This document shows positions 1 through 64,000 of a stretch of 64,000 nucleotides of DNA, in pieces (within the stretch, counting starts at the first letter, position 1; each line of letters opens with the position of its first letter). Location: positions 4,944,563-5,008,562 of the forward strand of contig JAJEKV010000020.1 of NCBI GenBank assembly GCA_021234155.1, in the 5' to 3' direction. The stretch is from Isoetes taiwanensis. Its lineage: Eukaryota; Streptophyta; Lycopodiopsida; Isoetales; Isoetaceae. A model generated the notes under the pieces. That model did not search any database. It was not told where the DNA came from and saw nothing but the letters and a program-made list of their open reading frames with translations. Both the position numbers and the translations under genes were made by a program.

Positions 1-167
1 TTAGTCATTGAATCAAATAAGCCCTGTTCAGCACTTATGAAGATTTGATCTGCATTGTTACTTTTTATTTTTTCAATCTGAAGACTTGACAGACAGGATC
101 TGCTTATGATTGTGAGATATTTTTTTCTCTCGAGAAATTTTACATGCTGGTTGTCCTGTTACTTCAG

Positions 168-939
168 GTTGTAGAACTTGGGTTTTCTGCAATGGCTGCT
201 TTAATACAGAATTGGGACAGTACTGAACCCGAAGAAAATGATGAAGCAAATTCTCCGGGCGCTTGGAAGTCTGGCTGTGAGATAATTGCAGATATTGTTG
301 CCGAGCTTTGCAGCAAGCTTGGCTAGCTCCACCACAAGTTTGTTTTGACCCGATATTTACAGTACATTGCATAAGTCTACAATGGTAAATGAGCAACTTT
401 TATCTTGCCTCATTTCTGCAGGATTTTAAAGGTGCTGAGCGACTACCACCTCCTTCCTGCTTAAACGACACATCGCTCCTTCTTGGAGCATTGGTTAAAT
501 ACATGTCAGAACCCTCTCAAGTGAGGCAGCGGAAAATTGATCTTATTCTACAGATTTGGGCAGATTTGGTGGTTGATTGGAAGGAATGGGATAAAGAAGA
601 AGATCTCAATGTCTTTGAGGCCATTCGTGAAGTCCTTGCACTGCATGTTAGTTTCTTTGAATGTACTGCATTTATAATTAGGTTTTGCACTGCCTACAGT
701 TTTGAAGGTTTTGCTGGTATAAATTACAGGGAAGATGTCCTCTCGAACACTTTGCGGTTGCAGAGCTCCCACCGCCTCCTGCTCTGCCTGTACCATCATG
801 CTCGATTCTTGAAGGAATGGCTGCCTTTGTAAGCTCAGCGATTGAAACAGCATATGCTGCTGCTACTTGGCGTGCTTACAGGATTGCACATTCTCTTTTG
901 CATTCCACTGCAGTGTCCTTTGAGAGGGCCACCAGATGA
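168..939 (+). pseudogene. Importin-beta-like ARM-repeat protein, internal exons (partial)
   Basis: Three exon-like blocks read in one phase. Block 1 (168-323) follows acceptor CTTCAG and contains GAWKSGCEIIADIVAEL. Block 2 (422-646) follows CTGCAG, ends at donor GTTAGT, and contains LLLGALVKYMSEP and DLVVDWKEWDKEEDL. Block 3 starts at 730 after TTACAG in phase 0 and contains ELPPPPALPVPSCSILEG and ATWRAYRIAHSLLH. This pattern recalls the plant importin/ARM family that includes Arabidopsis At3g17340, a nuclear transport receptor; that assignment is from memory of the family. Blocks 2 and 3 join cleanly. Block 1 runs into TAG at 324-326 with no canonical donor before it, and block 3 stops at TGA 937-939, well short of the family's usual length of about 1,000 residues. 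It is therefore a truncated gene piece, or the 5' side lies outside the window and the 3' side is lost. Confidence 0.6.
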
Positions 940-1099
940 CAGAAGCAAATAAAAAACAACATTACTAAATCAAATTGCAAATCATGTAATACTACCAAAT
1001 CATGTAATATTGTAGCTTGGTCTACCCATGCTATTTTCTGTGTCCACGTTTGAACTTAATGTGCATTGAACAAAAGCGCACAGACTATTAGCAAAAACC

Positions 1100-1183
1100 T
1101 TGAACGCATAAGCTTTGTCTTTGTCATGTTTGAAGTTAATGTTGAACGCATAAGGTTTGTCTTTGTCATGTTTGAAGTTAATG
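1100..1183. repeat. Tandem duplication, 42-bp unit x2
   Basis: Units 1100-1141 and 1142-1183 are nearly identical. Each starts TTGAACGCATAAG and ends GAAGTTAATG. No gene covers them. Confidence 0.9.
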
Positions 1184-1371
1184 CAGGATAACTGGGTGTA
1201 TATATTGGTGTATGCCATATTAGAAAGGGGCGAAAAGCTCTGATTACAATGATTCTGGTCTGCAAAAAAACACAGATGTGATTGAAATTAAAGTTACCAT
1301 AAAAAAGAGAAACAACACTCTTATTTAAGCATGATAAGTTGCAATACAAGCTTATCGATGCAATAATGGTC

Positions 1372-1431
1372 GACTACCTTTTGTTTTAACTAATGTTGGC
1401 AGACTACCTTTTGTTTTAACTAATTTTGGCA
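1372..1431. repeat. Tandem duplication, 30-bp unit x2
   Basis: Units 1372-1401 and 1402-1431 both start GACTACCTTTTGTTTTAAC and differ at one or two positions. Confidence 0.85.
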
Positions 1432-2116
1432 CCTGAAACAAGACGTTCTTGAGTTTTATATCAAGAGTTGGAGGTTGTTTTGGCCAAAAACTAAGTAGAA
1501 AAAATTGAAGAATCAAATGACAATAAGCGATTGCAGAACCATGATAAAATTGCTCAATACGACAGTTGAAATTGTAACCCCATGCATTTCAACAATCATC
1601 AAAATTGTACACTACCAAAATGCAGGAATCTATGAAAATCCATTTAGAGGAATGGGTTTTAAGAATATATGCATCCTACTACATGCATATCATGTACGAG
1701 CAGGTCCTTTTTAAATGTATTTTTCAAACAGAGAAATATACTTCGTGTATTGCCTTATCCAACACGCATCTAGGATTATATTTTTGTTCTTTGAGCTATG
1801 GCAGAGACGCAATGTCATAAAGGCAACAAAGCAACGGAGGCAGAATAGAGGGTTTTTTTGCTCTTTCAATTTGCATGAACTTAAAGAATCACCAAGATTT
1901 TTGAGTTTTTCCTTTTAGGAGTCTTTTAGTTGTTTTTTTTTTTTCTTTTTGTGTTGGTGATCTAGAGGACATTGGTAGAGGTACTCAATAGCAGAACATA
2001 CATATAAATGAAAGTTCATGCCCAGCAACGCTGGGCACCATTACTAGTCTTTATAGATTATTAGAGATTGGAACACTTTCTCACATTAGGGCGGATTTGG
2101 GGTCTGAAAATGGCCC
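1432..2116. other. Intergenic stretch, no supported gene
   Basis: AT-rich sequence with poly-T runs around 1930-1945. Short open frames here overlap each other in several frames and show no recognisable motif. Confidence 0.6.
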
Positions 2117-2119
2117 TTA
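2117..2119. repeat. Left target-site duplication TTA
   Basis: TTA immediately before the CACTA terminus, equal to the TTA after the right terminus. Confidence 0.7.
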
Positions 2120-2146
2120 CACTACCACCCCAATTCTGGGTCCACA
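2120..2146 (+). repeat. Left terminal inverted repeat of CACTA element
   Basis: The 27 bp start with CACTACCACCCC and end with CTGGGTCCACA. They match the complement of 10282-10308 except for two bases in the middle. Confidence 0.85.
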
Positions 2147-2204
2147 CCTAAAAACAACAGTAATAAGAAGACCACATGTCGTTGTTCCAAAAAATCTACA
2201 TGTG

Positions 2205-2930
2205 GTTATGTGGAGGTGTGGTTTATTAAGGAGGCGGTGTAGTTTTTTTTACGGAGCTATAGTTTCTTTTTTTTGAAGGTGTGGTCTTTTTTTGAGGTGT
2301 CGTTTTTTTTAAAAGAAGTGTTGCTTTTTTTTTGAGGGGGTGTTGTTTTTAAGAAGGTGTTGTTTTTTGAGGTGTAGTTTATAACTAGGTGTAGTTTTAA
2401 GTAGTTGTTTTTTTATGGAAGTATAGTTTTTTGAAGTGTGGTTTATAAGGAGGTGTAGTTTTTAGGTGGTTGTTTTTAAATGAAGTATGGTTTTCTGAAG
2501 TGGTGTGATTTTTTTAATTGAGGTGTTGTTTTTTGAGGTGTCATTTATAAGTGGGTGTAGTTTTCAAATAGCTATTTTTTAAAGAAATATGGTTTTTTGA
2601 AGTGTGGTTTATAAGCGAGTGTAGTTTTTAAGTGGTTGTTTTTTAATGAAGTATGGTTTTTTGAAGTGGTGTAGTTTATAACTAGATGTAGTTTTTAAGA
2701 AGCTATTTTTAAGGAAGTATGATTTTTTTAAGGTGTGGTTTATATAACTAGGTGTAGTTCTTAAGTACCTATTTTTTAGAGTAAGTATGGTTTTTTGAGG
2801 TGTGGTTTTTAAGTGGTCGCATTTTTAAAGAAGTGTGGTTTTCTGAAGTGGTGTGGTTTATAACTAGGTGTAGTTTTTACGTAGCTATTTCTTAAGGAAG
2901 TATGGTTTTTTTGAGGTTTTTTTGAGGCAA
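2205..2930. repeat. GT-rich minisatellite, left array
   Basis: Irregular repeats of about 60-70 bp are built from the modules GGTGTGGTTTATAA, GGTGTAGTTTTTAAG, TGGTTGTTTTTTAA and GAAGTATGGTTTTTTGA in recurring order. The array lies just inside the left CACTA end and may serve as subterminal repeats. A second copy lies at 3715-4215. Confidence 0.8.
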
Positions 2931-3030
2931 TTTCTTAAGCAAAGCACCACCACCTAGAATATTGTTTGTGCGCTCAAATTTGGGAATGGATCGTATTGTT
3001 TTACATTCGTGAAATATACCTTCAACGGTT
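2931..3030. repeat. Unique spacer, copy 1 of a larger duplication
   Basis: The spacer contains TTTCTTAAGCAAAGCACCAC and AATATTGTTTGTG, then GTTAGATCCAAGG. The same spacer recurs at about 4216-4325, in the same place between a GT array and a CCACCTAGG array. Confidence 0.75.
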
Positions 3031-3714
3031 AGATCCAAGGTGGCTCAACCATGCCATGTGGGCTCCAACATGCCACCTAGGCTCCAACATGCCAAGGTGG
3101 CTCAAGTATACCACCTAGGCACCAACATGCCACCTAGGCTCAAACATGCCAAGGTGGCTCAAACATGCCATGCGGGCTCCTATATGCCACCTATAGGCTC
3201 TAACATGCCACATGGGCTCCAATATGCCACCTAGGCTCCAACATGCCAATGTGCCTCAAACATGCCACCTAGGCTCCAACATGACACCTAGGCTCAAACA
3301 TGTCAAGGTGGCTCAAGCATGCCACGTGGGCTTCATGCCACCTAGGCTCCAACATGTCAAGGTGGCTCAAACATGCCATGTGGGCTCCAACATGCCACCT
3401 AGGCTCCAACCTGCCAAGGTGGCTCAAGCATGCCGCCTAGGCACCAACATGCCACCAAGGCTCAAGCATGCCAAGGTGGCTCAAACATGCCATGCGGGCT
3501 CCAACATGCCACCTAGGCTGCAACATGCCAAGGTGTCTCAAAACGTGGATTCCCAACATGCCACCTAGGCTCCAACATGCCTAGGTGGCTCAAACATGCC
3601 ACCTAGGCTCCAACATGCCACCTAGGCTCAAACATGCCAAGGTGTCTCAAACATGCCACGTGGGTTCCAATATGCTAAGGTGGCTCAAACATGCCACGCG
3701 GGCTCCTACATGCC
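3028..3714. repeat. 19-bp minisatellite array 1 (CCACCTAGG/CCAAGGTGG)
   Basis: Two 19-bp unit types alternate: CTCCAACATGCCACCTAGG and CTCAAACATGCCAAGGTGG. Because 19 is not a multiple of 3, the translation repeats every 57 bp (19 codons). Most frames stay open on both strands, which creates spurious proteins of up to about 120 residues with the motif SNMPPRLQHAKVAQ. Confidence 0.95.
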
Positions 3715-4215
3715 AGGTGTGGTTTATAAGGAGGTGTAGTTTCTAAGTGGTTCTTTTTTAAGGAAGTATAGTTTTCTGAAGTAGTGTGATTTTTTTAATT
3801 GAGGTGTTGTTTTTTGAGGTGTGGTTTGTAAGTGGGTGTAGTTTTTAAATAGCTGTTTCTTAAAGAAGTATGATTTTTTAAAGTGTAGTTTATAAGTGGT
3901 GTAGTTTTTAAGTGGTTGTTTTTTAATGAAGTATGGTTTTCTGAAGTAGTGTAGTTTATAACTAGGTGTAGTTTTTAAGAAGCTATTTTTTAAGGAAGTA
4001 TGGTTTTTTTTAGGTGTGGTTTCTATAACTAGGTGTGTTTTTAAGTAGTTGTTTTCTAAAGTAAGTATGGTTTTTTGAGATGTGGTTTATAAGTAGGTGT
4101 AATTTTTAAGTGGTTGTTTTTTAAAGAGGTGTGGTTTTCTGAAGTGGTGTGGTTTATAACTAGGTGTATTTTTTAAATAGCTATTTCTTAAGGAAGTATG
4201 GCTTTTTTGAGGTTT
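3715..4215. repeat. GT-rich minisatellite, second array
   Basis: The same modules as at 2205-2930 appear in the same orientation, starting abruptly inside a CATGCC unit of array 1. The unit [GT array - spacer - 19-bp array] is therefore present twice in tandem. Confidence 0.8.
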
Positions 4216-4319
4216 TTTTTAGGCTATTTCTTAAGCAAAGCACCACAACCTGGAATATTGTTTGTGTGCTTAAATTTGGGAATGTAACATATTGTTATAA
4301 ATTCGTGAAAAATGTTAGA

Positions 4320-5552
4320 TCCAAGGTGCTCAAACATGCCACGTGGGCTCCAACATGCCACCTAGGCTCCAACATGCCAAGGTGGCTCAAGCATGCCACC
4401 TAGGCACCAACATGCCACCCAAGCTCAAACATGCCAAGGTGGCTCAAACATGCCATGCGGGCTCCTACATGCCACCTATAGGCTCCAACATGCCAAGGTG
4501 GCTCAAACATGCCACGTGGGCTCCAACATACCACCTAGGCTCCAACATGCCACCTAGGCTCAAACATTCCAAGCTAGCTCCTACATGCCACCTAGGCTCC
4601 AACATGCCAAGATGGCTCAAACATGCCATGTGGGCTCCAACATGCCACCTAGGCTCTAACATGCCAAGGTGGCTCAAGCATGATGCTTAGGCACCAACAT
4701 GCCACCAAGGCTCAAACATGCCAAGGTGGCTCAAACATGCCACAAAGGCTCCAACATGCCACCTAGGCTCTAACATGCCAAGGTGGCTCAAACATGCCAT
4801 CTAGGCTCCAACGTGCCTTGCCTAGGCTCAAACATGCCAAGGTGTCCCAAACATGCCACGCGTGCTCTAACATGCCAAGGTGGCTTAAACATGCCACGCG
4901 AGCTCCTACATGCCACCTAGGATCCAACATGCCAAGGTAGCTCAAACATGGCACGTCGTCTCCAACATGCCAGCTAGGCTCAAACATGCCATGTGGGCTC
5001 AAACATACCACGTGGGCTCCAACATGCCATGTGGGCTTCAACATGCCACCTAGGCTCTAGCATGCAAATGTGGCTCAAACCAAGGTGGCTCAAACATGCC
5101 ACGCGGGCTCCAACATGCCACCTGGGCTCCAACATGCCACCTAGGCTCCAACATGCCAAGGTGGCTCAAACATGCCACCTAGGTTCCAACATGCCACCTA
5201 GGCTCGAACATGCCAAGGTGGCTCAAACATGCCACATGGGCTCCAACATGCTACCTAGGTTCCAACATGCCAAGGTGGCTCAACATGCCACCTAGGCTCC
5301 AACATCCCAAGGTGGCTCAGACATGCCAAGGTGGCTCGAATATTCCGTGGGCTCCAACATGCCACCATGGCTCAAACATGCCAAGGTGGCTCAAACATGC
5401 CATGTGGGCTCCAACATGCCACCTAGGCTCCAACATGTCAATGTGGCTCAAACATGCCACGTAGGCTCCAATATGCCACCTAGACTCCAACATGTCAATG
5501 TGGCTCAAACATGCCACGTAGCTCCAATATGCCACCTAGACTCCAACATGCC
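4320..5552. repeat. 19-bp minisatellite array 2
   Basis: About 60 further units of the two 19-bp types, with variants (CCACGTGGG, CCATGCGGG, CCAATGTGG). The array ends at about 5552, where the exon region of the next feature begins. Longer open frames on both strands are by-products of the 57-bp coding period. Confidence 0.95.
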
Positions 5553-5578
5553 TCCAAGCCCTATTTTATATAATGCAG

Positions 5579-6103
5579 TCAGGAATATGTCTCCATTCTC
5601 TGGCTCTATGACAGGATGCAGCTTAGAAGACACTCATATTTGTTCTCAAGATCATATGGCTGATGTTAATGTATCAATTGATGAGGTAATACTGCCTGCA
5701 AGACCTCAACCCACTAGGTTAAGTGAAATGGATGGATGTGCTGCTTTGGCTATTACAGCCCGTCTTGAAAGAAATGAATCAGTACTACATGGGCATATTA
5801 GTATGGACACTCAAACATGGGTCAGATTTGCTGATCTCAATAGTGGTATTCCAGATGCCTCAGTGCACAATTTGGCAAAAGCAAGGCTGATCCGAGGTTT
5901 TGTTAATGATGGCTTGCCTCATGACATAATTGAGAAGGCAAGGGGGATGGATGATGGCTGGGCAAGAACTTACAGAACGCTCCTTGAAAATGTAAGTCCA
6001 CATTGGCATGTAACTTTGATGTTTTCTGTTTTACCTCTCTTAAGCCAGTATTTTTGTGCAGGCAACAGACGTGGAGATAGATAGCCAATTGGAAGAAGAA
6101 TAG
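5579..6103 (+). CDS. 3'-terminal exons of an unidentified spliced gene, inside the CACTA element
   Basis: An exon runs from acceptor AATGCAG (exon start 5579) to donor GTAAGT (exon end 5991). A second exon runs from acceptor TTTTTGTGCAG (exon start 6062) to TAG at 6101-6103. The phases agree (phase 0 at the donor) and give about 150 residues ending VEIDSQLEEE. Visible motifs are RLSEMDGCAALAITARLE, DTQTWVRFADLNSGIPDAS, and GFVNDGLPHDIIEKARGMD followed by DGWARTYRTLLEN. The composition is that of a normal soluble protein. I do not recognise the family. Upstream exons are replaced by the 19-bp minisatellite. Lying within the inverted ends of a CACTA element, it is best read as a captured host gene fragment; an element that gained a terminus beside a resident gene is the alternative. 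Confidence 0.6.
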
Positions 6104-9100
6104 AATAGAATAGAATATGAAGACTAGTCTCACACATTGCTTGTCTTCTTTGTTGTGACTCTTAATGCTACTTGTACTAAACATCAGTCTATTTGTGTGT
6201 GTTTTCAAACTTGCACACAAATAATTTTGCATAGACCTTTTGTCACTTGCCAAGTAGCAGATCTTCTCTATTTCGAAACTTGTGTGCCACGAAAATGTTG
6301 AAAAACATGTTATGAGGCAAGGGTGATGCAACTGTAATTTAGGGATGTTGCTAAATTGTTGTTTGATTGTTAGATGTATGCCATTAGATGCTAGTTAGAG
6401 TGTAGCAGAATTTGATATTCATGTGCGTGAATTGTGGTATGCATGTGCGCAATTTGTGGACTGATGTGCCACAATCGACTCTTAACAGGTGAGCAAATGA
6501 TGGTGGTTTGCAAGCATTACAATTGTTTGATGCGCAATTGATGGTAGTTTTATGCGCAAGTCAGTGCGCAATTGATGGTTCTGTAGTGCGTAAACTGGGT
6601 TCTCAGACCCCCCTGTGTTTGAGCAGCTATAGCTTACAAGTGGCTATTCCGTAGACCTTGATTCTGGCATTATTTCGTAGCTTATCTTTCAGGCTTTCAG
6701 ATGAGCCATGTTTTGTGGCGAGATTCCATGCCTTCTGCCCATAATTGCAATTGCCCCCTTAAGTGAGCATAACACGGCGTGTCTCCCCTAGAGATAAGGT
6801 TTTAAAATTGTGAAAATCGTATGATGTTACATAAGATTGTGAATTGTTATGGAGGTGTATTTGTAGATTTGTTTGTATAATGCTGACGGTGGATGGGCTA
6901 GCTTGACCCAAAGAGATGCCTTTATACAAGTTGCTTCTTTAGATGTTAGAACAACATGACACCGAGATGCTAAAAAAAGGAAATCTGGCATGTTGCTAAT
7001 TTAAGTATTTTCATTTGCATTAAGTGTAGAGCAAGGAACAGGGGGCCTTTTTAGCACGATGATGGCGACAGACTTAATAAGTGGTTACAAGGCTATTATT
7101 AGCGATGCGGAGAAGGCAGGAAGTGATACCTGTTAAACACTCCTTCAATTAGATTAATCCATGGTGAAGTGGGCATTCATTTAAGAAAACAAATCACCAT
7201 AGCTTGATTGTGGAGGCAAGATGGGTTCTTGCAAAGGAGCTCGAATCAGCTCCAGATTTGGTCCACTGGTCTTTAGGAGGCCGAATTGAAGAATTGTGAT
7301 CGCCGCAAACAGTTCTGAGCAAGCAAGGCTTGCATCCAAAGAAGCCAGGGTCGGAACTGATTTTTTCCACAGGCCACGATTGGCCTTGAAAATTGCAGAG
7401 GGTCTTAAGGGCCCGAAGTTGGTCTTGGTAAATTTTTGTGGCAGTTGGAGCTCTCAGTTGGGAGCTTGGACTGAGTGAAGCAGGTCAGCAAGGAAAAATA
7501 GTTCATCCCCAATTTGTGAGGAAGTTGGGATCCCGACTTGGAGTAGGTTATGGATTGCAGGGTTTATGGAGCCACATAGAAAGACCTGTGAGAATAAATT
7601 GGCCATTCCAGAGAATCCTGCTATGAGCAAGATAAGAAATTGAGGCAGTATAAGAGTTTGTCCCAAACCGTCTTAAGATGATAGATTATGAAAAGAAAAC
7701 ACGCCCTGATAGAGTGGGATCTGCCATATCCTTCATGCAGAGTTGTGAAAGGGCTTGTTTGCCTCATATTTATTTACGTTCTTGTAGCTATTTTTTATGC
7801 TTGTGCTATGGCGGTGGAGGCATATAGAACAGTAGCACCAAAGGTATATGTAGATTGTTTGCATAAAATTTCAAATTTGTAAAATAAAATTGACTTCCTT
7901 CAAAGGTGGAAAATTCATATGCTGAGGTGGAAAATCTAGTTTGACACCATCACAGATTTTGCGGATGGGGAAGAATGCATTAGAAGGAATATACTTGGGA
8001 ATATTATTAAAATCAATGGCTATAACTTTAAGGTAGAAAAAAACAAGCCCCCGCCTTGAACGTAAATTATGACACGTTGAAAGTTAAAGTTAGAGAAATA
8101 AAATCGTGTGAGAAAATGTTCTATTCAATAGCCAAAATTAATGGTCGAGATTTGGTCCGGATGAACGGTCATGATTTCGATCCATGTATTATCATCCTAT
8201 TGGTTGGGCCACTTTCCCGCCTTGGTCGCTTTGCCGCTTCACCTAGTCTGGAAGCCCATCCGTCAAGTGATGAGCAAATCCATGGCGCCGATTTTTTCAT
8301 GCTTGATGGCGCTCATGTATATCTTGGCACTCAACGATTTCGGTGGTGGAGCTCACGATTTTGGGCATGAAGAACTTGCTCATGCGTAACCGAACTCCTT
8401 TGCCGCTCTTCTTGCCGCTAGTTCCGACGGTTCTTTGAGCCTTTTCCCTTAGAATATTAGCGGTTCTCCGGGAGTAGCGGCCGCCCATCTTGAGATTCCT
8501 GAATGGTTTATTCTGCGGATACTGATTTGGACGAAGCCGCTTCAATATCTGAAACCCCGCTCTTTCCTACATCGATTTTGAATGCTTTTGTTTCTTTTTG
8601 TGTAAAATGTATGGCGTAGAAGTTCAAGCTAATTTTTTTTTTTGTGCCAAAATGTTTGGATTCGCGTAGCAGTTTTGGAACCACAAAGAAAGACCTGGTA
8701 CATGTTTTTACTCTAATCGTTGATTCTCAAATGGCTTGTTCCCCTCGTTTCAGCCTCCATTACTTCCCTGTTTCAACGCCAAATCTGTTACATGTGCATA
8801 GTCATTTGTTGCTTCCAGCCATTACATGGCCATGAATAGCAACAATAATATGCCTTTTGCTTTGTGTTGTCGCTTTTTTCTTCAAAAGATTGTTTTGTAG
8901 TTTTCTTTTACATTTTTTCTTTATGTGGTAAGTTGTGCATTTGCGGGCTGTGTGGAACCCGATATTCCATTTCCCATGGCGGAAGAGACGGCCTTTCACA
9001 TGCCTCTTCAAGTGAAACTTTCATAAATATCCCTTCTCCCGACTTCCGGTTTCTCGGCTTATTCAAATGTTCGACGGTACCGTGGCTTAAATGTGGAGGA

Positions 9101-9480
9101 TATGGTTGTATTATTGGGTACAATATTCCTTTATTTTATCTTGAAAATTTAATGCTCGAAATTTGTTCATGATCACAAAGATATGCTCAATTTATTTGAT
9201 CAATGTAAATATCCTTTGGCAGGGGCTCATACGGCCATGAGCACATTGCAACACTTTTAATAGCCGTCTGCGCCCTGCATTTGATGAACATTTAGACAGA
9301 TCATATGTTCAACCATTGATAAATATTCGCCGAACAGATGATTATCTTGATGAGGAAACAGGAAACACTTTTGGCATTTGATAGCAAATATTTTGATCTT
9401 GTAAAAAGAATAGAATCACAAAAAGTCCAGAAACATATGGTTTAATAACTACATATAAGGAAGGAACATAAGAACTACCA
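6104..9480. other. Interior of CACTA element without recognisable gene
   Basis: A short GAATA repeat lies at about 6099-6117. Short direct repeats of TGCGCAATTGATGGT occur near 6530 and 6565. The open frames at 7296-7626, 8056-8389 and 8864-9172 overlap in several frames and carry no motif I recognise, including no transposase signature. Confidence 0.5.
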
Positions 9481-9639
9481 TGCCTAATGGAATTATTTGG
9501 GTTCGATTCCAAAAAGGCAAGAAATTAACAATAGTTTGAACTAGGGTTCCTAAATAAATTTGCATAACATAGTGCTTCTTTTGTCAATATTATCTTTAAA
9601 TGTATTTTTGGTAAAAAACATGTGTTGTTTTTGTAAATT

Positions 9640-10281
9640 TTAAAACTGCGTGTGGGTGGTTTTTTTATTTTTCCCCAAAAACAACACTCGAAACAACCGC
9701 TACCCTTAAGAAATGATGTGTTAGTTTTTTGATAACTACACTTGAAAATGCTTATTTTTAAAAAGCCACGTGTGGATTTTATGTAAAACAATACTAAAAA
9801 ATAGCACCTAGTTTTGATTAACCACATTTTTTTTCTTAAAACCACATATCATTTTTTTGGAAAACCAACAACTAAAAACAATATAGTTAAAAAAAAAATG
9901 CAGACAACTACGTGTAGTTTCTAGCAAAGTCGGACAAAATTCTCTATGTAGTTTTTCAGTGTAATTTTTTTGTTTTCTTGCAAAACAACAGTTAAAAACA
10001 ACATGTGGACCTTTTAAGTTTTATTAAGAACCACATGTCTTTTTTTCACGAAAGCAACACTTGAAAACTACGACTACTTTTAAAAAACAACATGTTGAAA
10101 CACATGTAATTCCTACGCGTAGATAATTTTGACAAAATTCTACGCGTAGAGTTTTTACAAAAAAACTACAAGTATAAAAGTTTGACTAAAAACTACACGT
10201 TGTTTCTAGCAAATCCGGACAAAAAACAACACGTAGTTTTTTAGTGTTGTTTTTTAGCAAAAAAGACACTGAAAAACAACA
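9640..10281. repeat. A/C-rich subterminal repeats, right end of CACTA element
   Basis: Repeated modules include AAAACAACA, CCACATGT, ACACGTAGTTTTT and CTACGCGTAG. Read inward from the right terminus they mirror the T/G-rich character of the left subterminal region. Confidence 0.65.
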
Positions 10282-10308
10282 TGTGGACCCAGTTTTGGGG
10301 TGGTAGTG
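10282..10308 (-). repeat. Right terminal inverted repeat of CACTA element
   Basis: The complement starts CACTACCACCCC and continues to CTGGGTCCACA, matching 2120-2146. It is followed by TTA at 10309-10311. Confidence 0.85.
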
Positions 10309-10311
10309 TTA

Positions 10312-12099
10312 TCTTGGGTTAAAGATTTCCACATCAGATTCGCCAGGACCAATCAGGTTTGCGCCTTTTTTACGAAAGTCAGTATTACTTGGCAGGTAGA
10401 AGGATGAGCAGGCTTACTTGGCATCCACATGGCGTATTTTCATAGGGGATGCCTGCGCTTTTATTGCAACCATTTTAATGGCCCGTATTTTTCGGGAGTC
10501 GCTTCGCCGCCCAAAATAATGGTGACTTTGACCCGCCCTCTTGTCGCCACCAACTCCCTTGTCAAATTTTGGTGCCAAACTTCAGATCTTTGTCACTCCT
10601 GGCCATTTCGTGCATCCTCTCCGCCTTCACTCCTCATCTGCAATCCATGTCTCCTGTAATTTCTGTGTTCTTGCCCCATTTACAGAACTCCCAAGGTCAA
10701 GAAGTGGGAGGTTTTGTCTCAATAGGTTCGTGGGTGAGTATGCTGCCATCAACGAGGGGCGAGCATAGAGTTAAGCGACAAAGGCGATCGGTCGTCTTGG
10801 ACACATTGGATAGGTAGGATAAAAGAGTTCAAGTTGAATTCTAGCGCCGGAAAGTGGAAAGTATAACAATACGACATGCATATACCCCTTCCGATATGGC
10901 CAAAGAGCTAATCTCCACCAAAAAGCGACTTCCCAAAATTGCCCGCAAATGGTAACCACCTTAATCGGATCACACGACCGAAGCTAGTCGTCGCCTACTT
11001 AATGCGAGAGAGATAGTTTTCGCCGCGGTGATCTCCTTATCTTTTCATTTCTTTCGTTGACACGTGTTTACAAACAAATTTATTGTGCAGGTTTATGTTT
11101 ATCAGACGTCGTGGATGTCATTCCGGCCGAAAGTATTAGTAGTGTACTTGTCGTGTATCACATAGACATCGAAATTGTCCTTTTCCAAGGTATGGATGCC
11201 GGACCTGACTTTGGGGTATAGGCATCCGGTTTTACTGGACATGATTATAACGTAAAGGTCGTGAAACCGAGCTTGAGGCCGGTTGAATTGCCCCTTTAAG
11301 TGAACTTTGTAAGCCACAGACTAATGAGAACAATGTAATTGCAATGAAGAAATGCCTGGCTGACGAGGTGCAAGCGGGAATGTCTGAAAACGGAGGCGTG
11401 AGGATGAGTAAAATCTTCACACCGTTTGAGGTATTTGCTAACATATTCCAGATGGCGCAGGAAGTTCGAAAAAGTTCAAGACATATACGTGCTTTCTCCC
11501 CCGCCGATTTTGTGGATGGCTTATTTTTGGTTCCGACACAGGATGTTCGATTCCACTAATCATCCGGTCAACTAATGAGGTCCGCGTAGTTAAGTCCTCC
11601 TTTAAGTTCAGATCAACTAGAACGAAGGAAACGAAAAAAGAGAGGTTGCACAACTTTTTGGGAGCCGTTTGAGGACCATAATGTACACTCCGTCGCGGTG
11701 GATATTCGAAAGTATGGAGAGGGGAGGAAGTCATTTATACAGCCACCATGAAAGTTTTAATGGCCATTTATCGAGCTAAGAGTGCTAATGGAGACAGAGG
11801 AGATTGTTGACGACTTCCATTATTTTATTGATGGCATTAGGGTTGGTTCTGAGGCAAGAGGGAAATGTAAAGTTTAGTGAGTTCGCGATCAACAAGAAAT
11901 TGTCTATCGCCTAGCGCTTTGAATCTCGGTTTTTTTATTTGTGTTTTTGTCCGATGTTTTTTAGGGTTCCGTATTTTGTCCGATATTTTTTAGGGTTCCA
12001 TTACAATTATTTAAAAACGTTACCATCATCTTTTACTTTAACTTCTGTTTTTTACTATTTATCTCTTGCCGGTTGTCTATTTTTGTCGTTGTTCAGTAG
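10312..12099. other. Unassigned sequence, possible decayed genes of the hairpin cluster
   Basis: Open frames around 11102-11559 (for example 11344-11559 +, with the residues SKIFTPFEVFANIFQMAQEV) look protein-like but are interrupted, and I cannot name them. A left half-hairpin, ATCACACGACCGAAG, occurs at about 10969. A 30-bp unit (TTTTGTCCGAT...TTTTTTAGGGTTCC) is present twice in tandem at about 11945-12003. Confidence 0.4.
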
Positions 12100-12125
12100 T
12101 ATAAAGCGCCATCCGCTGAGAAGCC

Positions 12126-12912
12126 ATGGCAAGAACTAAGCAAACTGCAATCCATGCAGGTGGTGTAAGGCCGTGATTACATTAGTCCGCCTTCTTCATC
12201 TCGACTCTCAAGTCTCGATAGAGATTCTCCTCCTCCGACCATGCCTAACGTAAGAAGACCCGAAAAGAAATCCGCATGATAGGCGGCGGAGAAGAAGCTC
12301 GGAGTAAGTAGGGAGGTGCACTCGGTTCGAGACGAGGATGAAAATGTGAGAGACCCGCGAAAGCGAATATGACGGATTAATTATTGGGCAGCTTATTATT
12401 CTTGCTCTTCCCGGCTCCTCCCGTGGAGGTGTTAGGACCTTCAAATCAAAGGAGGAGGCCCAACGCCTTTAAAGGGGAAGGCGACCGGGGAATGTGAGGG
12501 AGACGGAAGAGTCGGGCCGAGGAAACCTCGCAAATGTCGGGTGAGGAGGCGGCCGGAAGAGTCGGGCCGAGCAACGTGCTCCAAATGCCGGGTGGGTGAG
12601 GGTAGTGGCCGGAAGCGAAGACTAAGCCCGGCATTAAAGCGCTTCGCAAGATTAAGAAGCATCGAAGAGCACCGAGATGGTCATTCCACGCCTCCCATTT
12701 GCCGACTCGCGGAGAGAGATTCTCAAGAGTGTGGTGCGATACATCATACCAAGCATAGAATTCAAGCAACCGCTTTAAATGCTCTTCAAATGGCTTCGAA
12801 GCAGCTTGGTGTCTGGCCTGTTCGAGGACTTCGCAGCCTTGCAGCAATACATGCCAAGCGGATGTCATGCCCAAGGACATGCGCCGCGCCTTACGATAAG
12901 GGATCCCGAAAG
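12126..12912 (+). pseudogene. Divergent histone H3-like pseudogene
   Basis: ATG at 12126 opens MARTKQTA, the exact N-terminus of histone H3, but the frame closes after MARTKQTAIHAGGVRP. From 12624 the histone fold resumes across three frames: KPGIKALRKIKKH (canonical RPGTVALREIRKY), then EMVIPRLPFADSRREIL (ELLIRKLPFQRLVREIA), NALNALQMASKQL, SGLFEDFAAL (VGLFEDTNL), AIHAKRM (identical core to AIHAKRV) and MPKDMRRALR (MPKDIQLARR). The order and spacing match the alpha1-loop-alpha2-loop-alpha3 regions of H3. The divergence is far greater than among plant H3 genes, which are nearly invariant. At least two frameshifts and a foreign or greatly enlarged stretch (about 12175-12620) separate tail and fold. 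A TATAAAG lies at 12100. It is either a relic of a foreign H3 or a badly sequenced gene. Confidence 0.65.
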
Positions 12913-13111
12913 TACTATGGTCAAAATTTTATGGCTGAATACAACAAGAAGAAAGACCCCTTTAAAAAGGCCGTGAAGTGCCTTTTTGTGTTTTTTCATA
13001 TGTATAATATTTCTTAATGTAATGGCTTTATAAGCTTAATCTCTTAGTCCATTTCTTTCTTAGAAGCCTAGCTTCGCACTTTGTATTTTTTTTTTTTAAT
13101 GTTATACGCGA

Positions 13112-13180
13112 GGATCACACGACGCGCAGCAAGCATTGTGCTTTTTTGTTGCACATAGTAGTCTTCGTGTCGTGTGATCC
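13112..13180. repeat. Intergenic hairpin 1 (TCACACGAC family)
   Basis: Arms GGATCACACGAC (13112-13123) and GTCGTGTGATCC (13169-13180) are perfect over 12 bp around a loop of about 45 bases. It lies between the H3-like pseudogene and the next gene, and touches the telomere-type repeat. Confidence 0.85.
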
Positions 13181-13220
13181 AACCCTAACCCTAACCCTAA
13201 CCCTAACCCTAACCCTAAAA
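13181..13220. repeat. Telomere-type repeat (CCCTAA)6
   Basis: Six perfect CCCTAA units occupy 13183-13218. This is the TTAGGG type, not the TTTAGGG type usual for land plants. It starts right after hairpin 1. Confidence 0.95.
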
Positions 13221-13346
13221 TGTACGGACAAATCTCCCACAACTACCGTGTCCCCTTTCATAATCGATAAACGGCTACTTGAGTTCAAAAGTGACAGCGC
13301 CTTACCGCTCCTAAACATCTTCTTATTTTCGTCGTTTGCTTCGCCA

Positions 13347-14657
13347 TGGATTGTTATGTGAAGTTCCTGGAATGGTATGCATCCGCCCCTCATGACAACG
13401 AGGAAGTTGCGCCGACTGCGATTTATCCGTTCTATTGCAAGGAGTTGGACATCATGGCAAACAGTAGCGAGCTTGGATGCTATCGCGAGGTTGCCTTAGC
13501 TTTCACCCGGACCGCTTGGTCTTAGCGCACGTCCTTTGCAGATGTCCCTGGCTTGTGGATTCCAAAACCAGCTCTAGAGGAGGCGGCTTCCCATTTGCAA
13601 ACAGGGAAGATGTTTTTCAAGAATGCTGCGCAACGGGCTCCTCCTGGCTGCGTCCTTGTGCTTAAGAAGGTATCTTATTTCTCTTTGCCGTTTGCATTTG
13701 CTAGTTATTGCATTTCGCTTTCGCCAAACCAAGATACACCGAAACAATGAAATCTTTAAGCCAAGGGGGGTCAGTTATGTGTGATGATGCTGACTATGAC
13801 GTAGAAATGGAGATAGATCTACAAGAAGAAGAGCAAGAATGTAGGAGTTTTAGCTTCGACGCACTGGCCTTGGGTGAACCAGAGGAGGGAGATGATTCTG
13901 AAGGTGATGAGGATGGGGATGAGGATGAAAAGAAGTTGTCTGACATAACGCCAATTTTAGTGGAAGGCAAAGAATACCTATTGCTAAGTGATATACTGAG
14001 AAACCCGTCTTTGTTACGAATGTGTGCTAGGGAAGACGAGCTTATCAACACCTTGGCCGAATGGGTAAACTTAGGCCTAGATTTTGAAGAGGATTTGGAC
14101 AAAGAGATGTTTGAAGTGTCTAATTATACCGGCAATGCTATAAAGCTTAAAGAAGCCTATGAGAGGCTGGAGTCTCGATTTGCTCAAGATGAGGCGAATC
14201 TACCAACGGAAGAAGAATTCCAGCGTCTCCGTGCAAAGCTGCCAACAGGATCTACAGGTTTGGCAGGCCCTTCAGTCAATCGCGGCAGCATAAGCCTGGT
14301 AGATGAGGATAAATGTGAAGAAGATAAGCTTGAGGGTTCTTATTTGTGGGAAGTAGTAGATTTTTTTTTGCCGACATGCACGCGGGGGACGGGGAAAGAT
14401 TGAAGGACTCTACATTGTTACGATATATCTCAAGATTCGTTAATGGGGAGATAATCGTCTTCGCCAGAACTTTCAGTCCAAAAGGTGCGAGTTTGTCTAT
14501 TACATCCGCATTATGCATGTTCGGGAACCATTCCCAATTGGCATCAAACACTGAAAGGGTGATAGCAATTCGGCGGGATGTTGTGCTACAATATTTTGAC
14601 GACCAAGCCGGTCTGCGGGCGAGCAATATGTTAAATCTTTTAGTCTGGCGGGTTTGA
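13347..14657 (+). pseudogene. Acidic protein with possible SF3/D5-helicase-like tail, frame-broken
   Basis: A first frame from ATG 13347 (MDCYVKFLEWYASAP...) closes near 13525. A second (about 13540-13670) includes LWIPKPALEEAASHL and ends near a possible donor GTATCT. From 13747 a long frame encodes an acidic protein (EEEQECRSF, EPEEGDDSEGDEDGDEDE) with ITPILVEGKEYLLLSDIL and stops at 14403. A run of T at about 14361-14369 shifts into a third frame, 14370-14657: GDGERLKDSTLLRYISR, IIVFARTFSPKG, ITSALCMFGNH, NTERVIAIRRDVVLQYFDD. The last block recalls the C-terminal half of superfamily 3 (D5-type) helicases: motif C as a hydrophobic strand ending in Asn (FGNH), then an RR finger. No Walker A is visible, so this resemblance is tentative. 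Hairpins flank the unit on both sides. Confidence 0.4.
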
Positions 14658-14978
14658 CTCACCTAAGGTTGGAAGCAGGGGTCGATAACATGGAAGTCAT
14701 TGCCTTGTTGGATCGGTCTTGTGGGGATTGAAAGAGCATGAAATTGACGACGAAGCTTGAGAAATTGGAAGTTATATGTTTTCTAACTTGTATCATTAAA
14801 ATTATTTATGTACGATTGTCCTTCCGAAATTCCTAATAAAAATTATTTTATTTGTATTTATTCACATCACGCCTGAAATACATCACCGCTTTTTACATCA
14901 TATCTAGGTTTTCGCCGTGGTGATATTTATCTCAAGAAATGAAATATTATTGGAAAAAACAATTAATTTATTTATTCC

Positions 14979-15009
14979 TCACACGACGCCGAGAAGCAAC
15001 TTCGTGTGA
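14979..15009. repeat. Intergenic hairpin 2, short form
   Basis: TCACACGA at 14979-14986 pairs with TCGTGTGA at 15002-15009. It lies 8 bp upstream of a TATA box. Confidence 0.75.
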
Positions 15010-15016
15010 CTCATGT

Positions 15017-15024
15017 TATAAATA
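15017..15024 (+). promoter_or_regulatory. TATA box of coiled-coil gene A
   Basis: TATAAATA lies 105 bp before the ATG at 15129. The context GTTATAAATAGAAGA is identical to that of gene B, and a pyrimidine-rich leader follows. Confidence 0.65.
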
Positions 15025-15128
15025 GAAGACCGATGTCCACGCTGACCTCGACGCCTTCCCTTACGCTCATCTTCTACTTCCCCGGCCTTACCGCTCATCT
15101 TCTACTTCCGCCTTCCACCTTCCGCCCG

Positions 15129-15522
15129 ATGGCATCATCATCTTCCTCTAGCGACCACGCCAAGATAGCACTCCGCAGCCGCCCGAGCTCGCCGTGGACA
15201 TCACCCTTTGCGGTGGTGATGAAGAGATTCAAGGAGATCCATGATGAAAACAACCGTCCTCGCCGCCGAGAACAATGAGGGCGGTCGAGATTAGCCTTCA
15301 CGAGGGAGCTACCGCGACGAAGCGAGACGTTGAGCTCGTGGAAACATTCGCCATGTACCAAGAGGCGGCGAGCCGGGGCGGCGGTAGTTGAAACTGCTCA
15401 CATGATTTCGCAGGCCTTAGAAGATATGGAGAAGAAGCTCCGAAGCCGCGGAGGATGAGAACGCCAGCCCACGGCAAATAGCGGGACATGAAAATCAGCT
15501 AGAGGATCATGAAGATCCCTAG
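15129..15522 (+). pseudogene. Coiled-coil family gene A, frame-broken paralogue
   Basis: ATG 15129 opens MASSSSSS, as in gene B. In shifting frames the sequence gives PELAVDITL, then AVVMKRFKEIHDEN, matching PELPADITLAVVMKRFKE of gene B. Later pieces include ETAHMISQALEDMEKKL and ENQLEDHEDP. At least two frameshifts and several stops separate the pieces. It is an intronless small charged protein predicted to be coiled coil, of unknown function. It sits between hairpin 2 and hairpin 3 with its own TATA box. Confidence 0.6.
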
Positions 15523-15621
15523 CCGTTGTATCTATCTATTTTTTGCTTCAAAGAAAAGTTTTCTCTATTCTTTGCTTCTGTCTATCCTCTTGTTCCAATG
15601 TATGTTCTGTTTTATTAAAAT

Positions 15622-15686
15622 ATCACACGACGCGAAATGCCTTGCTTGCAATTAGGTAGCAATCAATGGATTTCGCGTCGTGTGAT
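15622..15686. repeat. Intergenic hairpin 3, best conserved copy
   Basis: A perfect 16-bp arm ATCACACGACGCGAAA (15622-15637) pairs with TTTCGCGTCGTGTGAT (15671-15686), with a 33-base loop. It lies about 100 bp after gene A. Confidence 0.95.
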
Positions 15687-15848
15687 CTCCATGCCGTTCT
15701 ATTTTGCTTCAATGAGAAGTTCTATCTTTAGTTATGTATCAGTAAAATTACTTATGTATAGATTGTATCACCGAAATTATGAATAAAAATTATCACACGA
15801 GCTTTGTCTGGAAGAAAAGACGTTAGAAGAAGTAACGGTCCTTTTTCC

Positions 15849-15910
15849 TCACACGACGCGTTAAGTAACGGTCCATTTTCCTGACCCACGGCATCCTTCG
15901 CGTCGTGTGA
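15849..15910. repeat. Intergenic hairpin 4
   Basis: TCACACGACGCG (15849-15860) pairs perfectly with CGCGTCGTGTGA (15899-15910). The segment AAGTAACGGTCC is directly repeated across its left arm. It sits 24 bp upstream of the gene B TATA box. Confidence 0.9.
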
Positions 15911-15934
15911 CTCAAGCTATTACGAAATCCCTGT

Positions 15935-15942
15935 TATAAATA
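15935..15942 (+). promoter_or_regulatory. TATA box of coiled-coil gene B
   Basis: TATAAATA lies 95 bp before ATG 16037 in the same GTTATAAATAGAAGA context as gene A, followed by a CT-rich leader (repeats of CTTCCGC). Confidence 0.65.
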
Positions 15943-16036
15943 GAAGATCTTCTATCTTGCCTTCGACCTCCGATCCTCTTCCATCTTCCGCCTTCTGCTC
16001 ATCTTCTCCGCCTTCCGCCTTCCGCCTTCTCCTCCG

Positions 16037-16342
16037 ATGGCATCTTCATCCTCCTCCAGCAAGCGACCGCGCCCAGAGCTGCCCGCGGACATCACCCTTG
16101 CTGTGGTGATGAAGAGATTCAAGGAGGTTCACGACGAAAACAGCCGTCTCGTCGCCGAGAAGATGGAGGCGGTGGACAGGTTAGAATTCACGAGGGGGCT
16201 GCTGCATGAGCGAGACCTTGAGCTCGCTGCAACATTAACCAGGTACCGAGAGGCCAATAGTCGTAGGGTCGAGACAGTTTTAACTGCAGGCGAAACCCTT
16301 CATAGGGTTTTAAAGCTCGTGTGCAGATTTCGCGTGGTGTGA
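16037..16342 (+). CDS. Coiled-coil family gene B
   Basis: The intact frame of 101 residues starts MASSSSSSKRPRPELPADI, followed by the family core TLAVVMKRFKEVHDEN and a charged helical stretch (KMEAVDRLEFTRGLLHERDLELAATLTRYREANSRR, shown here in parts as KMEAVDRLEF and LELAATLTRYREAN). It is probably alpha-helical and coiled coil. It is shorter than gene C (156 residues). The last codons and the TGA (16340-16342) come from a right half-hairpin (TTTCGCGTGGTGTGAT, 16328-16343), so its 3' end looks truncated by recombination into a hairpin. The start is chosen because gene A shares it. I recognise no known domain; function unknown. Confidence 0.55.
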   Translation: MASSSSSSKRPRPELPADITLAVVMKRFKEVHDENSRLVAEKMEAVDRLEFTRGLLHERDLELAATLTRYREANSRRVETVLTAGETLHRVLKLVCRFRVV

Positions 16343-16343
16343 T
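16328..16343. repeat. Half-hairpin forming the end of gene B
   Basis: TTTCGCGTGGTGTGAT differs by one base from the right arm of hairpin 3. No left partner is nearby. It supplies the gene B stop codon. Confidence 0.7.
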
Positions 16344-16495
16344 ACAGTGTAGTTAGAATAGTTATTAATGTGTTCCAGCGGACAGTACCATTAATGTGTT
16401 CTAGCGGACAATGTGTTCTAGCGGACAACCGACAGAATCCGCTCGACACGTGCGACAGCAGCCGACTGTGTTTAATATGTTCAAGCGCTAATATG

Positions 16496-16503
16496 TATAA
16501 ATT
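16496..16503 (+). promoter_or_regulatory. TATA box of coiled-coil gene C
   Basis: TATAAATT lies 93 bp before ATG 16589, at the same distance as for genes A and B. No full hairpin precedes it, only the half-hairpin at 16328. Confidence 0.55.
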
Positions 16504-16588
16504 GAGGTCCTTGCATTGTGCTCCTTCCGCCGGTTAGAGTCTTTGCTCCTCACTTCTATAATCTTAACGTCCCTCCCATTTGTCATCT

Positions 16589-17059
16589 ATGGCCTCCACA
16601 TCCTCAACCGCTGATAAGGGAAAACGCAAGAGGATAGAACTCCCTTCTGACATAGTGTTGGGTGTTCTAATGAAGAGGTTGAAGGAGCAAGATGATCTTC
16701 TAAAGGAAAACGCCGTTACAATTCAGCAAAAAGAAGAAGAGAATGAATTCAACCTTCTCATGCTTCGTAGCCAGGAGAGGCAAATCAGGCGGTTGAATAG
16801 AAGGCTGGACAGGATGACATGCCCCAACAACTGCATTGAGGTGGTTATGACGGCAACGAGGTTGCTAATTCAGGCAGAAGAACATGTTATGCTATTGGGA
16901 CAGGAGCGGGACATGTACAAAGAGATGGTGGGCAGATTAGAGGAACGTTTGGATGGGGTGATTGCAAGCTTGAGGAGAAGAGATGAAGACGAAGACGAGG
17001 ACGGAGCTGATGATGATGATGAAGATAATGAAGAAGAGCTCGCACTAGAGCAACAATGA
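16589..17059 (+). CDS. Coiled-coil family gene C, full-length paralogue
   Basis: The ATG at 16589 gives 156 residues: MASTSSTADKGKRKR, the family core IELPSDIVLGVLMKRLKE at about residues 16-33, then long heptad-like helices (QKEEENEFNLLMLRSQERQ; RLNRRLDRM), a middle segment CIEVVMTATRLLIQAEEHV, a second helix EMVGRLEERLDGVIASL, and an acidic tail (EDEDEDGADDDDEDNEEE). It is intronless, with no signal peptide or membrane segment. It is probably an oligomerising nuclear or cytoplasmic protein given the basic N-terminus and acidic tail, but I know no homologue. Two hairpins follow, and the next gene converges on it. As the only unbroken full-length member, it defines the family. Confidence 0.6.
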   Translation: MASTSSTADKGKRKRIELPSDIVLGVLMKRLKEQDDLLKENAVTIQQKEEENEFNLLMLRSQERQIRRLNRRLDRMTCPNNCIEVVMTATRLLIQAEEHVMLLGQERDMYKEMVGRLEERLDGVIASLRRRDEDEDEDGADDDDEDNEEELALEQQ

Positions 17060-17142
17060 GTCGTTGTATTTTGTTTTTCAATGTAACATCTTTCACAACT
17101 TTAATCAAAAGTAACCTTTTTTTATTATTATCTTGTAAAGCT

Positions 17143-17206
17143 TCACACGACGCGAAGCCACATAAATGCAAGCAATAGCGAACTCCACTGTTCGCACCGT
17201 ATGATA
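17143..17206. repeat. Intergenic hairpin 5, degenerate right arm
   Basis: The left arm TTCACACGACGCGAAG starts at 17142-17143. The right side TTCGCACCGTATGATA (about 17191-17206) matches with several changes. Confidence 0.6.
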
Positions 17207-17215
17207 CAAATAAGA

Positions 17216-17278
17216 TCACACGACGCGAAGCTACAGTTGTGCAAACAAGGTTGGAGGCAAGTACTTCGCATCGTGTGA
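17216..17278. repeat. Intergenic hairpin 6
   Basis: TCACACGACGCGAAG (17216-17230) pairs with CTTCGCATCGTGTGA (17264-17278) with one mismatch. It lies between the 3' ends of two convergent genes, with 12 bp to the stop side of the minus-strand gene. Confidence 0.9.
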
Positions 17279-17290
17279 ACATGCTACACA

Positions 17291-18540
17291 TTACAAGTAT
17301 ACTTTACCGATTCTTTGTCTCTTAGATCTCCACTGTTGCGATGCTAGTGGGGCCCTAGAATTTTGCCAAGCAACTTTCCGTTTTCTCTTCAGCATTATGC
17401 CAATGGTGTTTACGACTTGTGGGTTGCTCCTTAAAGCGACCTTCTTGTCGTATTTAGCCATCGCCCTTCTATAAAACCACTCTGTCATCTGTCTTAGAGG
17501 GTTGGTTCCCACATTTCCACCCCCTCTTTGAGTGTTACGATGAAAGGCTATTTTAGCTTGTTTATGCGACTTCTCCATGCCTTGTGCACTCCATTAATCG
17601 CTAGGCTTCCATACTTCCTAAAAACCAAGGTGCATGAGCCCAAAAGATGTGCAAGTAGTGCGTGACTTCACTCTCTCCCCATCGTCTATGAAAGCTTTAA
17701 TAAATTTGTTATTCGCTTGCACGAACATTTACGCATCTTCTCTTGTGAGGTCCATTCTCCGAATGTATGGGAACAATTCGGACAATGCATCCCATGCTTT
17801 TTTTTCCTCAATGCCCGAACGAACGCCATCCATGCGGTGCGGTCCCCGCTTCGCATCAACCAGCAATTTTCCAAATTCATAGACCTTTTCTCCCATCCGG
17901 TTTCCGTTCGAGCCTCTCTATGATTCTTTATGAAGCGTCGAGCTTTCACCCCTCAATTGACACCTTACGAGGCACACTTGTTCTTCCCCGCCCGTTTCTC
18001 ATCGAGCTCTAATCTTACATTGCCACCATGCAAACACGCTTCGATAGAACATGTTCAACTCTACGAATTCCTTCCTCTCTTCTCTTCTTGTCTGAAATGT
18101 TCCACACGAATCTGCAGCTCAAAAATATCATCTTGTCGATGATTCTCACAAAGCCGTGCAAAGTGCAGATATGAACCCTCTCTAATGGTATGGGGAAAAT
18201 CCCATGGAACTTGGGATCTTCTTCTCCTCTATTAGGAGCATTTGCTTGGTTAAGGGACAAGGTTGAAACAGTCTTCCCAGTACTTGATGACTTCCTTGCA
18301 TGATTGCAGTACAGACAACTTTTAGATGTTCCTTGTCCTCCTCCACTTATGTTGTACATTGCTTTCTCAGTTTTTAAATCAGACGCCAAGTGAAAAATTA
18401 CTTTGTAAGATCCATAGTGATCTACTTGCAATTTTTTCCCTCCCTCGAATCTAGATATTAGACTCGGGATGTCAGTTTGATTGAACACCCATTTCAATAC
18501 CTCGTGGGTTTCTTTCCTCCCCCTCCTTCGAATGCTCGCC
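17291..18540 (-). pseudogene. Cysteine-motif protein of unknown function, frame-broken
   Basis: The minus-strand reading begins near 18540 (THEVLKWVFNQTD). The longest open piece (18497-18015) has VDHYGSYKVIFHLASDLK, MYNISGGGQG, the paired-cysteine motif SKSCLYCNHARK, and FPIPLERVHICTLHGFVR. Beyond 18050 the reading moves between frames: EACLHGGNVRLELDEKRAG, VYEFGKLLVDAKRGPHRM, WDALSELFPYIRRMDLTRED, then 17578-17294 with NPLRQMTEWFYRRAMAKYD and a basic C-terminus. This order suggests a single protein of about 400 residues with at least three frameshifts. CxxC plus a later C/H could bind zinc. I recall similar unnamed proteins in mobile elements but cannot name a family. It converges on gene C across two hairpins. 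Confidence 0.5.
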
Positions 18541-18800
18541 CTCGAGCATATGGGACTTACATCATTTGCCCATTAGGCAATTAATATATTTGGGACGCTC
18601 CCATGAAGACTTGAACTCGAGACTCGGCTCTGATACCATTTGATATGACACCTTAATTATCATGCCCCAACCAACTGAGCAAAAGCATCTAGATGTTGAG
18701 GTTTGATCCTCTAGATATGATAATTAGGTACCGCCTCCCTAAGATCCTCTCGAGTGGTCTCCCATGGGCCCCAAATCATATCAGAAAGGGCCAAAAACCA
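18541..18800 (-). mobile_element. LTR retrotransposon remnant with tRNA-iMet primer site
   Basis: The complement of 18626-18638 reads TGGTATCAGAGCC, the standard plant primer binding site for initiator methionine tRNA. A short spacer away, a possible LTR edge (TGACACCTTAATTATCATG from 18646) begins, continuing to about 18800. No matching second LTR was found, so it is a fragment. Confidence 0.55.
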
Positions 18801-18977
18801 TACGGAATGACTCGATCATACCCATAACGGAGGCTAATGTTCGCACAGGAATGCAATCAACAAGGAGCTTTGATGCTAAGCTAAAAAAAAATAGCACCTT
18901 GCAGCGGCAACGGATAAGAAACCTGAGGATGAATCAATCGTAAAGCCCAAGAATTTGACCACATGAGAACATTCTAG

Positions 18978-19640
18978 CTAGCACTTATGTAGAGCTAAAA
19001 CAAAGCCAACCGCCTCAAAATCCTGCATCACCAAAGCTTTGAAATTCTTAAAGTTAGAAACGGAAGTAGCAAATAAGAATTTATCTACATAGGGAATGCA
19101 AGGACATCCTTTAGAATGCCATAGATGCACCAATTGCCGCATTAGTTTGGTAAATATGTAGCATGCAGAAGAAAGACCAAATGGTAAGGGCGTAAACATA
19201 TAGTAAGAACCTTTGAACTCAAAGCCAAGGTATGACCAACAAACAGGATTAATATCGACATGATGGTAACCAGAGTGGAGATCAAAAGTAAACAAGGCAT
19301 CATTAGGTTTGACAATATCATGGACTTCCTTTATAGTCTCATATTTGAAAGGAATATGTGCTAAGCTACTATTAATATAGCGAAGGTCCAAAATAAGGCG
19401 CAATTTATTTCCGGCTTTAGGCACCATGCTCAAAGGCGAGCATATGAAGGGAATTGATTTTGAGACAGTAGCAGCACCCGAGGCAAGTAAGTTCTTGATA
19501 GCACCCCTAACAAACTCTGCATGTTGCTGCACAGGCCTATGGTTTGGCTGAGACTAAGGTTGACTGAGGGGACCATGTAGCCAAGGAAGGGACTACCCAT
19601 TACTGACCCAATCAAGTACCATCGCGGATGAAAAGAAAGA
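18978..19640 (-). pseudogene. DIRS-like retroelement reverse transcriptase fragment
   Basis: The open reading (19532-18978, 184 residues, open upstream in another frame) contains the RT fingers/palm blocks in order: PLSMVPKAGNKLRLILDLRY, the first catalytic Asp in ALFTFDLHSGYHHVDI, LPFGLSSACYIFTKLMR, and the active-site box. The wording (LDLRYIN, SGYHHVDI, LPFGLSSA) is that of DIRS/tyrosine-recombinase retroelements rather than Ty1 or Ty3; this is from family knowledge. The active-site box reads YVDK instead of Y-x-D-D, so the second catalytic aspartate is missing. No RNase H or tyrosine recombinase was recognised nearby. A dead fragment. Confidence 0.7.
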
Positions 19641-21318
19641 CTTCCAAAATGCCAAACGGTCTTTCAATCTATTGTGCATGTTGATGGGTGCAAGCTCTGT
19701 GTAGGCGGTGCGCTTTTATTTGTAACAATGCGGTACTATACTCAATTATCAACCATAAGCAATGTAACCATGCACCAACCTTGCCCGCAAAATCCATAAC
19801 CCTAACATAACAATGTCATAAACCTGCAATATTATAAGCATAACAAAGGCTAGAGATAAGATAAGAGGATCTTAACTCAACGAAGGAGACAATTTAAATA
19901 AGGAAATAATTAAAATAGATGTGTAGAATGTCTTAATTCAACCAAGGACAATGTTAAAATAAGGGATTCTGTGTCGAAAAAACACAAACAGCCAAATTGA
20001 AAACTTAGAGGGAAGCGGACCACCCTAACCGCGATCAGATAGGTATGAGGTATGGAATCAGACAGAAGAAATTAGCCGATTATACATGTCTAGCCAAACA
20101 GAGACCGGTCCAAGCATCGGCCAAGTAGATAAATGAATACTATAGGTGCAGCGCCCAGAGCAGCTCCAACACCTTGCAAAATAACTGATATACGTATACT
20201 TCAAGGTGCAGCGACTAGAGCAGATCCAAAACAAAGAAAAGCAACAGGTAATTGGGATGCCTGACACCTGCTTTAAATCAAGTTGTAACTAGATTTTGAA
20301 GATAAGGCTAAAATCGAAAGGTCTGACAAGCTAGATAATAAGCCTGTACAAATTTAAAGTTAGGGACATGAACATGCACTAATCAACAACACTGTAAAAG
20401 AACTGTGAGATGTTGCCAAGACTAAATTGTTGCCAAAGCAATATCTGTAACCATCACAACTAGACAAGAGTTCCAACATAAACCTGACCATTACAAGAAT
20501 CAAAATAGCTTGTACTTACCAGTTTGCACTGAAAATTGGCCTTCGTTCGGGCTGAAGACAGCTGCTCCAGAGAGATCTATTGTGCAAATGCGGCTTGGCG
20601 GCACCTAGCAATGCGAACTAGCACCTTGGCTTGGCCAGACTGGCCCAAGGAAGCCAAAATGCAAAAATGGAAAGGGTTTAGGGTTTCCTCTTTTGTTCCT
20701 TTTACATGACCTTTTAGGTTTATTTTATGCTATGTCCGAATGTCGAGGTCGAAACACTTGACGTTTTAAATAGCAATGTTGATTTTAGAATATAGGGTCT
20801 TGCAGCCCAAAGCTTTGGCATTCTGTGGCCCAACATATCCGAGGACACAATCATATCATTTCCAACATAACTAAGGTTTATTTGCTTAATTGAATGTAGC
20901 ACTGGTAGCAGTGGATTCGTAAATGGATTGACTTGACAAATCAATCCCCTTGGGAAAAAAATCATGGTTGAAGTTGTAGGAAAGAGGAAAATGGTGTATA
21001 GACCTGCAAAAAATTGACAACAAACAAAGGACACCACATGCTTTATTTGCTTAATTCCATAATCCATCCGTCCTATGCAGAACCACTATGGCTTAGACAA
21101 ATAGAAGAGAAAGTTATAGAAAATTCAGGCAAGGCTAAGGATCATCCTAGAACTTGATCATTTTCTATCTGAGAAGAAAAGCCCTAAACTAGCAGTAAGG
21201 CAAGCTTGGTCTAACTAGCAGTACGATATGCTTGAGATTGGGTTGTAGCAGTTTGAGGGTAATGGTTTGAGTTGTAATAGTTTGAGGGTCATTGTTTGAG
21301 TTTTACAAGATCCCGGTT
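19641..21318. other. Intergenic stretch, no supported gene
   Basis: AT-rich sequence. A segment GGTGCAGCG...AGAGCAG..TCCA occurs twice at about 20145-20230. No open frame here shows family motifs. Confidence 0.5.
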
Positions 21319-21429
21319 TCGCATTGGGCCAGACGTGATGGCTATCCAATTTTGCATTGGGCCAAACGTGATCGAGATGAAGAGATCCAATTTTGCATTG
21401 GGCCAAACGTGATCGAGATGAAGAGATCC
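21319..21429. repeat. Tandem repeat, about 42-bp unit, 2.6 copies
   Basis: The unit contains GCATTGGGCCAAACGTGATC and GAGATGAAGAGATCC. The second and third units are nearly identical, and the first is diverged. Confidence 0.85.
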
Positions 21430-21713
21430 GCTAGGTTTGGAAGTGAGGTAATGTATAAAAGCATTGCCATTGACCTTGTCTTCATTTTGCCATTGACCTT
21501 GTCTCCATTACACTTATAAACAATACCTGTAAATGATCATGTAACAACCTTTCATCACTTGCACTCAAGAAGTTAAAATGGATCCTGTAGATGTTTGTTA
21601 TTTCTCAGATCACTGCCATAAGCCTTCACAATAAAATGTGTGAGGAAATGCAAACAGATTATGATGTACAACTTCCTTTGATGATACCGTATGCAACCCT
21701 CCTTCTGAGCAAT

Positions 21714-23215
21714 TCATTTCTTATATTGAATTGTATGATGTCTTAACCAAAGTTCATATATGACCATGTGAAAGGTATCATATGATTGAGGTGGTGTACG
21801 CCACTCGGTGATTTTGAACCTGTAAGCAAAACAAGTTGGGATTTAAAACAGGTCATCATCTGAAATAATTTGTGCTTATTTCCTAGAATTGGAAAATTTT
21901 TCTTAATAGCTGCATGTTTGTCCTGCTTAATTGCTATGAAAAATGCATGCATGCAACTTGTTGCCCTTACGGAAATTAGTGTGAAGGGGCAAAGAAGAGA
22001 ACTTACTTGTAGCAAATCTTTATGTAATGCATGGTACTGCTCATCTGTGATAGACTGCAAAATAGACTTTAAATCATAAACATCTTTTTCCCTCAGCAAA
22101 AGAGCAAAATTCCGCCAATTTAAGACATCATTGAAGGGTAAGTCATAATAATCAGATAGAATTACTGCATGAAAATGTTTATAAAGTTTAGTTTATGGAC
22201 AACAAATCTTAACAAACTACAAATATATATAAGATTCCTGGAATGATTCAAGGGTTAGAAGTTCATCTGAGTTGTTCATGTGATGTACCTGGAATGCAAC
22301 CATAGTTTATAGAATCTACAATTCGAGCACTGTTATCCTGAGACCCCCCTGGGCAAATGCAAAATTTTGTTTTGTAGTACTACTTCTGATAGACTAGTTC
22401 TCCATGTGCCCTATTGATACGGTTATTACTTATGGTTATTACTTATGGCAAGTACTGTGTCATTTTCCCATAGCTTTGCAAGGACCGCACGGATTCTTGA
22501 GTTTCTATGCCCTGCCCAAAAGCCAAGAACTGTCATCAATATAAAGACACATTGGTACACGCGCAAGAGGAATAAAATGAAGCAATTCGTAAGAAAACCA
22601 AGTTCTATTATTCTATTTTATCTAAGGAACTACTAAAAAAGTTTGAAGTTAACATGCTAATATACTTATGAAAAGGAGATAATGAAAATTCCAGTTGGCT
22701 CATGCTGATAAATATCAAATCTTACATCTCAAACACTTATCAGGTCTGTACCTATTTGAAGTGTCATTACCACCACGTGGCAATGCAAAGGGCTGTAAAA
22801 TGTGACAAAAAAATGGTCTGCTTCTAAGGTATGGTTCCAGTCTGGATATTTCCTTTTTAAAATCCCCACGTATTCTTCCACAATTGGGTTATCTTCTCAT
22901 AACTGGTTCCCTGTTTCGAAAAACAAGTATAACTTCATACCTAAATTACATATGGAGCCCTTTCTATGTTGTACACTTCACAAAGTTTTGGCTCACTTTT
23001 CCTCTCATTTTATGGCATGAAATAGGGATGACAAAAGAGCTGTGCTTCATCAGCATTCATTGTGTAAAAGTTGCTCTCTAGAAGATTCTAGAAAAAATAG
23101 CCTTCGCTGACATATTTGCCTGTCAGTTTTCGTGGAGTCTGGAAAATGTATTTGGATCTCCATCTGGATAAATATATATTTTAAACTTGTTCTCCATTTC
23201 CTTATAATTTCTTCT
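21714..23215 (-). pseudogene. Exostosin-like glycosyltransferase (GT47) pseudogene
   Basis: Reading on the complement: exon 23215-22997 (NYKEMENKFKIYIYPDGDPN; TPRKLTGKYVSEGYFF; VIPISCHKMRGK) ends at GTGAGC. Exon 22910-22752 (GTSYEK; DNPIVEEYVGILKRKYPDWN; ADHFFVT; PFALPRGGND) lacks about 40 codons between ADHFFVT and PFALP. Exon 22529-22289 has LGFWAGHRNSRIR, WENDT, KFCICPGGSQDNSARI and NYGCIP. Exon 22164-22007 has VILSDYYDLPFNDVLNW, between acceptor ATGCAG and donor GTAAGT. The last exon, 21819-21714, has TPPQSYDTFHMVIYELWLRH and then TGA. This is the full domain order of plant GT47 enzymes, Golgi type II glycosyltransferases of wall polysaccharide synthesis. Lesions: TAG at 23088-23090 and 22380-22382, a 13-bp duplication at 22421-22446, and a 2-base loss after VQNH. 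The N-terminal anchor is absent. Confidence 0.85.
22421..22446. repeat. 13-bp tandem duplication breaking GT47 exon
   Basis: GGTTATTACTTAT occurs at 22421-22433 and again at 22434-22446, shifting the GT47 frame after ISNN. Confidence 0.9.
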
Positions 23216-23220
23216 GACTG

Positions 23221-24595
23221 GAAGAAGCATTTGCTGCCTTTTCTAAATTGCCAGATCAAAGTGTAGTGTCATGGAGTGTGCTGATATCTGGATATGTCCA
23301 GAATGGCAGATGCAAGTCTGCCTTAGAATGCTTTGAAAAGATGCATAGTTTAGAAATTAAGCCAGATAAATTGACATATCTAAGTGTGCTGAAAGCGTTC
23401 ATGAATGTTGCTGCTCTAGACACTGGTGGATATGTATGCCAAATATGGCAACCTCAAGAGGCATACAATGTCTTCGAAAACTTGCCAAGAAGGAATATAA
23501 TCATGTGGGCCATAATTATTGCAGGATATGCCAACCAAGGTAAAGGCTATGAAGCCATAGAATGTTTCGATGGCATGCAAAACCAAGGCATAAAGCCAAG
23601 CAAAGTCATCCTTCTGGGTGCGTTGAAGGCATGCAGTAATATAGGCTCTCTAGTTCAGGGCCGGTTCATCCATGAGCAGATGATTTAGGCTCTCTAGTTC
23701 AGGGCCGGTTCATCCATGAGCAGATGATTGACAATGTTTTCCTATCTGACATTGCCATTGGCAGTACCCTTATTGTTATGTAATATGTACACAAAAGCTG
23801 GAAGTTCTGGAGGAGGCACTTAAAGTATTTTCTGATTTAGCCAGGCAGGATGTAGTATCATGGAGTGCAATGATTGCAGGATATGTTCAACATGGGAAAA
23901 GCAAGATGCATGAGAATATAAAACATGCATGTGGTGAAATATGTGCCATAAGTCAAGGCTAACATATCCATGAGCAAATAGTTGAAGATGTTATTTGAAG
24001 ATGGTATCCATTCTGAGATTGTTATAGGAAGTGCACTTGTTGATATGTATTCCAAGTGCGGAAGCTTGTTAGAAGCATTCAAAGTCTTTGACGAATTGCC
24101 AAATAAAAACGTGGTGGTTTGGAGTGCCATGATCACCGGATGTGCTCAGATTGGTGAAGCTGGATTGGCTGCAGAGTGTTTTAAGAGTATGAAAAATCAT
24201 GGAATTCAACCAAATGATGTTGCATTCCTTGGCATACTCACAACACTCAATCGTGTGGGTTTGGCAGATGAAGGCTTATGGTATGCCAGGTCCATGAGTG
24301 AATTCGATTGCTTAAACTTCAACCTACTCCACATCACATGCATGGTGGAACTTTTAAGCCATGCAGGATGTTTTAAAGAGGCAGAAGATTCCATTACTGT
24401 GAAACCTGATATTTGTCTGTGGGTGTCTCTGCTCACTACGTGCAAAATGCACTACTAGGAAGAAAATGCTTTGAAGCAATTACGTATGTAAATTCCTTTC
24501 ATCCTGGAGCATATGTCCTGATGGCCAACATGTAATATAATGCCCACGAGGAAGGACGTGCTTATGAGAGACAGTTCCACGAATATGAATAACAG
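23221..24595 (+). pseudogene. PLS-class pentatricopeptide repeat protein pseudogene
   Basis: PPR motifs run in order: EEAFAAFSKLPDQSVVSW, SVLISGYVQNGRCKSALECF, KPDKLTYLSVLKA, then EAYNVFENLPRRNIIMWAI, IKPSKVILLGALKACSNIG. After 23730 they continue in shifting frames: EALKVFSDLARQDVVSWSA, then from 23982 DMYSKCGSLLEAFKVFDELP, NVVVWSAMITGCAQIG, IQPNDVAFLGILTTLN, CMVELLSHAGCFKEAEDSI. Finally an E-motif-like end in another frame, NSFHPGAYVLMANM, reaches about 24595. PPR proteins bind organellar RNA, and PLS/E types act in RNA editing. Breaks: a 44-bp duplication at 23642-23729 that creates a stop, stops near 23780 and 23960, a deletion around 23440 that removes part of a repeat, and a frameshift near 24455. 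The 5' end is cut where the GT47 pseudogene starts on the other strand. Confidence 0.85.
23642..23729. repeat. 44-bp tandem duplication in PPR pseudogene
   Basis: Units 23642-23685 and 23686-23729 are identical (start TAGGCTCTCTAGTTCAGG, end GCAGATGATT). The length is not a multiple of 3, and the junction reads as a stop. Confidence 0.95.
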
Positions 24596-25131
24596 GCTAA
24601 TGTATCAAGATGTTCTATCGCAATTGGATGACAAGGATCAAATTGCTTATAGGAATGATCACTAAAGGAGCTTGAGTAGGTTTAAAATTTATTCTCCAGG
24701 AAATGGACCAATCATTTGGAACCTGTATGCTCGTCATAATCTACTTCTTGGCTGCTGGATATGTGAAACAAGATTTGAGTCAGGTAAAACGAAAGAAATC
24801 TTCTCCCAAGAAAGATCCATCAGGAAAATCTCCAAGGCTTATGGGAAATCATTTTGAAATTAGACTTGGATTTCTATATTTCTTTGCCATAGCTACCTGT
24901 GTTATTGCTAGTCTGCTTTGTGACATACGAGAAAGTAGACGCATCATAGGCTATTGTCTTCACAAGCATTTAGATAAAAGTCTAAGGATAAATAGCTGAG
25001 ACTAGTCTGCCCTTTGGTCAATTCTTCTGAAAAATAAGAGTTAAACCTTCGGACTTGGAGAAGTACCAAAACTTAAGCATAAACCAAGAAGGTGCCATAT
25101 ATTGAACTTCGATTTAAAGGATGGGAAAACG
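24596..25131. other. No supported gene
   Basis: An open frame at 24703-24999 (+) has one hydrophobic stretch (IRLGFLYFFAIATCVIASLL), but no family or coding context supports it. Confidence 0.5.
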
Positions 25132-25218
25132 CTTGCCTTAATCCAGTTGCTCCAGTTGCAGTACAGTGCTCCCACTTGCCTTAATCTAGTTGCTCCAGTT
25201 GCAATAGAGTGCTTGCCA
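25132..25218. repeat. Tandem duplication, 43-44-bp unit x2
   Basis: CTTGCCTTAATCCAGTTGCT and the following bases to AGTGCT are repeated once with a few changes. Confidence 0.85.
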
Positions 25219-25914
25219 AACTAGCTCCACGGAACCAAATATTGCCAAACGCAAATCCCGCCATCGCCAAGAGCGGCACTATGGCTGGCCCCTTCTGTAG
25301 GAAAATTAAACATTTGCTTTTGCCTAGGTCTGTGGAAGATTTGATGAAATTGCAAAATGATTAACGAAGCTCCTCGCCATGGCAGATTCCGAAGCAATGG
25401 GCAGCCAAAAAATAAAAAATCCTTTAACTCCGTTAAACCACTTGGTTCGCCGCCATGGTACAGAGGCCATGCCATGAAGCTGGGATAGCCAAGTTGAGAA
25501 CAGCAAAGAACAGTAGAACACAATGTGCTAGGGCCACGCCGAAAGCTCTTTCGGCAGAGCTTCAAAGGAGGCTTGAAAAAAAGAAAAGGACCCTTTCCAT
25601 CTCCGTGCCCATTTTTGGAAGATTTTCTAATTTCCATGGCCTTAGATTTGCAAAAGCCAAAAGCCCAAGATCTGATGGTGCACAATAAGGCACATAGACA
25701 ATGTCGGAAATTACACGTGGATAGGCTAGAATTGCAAGAAAGGCTGTAGGCCCGGTAGGTCTATCTGGGTTCAACCATAGGTTTTTATGCAACTTGGCTA
25801 AATAAAACAAACACAAAGAAGGAGAGAAAAATATTTTGAAATGGTATATACCCTAAACTAGGAAGAGGATAAATGGTATATCCCAAATTGCAATGGCATA
25901 TATGAGAAACAAGA

Positions 25915-26345
25915 TGTTTGAATAAACCAGAAGATGCATGATCAAACAAGGTTGCAGACTTGCAATTTGTAGGCAATGGAGAAAGATCAAAGTATTCCTA
26001 TTTTTCCACAAAAAAATATGATATGGTGGTTGAAGAAGAGAAAAATATCATGTTCAAAGGTAAAGCTAGCTAAATACTCAAGGTCGCAAGACAAAATGTG
26101 GGAAATTGTCTGATAAATGGTTGTAGAGTCGACATCTGCAAAGTTACCTAAGCACTCAATGCTGCAAGACCAAATCTGGGAAATTATCTAATAAATGTGG
26201 TTGCGGAGTCGACATCTGCAAAGCTACCTTAAGCATTCAATGCTGCAAGACCAAATCTGGGAAATTGTCTAATAAATGTGGTTGAAGAGTCGACATTTAG
26301 TCGTAAACCATGTTAAAAACTGCTTAACTAAAAGCGAATATTATG
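25915..26345 (+). repeat. Dispersed repeat family, copy 1, with internal 3x tandem
   Basis: From AGATGCATGATCAAACAAGG through ATATCATGTTCAAAG to AAACTGCTTAACTAAAAG this segment matches 41335-41600 in the same orientation. Inside it (about 26062-26300) a unit of about 85 bp (GGAAATTGTCTAATAAATG...GAGTCGACAT) occurs three times. The other copy has it once. No coding content. Confidence 0.75.
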
Positions 26346-28940
26346 TACCTACCAAAGCAAGATGTCCAAGAACATGCGAAATGCATCGTTTCATGCAGGT
26401 GGAGAGAAAGGACGAACACTAGTAGAGCAACATGGACAATCAGAGCCAAAAAGGATTGATGAAATACCTAAAGAGAAAATGATATAGAGGAATAAGAGAA
26501 GAAACAACTATCGCATTCAAACGAAACAGAAGAAGAGTAGATACTAAATAATGAAATAAAATAAAATGGGCATGCCAACGCTATGTACCTGCTAAAGCAA
26601 TGATATCCAAGTACATGTCAAATGCATCATCTTGTGTAGGAAGAAAAGGACCAATTATATGCAATGGTGAAGAGTTGATCAAAGAGATGCAATGAAGAGA
26701 AGGGGCAACCGGACCCAGACCCATACCAAAGACAAATCTACGAAGCCATATGAGAGTCATGAAGGGTGAAATATAGGATTAGAAAGATAAGCTATAGAGG
26801 CCCTAGACATTTAGATATGTTATGCCCTGATGATCAATATGCAAAATTTATGCTCAATCTCAGTATCTGCCTTTAGGAACCTAAAGACACGAAGAGAGAG
26901 AAAAACTCTATGTACAAATCTTAACCATAATGTATAACTATGAAATGCCAATGGAGAATGAATAACTATTATGATGTTAAATAAAAGTGAATGAACCAAA
27001 TATCTGCAGAAATGGAATCAGTAACGTGAAATCCATAAATATGCGGTCAACAGAAAACTGTGCAAATGTAATAAACAAGAAATATATAATGTGCCAACCA
27101 AACATTGAGAATATCCCTTCATATCCCCCATGCTAGACATTGTGTATTATGCCTAAAAAACTTAGAGATTACATGAAAAACTTAGAGCAAAGGAGAATAA
27201 AAGAGGATTTAAAAAAGCACTAAAAAGGTGAAAAGTAGGATAAAACTGTAAGTATTGGAGCAAAAACAAAAATAGACTGTCACGAGCAAAATTAAATGGA
27301 ACAACCACCCATGTAAAGAAGGCACCTTTGGAGACCAACTTTTAAATCCTCGAAATCTAGGAGCGTCTTTGGAATCCCTTTAGCAAGGTAAGAGACAGAA
27401 AGTAAAGTTGTGTATGTTTACTGAAAATTGGTCTCAAAAACCAAATAGAAACAAGGTGCTGCGCACGGAGGGTTGCCCTCCAGTGGCCTGAGAGTTGAAT
27501 CTTCTTTGTTTAATGTCAAGCCTAGTTAATGGTATACCACTGGATGTGCCCATTTTACGGTGGAATGATGCATGACGTGAAACAAAAGTCTAACATTGGG
27601 TGGATGGTTGTTCCTTTATGGAAACTATCTATTAATTACCAAGCGTAATGCATAGTTGGGGTGCAATTATGTCGAATAGAGGAGCTTACAACTAACATTT
27701 TACATAAAATATCATTCCATGTTATAATTTACAGGTAATTACGGAGTAACTACACGCAACCATGCATTACTTACATTGATAATGCTTTATATGCCCATGT
27801 CCATGTCAGTGTCACTGGGATGAACTAAGCATGGCATACAACATTTATTGTTAAGCATAAATGTTCTTGGCATTTCTAGATTAATTAAAAAAAATGCACA
27901 TAGCATCCCCAGTAAAGATCTGGTGAAACTCATTATATTTAACAAAAAAAAAAACCTTCTTACATTATTTCCAAGTTTTAATTGCCACCATAATTTTCAT
28001 ATTTTTATCCTCTCTAATCCATCTCTAATAAATTCTTAGCAATTTCTCGCCTTTTAGGTCATCTAACAAAATGAAAAATGCATTCAGATAAATGTAAGGG
28101 CACTGTGGTTTAAACTTTTAGCCATCATACATTTGAGCAGGCACTAGGCCTTAGTTGGTCCACTATTCCTGCAAGAATTAAACTTTATTTCTACCATTGG
28201 TGCATCTCCCCTATTTGGTATGAAATTTTTTTTGCATAGTGCTCATTGCCCTATACATTGAGCTTGAAATAATCACTTTGTGGTGATTTGCATCTGGGCA
28301 TATCTTGGCGAGACAACATTGTGTCCATTGTCATGGAGTGCAAATGATTCTAAAACATAGGGTTTTAAACAAATAGACAGATAGACATAAATGTGATATC
28401 TGCATAAATGCACTTGGCACGAGTTGTAGTAGAGATGAAGAAAATTGCCCTGATGTATGCCTCCAACCATGAAAATTTGAGAACAGCTGTTGAGGTTGCA
28501 ATTTCTTATACTGCTTGGTTAGAATACGTGCTCTACAATTGGAATACTCGAGGACTGGATGAGAATGCATCCTTTTGAATGTAACACTTACACAACGATT
28601 TTTCAAAAATTTGCTGACAAGCTTATTGAAGGTTTGCTCAATGTTGTTGTCTCCTGATGCCTTCCTTCACTTTAGGGAACCATTCTGACAGCTAAGGGAT
28701 AAAACAAACCGAAGCTACCATTGGTTAGGCTAAACGTGATAATAGATGTGAGGCCGAAGTTTTTATGTACCTTGGGTAGATCCCCATGGAATGTATATAT
28801 AACAGTTATGCACAGCAACAGCTGCCATAATTATTTTTTAAACCCATGGATGTGCCCACATCCCAAGGGCCAAAATAGAGTCGCTGCTTTGTCCAATATA
28901 TCGCGAATAACAGGTACAGTCTTATGTGAGGATCATATTC
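26346..28940. other. AT-rich stretch, no supported gene
   Basis: I see no family motif. The open frames at 27848-28039, 28331-28606 and 28721-28945 lack splice-consistent or conserved content. Confidence 0.5.
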
Positions 28941-28941
28941 C

Positions 28942-29690
28942 CTAGAATGTCATCCTAGGCAGGAATGTAGTATCACGTGTTTTGTGAGTGTTGATAAGCT
29001 CACTCAATAATGCTGCACAAGCATCCAATTGAAAATATGTCCTTTTCAACATTTTGACATATGGAGGCATTTTCCATCTTCGAGGTGGTTTACCAAGTCG
29101 GACTACTCGTCGTTGCAATGCCCAGCACTCACCAGCTTTCACAAAAGGGTCATTTACTCCAGCCTCTGCAACCTGTACACTTTCTTCAAAGCGACCAAGA
29201 TGTTCAAGATCTACTGACAATCTTTGAGTCCAATAACCTTTTCTTCCTTTGCAGTATTTGTGATTTAAAAGTTGTTTAAGCAATTCAACGGACTGACTAT
29301 ACCTAATAAAAGCAACATAGTAAAATATTAAATTTATCCAGTAAAAGATGGTTGACAATTAATGCAACAGAAATTATTGTTGTTTTAATGTGCCTGGATC
29401 TAGGCTACTACAGCTAGTATATAAATTACTCAATAAGTTCCTAATGGAACAGAGCTTTTTAAATTATCCTATGTTCCTTTTCAGTCTCGACACGCCCGGT
29501 GTGCATCTTTGAAATGTACACGCAACCAAATTTGTGAAACGAGCTAAGAATGCATTATTCTCCGAGATTATCACATCTTGAAGCTGAGAGAGCTCATTTT
29601 GAGCCCTTTCTAAAGAAATCATAAGCGCATCATGGTCATCGCCTTCAACCGCTTCTTCCATGAGCCGAGCCACTTGTAATGCATGCCTTT
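28942..29690 (-). pseudogene. FAN1: FAN1 nuclease fragment (TPR region exons)
   Basis: On the complement, an exon starts at 29302 after acceptor TTATTAG and encodes YSQSVELLKQLLNHKYC, GRKGYWTQRLSVDLEHLG, ESVQVAEAGV, ALQRRVVRLGKPPRRWK and PPYVKML. This is the characteristic helical/TPR region just before the nuclease domain of Fanconi-associated nuclease 1, an endo/exonuclease of DNA crosslink repair. The segment 29690-29464 upstream in transcript order (ARLMEEAVEGDDHDALMISL, NELSQLQDV, ENNAFLARFT) fits the preceding exon, less securely. After PPYVKMLKR the frame runs to a stop at 28942-28944 without family sequence, and no VRR-Nuc domain is found downstream. The piece is therefore truncated at about 29030. 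It may be a decayed duplicate. Confidence 0.75.
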
Positions 29691-29819
29691 AGAAGGTTCA
29701 TATTCATATTAAAAGATGCCGTGTCTTAATCACACACCTCCCGGTTTAGAATTCCCAATCAAACGCATTTTGCAAATCTTCATAGCTCTAACAATCTTTG
29801 TCTTTTGTGAAAGCTCCAA

Positions 29820-30420
29820 ATATATGTGTGTGTTTGTGGAGGTGGTCGACGCTTTTGGAAATAGGATCTAATATGAAATTTGAATGGGCTATGCGGTCAT
29901 GTGTCGGTGTAATCATCGGGTTATCTCGTTTAGCAGGTCACCACTTCGCATGTATTATCGCAATCCTCGCATTTTCTACTTCCCACGCATCTGATTGCAC
30001 CACATTTCCCTAACCTTGCTCCTTGAGAAAGAAACCAGTAAAAAATGTGCCATTTTTCATCCATGCAACAAAACCGCTTTAGAATGATCGACAAATTTGT
30101 TTCAGATAGAATTTTTGAGCAAAGCAAACCAAACATGTAAACATTTGCTTTTCTTGAGTAGTTACTAGACATCTCTTTGTTTTAAAGCCTCATCTCGATT
30201 GCCATGTTTTTCAATGTGCCCTGAAATGATAAATGGGTCATTTTAGTGTTAAACTTAAGTTTAGTGTTCCCAAAATCAGCCCGGTTTGCATACTAGACTA
30301 TCATCCGCTCTAGTCTTCAAGAATACATTAGCGGGTTGTAAATCCCGGTATATCACATCTAAAGAGCACAAGTGTGTCTTGAATGGCTTTCCTATTTTAC
30401 CCTCTCGCAAATTAAAGCAC
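29820..30420 (-). pseudogene. Protein kinase domain fragment
   Basis: The complement encodes LREGKIGKPFKTHLCSLDV, directly followed by IYRDLQPANVFLKT (catalytic loop, RD with YRD for HRD). Then, in a second frame, come ADFGNTKLKFNTKMTH (DFG motif), LSFQGTLKNMA (activation segment, with the APE position read as AIE) and NYSRKANVYMFGLLCSKILS (subdomain IX, equivalent to DVYSFG). These are C-lobe subdomains VIb-IX of a plant tyrosine-kinase-like Ser/Thr kinase. The glycine loop and VAIK lysine were not found upstream. At least one frameshift lies between the catalytic loop and DFG (about 30290), and a stop follows in the activation segment. Not functional as it stands. Confidence 0.65.
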
Positions 30421-31790
30421 GACATCCAACAAAAGCTTCAGCTATGGCACATTGATTGCCCAAATTTTAGCCGCAAGCTCCACCCTTTCCCTCGGTATAT
30501 TGCGGTAAGCCGGAGAGTAGGACACGGACTTTCTTCTCTGAAACGAAGTTTGACGCCCGGCTATGAAAAAGAAGGCCCTTTTAATACCGTAACCGGGATT
30601 GTAAGAACACGGATCGGGGTTTCCTTCTCAATTCCTTTTTCATATCTAGAAGCGAAAGTGTATGGGTAAACCGGGCCCGCCATCTTGGTTATAAGTTCGG
30701 GGCGGGGTTATCTCGCACTAAAGGCCATCAAAGAGGCCTCTTTTTGCAGCCAAGCTAAAAGCAGGACCCGTGATCATGGCTTCCAATTGCATAGGCAAAC
30801 ATGGCGGAAGAAACTTCCTTAAACAATGTTGTGTTTCTTCCCCGACATCTGTAGGCGGGCTCTCTAGGGTGAACAATCTCGAATCAAAGGTGCAGAAGCC
30901 CCGGTCCGGGGGTATGGAGGTGCCCTTCTAATTACGAACCATGTCTACCCAACAAGATAAAAACTATCTCGAGAGAGAAATGGCATTGGTAAAGAAGCCT
31001 CATTTGGAAAACATAGAGCTAATCGATTGCAAAAAACAAAGTGTCTACAATGCTAAGATAAAATTTTGGATTACATCGGTGGCCCAAAGCTAAAGAAATA
31101 TATATTGGTATACATGATTTTCAAAGCATTATGGATGAAGCTTTCTTTACCCCGTTGCTTTCGGTGCAATGGGGACAATTCTGAGAGCCAAGCTAACATC
31201 GATTTTGGATTGCAAATAACTTGGTGAAGAGAAATTTGGACTGAAATAATTCATATTCAAGAATTGGTTTAGCGGGGAGGTCTTTTCTTTGGAAAGTTTG
31301 GAACTTGAAAATCTTGTAGATGCACAGTTTGAGGAGAAATGACACAAAGCTCAACTAACATTTTGGTAGATACTGGTATTAGTACATCTGCTGTTTAAGA
31401 GTTAGGGCTGAATATGCAGATCTGGATTTTGAAGGCTTGCCTGTAAAAAATATCATCCTCATCAAGAAAAGATCTATCTCTGAAAAATACAATTTCATAG
31501 AATAATACAAGTACATATCCCTTCCCTACACTAAAAGAATTTGCCAATACAACAACACAACTAGAATATTTGATAATATAACAGCACAATTATAATTAAA
31601 AGCAGCTTATATAGTTCAGACATACAATACCACCTAAAGAAGCATAACCTACATAAATGTTTAAATGAAAAGTGCCATTTCTATACAAATTTGAACAAAA
31701 TTAAGCATGGCATGCAAGCAGCTACTTTTTCTTCATGAGTAAAAATATTTGACAACTGACTTACACCTAGAACATACTTTCCAAAACGTG
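30421..31790. other. No supported gene
   Basis: A minus-strand frame around 30600-30440 (SYSPAYRNIPRERVELAAK) continues from the kinase fragment but is not recognisable. The rest is AT-rich. Confidence 0.4.
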
Positions 31791-31797
31791 TTATGAT

Positions 31798-32062
31798 GCG
31801 CCATATTCACACGGGGGTGACTCCGGACATCAAGAGCTGTTGGATAAGCATATATGCCCTTTATTCCTCGATCTAGACCGTACATAGAGATCCTCATTTG
31901 TGGGGTATGCATGTACAAGTTTTAGTATACTGTATAACATAGTTTGCAAAATACTATAAGATTTGAGGCAATGTACTATATGGTGTTGATTTTGTACATG
32001 TATAATATAATTTTAGGGGCTCTCGCTGCCCTACGTCACTCCCCGTGTGAATATGCACCCAA
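31798..32062. mobile_element. MITE-like element with inverted ends
   Basis: The left end GCGCCATATTCACACGGGGG (from about 31798) and the complement of the right end, GGTGCATATTCACACGGGGA (to about 32060), match over roughly 22 of 25 bases, about 265 bp apart, with an AT-rich unrelated interior. I could not define a target duplication, so the superfamily is open. Confidence 0.5.
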
Positions 32063-32978
32063 ACCAAAGGGGGTTTAAGGGGGAATTTTATTTTTAAGTG
32101 TGGAATGTAATGATTTGCGTTATACCTAAAAAAAATTTGGCCCCTTCGGGGCCTTCAACAAACTGAAGGGTTCGAATGTAATGAATTGTATTTGTTTTTA
32201 AAAAAATTGGATCTTGGTTGCTTATTGTAGACCAAGTCGTTGGCATATCTTTTTGAACATGCACACAACATGGTTTGTATCCTAAGACCTCTTCAACACA
32301 TTTACAATATGATACAAGCACCTCTTATACACATTTACAAATATCATACAAGCAGTAAAGATCTCCCGGGAATCGAACCTGGAGTAACCTAACTGATGAT
32401 GCATGTTGCTTCTAGCTCTAAATTTTGGCCCGCAAAGCTACAAGTATATTACTTTGCCCTAACACATAACTACTATTAAAGTAGAGCCCATTAGCCTGTT
32501 TATTTGTCATGTTAAATAAGGTGGGCAATTGAGAAAAATGCAAGATATATACTTTAAAACATGCATGTGACATTGAGGTAGCACACGTACAAGAGGACAA
32601 AGCAGCATAGGAGATGCGGGTTTAGATCCAAAGGAAAAGATGCAATTTATTGAAATGTAATGATAGCAATAATGTTTGAAGATAAGCACCTTTATGGAGT
32701 TCTATTATAAATAAAGGAAATACCTTCTGGGGAATGTCAACTGACCTACGATGGCTAAAACACAATGGATATGAAGTACAACAACTGCAACGTGTGAAAT
32801 ATATGTGCAAGTAATCAATGTGCACAGAATCCTTGAATGCAATGCTGAATTATATCCATGATCCTCTTTCAACACCTTGCTTTAACAATCCATTTCCTCC
32901 AGCAAAATAAAGACTGCAGGCCTGAAATTGAGCAATAGATTAACCACAATATGGTAAAAACAAAAAGAATTGAGCAAT
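32063..32978. other. No supported gene
   Basis: AT-rich. The complement near 32355-32385 contains GGTTCGATTCC, the tRNA B-box consensus, without a foldable tRNA around it. Confidence 0.5.
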
Positions 32979-33580
32979 TGTTTGGGGTCCGGGCACGGGA
33001 TCGCCTGAGGGACAGATCTCTGTGAGATCCTTGAAGTCCGGCAGGGTAAATCCTGAGACACTCTTGTCACGCGGGATTTTTGCTAACAGAGGAAAGAACA
33101 AGAAAAACTCAGATAAAACAGCAATTGCAATACACAATGAAACACACAAGACACTTGTGGAGAACACGGCAATCCATTGATCAAAACAAGTGTACAATGA
33201 AGGCTCAAAAAAAGCGCTGTGGCGACCAAAGATGTGCGCTCAGTAGTGACACAAAGAACACTCGAACCTTCCCCGAAGGAGCAAAAATGCTACAATATAT
33301 AGGAACACTGAGTGGCCTACGGGCCTGAATCTGATCCTCATCATGACAACGTGCTCCACTACTTGGGCACTTTCGAGCAGGGAATCTGAGCTGTCCGCGC
33401 CGTGCTAACAGACAAGTAGTGGCCCGCAGGTGGGTCCTACCTTTGGGTCTTCGCTTCTTGGAGGAGCTTTGACCCGCCGTGCCTTGTGGATCCCTCTTCT
33501 TGGACACGCGGGCGGTGGGGCCTCGCCCCTCATGCGCAAGTATAGACCTGTGTGTCTCCGCGGGGCCGCGGGGGCTAACA
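32979..33580 (-). repeat. 3' LTR of gypsy element
   Basis: 602 bp; plus-strand start TGTTTGGGGTCC, end GGGGCTAACA. It contains TATATA at about 33296, read on the complement as a likely promoter. Confidence 0.9.
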
Positions 33581-33590
33581 CTCCCCCCTA
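33581..33590 (-). promoter_or_regulatory. Polypurine tract of gypsy element
   Basis: The complement reads TAGGGGGGAG directly before the 3' LTR start TGTTAG, the expected plus-strand primer position. Confidence 0.8.
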
Positions 33591-33779
33591 CCAAACTACA
33601 CTTATTGGCTAGAAAAGGGGGCATGAATTCCGGGGGTGGGAATCCTCGTTCATCTTTCTGATCTTGAATATAGAGATGAGGGAGGCTCAGCTTACTGTAT
33701 TCACTGAGTGTTGTTCGTCTCTTTTCCAGATTTGCTTGAGTCCTGGATGCCAAACATTCGGCTGCTCCTATGAGAAACA

Positions 33780-34250
33780 GAAAGAGAAAGAAACATTCGG
33801 CTTCATGGATGTGAAAGCCGTCCATGAAGGAGTACATCTCGTGGCCTGCTACATCTTCCAACACTTGATCCGTGAAGGGGAGAGGGAAATGATCCCTTTC
33901 CGTGGCTTGATTGAGTTTTCTATAATCCACACAAACGCGAATTTTTCCATTATGTTTGAGGGCAATAACAATAGGACTTACCCATTCTGAATGTTTGACC
34001 TCGTAGATAAGTCCAGCGTCCAAAAGCTTGTCAATTTCGGCTTTAACCTTTTCACGGTAGTTTGGGTTAAGCCCGATGCATCGCCGCTAGATGGGTCTAG
34101 CATCTGGCTTGGTGGGAATCGAGAGTTGTCCCAATTCTTTCTTGATACCTCGGAGGTCTTTGTAGCTCCAAGCAAAGATGTGCTTGAAACGTTTGAATAG
34201 CGCAATGGCTTGCTCCCTGAATCGGGCGTGAGGTCGCGTGCCAATCGGAT
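33780..34250 (-). pseudogene. Gypsy reverse transcriptase, N-terminal part only
   Basis: In transcript order: DLRGIKKELGQLSIPTKPDA, then LLDAGLIYEVKHSEWVSPIV, GKIRVCVDYRKLNQAT, DHFPLPFTDQVLEDVAGHEM, YSFMDGF. These are RT blocks 1-3 of Ty3/gypsy, with the first catalytic Asp (SFMDGF). The reading then passes into unrelated sequence leading to the polypurine tract, so the Y-x-D-D box, RNase H and integrase were deleted. One frameshift lies between the first two blocks (about 34025). Confidence 0.85.
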
Positions 34251-34780
34251 TGGTTGATTTGTTCCAATATCAATTATGTCTCACCGCAGGAGTTTGAATG
34301 TGTGGAATGACTTGATCATCCCGAACAAGTGTGGGCTGGCTCACGAAAATGGCATGCGGGATGTTCATGTTGACCAATTTTGAAAAATAGTGGCGTGCCA
34401 CTAGGAGTTGGTGTGGTGTCTTCTTGAGCGGAGGAGGAGCCGGGGTACCGCGTCTCCTCATGTGGAACCAATGTGACGTTGTTACAAGGTGTCAAATAGG
34501 GGTCAACCCAGTTGTTGCTATGCCTTTATCAATATCCATGTCTTCCCATGGTTGATTGTATTACAGGTAAGCCGTGAGTGGCAAACCCTTGGCTTGTAAC
34601 CGATAGGTGTTGCAAACTTGTTGAGTCACCGCCCGATTCGCCGTGATCTACTGAAATGATCTCCGCCCGTGGTCGATCCATCGCGGGTGATGAGCTTGCC
34701 ATCTGTGATAACAAGTTGATCTCAGGCCCAAAGAGTGAATGCTTTTAGCTTGTCTCAAAAAGGGTCGCCCTACTAACATT

Positions 34781-35032
34781 TCATAATCTCCGGATCTTCT
34801 CCCCGCTCTCCAAACACCGAATTCCATGGTAAATTGTAGATCTCAATATTGGTGGTATTGGTTGTGTAACTCCTTGTGGTCGCGTGATATGGCCATTCGC
34901 AAGCTTGATGTCATAAGGGGCAGTATGGAGCTCCCTTATGCCCAATTGTCGCCCGAGATTATACGTAATAAGATTGATCGCTACGCCACCATCGACCGAA
35001 CATGGTGAACACCTTTTTGGCCCACGGTGCAT
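34781..35032 (-). pseudogene. Gypsy aspartic protease-like block
   Basis: VDGGVAINLITYNLGRQLGI and KLANGHITRPQGV resemble the retropepsin region between gag and RT. The catalytic D-T/S-G triad appears as DGG, a form seen in plant gypsy elements. It is a short open piece flanked by frame breaks. Confidence 0.65.
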
Positions 35033-35502
35033 GCACCGTGGGTGTTGATGTGGCTTAATCGATTATGTGTAATACAGGTTTTGTAAAATGTGCTCGTAGT
35101 GCTGGACATAGTTGTAGGATAGTCGAAGGTGAGAGGAATTTTGATTTTAGCAAGTTCTTGTTGAAGTTCGGGAGGGATTGCGGTGTAGTTGTGGTGGATC
35201 CGTGGGTTGTTGTTGCTCAGCAATAGATGTCGCTACATTGTTGAGGAGGTCGACTTCAGCCAGCAATGTTGAGTGGTGGTGTTGCGGATGTCGTGGCATT
35301 CGTGGTCGGGCTCCCGATCGTGTGGTAGCATTGACAGACTTGAGTGCCTTACCTTCTCGCGACGCTCGATGAGTTGAAGCAGACTTTTAAGTTTAGGTTG
35401 AACATGAGGAAGTAGTTGATCCGCATTGGGTGCAAAATGAACAGATTTGGTTGATGGCTCACCGGTACGTAATCCGTTTGCAAAAACTTGGTGCACGGGT
35501 GC

Positions 35503-36912
35503 TTATGGCGTGGGGAATGAGGGGAGAACCTCAATCCGGTTGGAGGATTCAAGGCTGGTGTTGATTGCATGGTAAATTTCTTCTTGGAGTTGATCATCCA
35601 ATTGTTTTTGAGTTGTTTTTCGTTGGCGTGGTTGTTGTTGTGGTGGCGTGGTGGCCGGTTTTGATAATCGGGCGTGGGCCTTGCCTTCCCTTGGCTTCCC
35701 ATACTTGAAAAGGTGTAAGACGACTGTCGTGGTTTGATTGGTGCCAGGAATTTGTATTTGAACTTGAGGAAGTTGAGGACAATCTGCAGACTGATGACCC
35801 CATTGGTCACAGTTGAAACATTGGGACTTGCTTGGATCAAAAGTGGAACGAGGAGGTCCACGTTGTGGTTGCTGTTGTTGCTGGGGTTGTTGTTGTTGTC
35901 GTGGCTGTGCCTGTGTCTGTGGTTGAGTTTGCGTGGGTACCTTCTGCACTTGGTGAACAAGACGATGTCGATACGGATTTGGTCGTGGATTTGTACATTC
36001 TTCAGTGGTGTGGTTCTGCATGTTGCAGCGTTTGCAATGGATCATGCTATCCACGAAGTTACACTCATTCGCCAGATGTCCTGAGTACTGGCAAATAGTA
36101 CACCAAATGTTATTTCTTGGGGGAACTGCCGTGGAGGCAGTCGAGGTGCGCGTGGGTGTAGCCGAGGGAAATGGGAGTATCGTGGCTTGATCACCGCGTG
36201 AGGAAACATGAACAGAGTGATTGACTAATTCAATGGCTTCTTGTAATGTCTTGGGGCGCAAATACTCAGTCATAAATCGGATGTGAGAGGGTAAGCCTTG
36301 AAGAAACCACACTAGAATTTGGCTTTGGGTTGGAAATTCCTTCAACTTGTTGACTAAGATCTGCAGTCGGTCTGCAAAGTCTCGGGCAGATTCTCCTGGG
36401 TTCTGCTTGAGTGTGTTGAGGTCGTTCAGCAGTTGTTGATCATCCGCAAGGGTGCCGTAATGGGAAAGAAAAGAGGTCTTCATGTGTATCCAATCTTGTT
36501 TCCAGTGGCTTTTGTTTGCCATCAGCCATTCGTGGGGTGCTCCACGCAGGGTCGTCGAAAAGATGTGGAATTTTAGTTTTGGATCGGAGTGACCATTGAG
36601 ATCTGCAAGTGACTCAAATTCATCCATGTGAGCCTGAGCACTCTGGTCTATGTGTTTACCTTTATCATTTCCAAAGAGTGGATATTGGAGTTTTAAAGCA
36701 TGTGTAGGAGTCGGCGCATGAATGGGTGTTTGCATTTGTGGAAAAGAAAAGACAGTAGGTGTTGGTTGCTGCATAGGTACCGAAACTGGCATAGGTTGTG
36801 TGAGATTAGTAAAAAGAGGTACTGAAGCAGTTGTAGTGGGAACAAAGGTTGTGACAGGCATGAACAGCGTGTGGGGAACAGTTAAGGGAACAGACGGTAG
36901 GGGAATTGACAA
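35503..36912 (-). CDS. Gypsy gag polyprotein with three zinc knuckles
   Basis: An open frame of about 469 codons. Residues about 95-235 form a retrotransposon gag domain (TTLRGAPHEWLMANKSHW, MKTSFLSHYG, LKQNPGESARDFADRLQ, LVWFLQGLPSHI). Three CX2CX4HX4C zinc knuckles follow: CTICQYSGHLANEC (271-284), CKRCNMQNHTTEEC (293-306) and, after a Q-rich linker, CFNCDQWGHQSADC (365-378). They bind RNA during particle assembly. Most gypsy gags have one or two knuckles. The first codon of the frame is not ATG. Coding-like sequence continues upstream in another frame (37438-36950), so the N-terminus is probably shifted, and an internal Met at residue 18 is the first ATG here. Confidence 0.9.
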   Translation of the reverse strand: MSIPLPSVPLTVPHTLFMPVTTFVPTTTASVPLFTNLTQPMPVSVPMQQPTPTVFSFPQMQTPIHAPTPTHALKLQYPLFGNDKGKHIDQSAQAHMDEFESLADLNGHSDPKLKFHIFSTTLRGAPHEWLMANKSHWKQDWIHMKTSFLSHYGTLADDQQLLNDLNTLKQNPGESARDFADRLQILVNKLKEFPTQSQILVWFLQGLPSHIRFMTEYLRPKTLQEAIELVNHSVHVSSRGDQATILPFPSATPTRTSTASTAVPPRNNIWCTICQYSGHLANECNFVDSMIHCKRCNMQNHTTEECTNPRPNPYRHRLVHQVQKVPTQTQPQTQAQPRQQQQPQQQQQPQRGPPRSTFDPSKSQCFNCDQWGHQSADCPQLPQVQIQIPGTNQTTTVVLHLFKYGKPREGKAHARLSKPATTPPQQQPRQRKTTQKQLDDQLQEEIYHAINTSLESSNRIEVLPSFPTP

Positions 36913-37329
36913 AGGTGGAAGCGGTGGTACCGAAGTTCCTAAAGAAAGATTACCAATAGAGAAAACATTTTGCAGATGTTCCAGAGAAAATTGGCGGTGG
37001 TTCGGCGGATCTTGAGTTGGGGATTAGGTGGAGTAAATTCAAAGGGGTCGTGGTTGCAGCCTCCTGCATGATGTGGGCTAACATGGTGGAACGGAACAAT
37101 GGCTTACCTTCCACAGGGGAGGCCTGGTCTGGAAAGTTGTCGGTGTAGGTGGATGTGATTGCGCCTCGTGACACCCGAGAAGAGACAATCGAACCGTGAG
37201 TGTATGTGGACATATTCCTGGAGGCGCCGCAGCAGCTCATGGCGACGCCGCCTTGACTCCATCCGGGTGTTGAATATCGCCGGAGTAAAGAAGGATTGAA
37301 CATGGTATCAATACAGCCTTTCGGAAGGA

Positions 37330-37348
37330 GCCCCGCAACAGCGCCCGT
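37330..37348 (-). promoter_or_regulatory. Primer binding site-like sequence
   Basis: The complement directly after the 5' LTR reads ACGGGCGCTGTTGCGGGG. It resembles the GGCGC..GTTGCCGGGG class of plant gypsy primer sites but lacks the usual leading TGG. Confidence 0.5.
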
Positions 37349-37947
37349 TGTTTGGGGTCCGCACGGATCGCTTCGAGGGACAGATCTCGCGGAGATCCTT
37401 GAAGTCCGGCAGGTAAATCCCGAGACACTCTTTGTCACGCGGGATTTTTGCTAACAGAGGAAAGAACAAGAAAAACTCAGATAAAACAAAGAATTGCAAT
37501 ACACAATGAAACACACAAGACACTTGTGGAGAACACACGGCAATCCATTGATCAAAACAAGTGTACAATGAAGGCTCAAAAGAGCGCACAACAGGCGACC
37601 AAGATGTCCGCTCAGAGTGACACAAAGAACACTCAACCTTCCCCGAAGGAGCAAAAATGCTACAATATATAGGAACACCTGAGTGGCCTACGGGCCCGAA
37701 TCTGATCCTCATCATGACAACGCGTGCTCCACTACTTGGGCACTCGAGCAGAATTGAGCCGCCCGCATGGCCGTGCTATGACAAGTAGTGGCCCGGTGGG
37801 TCCTACCTTTGGGTCTCTCGCTTCTTGGAGGAGCTTTGACCCCGCCCGTGGCTTTGTGGATCCCTCTTCTTGGACACCGCGGGCGGTGGGGCCTCGCCCT
37901 CATGCAGCAAGTATAGACTGTAGGTCCGCGGGGCAATGGGGCTAACA
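37349..37947 (-). repeat. 5' LTR of gypsy element
   Basis: 599 bp; plus-strand start TGTTTGGGGTCC, end GGGGCTAACA. Collinear with 32979-33580 but with many 1-4 bp indels. Confidence 0.9.
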
Positions 37948-38027
37948 AAGAATAATTCTCCATCTAGGATAATACGCTCGGACCACTCGCACTAATTATT
38001 TTGTACACAATATTCTCGCACCATACC

Positions 38028-38411
38028 GCGCCCGGACTAAAACCCGGTTGGAGCTCAATGTGAATATAGTGCTTAAAAATACCTCTCTTATGACAGAGCA
38101 GTCCCAAACCGAAAGCAAATATCAATATCTAGCATAAGGTGCCATCTTCAAATCTTCGCTAACAACAAAGTAATCGCTTTGAATGTAAATAATGCACTAT
38201 GAGGCCCTAAATACGATACAAACGTATGTAAACAAGAAGATGCATAACAGTGGGCAAAGATTAGGTCTTTCGCCATGGAAGTCTCCAATTCAACCTTCCA
38301 ATCTTGACAAGCTGCTGACTATACTCTGCACTAGATTAAAACCCCTGTTGGAGCAAAATGTGGAAGTAATGATTAAAAATACCTCTTATGATGGAGCAGT
38401 CCCAAACTGAG
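38028..38411. repeat. Direct duplication of about 88 bp, separated by about 210 bp
   Basis: 38028-38115 and 38324-38411 share AAAACCC.GTTGGAGC, TTAAAAATACCTCT and AGCAGTCCCAAAC in order. Both lie just outside the gypsy element. Confidence 0.75.
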
Positions 38412-38734
38412 CAGTATCATGACCCCTGGCTCAATGACTCGTTGTGTTGTACCTCTTAATGAGAGTACAAAGGCCCTGCACCAAAGAAGCATATTTTACA
38501 GGCAAAACAGATTAAGTTATATTGCCTTGCAATGATTGCAGTTCATGAATTTCATGAACCACAATTACCCACTTGGAAAATGAAAAACATTACAGGAATA
38601 TTTTCAGAATTTATCATGCATTTAATTTAATACCTGCTACGATTGCCATAGAAACTGCTTCAGCTGGAAGAGGAAGACTTACAACAAAACTACGATAGAT
38701 GGGGCACAAGTGGCCATCATCTCCAACTCTAGTA

Positions 38735-39270
38735 TTATGCTCCAATATACAGAATGTTTGAATGCTGAAGTTGTATGGTAGGAGATACAAGGCCTCGACA
38801 ATTTTCATTGCCATGGGCCATGAGTAACCACTTACATGAATCTACTCCGTCAAATATTATCTCAGAATGTACCTTTTTACCCTCAACTAAGGACCATAAG
38901 GAGGTACATACATCAAGAATAGCTACATGCGTGGAATTTGTGAAAGCAATACCAGCTAGTTTCATTTTCACAAACAGTTGGAACGCCTCATTATGAAGCC
39001 CGTTCTGTTTCTGTACCCCAATTAAGGCAGTCCAAGAGACTGCATTCAGATTAGGAATTCTATTAAATATTATATGGGCCTCTGTAAGAGTCCCAAGTTG
39101 AGCAGAGGCAGTAAGTAAAGCATTCCATGACACTATATCTGGATGAGGCATTCCATCAAAAAACGTCTTTGCACTATCGAGGTCTTTGCATCTAATACAT
39201 GCTGAAATCATCATGTTCCAGAAAAAATGTTGGGTTTGCAGATGTTGAGCCAAGCAATATCGGCATTGTC
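38735..39270 (-). pseudogene. PPR protein fragment
   Basis: The complement encodes FFWNMMISACIRCKDLDSAK, MPHPDIVSWNALLTASAQ, EAHIIFNRIPNLNAVSWTAL, QKQNGLHNEAFQLFVKMKLA, THVAILDVCTSLWSLVEGKK and VHSEIIFDG, giving about four PLS-type PPR motifs in one frame. It then runs into non-PPR sequence and stops at 38735. No further motifs, E or DYW domain were seen. It is truncated at both ends and probably a decayed duplicate of an organellar RNA-binding protein, separate from the copy at 23.2 kb. Confidence 0.8.
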
Positions 39271-41334
39271 TTGGGCAGCCCCTTACTTACCAAGCCCGAT
39301 AGAAGGTGCAACTCCTAAACTGACCTCGGATTTTATGTTCAGCAGGTCTGAGGAAGACGGTATTTGGCCCTTGGCCGAATGCTGAATCTTGAAGCATGTT
39401 CGAACCCTGCAGCATTGTATTGCTTTCGATTCTTGCCTTCTTTCTTCCTAACCCTAAAATAACCCTAAAATATGATGGCACGATGCTTGCATGCAAAACT
39501 ACAACTAAAATAAAAAGAGGGCTTTTGTTGTGAGCCCTTGGATGTTGGACCATTGAAAAAAAAGAAGCTAAGTCAACGACTAAGAAATGGTGCACTCTAG
39601 ATGTACGCATTAGTACATCCATTCGAATACGCCATGAAATCTTAAGAAAACCTTTGTGAAAAGCGTACAAAAACACAAAAAAAACCCCTTGTTATTATGC
39701 TACATATTCCTTTTACAAATCAGCTAGAAGAGTGTAGAATGAATATTTCAGAAAAAGACTGCCAAAACATTTTAAACAACATGGTGCAAATGATTCAGTA
39801 TAAATACACAGGTTTAGACCAATAGCATTCACCACTCAAAGGATAAAATTTACCTCCTCATAAGCAATCAGGTCACTTCTGGTTAAAAAAACTGGTCGTG
39901 TACTTATACACTTGTAATGAGGGTATATGAGGAAGCCCATATCCACAAAAAAGAAATGCATTAAGGTTGTCTGTACCATTTAAGAAGAACACTCTCTGCC
40001 GGTAAAAAGAGGGGAGTGAAAATGTCAGTTATGCTGCTTATTATATTAAGAAGATGGAACCATACCTTCAACCGCCAAAATAATTGACTGATGTCATCTG
40101 AGATGCAAATGCATCTTCCGAACAATATTTTTTGCTGCATCAATCAGCTTGGAAACTCTATTTGTCCAACTGATAAAGATAGATTAGAAATGTGTTTGGA
40201 CATCCATTGCCCAATCACTTGAAGTTATACATCACTCAATCATGTCATTCAGAATCCCAACCACCATCAAAAACATGCACAGGATAAGAATACCTGCACG
40301 ACTTGTAGGATTCAGCAAGCCAGGCCAAAAGATGATCTCGTTTTGCACGAGAAATTTCCCTTCTTTCCTGAACGTTTTCAAATGTAGCCATTGTCAAAAA
40401 CTGATCAAGGAATGCAGAAGTTGGATTAAAAAATTTATGCAAAATTTGTGCATCGTTAAGAAATCAGGCATAGGAAAGGGAAACCTTCAGATAACCTAGG
40501 CGACCAATTTGCTTTAGTTCTGGCACAGTAAGAACACGAAACATTTTCACGAAGCACAACAACAAATCTACAAGAAATCACATAAGGAGGCAGAGATAAT
40601 GCCTCGAAATCTATGGGCACTAAGTTATTCCGGTTACCCGGTTTCCAGAATCGCTGTCCAACAACGGGGGCGACCGAGCATTTACAGCCTATGATGGGTT
40701 TTTAGCAGTCATTGGCATATTCTGGGTATATATTGGCATATACCTAGCATATGCCACAAACCCAGCTCAACAAGGGCTTGCCCCCTTAGGGGCAACCCAA
40801 AAATAACAGAAGCCATAGTTGAAGGCATACGTCTTGGCTCCTAACATCGATAAGTAAAAATCAGAGTAGAGTGTTATGCCCACATTTGCAAATCATTTAG
40901 CACAGATCAACATGCATGTTTTATGTATATAAGTGAATATAAATGGAGTCGCTAATGAAATAAAAAAAGTCGCATGTTCCCTAGATCTAAAGTTAGGGTT
41001 ACCTTGAAAATCCTTATGCCGGAACGCTAGAGCCGAGTAACATATTTTATGCCTAGGGGTTTTGATAATTTGAATACTCTTATCTAATTGCCAAATAACT
41101 AAAGAAGCAAACAACCTTCAAGGTTATTAAAGCCTTCTAAAAGAGTGAGCACCCCTAATCGGGAGGTCACCAGCATGGGAAATGGGAAGTAATTGAAAGA
41201 AGATGCATCACCACTAAATTTGATATATAAGAAGAGGAAGGTCCAAGATGATTGATTTTGACTAGGAAGAGAATGCATATATATACTGATATGCCATGGC
41301 ACAACGTGAGAAATAATATATACAAATAAACCAG
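39271..41334. other. No supported gene; one possible isolated exon
   Basis: On the complement, 40367-40294 (74 nt) is bounded by acceptor TTCAG and donor CAG/GTATTC and encodes ERREISRAKRDHLLAWLAES and YKSCR. It looks exon-like but I cannot assign it. Nothing else stands out. Confidence 0.3.
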
Positions 41335-41600
41335 CTTATGAAGAGGATGCATGATCAAACAAGGTTGCAGATTACAGTTTGTAGGTAATGGGGAAAAACC
41401 AACAATATTTGTATTCTTCCACAGGATTGACATGGTAATTGAAGAAAAGAAAAAATATCGTGTTCAAAGCCAAAGCTACCTAAGCAATCAAAGGTGCAAG
41501 CGCAAATCTAGGAGATTGTCTAATAAATGATTGTAGAGTGCACCTTTGGTCCTAAAACATGCTAAAGGCTGTTTAACTGATTGGCAAAATATAATAACCA
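41335..41600 (+). repeat. Dispersed repeat family, copy 2
   Basis: Matches 25915-26345 from GAGGATGCATGATCAAACAA to AGGCTGTTTAACT, with one copy of the internal unit that is tripled in copy 1. Confidence 0.75.
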
Positions 41601-43825
41601 CATGGCTTAGGCGGCAAAACTTATTACTACAAGGTCTAGAAGCAAGAAATTAAGGATGGGCTTGGTCGAGAACCAAGCTCAAAATACCGATCTAGCCACT
41701 CATAACCAAACCAAGATATTGTGATCCTGTGAAGTCAAAACACATGTTAATGTTGAGATAGAATCTGTCCCTTGGCATCTGTGTGTCAAAAAACATCAAA
41801 ATCTAGTCTTCTAGAGCAATTAATAAAGTGGACGAAAATAATGCTAGAAGAGCAACCTAGGGAGTGGCCCATATAAAGATGTAAGAAATGCGAAAAGAAA
41901 TGAAATTCAAATTCAAGCTTAGGAGCTGATGAAGGGGCTTTACATAAAATTGAGGTAATTCTGTATAATCTAAGAGCTATTGAGGACAAGCTAGAGCAAC
42001 GAAGCAAGAGCTAGGGAAAGAGAGAATCAACTCGGGGAAACGAAGTAAGAGCTTTGAATGCAAGTTCAAGAAATGATAAGGTTTGCTAGTTCATGAAACG
42101 GTATGTTTATAACATAAGGTTTGAATGGTTAATGGGGGTGTATTGTAGAGAAATGTGTACATAAATGGGGCCTAAAAGAATCTTTGCGATTTCTACTCTT
42201 GTTCATTGGGTTAGATTTAGTAGTTAGGTTAGATTTAGTAGGCTACGGTTTTCGCAGATGTGGGCAAGCAGGTCGGGTGCATGGTCTGCTGCAGGTGCTA
42301 TGTTTGGAAGGCGCCTCTTTCTGTTCCTGGCAAGCTGGAAGCAATGGGTGCTAAACCTAATGGTCAAACGTAAACGCCCATTAAGGGTTAGGGTTCGGCT
42401 TTGCTATTGAAATGAGCGGCAGGAAGCGGCGGCCAGGTCAATGTTTTCAGAAAGTGCCGATGGAGAAATCAGGTTTTTCAACTTCATTCCATTCTTTTTC
42501 CGTGAGTGCAGCCATGTTTGAAGCCATCTCTGACTTACAGAGAAATTTCGTCCTTTCTACAATGCAAAGCAAGCAATAGAAGATGGATTCCCTCCTATAA
42601 GAGAAGCGTTTTCAATAGAATGTTGATTCTGTCCTATAAGAGAAGCATTTGAAGTCTCAGAGGTGGATATGGCTTGCAAATCTGCTCGTTTTTTCTTTGT
42701 TTGCCTTTCTTTTCTCTTTACTGTTTATGTTCACATGCTTGCAGATAAGAAGCTCAGAGAAAAAAGAAGAATCCCCAGTATAATAATGGTTGCAGATAAG
42801 AAGATTGAAGGTAGAGCAAGAATAGGCAGTAGGGTCAACAATGTCAACAAAGAGTCTTGCAGGTCATTTCCATTTTCCACTAGCTTTCCATCCTTCTGCT
42901 TCAAGCAACAACAAATGCTACTGCCATTTGTTTGGATCTTGTTGTTTTCAATGGACTGCAGGTCAGCAAAGAAAGTTTGTGTTTGATTTGAAAAACCAGA
43001 TTTCTTTGTGTGGCTTCATGGCATTCAATGTGCAAAAAAAAACTGAAAAACTTAAAAATTAAGGGGAAAACATGGTGTGATTGCATGTGCATGTGCATGG
43101 GAATAGCCCCTGCCCTTTAAGGGTGGGCAGATTGCTTGGAGCTGCGCAGTGCGCAGGGGGTTTGAATCCCCCAGTCTGTGTCCTCATTGCAGGTGTACTT
43201 CTGCTTCAGCCTTATGTCGTAGCTGTAAACGCCTGCCTCAGGTATATGGTGACAGGCACAGGAAGCTTTTCTTGCACTCTATTCTATTTTCAGTTCCCTG
43301 GCTATTTGTGGTTGTATTCTATTTTGGGGTCCATGCACAATTATCTGCTGATCCAATGGTTGTCAAAGGGCCTAAACAATAGAGCCACATCAGCGTTTGA
43401 CCCCATCTCCCAGTGAGGCGGACGGCTGCAGTTCACCTAGAGGGAATATCTGAGGGAATATTCCTGCATCATGCGGCTGGCAATGCACTAGAGCAGCAAT
43501 CAGCGATTATATACTATCCATATAAAGACTAACAATAAGGAGGAGGATCATATGATGATGATGCCACATGCCAAATAAAAACAAAGATCTTGCAAACTTA
43601 AACAACAAATTTAAACTAGATAAGGGTCAAAAAATAAATAGAACAAACAAAAAGGGGCATCTAAAAAATGGATTCCCCCTAAATTTAGGTCGGAACTAGT
43701 CCGGAGGGCTCGCCCAGGGATGGGGCTGAGCTTTAACAATCAGCTCGCGGCCAGAATCGCAGAACTCAGCTGTTCTAGACAGGCATTGTGAACAAAAAAT
43801 GCCAGGTAACTCGAATAAAGAAGCA
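41601..43825. other. No supported gene; short duplications and a tRNA-like piece
   Basis: TCCTATAAGAGAAGC occurs twice near 42592 and 42633. GGTTAGATTTAGTAG is duplicated near 42210-42240. Around 43118-43180 a piece with B-box-like GGTTTGAATCC and a pairing end may derive from a tRNA-type SINE. A frame from ATG 42669 begins with a hydrophobic leader but has no other support. Confidence 0.4.
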
Positions 43826-44446
43826 CGTAACCTTTGGGACCTGGAAATTTCCGTGGATTTCAGTGTCGATTTTTTTTAGGTAACTTTGAGTCTAAATTTT
43901 TTGGTGGTGATCTGGTGGCGCCGCCAAACAGGGCTTTAAGCCACGAGCTTTGCCAGAACAGCCAGAACACAGCTTGTCCTGCCGGAACATGGCTTTTGCA
44001 AGACAGAGCTTTGCCGGAACAAGACTTTTATGCAGTCCGACAAGATCATGCTTCTTGCCAGTACTCTAAGCTGGCGGATTTGGAACTCTGCGGCTTGGCT
44101 CAAAGGAAATTTAGGGAAAGAAAAGAGGATTATTACCGGAACAGGCTTCCCCTGCATGCAAATCGTGCTTTTCCTTTGTTTATTTCCGTTTTGTAGCGAT
44201 GATCGAGCTGCTACTCCCCGATTTAACTCCTTTTTCCATGCAAATCTACATTATAGAGTATTAGACCTAGATTTGCCCTGTTTGAGCTATTCTTCCCATT
44301 CTGTACACTGCCAGACGTTTCTTGTCCTTGCTTGATTCGTTCTTCAAATTTGAACAGATCCGCTTGATTCGCTTCTACAAATACAAAAAAGATCAAGAAC
44401 GGGAATCACAAATACGAACACGGATCATTTTAGGATTGAGGGAAAT

Positions 44447-44700
44447 TTCTAGGTCCCTAAAGGTTACGGCGGGAAACTTCGCTCACAAGAGGTTTCGATT
44501 TTTGGAAGAAACCCGGGTGGCGGGCGGCGCCATGGCTTTGCAAGAAGCTTTCTTTAACAAGACCGCCGCTCGGCGGCTTGGCTCAAAGGAAATTTAGGGA
44601 AAGAAAAGAGGTTTCTTCCAGAAACCTTTTCCCGTTTATTTCGTTTTGGAAGTTTCCCCTTTTCCATGAACCTTTGGGACCTGGAAATTTCCGCGGATTT
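44447..44700. repeat. Palindrome centre carrying core fragments, monomer 1/2 junction
   Basis: Between the GAGGTTTC and GAAACC arms lie pieces copied from the monomer core: CATGGCTTTGCAAGA and GGCTTGGCTCAAAGGAAATT followed by TAGGGAAAGAAAAGAGG. This gives the longer 840-bp spacing. Confidence 0.8.
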
Positions 44701-46774
44701 CTTGATTCGTCATTTTTTTTAGGTAACTTTGAGTCTAAATTTTTGGTGGTGATCTGGTTTACCAAAAAGCGTGGCTTTAAGCCCGAGCTTTGCTTTGAGT
44801 CTAAAATCGCGAGAACACGCCTTGTCTGCCGAACATGGCTTTTGCAAGACAGAGCTTTGCCGGAACAAGACTTTTATGCAGTCCGACAAGATCATGCTTC
44901 TTGCCAGTACTCTAAGCTGGCGGATTTGGAACTCTGCGGCTTGGCTCAAAGGAAATTTAGGGAAAGAAAAGAGGATTATTACCGGAACAGGCTTCCCCTG
45001 CATGCAAATCGTGCTTTTCCTTTGTTTATTTCCGTTTTGTAGCGATGATCAGGAGCTGCTACTCCCGATTTAACTCCTTTTTCCATGCAAATCTACATTA
45101 TAGAGTATTAGACCTAGATTTGCCCTGTTTGAGCTATTCTTCCCATTCTGTACACTGCCAGACGTTTCTTGTCCTTGCTTGATTCGTTCTTCAAATTTGA
45201 ACAGATCTGCTTGATTCGCTCTACAAATCTCAAAAGATCAAGAACGGGAATCACAAATACGAACACGGATCACAGATTACAGGAAATTTCTAGTCCCTAA
45301 AAAGGTTACGGGCGAGGAAACTTCATTCTCGCAAAGAGGTTTCGCGGAAACCTCCTCGCGCCGAGGAAGTTTCCCCGCCGGAAGTTTTCCAGTAACCTTT
45401 GGGACTTGGAAATTTCCGTGGATTTCAGTGTCGATTTTTTTTAGGTAACTTTGAGTCTAAATTTTTTGGTGGTGATCTGGTGGCGCCGCCAAACAGGGCT
45501 TTAAGCCACGAGCTTTTGCCGAATAGCCGAACACGACTTTTGTCCTGCGGAACATGGCTTTTGCAAGACGAGCTTTGGAACAAGACTTTTATGCAGTCCG
45601 ACAAGATCATGCTTCTTGCCAGTACTCTAAGCTGGCAGATTTGGAACTTTGCGGCTTGGCTCAAAGGAAATTTAGGGAAAGAAAAGAGGATTATTACCGG
45701 AACAGGCTTCCCCTGCATGCAAATCGTGCTTTTCCTTTGTTTATTTCCGTTTTGTAGCGATGATCAGGAGCTGCTACTCCCGATTTAACTCCTTTTTCCA
45801 TGCAAATCTACATTATAGAGTATTAGACCTAGATTTGCCCTGTTTGAGCTATTCTTCCCATTCTGTACACCTGCCGCCGTTTCTTGTCCTTGCTTGATTC
45901 GTTCTTCAAATTTGAACAGATCTGCTTGATTCGCTCTACAAATCTCAAAAGATCAAGAACGGGAATCACAAATACGAAACACGGATCCATCGAGGATTAC
46001 AGAATTTCTAGGTCCCTAAAGGTTACGAAATTTCTAGGCTTAAAGGCAAGAGGTTTCTGGAAGAAACCCCTGGCGGCGCCGCCGTCCAGCGTTGCCGCCG
46101 CTTTGTGGCGGCCGCCGCCCTGGGTTTCTTCCAGAAACCTCCGCCGCTGGAAGTTTCCCCTTCCGTAACCTTTGGGACCTGGAAATTTCCGTGGATTTCA
46201 GTGTCGATTTTTTTTAGGTAACTTTGAGTCTAAATTTTTTGGTGGTGATCTGGTGGCGCCGCCAAACAGGGCTTTAAGCCACGAGCTTTGCCAGAACAGC
46301 CAGAACACAGCTTGTCCTGCCGGAACATGGCTTTTGCAAGACAGAGCTTTGCCGGAACAAGACTTTTATGCAGTCCGACAAGATCATGCTTCTTGCCAGT
46401 ACTCTAAGCTGGCGGATTTGGAACTCTGCGGCTTGGCTCAAAGGAAATTTAGGGAAAGAAAAGAGGATTATTACCGGAACAGGCTTCCCCTGCATGCAAA
46501 TCGTGCTTTTCCTTTGTTTATTTCCGTTTTGTAGCGATGATCAGGAGCTGCTACTCCCGATTTAACTCCTTTTTCCATGCAAATCTACATTATAGAGTAT
46601 TAGACCTAGATTTGCCCTGTTTGAGCTATTCTTCCCATTCTGTACACTGCCAGACGTTTCTTGTCCTTGCTTGATTCGTTCTTCAAATTTGAACAGATCT
46701 GCTTGATTCGCTCTACAAATCTCAAAAGATCAAGAACGGGAATCACAAATACGAACACGGATCACAGGATTACA

Positions 46775-46913
46775 GGAAATTTCTAGGTCCCTAAAGGTTA
46801 CGGCGGGAAACTCCGCTCGCAAGAGGTTTCCTGGAAGAAACCCCTGGCGGCGCCGCCGAGAGCGGGCTCGCGGAAGTTTCCCCTTCCGTAACCTTTGGGA
46901 CCTGGAAATTTCC
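46775..46913. repeat. Shortened palindrome (centre deletion) in a 723-bp monomer
   Basis: The same arms as at 49014-49202, but the inner right arm (TTTCTTCCAGGAAACC) is missing. This accounts for the 50-bp shorter monomer. Confidence 0.8.
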
Positions 46914-49013
46914 GTGGATTTCAGTGTCGATTTTTTTTAGGTAACTTTGAGTCTAAATTTTTTGGTGGTGATCTGGTGGCGCCACCAAACAGGGCTTTAA
47001 GCCACGAGCTTTGCCAGAACAGCCAGAACACAGCTTATCCTGCCGGAACATGGCTTTTGCAAGGCGAGCTTTGCGGAACAAGACTTTTATGCGGTCCAGA
47101 CAAGATCATGCTTCTTGCCCATTACTCTAAATTTGGCGGATTTGGAACTCTGCGGCTTGGCTCAAAGGAAATTTAGGGAAAGAAAAGAGGATTATTACCG
47201 GAACAGGCTTCCCGTGCATGCAAATCGTGCTTTTCCTTTGTTTATTTCCGTTTTGTAGCGATGATCAGGAGCTGCTACTCCCGATTTAACTCCTTTTTCC
47301 ATGCAAATCTACATTATAGAGTATTAGACCTAGATTTGCCCCCTGTTTGAGCTATTCTTCCCATTACATTACCTTTGCCCGGGCGTTTCTTGTCCTTGCT
47401 TGATTCGTTCTTCAAATTTGAACAGATCCGCTTGATTCGCTCTACAAATCTCAAAAGATCAAGAGCGGGAATCACAAATACGAACCACGGATCCGGGATT
47501 ACAGGAAATTTCTAGGTCCCTAAAGGTTTCGCAACAAGAGGTTTCTGGAAGAAACTTGGAACGCTTTTGCTTAGGGGCGCCGCCGCTTCGCTTTTACCCG
47601 CCGCTCTCCGGCGCCGCCGCCAGGGTTTCTTCGGGAAACCTTCATGAAGTTTCCCCTTCCAGAAACCTTTGGGGACACGGAAATTTCCGTGGATTTCAAA
47701 GGTGTCGATTTTTTAGGTAACTTTGAGTCTAAATTTTTGGTGGTGATCACGGTGGCGCCGCCAAAGCGGAGGCTTTAAGCCACGAGCTTTGCGAACAGCC
47801 GAACACGACTTGTCCTGCGGAACATGGCTTTTGCAAGACGAGAGCTTTGCGGAACAAGACTTTTATGCGGTCAGACAAGATCATGCTTCTTGCCCGATTA
47901 CTCTAAAATTTGGCGGATTTGGAACTCTGCGGCTTGGCTCAAAGGAAATTTAGGGAAAGAAAAGAGGATTATTACCGGAACAGGCTTCCCCTGCATGCAA
48001 ATCGTGCTTTTCCTTTGTTTATTTCCGTTTTGTAGCGATGATCAGGAGCTGCTACTCCCGATTTAACTCCTTTTTCCATGCAAATCTACATTATAGAGTA
48101 TTAGACCTAGATTTGCCCTGTTTGAGCTATTCTTCCCATTCTGTACACTACCAGACGTTTCTTGTCCTTGCTTGATTCGTTCTTCAAATTTGAACAGATC
48201 TGCTTGATTCGCTCTACAAATCTCAAAAGATCAAGAACGGGAATCACAAATACGAAACACGGATCACGGGATTACAGGAAATTTCTATTTCTAGGTCCGC
48301 AAAAAGGTTTCTGGAAGAAAGGTCGGCGGCGCGGAAGGTTGCCTCCTTCTCGGCGGGCGCCGCCGGTTTCTTCCAGAACCTCCCCCTAAATGAAGTTTCC
48401 CCCAGTAACCTTTGGGACCTGGAAATTTCCGTGGATTTCAGTGTCGATTTTTTTTAGGTAACTTTGAGTCTAAATTTTTGGTGGTGATCTGGTGGCGCCG
48501 CCAAACAGGGCTTTAAGCCACGAGCTTTGCCAGAATAGCCAGAACACAGCTTGTCCTGCCGGAACATGGCTTTTGCAAGACAGAGCTTTGCCGGAACAAG
48601 ACTTTTATGCAGTCCGACAAGATCATGCTTCTTGCCAGTACTCTAAGCTGGCAGATTTGGAACTTTGCGGCTTGGCTCAAAGGAAATTTAGGGAAAGAAA
48701 AGAGGATTATTACCGGAACAGGCTTCCCCTGCATGCAAATCGTGCTTTTCCTTTGTTTATTTCCGTTTTGTAGCGATGATCAGGAGCTGCTACTCCCGAT
48801 TTAACTCCTTTTTCCATGCAAATCTACATTATAGAGTATTAGACCTAGATTTGCCCTGTTTGAGCTATTCTTCCCATTCTGTACACTGCCAGACGTTTCT
48901 TGTCCTTGCTTGATTCGTTCTTCAAATTTGAACAGATCTGCTTGATTCGCTCTACAAATCTCAAAAGATCAAGAACGGGAATCACAAATACGAACACGGA
49001 TCACAGGATTACA

Positions 49014-49202
49014 GGAAATTTCTAGGTCCCTAAAGGTTACGGCGGGAAACTCCGCTCGCAAGAGGTTTCCTGGAAGAAACCCCTGGCGGCGCCGCCGCTC
49101 GCGGCTGCCGCCGCTCTCGGCGGCGCCGCCAGGGGTTTCTTCCAGGAAACCTCCTGCTCGCGGAAGTTTCCCCTTCCGTAACCTTTGGGACCTGGAAATT
49201 TC
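49014..49202. repeat. Representative 189-bp palindrome in a satellite monomer
   Basis: The left arm runs GGAAATTTCTAGGTCCCTAA, GGTTACGG, GAGGTTTCCTGGAAGAAACC, CCTGGCGGCGCCGCCG. The right arm is its near-exact reverse: CGGCGGCGCCGCCAGGGG, TTTCTTCCAGGAAACCTC, CCGTAACC, TTTGGGACCTGGAAATTTCC. Arms are about 90 bases with a short GC-only centre. Equivalent palindromes sit at the end of every monomer. Confidence 0.9.
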
Positions 49203-52200
49203 CGTGGATTTCAGTGTCGATTTTTTTTAGGTAACTTTGAGTCTAAATTTTTTGGTGGTGATCTGGTGGCGCCCGCCAAAGCGGGACTTTAAACCCACGA
49301 GCTTTGCGAGCAGCCGAGAACGGCTTGTCCTGCCGGAACATGGCTTTTGCAAGACAGAGCTTTGCCGGAACAAGACTTTTATGCAGTCCGACAAGATCAT
49401 GCTTCTTGCCAGTACTCTAAGCTGGCGGATTTGGAACTCTGCGGCTTGGCTCAAAGGAAATTTAGGGAAAGAAAAGAGGATTATTACCGGAACAGGCTTC
49501 CCCTGCATGCAAATCGTGCTTTTCCTTTGTTTATTTCCGTTTTGTAGCGATGATCGGGGCTGCTACTCCCCGATTTAACTCCTTTTTCCATGCAAATCTA
49601 CATTATAGAGTATTAGACCTAGATTTGCCCCTGTTTGAGCTATTCTTCCCATTTCGTACCTTTGCCGGGCGTTTCTTGTCCTTGCTTGATTCGTTCTTCA
49701 AATTTGAGCAGATCTGCTTGATTCGGCTCTACAAATCTCAAAAGATCAAGAAGCGGGAATCACAAATACGAACACGGATCACGGGGATTCGGGGAAATTT
49801 CTAGGTCCCTAAAAAGGTTCTGGGGGGAAACTCGCATTTCGCAAGAGGTTTCTGGAAGAAACCCCGGCCGCCGCCGCCTTTCGCGGCTACGCCGGGCGCT
49901 CGGCGGCGCCGCCAGGGGTTTCTTCCAGGAAACCTCCTGCTCGCGGAAGTTTCCCCTTCCGTAACCTTTGGGACCTGGAAATTTCCGTGGATTTCAGTGT
50001 CGATTTTTTTTAGGTAACTTTGAGTCTAAATTTTTTGGTGGTGATCTGGTGGCGCCGCCAAGCGGTGGCTTTTAACCCACGAGCTTTTTGCGGAACAGCG
50101 AACCACGGCTTGTCCTGCGCCGGAACATGGCTTTTGCAAGGCGAGCTTTGGGAACAAGACTTTTATGCGGTCCGACAAGATCATGCTTCTTACCCGATTA
50201 CTCTAAAATTTGGCGGATTTGGAACTCTGCGGCTTGGCTCAAAGGAAATTTAGGGAAAGAAAAGAGGATTATTACCGGAACAGGCTTCCCCTGCATGCAA
50301 ATCGTGCTTTTCCTTTGTTTATTTCCGTTTTGTAGCGATGATCAGGAGCTGCTACTCCCGATTTAACTCCTTTTTCCATGCAAATCTACATTATAGAGTA
50401 TTAGACCTAGATTTGCCCCTGTTTGAGCTATTCTTCCCATTACATTACCTGCGCCGGGCGTTTCTTGTCCTTGCTTGATTCGTTCTTCAAATTTGAGCAG
50501 ATCTGCTTGATTAGGCTCTACAAATCTCAAAAGATCAAGAGCGGGAATCACAAATACGAACACGGATCCGCGGGATTACGAGGGAGGAATTTCTAGGTCC
50601 CTAAAGGTTCGGCGGGAAACTCCGGCTCAAGAGAGGTTTCTGGAAGTTTCCGGCGGCGCCGCCGCCTTCGGCTTGCCGCCGCCTCGGCGGCGCCGCCGGG
50701 GTTTCTTCGGGGAAAGTTTCCGCCGCGCCGGAAGTTTCCCCTTCCAGAACCTTTGGGTTGGAAATTTCCGTGGATTTCGATGTCGATTTTTTTTTAGGTA
50801 ACTTTGAGTCTAAATTTTTGGTGGTGATCTGGTGGCGCCGTAAAAACAGGCTTTAAGCCACGAGCTTTGCCGAACAGCGCGAACACGGCTTTGTCTCGCG
50901 GAACATGGCTTTTTTGCAAGACGAGCTTTGCGGAACAAGACTTTTATGCGGTCCAGACAAGATCATGCTTCTTGCCGTACTCTAACTCTAAGTCTGGCGG
51001 ATTTGGAACTCTGCGGCTTGGCTCAAAGGAAATTTAGGGAAAGAAAAGAGGATTATTACCGGAACAGGCTTCCCCTGCATGCAAATCGTGCTTTTCCTTT
51101 GTTTATTTCCGTTTTGTAGCGATGATCAGGAGCTGCTACTCCCGATTTAACTCCTTTTTCCATGCAAATCTACATTATAGAGTATTAGACCTAGATTTGC
51201 CCTGTTTGAGCTATTCTTCCCATTCTGTACACTGCCAGACGTTTCTTGTCCTTGCTTGATTCGTTCTTCAAATTTGAGCAGATGCGCTTGATTCGCTCTA
51301 CAAATCTCAAAAGATCAAGAACGGGAATCACAAATACTGAAACACGGATCACGGGATTACAGGAAATTTCTAGGTCCCTAAAGGTTACGGCGGGAAACTC
51401 CATTTCATGAAGAGGTTTCTGGAAGAAACCTGGCGGCGGCGCCGCCGCCGCGGCCCGCCGGCTCGGCGCCGCCGGGGTTTCTTCCAGGAAACCTCCTGCT
51501 CGCGGAAGTTTCCCCTTCCGTAACCTTTGGGACCTGGAAATTTCCGTGGATTTCAGTGTCGATTTTTTTTAGGTAACTTTGAGTCTAAATTTTTTGGTGG
51601 TGATCTGGTGGCGCCGCCAAACAGGGCTTTAAGCCACGAGCTTTGCGAACAGCGACCACGGCTTTGTCCTGCCGAGGAACATGGCTTTTGCAAGGCATGA
51701 GCTTTTTGGGAACAAGACTTTTATGCGGTCCAGACAAGATCATGCTTCTTACCCGATTACTCTAAAATTTGGCGGATTTGGAACTCTGCGGCTTGGCTCA
51801 AAGGAAATTTAGGGAAAGAAAAGAGGATTATTACCGGAACAGGCTTCCCCTGCATGCAAATCGTGCTTTTCCTTTGTTTATTTCCGTTTTGTAGCGATGA
51901 TGATCGGGGAGCTGCTACTCGATTTAACTCCTTTTTCCATGCAAATCTACATTATAGAGTATTAGACCTAGATTTGCCCCTGTTTGAGCTATTCTTCCCA
52001 TTACGTACCTTCGCCGGACGTTTCTTGTCCTTGCTTGATTCGTTCTTCAAATTTGAGCAGACCGCTTGATTCGCTCTACAAATCTCAAAAGATCAAGAAC
52101 GGGAATCACAAATACGCAACAATCCGGAGATTACAGAAATTTCTAGGTCCCTAAAGGTTACTTGATGGAAACTCCGTTTAAAAGAAGGTTTCTTGGCGGG

Positions 52201-55200
52201 CGACCGCCGGGCCGCGGCGGGCGCCGGCCGGGGGTTTCTTCAAATTTGAAATCCTCGCCGCGGAAGTTTCCCCTTCCAGAACCTTTGGGACCTCGGAAAT
52301 TTCCGTGGGATTTCAAAGATTCGATTTTTTTAGGTAACTTTGAGTCTAAATTTTTGGTGGTGATACGGGTGGCGCGCCAAACGGGCTTTAAGCCACGAAG
52401 CTTTGCCGCAACAGTTGAACCACGCCTTTGTCCTCCGCCGGAACATGGCTTTTGCAAAGACAGCTTTGCCGAACAAGACTTTATGCGGTCCGACAAGATC
52501 ATGCTTCTGCCCGATTACTCTAATTCGGCGGATTTGGAACTCATGGCTTGGCTCAAAGGAAATTTAGGGAAAGAAAAGAGGATTATTACGGAACAGGCTT
52601 CCCCGCATGCAAATCGTGCTTTTCCTTTGTTTATTTCCGTTTTGTAGCGATGATCGGGAGCTGCTACTCCCGATTTAACTCCTTTTTCCATGCAAATCTA
52701 CATTATAGAGTATTAGACCTAGATTTGCCCCTGTTTGAGCTATTCTTCCCATTACGCATACACCGCAGGGACGTTTCTTGTCCTTGCTTGATTCGTTCTT
52801 CAAATTTGAACAGAGATCGCTTGATTCGGCTCTACAAATCTCAAAAGATCAAGAACGGGAATCACAAATACGAACACGGATCACGGGATTACGGGGAAAT
52901 TTCTAGGTCCCCCTAAAGGTTACGGGATGGAAACTCCGGCTGCAAGAGGTTTCTGGAAGAAACCCCGGCGGGCGCCGCCGCCTTGGCGGCGGCGCCGCGG
53001 CCAAAGCGCTGTGGGTTTCTTCCAGAAACCTCCCCGCCTGGAAGTTTCCCCTTCCGTGAACCTTTGGGACCTGGAAATTTCCGTGGATTTCAAATGTCGA
53101 TTTTTTAGGTAACTTTGAGTCTAAATTTTTGGTGGTGATCGGGTGGCGCCGCCAAAGCGGGCTTTTAAGCCCACGAGCTTTGCGGAACAGCCGAATACGG
53201 CTTGTCCTCGCCGGAACATGGCTTTTGCAAGACGAGCTTTGCCGAACAAGACTTTTTATGGTCCGGACAAGATCATGCTTCTTGCCCATTACTCTAAAAT
53301 TTGGCGGATTTGGAACTCTGCAGCTTGGCTCAAAGGAAATTTAGGGAAAGAAAAGAGGATTATTACCGGAACAGGCTTCCCCTGCATGCAAATCGTGCTT
53401 TTCCTTTGTTTATTTCCATTTTGTAGCGATGATCAGGAGCTGCTACTCCCGATTTAACTCCTTTTTCCATGCAAATCTACATTATAGAGTATTAGACCTA
53501 GATTTGCCCTGTTTGAGCTATTCTTCCCATTCTGTACACTGCCAGACGTTTCTTGTCCTTGCTTGATTCGTTCTTCAAATTTGAACAGATCTGCTTGATT
53601 CGCTCTACAAATCTCAAAAGATCAAGAACGGGAATCACAAATACGAACACGGATCACAGGATTACAGGAAATTTCTAGGTCCCTAAAGGTTACGGCGGGA
53701 AACTCCGCTCGCAAGAGGTTTCCTGGAAGAAACCCCTGGCGGCGCCGCCGCGGCCGCCTTGCTCGGGCGGCGCCCGTGGGTTTCTTCCGAAACCTTCCCC
53801 GCCGCGGAAGTTTCCCTTCCTCCAGAACCTTTGGGACCCGGAAATTTCCGTGGATTTCAAATGTCGATTTTTTTAGGTAACTTTGAGTCTAAATTTTTGG
53901 TGGTGATCCGGGTGGCGCCAAGCAGGCTTTAAGCCACGAGCTTTGCCGTAACAGCCGAACACACGCTTTGTCCCTGCCGAACATGGCTTTTTGCAAGACA
54001 GAGCTTTTGCCGAACAAGACTTTTATGCAGTCAGGACAAGATCATGCTTCTTGCCGAGACTCTAAGTGGCGGATTTGGAACTCGCGGCTTGGCTCAAAGG
54101 AAATTTAGGGAAAGAAAAGAGGATTATTACCGAATAAGGCTTCCCCCGCATGCAAATCGTGCTTTTCCTTTGTTTATTTCCGTTTTGTAGCGATGATCGG
54201 GGAGCTGCTACTCCCGATTTAACTCCTTTTTCCATGCAAATCTACATTATAGAGTATTAGACCTAGATTTGCCCCTGTTTGAGCTATTCTTCCCATTCGT
54301 ATTTCGCCAGACGTTTCTTGTCCTTGCTTGATTCGTTCTTCAAATTTGAACAGATCTGCTTGATTCGGCTCTACAAATCTCAAAAGATCAAGAACGGGAA
54401 TCACAAATACACGAACACGGATCAGGATTACAGGAAATTTCTAGGTCCCTAAAGGTTACGGCGGGAAACTCGCTCGCAAGAGGGTTTTCTCGAAGAAAAC
54501 CCCGGCGGGCGCCGCCGCCCATGGGTTGCCGCCGCCGGGCCGCCCGGGGTTTCCAGGAAACCTCCCTCTTTTGCGGGAAGTTTCCCCTTTCCGTGAACCT
54601 TTGGGACCCGGAAATTTCCGTGGATTTCAAAGCTTGATGTCGATTTTTTTTTAGGTAACTTTGAGTCTAAATTTTTGGTGGTGATCGGTGGCGCCCGCCA
54701 AACAGGGCTTTAAGCCACGAAGCTTTGCGAAACAGCCGAACACAAATTTTTGTCCCTGAGCCGAACATGGCTTTTGCAAGACACGAGCTTTGCCGGAACA
54801 AGACTTTTATGCGGGTCCGTAAACAAGATCATGCTTCTTGCCGCATTACTCTAAGTCTGGCGGATTTGGAACTCGCGGCTTGGCTCAAAGGAAATTTAGG
54901 GAAAGAAAAGAGGATTATTACCGAACGGGCTTCCCCCGCATGCAAATCGTGCTTTTCCTTTGTTTATTTCCGTTTTGTAGCGATGATCGAGCTGCTACTC
55001 CCGATTTAACTCCTTTTTCCATGCAAATCTACATTATAGAGTATTAGACCTAGATTTGCCCCCTGTTTGAGCTATTCTTCCCATTCGTATTAACCGCCAG
55101 ACGCGTTTCTTGTCCTTGCTTGATTCGTTCTTCAAATTTGAACAGATCCGCTTGATTCGGCTCTACAAATCTCAAAAGATCAAGAACGGGAATCACAAAT

Positions 55201-58200
55201 ACGAACACGGATCACGGGATTACAGGAAATTTCTAGGTCCCTAAAAGGTTTACGGCGGGGAAACTCGCTCAAGAGGTTTCTGGAAGAAACCCTGGCTGGC
55301 GCGGCCGCATTTTTTTTTAACTTTGAGTCTAAATTTTTGGTTGCCGCCGCTTTGGCAGCCGCCGGGGTTTCTTCCGGGAAACCTTCCCCGCTTTGAAGTT
55401 TCCCTTCCAGAACCTTTGGGACCTGGAAATTTCCGTGGATTTCAGTGTCGATTTTTTTTAGGTAACTTTGAGTCTAAATTTTTGGTGGTGATCTGGTGGG
55501 ATTCGCCGCCAAGCTTCAAAAGGCTTAAAAGCCACGAGCTTTGCCGAACAGCCGCCCGAAACACGCCTTGTTGCCCGGAACATGGCTTTTGCAAGACGAG
55601 CTTTTTGCGGAACAAGACTTTTATGCGGTCCGACAAGATCATGCTTCTTTGCCAAGACTCTAAGCCGGGCGGAATTTCGGGCGGATTTGGAACTCTGCGG
55701 CTTGGCTCAAAGGAAATTTAGGGAAAGAAAAGAGGATTATTACCGGAACAGGCTTCCCCTGCATGCAAATCGTGCTTTTCCTTTGTTTATTTCCGTTTTG
55801 TAGCGATGATCAGGAGCTGCTACTCCCGATTTAACTCCTTTTTCCATGCAAATCTACATTATAGAGTATTAGACCTAGATTTGCCCTGTTTGAGCTATTC
55901 TTCCCATTCTGTACACTGCCAGACGTTTCTTGTCCTTGCTTGATTCGTTCTTCAAATTTGAACAGATCTGCTTGATTCGCTCTACAAATCTCAAAAGATC
56001 AAGAACGGGAATCACAAATAACACGGATCACGGATTACAGAAATTTCTAGGTCCCTAAAGCTCGCCGAAATTCTGGCGGAAACTCATTTCGCAAGAGGTT
56101 TTCTGGAAGAAACCGCGGCGGCGCGCTTTGAGCCGAGATTCTTCCGGCTTTTTGCCAATGAAGCTCTGGCGGCTTGCCGGGCGAACATGGTTTTCTTCCA
56201 GAAACCTCCCTCGCTTTTTCGGAAGTTTCCCTTCCCAGAACCTTTGGGACCCGGAAATTTCCGTGGATTCGATGTCGATTTTTTAGGTAACTTTGAGTCT
56301 AAATTTTTGGTGGTGATCCGGTGGTTCTTCCGCCAAACGCCGTGGCTTTTAAGCCAAATTTGAACGATTCAAAAAACAGCGGTTTACGACTTGTCCTGCC
56401 GGAACATGGCTTTTGCAAGACGTAGCTTTGCCTCGGAATTTTGGAACAAGACTTTTATGCGATCCGACAAGATCATGCTTCTTGCCAAGATTTATGCCGG
56501 GCGGATTTGGAACTCTGGCGGGTTTGGCTCAAAGGAAATTTAGGGGAAAGAAAAGAGGATTATTACGGAACGGGCTTCCCCGCATGCAAATCGTGCTTTT
56601 CCTTTGTTTATTTCCGTTTTGTAGCGATGATCGTGAGCTGCTACTCCCGATTTAACCTTTTTTCCATGCAAATCTACATTATAGAGTATTAGACCTAGAT
56701 TTGCCCCTGTTTGAGCTTATTCTTCCCATTCTCGCATTAACCGCCAGACGTTTCTTGTCCTTGCTTGATTCGTTCTTCAAATTTGAACAGATCTGCTTGA
56801 TTCGCTCTACAAATCTCAAAAGATCAAGAACGGGAATCACAAATACGAACACGGATCACAGGATTACAGGAAATTTCTAGGTCCCTAAAGGTTACGGCGG
56901 GAAACTCCGCTCGCAAGAGGTTTCCTGGAAGAAACCCCTGGCGGCTTTGGCCCAGCCGGCCGCCGCTGAACATGGCTTTTGTAAGGGCTTTGGCGCCGCC
57001 GGGGTTTCTTCCAAAGGAAATTTAGGAAAGAAAAGAGGTGAAACCTTCCCATGCCGCTGAAGTTTCCCTTCCAGAACCTTTGGGACCTGGAAATTTCCGT
57101 GGATTTCAGTGTCGATTTTTTTTAGGTAACTTTGAGTCTAAATTTTTTGGTGGTGATCTGGTGGCGCCGCCAAACAGGGCTTTAAGCCACGAGCTTTGCC
57201 AGAACAGCCAGAACACAGCTTGTCCTGCCGGAACATGGCTTTTGCAAGACAGAGCTTTGCCGGAACAAGACTTTTATGCAGTCCGACAAGATCATGCCAG
57301 TACTCTAAGCTGGCGGATTTGGAACTCTGCGGCTTGGCTCAAAGGAAATTTAGGGAAAGAAAAGAGGATTATTACGGAACGGGCTTCCCCGCATGCAAAT
57401 CGCGTGCTTTTCCTTTGTTTATTTCCGTTTTGTAGCGATGATCAGGAGCTGCTACTCCCGATTTAACTCCTTTTTCCATGCAAATCTACATTATAGAGTA
57501 TTAGACCTAGATTTGCCCTGTTTGAGCTATTCTTCCCATTCTGTACACTGCCAGACGTTTCTTGTCCTTGCTTGATTCGTTCTTCAAATTTGAACAGATC
57601 TGCTTGATTCGCTCTACAAATCTCAAAAGATCAAGAACGGGAATCACAAATACGAATAACACGGATCACGGGATTACAGAAATTTCTAGGTCCTTAAAGG
57701 TTACGGGCATGGAAATCGCCAAGAGGTTTCCATTTTTTCGAAGAAACCCCGGCGGCGGCGCCCGGGACCGCGATCGGCGCCGCCGTTTCCGTGGAAGTTT
57801 CCTTCCGTGAACCTTTTGGGACCTCGGAAATTTCCGCGGATTTCAAAGGTCGATTTTTTTTTAGGTAACTTTGAGTCTAAATTTTTGGTGGTGATCCGTG
57901 GCGCCAAGCGGAGGCTTTTAAGCCACGAAGCTTTGCCGTAACAGCCGTAACAGCTTGTCCCCGCCGGAACATGGCTTTTGCAAGACAGAGCTTTGCCGGA
58001 ACAAGACTTTTATGCAGACCGACAAGATCATGCTTCTTGCCAGTACTCTAAGCTGGCGGATTTGGAACTCTGTGGCTTGGCTCAAAGGAAATTTAGGGAA
58101 AGAAAAGAGGATTATTACCGGAACAGGCTTCCCCTGCATGCAAATCGTGCTTTTCCTTTGTTTTTTTCCGTTTTGTAGCGATGATCAGGAGCTGCTACTC

Positions 58201-60828
58201 CCGATTTAACTCCTTTTTCCATGCAAATCTACATTATAGAGTATTAGACCTAGATTTGCCCTGTTTGAGCTATTCTTCCCATTCGTGACACCGCCGACGT
58301 TTTTTGTCCTTGCTTGATTCGTTCTTCAAATTTGAACAGACCGCTTGATTCGCTTCTACAAATCTCAAAAGATCAAGAACGGAATCACAAATACTTTAAC
58401 ACGGATCACAGGATTACAGGAAATTTCTAGGTCCCTAAAGGTTACGGCGGAAACTCCGCTCGCAAGAGGTTTCCTGGAAGAAACCCCTGGCGGCGCCGCC
58501 ATGAAGGCCTTTCGGTGGGCGCGATGGGTTTCTTCCAGAAACCTCCCCGCCGCGGAAGTTTCCCCTTCCAGAACCTTTGGGACCTCGAAATTTCCGTGGA
58601 TTTCAAGATGTCATTTTTTTAGGTAACTTTGAGTCTAAATTTTTTGGTGGTGATCTGGTGGCGCCAAAACAGGGCTTTAAGCCACGAGCTTTGCCGTAAC
58701 AGCCTTTAACCACGCCTTTGTCCCCGCGGAACATGGCTTTTGCAAGACGAGCTTTGCGGAACAAGACTTTTATGCAAACCGACAAGATCATGCTTCTTGC
58801 CAAAGACTCTTAAGCCGGGCGGATTTGGAACTCGCGGGTTTGGCTCAAAGGAAATTTAGGGAAAGAAAAGAGGATTATTACCGAACGGGCTTCCCCCGCA
58901 TGCAAATCGTGCTTTTCCTTTGTTTATTTCCGTTTTGTAGCGATGATCGGAGCCGCTACTCCCGATTTAACTCCTTTTTCCATGCAAATCTACATTATAG
59001 AGTATTAGACCTAGATTTGCCCTTTTTGAGCTATTCTTCCCATTCGTACATAATCGCCAGACGTTTCTTGTCCTTGCTTGATTCGTTCTTCAAATTTGAA
59101 CAGATCCGCTTTGATTCGCTTCTACAAATCTCAAAAGATCAAGAACGGGAATCACAAATACTTAACACGGATCACAGATTACAGAATTTCTAGGTCCCTA
59201 AAGGTTACGGCTGGAAATCCTGCCAAGAAGAGGTTTCCTCGAAGAAACCCCGGCGGCGCCGCTGAGCCGCGGCGCAGCCTCGCGGCGGCGCCGCTGGGGG
59301 TTTCTTCCAGAAACCTTCCGCCGCGGGAAGTTTCCCCCTTCCAGAACCTTTTGGGACCCGGAAATTTCCGTGGATTTCAAAGTGTCGCATTTTTTTTTAG
59401 GTAACTTTGAGTCTAAATTTTTGGTGGTGATCTGGTGGCGCCGCCAAACGTGGCTTTTAAGCCACGAAGCTTTGCCGTAACAGCCGAACACGCCTTGTCC
59501 CCGGCGGAACATGGCTTTTGCAAGACGAGCTTTGCCGAACAAGACTTTTATGCAACCGACAAGATCATGCTTCTTGCCAAGACTCTAAGTCGGGCGGATT
59601 TGGAACTCAAGGGGCTTGGCTCAAAGGAAATTTAGGGAAAGAAAAGAGGATTATTACCGAACGGGCTTCCCCCGCATGCAAATCGTGCTTTTCCTTTGTT
59701 TATTTCCATTTTGTAGCGATGATCGAGTCGCTACTCCCATTTAACTCCTTTTTCCATGCAAATCTACATTATAGAGTATTAGACCTAGATTTGCCCCCAT
59801 TTTTGAGCTATTCTTCCCATTCTCGCATTAATCGCCAGACGTTTCTTTGTCCTTGCTTGATTCGTTCTTCAAATTTGAAGAGATCCGCTTGATTCGGGCT
59901 TCTACAAATCTCAAAAGATCAAGAACGGGAATCACAAAAACGAACACGGATCACAGATTACAGGAAATTTCTAGGTCCCTAAAGGTTACGGCATGGAAAC
60001 TCCGCTGGCAAGAGGTTTTCGGAAGAAACCCGGGCGGATCGAGCGGCGCCGCCAGGGGTTTCTTCCAGAAACCTCCCCGCTGGAAGTTTCCCCTTCCCAG
60101 AACCTTTGGGACCCGGAAACTTTTCCGTGGATTTCGATGTCGATTTTTTTTTAGGTAACTTTGAGTCTAAATTTTTGGTGGTGATCTCGGGTGGCGCCCG
60201 CCAAAAGGGTGGCTTTAAGCCACGAGCTTTGCCGTAACAGCCCGAACACGCCTTTGTCCCGGCCGAACATGGCTTTTGCAAGACAGAGCTTTGCTGGAAC
60301 AAGACTTTTATGCAGTCCGACAAGATCATGCTTCTTGCCAAGACTTAAGTCGGGCGGATTTGGAACTCTCGCAGTTTGGCTCAAAGGAAATTTAGGGAAA
60401 GAAAAGAGGATTATTACCGGAACGGGCTTCCCCGCATGCAAATCGTGGCTTTTCCTTTGTTTATTTCCGTTTTGTAGCGAATGATCGAGTCGCTACTCCC
60501 GATTTAACTCCTTTTTCCATGCAAATCTACATTATAGAGTATTAGACCTAGATTTGCCCCTGTTTGAGCTATTCTTCCCATTCTCATTAATCGCCAGACG
60601 TTTCTTGTCCTTGCTTGATTCGTTCTTCAAATTTGAACAGACCGCTTTGATTCGGCTTCTACAAATCTCAAAAAGATCAAGAACGGGAATCACAAATACG
60701 AACACATGGATCATTGGAGATTACAGAAATTTCTAGGTCCCTAAAGGTTACGGGCGGAAAACTCCGGCGGCGCCAAATCGTCTGGGTTTTTCAGAAACCT
60801 TCCTCGCCATGGAAGTTTCCCTTCAGAA

Positions 60829-61983
60829 CCTTTGGGACTGAAAAGGATTTCAAAGGTCGATTTTTTTAGGTAACGAAGAATCCGGGTGGCCCCGTGGCTT
60901 TTAAGCCACGAAGTTTTTGCCGGAACACGCCTTTGTCCCCGCCGAACATGGCTTTTTGCAAGGGCGTTTTTTGAACAAGACTTTTATGCACCGACAAGAT
61001 CATGCTTCTTCAGATTTGATGGATTTGGAACTCATGTTTGGCTCAAAGGAAATTTAGGGAAAGAAAAGAGGATTATTAACCTAAAGTTCGCATCCCCTTT
61101 TCCTTTGTTTAACCTTTTTGGGACCCGGAAACTCTTTTTCCATTCCATTATAGAGTATTAGGATTTCGTTTGAGCTATTTTTTTTAGGTAACTTTGAGTC
61201 TAAATTTTTGGTCAAAAAGGTGTGGTGGCGCCAAACGTGGCTTTAAGCCACGAAGCTCCCGGCCCCTTTGCCGTAATGCTTGAAGCCCCGGGGAACCTTT
61301 GGGACCGAAAACACGATTTTTGTCCTAAATTTTTGGTGGTGATCCTGCCGGAACATGGCTTTTGCAAGACGAACATGGCTTTTTGCAAGACGTAGCTTTG
61401 AACAAGACTTTTATGCAACCGACAAGATCATGCTTCTTGCCGATTTAAGCCGGGCGGATTTGGAACTCTCGGGCTTGGCTCAAAGGAAATTTAGGGAAAG
61501 AAAAGAGGATTATTACCGAACAGGCTTCCCCCCGCATGCAAATCGTGGCTTTTCCTTTGTTTATTTCCGCTTTTGTAGCGATGATCGAGTCGCTACTCCC
61601 GATTTAACTCCTTTTTCCATGCAAATCTACATTATAGAGTATTAGACCTAGATTTGCCCCTGTTTGAGCTATTCTTCCCATTTCAGACATCGCCAGACGT
61701 TTTTGTCCTTGCTTGATTCGTTCTTCAAATTTGAACAGATCCGCTTTTGATTCGCTTCTACAAATCTCAAAAGATCAAGAACGGGAATCACAAATACGAA
61801 CACGGATCATGGGATTACAGAAATTTCTAGGTCCCTAAAGGTTACGGCTGGAAACTCCTGCCGCGAAGAGGTTTCCCGAAGAAACCGGCGGGCGCCGGCT
61901 TGCGCCGCCGCCATGGCCGGCGCCGGGTTTCTTCCCAGAAACCTCCCGCCGCCATTTTTAGCGGAAGTTTCCCCTTCCAGAAC
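60829..61983. repeat. Scrambled double-size satellite monomer
   Basis: 1,154 bp between phase markers. Core segments (TTTTAGGTAACTTTGAGTC, CTAAATTTTTGGTGGTGATC, AACATGGCTTTTGCAAGAC) appear truncated, repeated and out of order, and an extra AACCTTTGGGACC occurs near 61296. It looks like the product of several template switches or an assembly error. Confidence 0.8.
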
Positions 61984-64000
61984 CTTTGGGACCCGGAAAT
62001 TTCCGCGGGATTTCAAAGGTTTCCATTTTTTTAGGTAACTTTGAGTCTAAATTTTTTGGTGGTGATCGGTGGCGCCGCCAAACGTGGCTTTTAAGCCACG
62101 AAGCTTTGCCGTAACAGCCCGTAACACGCCTTGTCCCGCCGAACATGGCTTTTGCAAGACGAGCTTTGCCGGAACAAGACTTTTATGCAACCGACAAGAT
62201 CATGCTTCTTGCCCAAGACATAAGCCGGGCGGATTTGGAACTCTGGGCTTGGCTCAAAGGAAATTTAGGGAAAGAAAAGAGGATTATTACCGAACAGGCT
62301 TCCCCCCGCATGCAAATCGCGGCTTTTCCTTTGTTTATTTCCGTTTTGTAGCGATGATCGAGCCGCTACTCCCCGATTTAACTCCTTTTTCCATGCAAAT
62401 CTACATTATAGAGTATTAGACCTAGATTTGCCCCTGCTTTGAGCTATTCTTCCCATTCTCGCATAATCGCCAGACGTTTTTGTCCTTGCTTGATTCGTTC
62501 TTCAAATTTGAACAGATCCGCTTGATTCGCTTCTACAAATCTCAAAAGATCAAGAACGGGAATCACAAATACGTAACACGGATCACAGATTACAGAAATT
62601 TCTAGGTCCCTAAAGCAGTTACGGCCGGAAACTCCGCCGCAAGAGGTTTCCTCGAAGAAAACCCCGGCGGCGCCGCCGTCGCCGGCACGCCGCCCGCTTT
62701 CGGCGGCGCCGCCAGGGGGTTTCTTCCAGAAACCTCCCGCCGTAGAAGTTTCCCCTTCCGTAACCTTTGGGACCCGGAAATTTCCGTGGATTTCAAATGT
62801 CGCATTTTTTTTTTAGGTAACTTTGAGTCTAAATTTTTGGTGGTGATCTCGGTGGCGCCAAACAGGCTTTTAAGCCACGAGCTTTGCCGTAACAGCGAGA
62901 ACACGCCTTTGTCCCGGCCGAACATGGCTTTTGCAAGACGTAGCTTTGCGGAACAAGACTTTTATGCAACCGACAAGATCATGCTTCTTGCCGCACTCTA
63001 AGCCGGGCGGATTTGGAACTCGCGGCTTGGCTCAAAGGAAATTTAGGGAAAGAAAAGAGGATTATTACCGAACAGCTTCCCCCCGCATGCAAATCGTGCT
63101 TTTCCTTTGTTTATTTCCGTTTTGTAGCGATGATCGAGAGCTGCTACTCCCGATTTAACTCCCTTTTTCCATGCAAATCTACATTATAGAGTATTAGACC
63201 TAGATTTGCCCCTGCTTTGAGCTATTCTTCCCATTCTGCATAATCGCCAGACGTTTCTTGTCCTTGCTTGATTCGTTCTTCAAATTTGAACAGATCCGCT
63301 TTGATTCGCTCTACAAATCTCAAAAGATCAAGAACGGGAATCACAATATACGAACACGGATCACGGGATTACAGAAATTTCTAGGTCCCTAAAGGTTACG
63401 GCGGAAACTCGCCGCAAGAAAGAGGTTTCTCGAAGAAACCCCGGCGGCGGGCCGCTGGCTGCGGGCCGCCGCCGGGCCGCCGCCAGGGTTTCTTCCAGAA
63501 ACCTTCCCGCCAAGGGAAAGTTTCCCCTTCCGAACCTTTGGGACCCGGAAATTTCCGTGGATTTCAAAGGTCGCATTTTTTTAGGTAACTTTGAGTCTAA
63601 ATTTTTGGTGGTGATCTGGTGGCGCCGCCAAACGTGGCTTTAAGCCACGAAGCTTTGCCGTAACAGCCTTAACACGTTTTGTCCCGCCGAACATGGCTTT
63701 TGCAAGACGAGCTTTGCCGAACAAGACTTTTATGCAACCGACAAGATCATGCTTCTTTGCCGACTTAAGCCGGGCGGATTTGGAACTCTCGGCTTGGCTC
63801 AAAGGAAATTTAGGGAAAGAAAAGAGGATTATTACCGAACAGGCTTCCCCGCATGCAAATCGTGCTTTTCCTTTGTTTATTTCCGTTTTGTAGCGATGAT
63901 CGAGCCGCTACTCCCGATTTAACTCCTTTTTCCATGCAAATCTACATTATAGAGTATTAGACCTAGATTTGCCCTGTTTGAGCTATTCTTCCCATTCTGT

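Follow-up and report, generated by a model that had tools for sequence, protein, structure and literature searches.

A probable multi-gene DNA transposon of Isoetes taiwanensis with hairpins between its genes and a histone H3-like gene

What kind of genetic entity is a compact cluster of genes in a lycophyte genome, when the genes are separated by copies of one hairpin and include a histone H3-like gene? The cluster lies in a stretch of 64,000 nucleotides of Isoetes taiwanensis (hereafter the window), and an earlier note had proposed that it was a relic of a large DNA virus or of a virus-like giant mobile element, with a plant or transposon origin left open. The analysis reported here indicates that the cluster is probably what decay has left of one copy of a host-plant DNA transposon that has several genes, terminal inverted repeats and a transposase predicted to be of the RAG1/Transib type. 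As read from the sequence, this repeated unit includes an H3 variant, an acidic protein, four coiled-coil genes and a bracketing of genes by hairpins.

Positions 10309-18516 of the window are occupied by a damaged copy of an element that is present in many copies; the right third of this copy is absent. This body, on the plus strand, aligned by blastn with positions 34-9805 of a reference copy at 88-91% identity; reference positions 6025-7613 are deleted at 16283-16293, and the copy is truncated at 18516. The left terminal inverted repeat was located at 2084-2119 (plus strand; 97% identity to reference positions 1-36, and also a match to the inverted right end of the reference). It is parted from the body because a CACTA-like insertion is nested at 2120-10308. 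The insertion is foreign to the element; its ends (CACTACCACCCC... inverted) match in inverted orientation at 26 of 28 terminal bases, and reading of its junctions revealed flanks with a duplicated TTA triplet (2117-2119 and 10309-10311). The compact gene set described previously was recovered, but with the correction that most genes of the window copy carry frameshifts.

A genome-wide search with the inverted termini CATTAGGGCGGATTTGGGGTCT gave 905 and 906 matches, against none for the reversed control. Intact-length copies span 11.8-13.8 kb from one inverted terminus to the other and have the ends CATTAGGG...CCCTAATG in common, and the terminus CATTAGGG was seen at every end that was read. 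Ten copies were read at their ends alone, and their derivation from the element is based on the common 22-bp terminus. The plus strand of the element encodes the histone H3-like protein, the acidic protein and four coiled-coil proteins, and the minus strand a transposase-like protein. No copy with all genes open was present among those read. Right ends occurred in long and short forms, with a length difference of about 2 kb next to a duplicated block, and two of the eight right flanks read adjoin related loci with H3 and acidic-protein genes. The repeated unit between terminal inverted repeats and its transposase-like gene thus favour the mobile-element side of the original proposal.

In the 16 copies for which both ends were read (one of them, C91, judged by eye), no exact target-site duplication of at least 3 bp was found. 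Flanks agreed over 1-2 bp in five of the 16, and those of copy C54 agreed at five of six bases; these agreements, C54 included, are about what chance gives. RAG-like and Transib elements, according to PMC7204232, produce 5-bp duplications; the present element does not, which counts against the RAG1/Transib assignment.

The hairpins have constant arms, are mostly 61-63 bp long and lie between genes. With up to 3 mismatches, the arm ATCACACGACGCGAA matched the window 12 times, always inside 13114-17279, while 100 shuffles gave a mean of 0.80 and a maximum of 3. Five full hairpins were located by the arm search: 3' of the H3-like gene (13114-13178), at 15622-15686 with both arms perfect, upstream of the TATA box of the second coiled-coil gene (15848-15911), and two in the gap between convergent genes (17142-17205 and 17215-17279), the last pair exactly as first described. 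A shortened hairpin at 14978-15013 (reference locus 4714) was recognised by arm search and reading. Three others are degenerate or cut: one at 10970-11032 (reference locus 681), read in the window and intact in two other copies (L009 and L021); one at 14862-14924 (reference locus 4597), intact in other copies; and one at 16281-16342 (reference locus 7602), where comparison with the reference showed the left arm to be cut by the deletion. The intergenic position was upheld, as none of the 13 hairpin loci of the element overlaps a coding interval; with intervals set by hand from open frames, random placement did equally well in 2 of 20000 trials, and circular shifting in 189 of 20000. Hairpin interiors had a mean z of -0.92 over the 13 loci, with 6% or fewer of the shuffles equally stable at four of them, and extra pairing in the interiors is weak. 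Rfam gave no match in the window.

The histone H3-like gene (12126-13017, plus strand, TATAAA at 12100; frameshifted in the window copy) encodes a divergent protein, and its earlier assignment was confirmed by a match to Pfam Histone (E=4.4e-30) and by H3.2 as the best PDB match. It starts with MARTKQTAR (tail ARTKQTAR) in 7 of 19 copies; no copy read had tail and fold in a single open frame. The acidic-protein gene (MDCYVKF... ...GHEIDDEA; 13346-14761, plus strand) is broken in the window copy, with a collinear homologue in a second locus, and the H3-like and acidic-protein genes form a pair of identical order in two divergent loci. A D5/SF3 helicase tail, previously suggested for the acidic protein, found no support in Pfam. 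In the window copy the coiled-coil genes, all on the plus strand, comprise cc1 (15129-15520, broken), cc2 (16037-16342, end lost to the internal deletion) and cc4 (16589-17059, an open frame of 156 residues). Their ATGs at 15129, 16037 and 16589 are preceded at 112, 102 and 93 bp by TATAAA (15017, 15935 and 16496). A sub-threshold Pfam match of cc1 to HAUS1 (E 0.002; 18.4 bits, where the cut-off is 40) was rejected as coiled-coil noise. Values of dN/dS were 0.14-0.47 for the H3, acidic and one coiled-coil gene and, as a point against the main reading, 0.26-1.03 for pieces of the transposase; they derive from stop-free, ungapped pieces with 2-6 stop-free copies each, a choice that may lower them. 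Substitution periodicity was seen in the acidic, coiled-coil and transposase stretches, blurred by frameshifts. The transposon-borne histone H3 appears to be under purifying selection.

The transposase gene is represented in the window by its C-terminal part (17310-18516, minus strand, delimited by comparison with the reference), frameshifted and with the N-terminal part missing. No Pfam match was obtained for it, and its profile retrieved no RAG1 from the PDB sequences, only one chance match (E 0.93). Two AlphaFold models, of low confidence (pLDDT 54.6 and 62.6) and built from one common 10-sequence alignment, had RAG1, BbRAGL and Transib as best Foldseek matches, with TM-scores of about 0.2-0.46. 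A RAG1-type RNase H fold with an insertion domain was recognised in these models, and the spacing of catalytic and zinc residues is RAG1-like. Models and motif spacing are the evidence that suggests a DDE transposase of RAG1/Transib type. Among the submitted frames, themselves broken, Pfam kelch and PHD families of a RAG2-like partner were not matched.

The cluster and its hairpins might be read in several other ways. In Mimivirus, hairpins lie between genes at transcript ends, and the element resembles it in having hairpins between genes and at gene ends; the compact unit and its histone gene would also suit an endogenised nucleocytoplasmic large DNA virus. This is most improbable, given inverted termini that are identical in hundreds of copies, and the transposase-type gene. 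Arm sequence and spacing, unlike those of Mimivirus, are constant across loci, and the carrier is a probable plant transposon. No capsid, polymerase or packaging ATPase family was matched by Pfam among the submitted frames. In viral_contigs, no relative of the transposase homologue, H3 fold, cc4 or acidic protein was found (three protein scans gave 23, 36 and 126 stretches with a short pattern, all failing confirmation), and the exact hairpin pair had no match; such scans detect close relatives alone, and so weigh against a virus, though less against a distant one. The viral relic is unsupported. Small MITEs inserted into the element would explain short inverted repeats of constant length, and the arms do occur genome-wide (1947 and 2005 matches with up to 1 mismatch, against 95 and 82 for the reversed control). 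They belong, however, to the repeated element: element-aligned sequence held 183 of the 184 arm matches with up to 2 mismatches and makes up 53% of the bases searched (the window and L009-L043, without L001-L008, most stretches having been chosen at hairpin clusters). The hairpins also occupy the same 13 positions across copies, outside coding intervals, with interiors mostly unrelated between loci, and MITEs are accordingly very unlikely. Less remote, though still unlikely, is a role in recombination, with single-gene cassettes gained and shuffled at the hairpins as at attC sites in integrons. Each of the four coiled-coil genes is bracketed by hairpins, and the long and short right ends beside the duplicated block would fit; unequal recombination accounts for the duplicates, however, and no exchange was observed to break precisely within a hairpin.

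The strongest competitor to the RAG1/Transib assignment is a CACTA/Chapaev (CMC) transposon with acquired host genes, whose RAG1-likeness would be general to the CMC group; we consider this rather doubtful. CMC and Transib have a common zinc and catalytic layout, and the transposase of the element is possibly related to CACTA transposases, which belong to large plant elements with ends starting in CA, as here. Chapaev is assigned to the Transib superfamily in PMC4411706. Against this, the terminus CATTAGGG is unlike that of CACTA, a target-site duplication (2-3 bp in CACTA) is absent in 16 of 16 copies while the nested CACTA-like insertion has one of 3 bp, and none of the 10 members scanned matched a CACTA transposase family in Pfam up to E 10. 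Spy-type elements, which are Harbinger-like, likewise have inverted termini and insert without target-site duplication, but differ from a transposase whose models match RAG1/Transib. The Transib/RAG-like elements (ProtoRAG, TransibSU) share with the present one the predicted transposase fold, the catalytic and zinc spacing and the CA-starting inverted ends. They differ in that the element has a plant host, has CATTAGGG in place of termini like the RSS heptamer (CACWATG / CACTW...), has no recognised RAG2-like gene, and adds hairpins and many genes, including histone H3.

For a transposon of RAG1/Transib type, the transposase would cut at the CATTAGGG ends and join them to the target without a stagger. 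The hairpins may delimit adjacent transcription units of RNA polymerase II; most likely they would mark the 3' ends of transcripts, as in Mimivirus, or else act as paired sites to which a protein of the element binds. Its H3 variant could be deposited on, or mask, element chromatin, whereby the element might evade silencing or the transposase be guided. Vertebrate RAG2 reads H3K4me3 for RAG1, and the H3 and acidic-protein pair may be likened to RAG2 in this respect. We tentatively raise the possibility of a plant lineage of RAG1-type recombinases: a multi-gene transposon with its own H3 variant, blunt-cut insertion without target-site duplication, hairpins at fixed spacing around genes, a preference for sites beside H3 and acidic-protein loci (two of eight right flanks), and this pair as a chromatin module partnering the RAG1-like enzyme. 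We know of no precedent for a DNA transposon that encodes a histone H3 kept under purifying selection; an element-borne H3 would allow direct tests of how a transposon controls its own chromatin, and the hairpins, with their fixed spacing, would offer a clear regulatory architecture open to testing. The described hosts of Transib are protostomes, cnidarians, fungi and echinoderms (PMC7204232). If a lycophyte does carry a RAG1-like transposase, the history of this enzyme would extend into plants, with a bearing on the origin of V(D)J recombination.

The hairpin arm ATCACACGACGCGAA was matched 12 times in the window against an expectation of 0.8, which is far beyond chance, and the hairpins described in the earlier note were confirmed. 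Between 10.97 and 17.28 kb, five were full, one was shortened and three were cut or degenerate. The layout given in that note, with TATA box, gene and hairpin in succession and two hairpins separating convergent genes, was also right, and conserved TATA boxes were present ahead of the H3-like gene and the four coiled-coil genes (cc1-cc4). A search of the genome (1,658,258,908 bases, 1110 contigs) for the arm with at most 1 mismatch returned 1947+2005 matches, and 95+82 for the reversed pattern; among the 100 matches listed, clustering was frequent. Twenty stretches of 10 kb were chosen at such clusters, and all 20 aligned to parts of 10309-18519 of the window, from approximately 0.3 kb (stretch L011) to almost the entire interval.

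The termini of this element, reached through junctions in other copies, consist of CATTAGGGCGGATTTGGGGTCT in inverted orientation at the two ends. This 22-mer was found 905+906 times in the genome (at most 2 mismatches; reversed control 0+0). End-to-end lengths were 13,813 (C246), 13,834 (C133), 13,596 (C35), 13,491 (C91) and 11,764 bp (C327), and approximately 6,540 bp for the internally deleted copy in L026. The identity of copies to the reference copy was 83-92.5%, and a short right-end form lacked approximately 2 kb (reference 11.77-13.79 kb). Facing termini approximately 4 kb apart occurred on at least nine contigs, at approximately 4.0 kb on C54, C79, C112, C204, C208, C335 and C357; this form is probably a recurrent non-autonomous derivative.

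In the window copy, the left terminus (2084-2119) is separated from the body (10309-18516) by a nested CACTA-like insertion (2120-10308) with a 3-bp duplication, TTA, and containing tandem-repeat arrays of GCTCCAACATGCCACGTAG units. Approximately 1.6 kb, including the third coiled-coil gene, was lost at 16283-16293, and as the copy stops at 18516, almost one third of the element is absent, including the transposase N-terminus. A PPR frame was also present in the window, many PPR genes being described for Isoetes taiwanensis (PMC8566536). At 45176-62551, a higher-order repeat array consists of fourteen tandem pairs of 64 bp (TGCTTGATTCGCTCTACAAATCTCAAAAGATC units), nearly identical to one another and arranged in runs spaced approximately 0.7-0.8 kb.

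Thirteen hairpin loci were defined on the element, with 110 instances across 19 copies (including a few register duplicates). The span was 61-63 bp in 86 of the 110, the interiors were mostly unlike between loci, and they added pairing at some loci only. As arms and spacing are both constant, the pair would be recognised, as DNA or RNA, and the position at unit borders points to a putative role in termination or insulation. Immediately 3' of one hairpin, ahead of the acidic gene, six AACCCT units (13181-13218) are perhaps a telo-box-like promoter motif. None of the 13 loci overlapped element coding intervals. A simple MITE origin of the hairpins was not supported.

Target-site duplication was assessed in 16 copies with both ends read, six followed through and ten at the ends only (the C91 left end by eye); ends were read for eight of the 4-kb pairs (4.6 kb in C90) and for pairs of 0.57 and 0.10 kb. 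In none of the 16 copies did the flanks match exactly over 3 bp or longer; five agreed over 1-2 bp, and the C54 flanks agreed at 5 of 6 bases, an occasional chance result being expected. The C35 copy interrupts an open stretch of 438 residues with a clean H3 domain at its end, and the joined flanks read ...LALARRIRGGA, so nothing visible was gained or lost on insertion. In contrast, 5-bp duplications are reported for RAG, Transib and RAG-like transposons (PMC7204232). Low-confidence models and motif spacing support a putative transposase of RAG1/Transib type.

This interrupted locus (L044:5305-6000 with L039:1-620, and L036:2017-3650) encodes a 413-residue protein, counted from the first Met, with a terminal H3 domain (Pfam E 4.4e-40; 87% identity to canonical H3). 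Acidic-protein frames follow this long-tailed H3 frame, in the order seen in the element; frames b1 and b2 were collinear with the acidic protein (shuffles as good, 1/2000 and 0/2000). The locus may represent a second element family. In the L026 right flank (oriented 9904-10000), approximately 310 bp beyond the copy end, an acidic-type N-terminus, MDYAKCQQWYQDGEHWD..., was matched over 22 residues (E 0.001). Two of the eight right flanks read thus sit just upstream of an acidic-type gene, and the L026 flank sequence hints at insertion close to related loci.

No Pfam match above threshold was obtained for the acidic, coiled-coil or transposase genes. All four coiled-coil proteins begin with MAS and a Ser/Thr-rich run, cc1 and cc2 being clear paralogues. 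From 2 to 6 copies each, dN/dS was 0.30 and 0.14 for two pieces of the acidic protein, 0.25 and 0.47 for cc4 (the sole coiled-coil gene measured), and 0.26, 0.61, 0.64 and 1.03 for transposase pieces. The 179-residue H3-like frame of C152 matched Pfam Histone at E 4.4e-30; its best match in PDB was H3.2 (E 8.5e-27), and four residues are inserted between its first helix and loop 1. The element fold was 57% identical to canonical H3. Of 19 copies, 7 open the gene with an exact MARTKQTAR tail, always at reference 1869, and in C209 the tail and fold frames share one phase, split by a few codons with stops. The fold gave a dN/dS of 0.25 (three stop-free folds). The earlier note had suggested that the cluster at 10900..18540 may be a relic of a large DNA virus or a virus-like giant mobile element; the viral origin was not supported, and the element is well supported as a multi-gene plant DNA transposon without target-site duplication, carrying a selected histone H3 gene.
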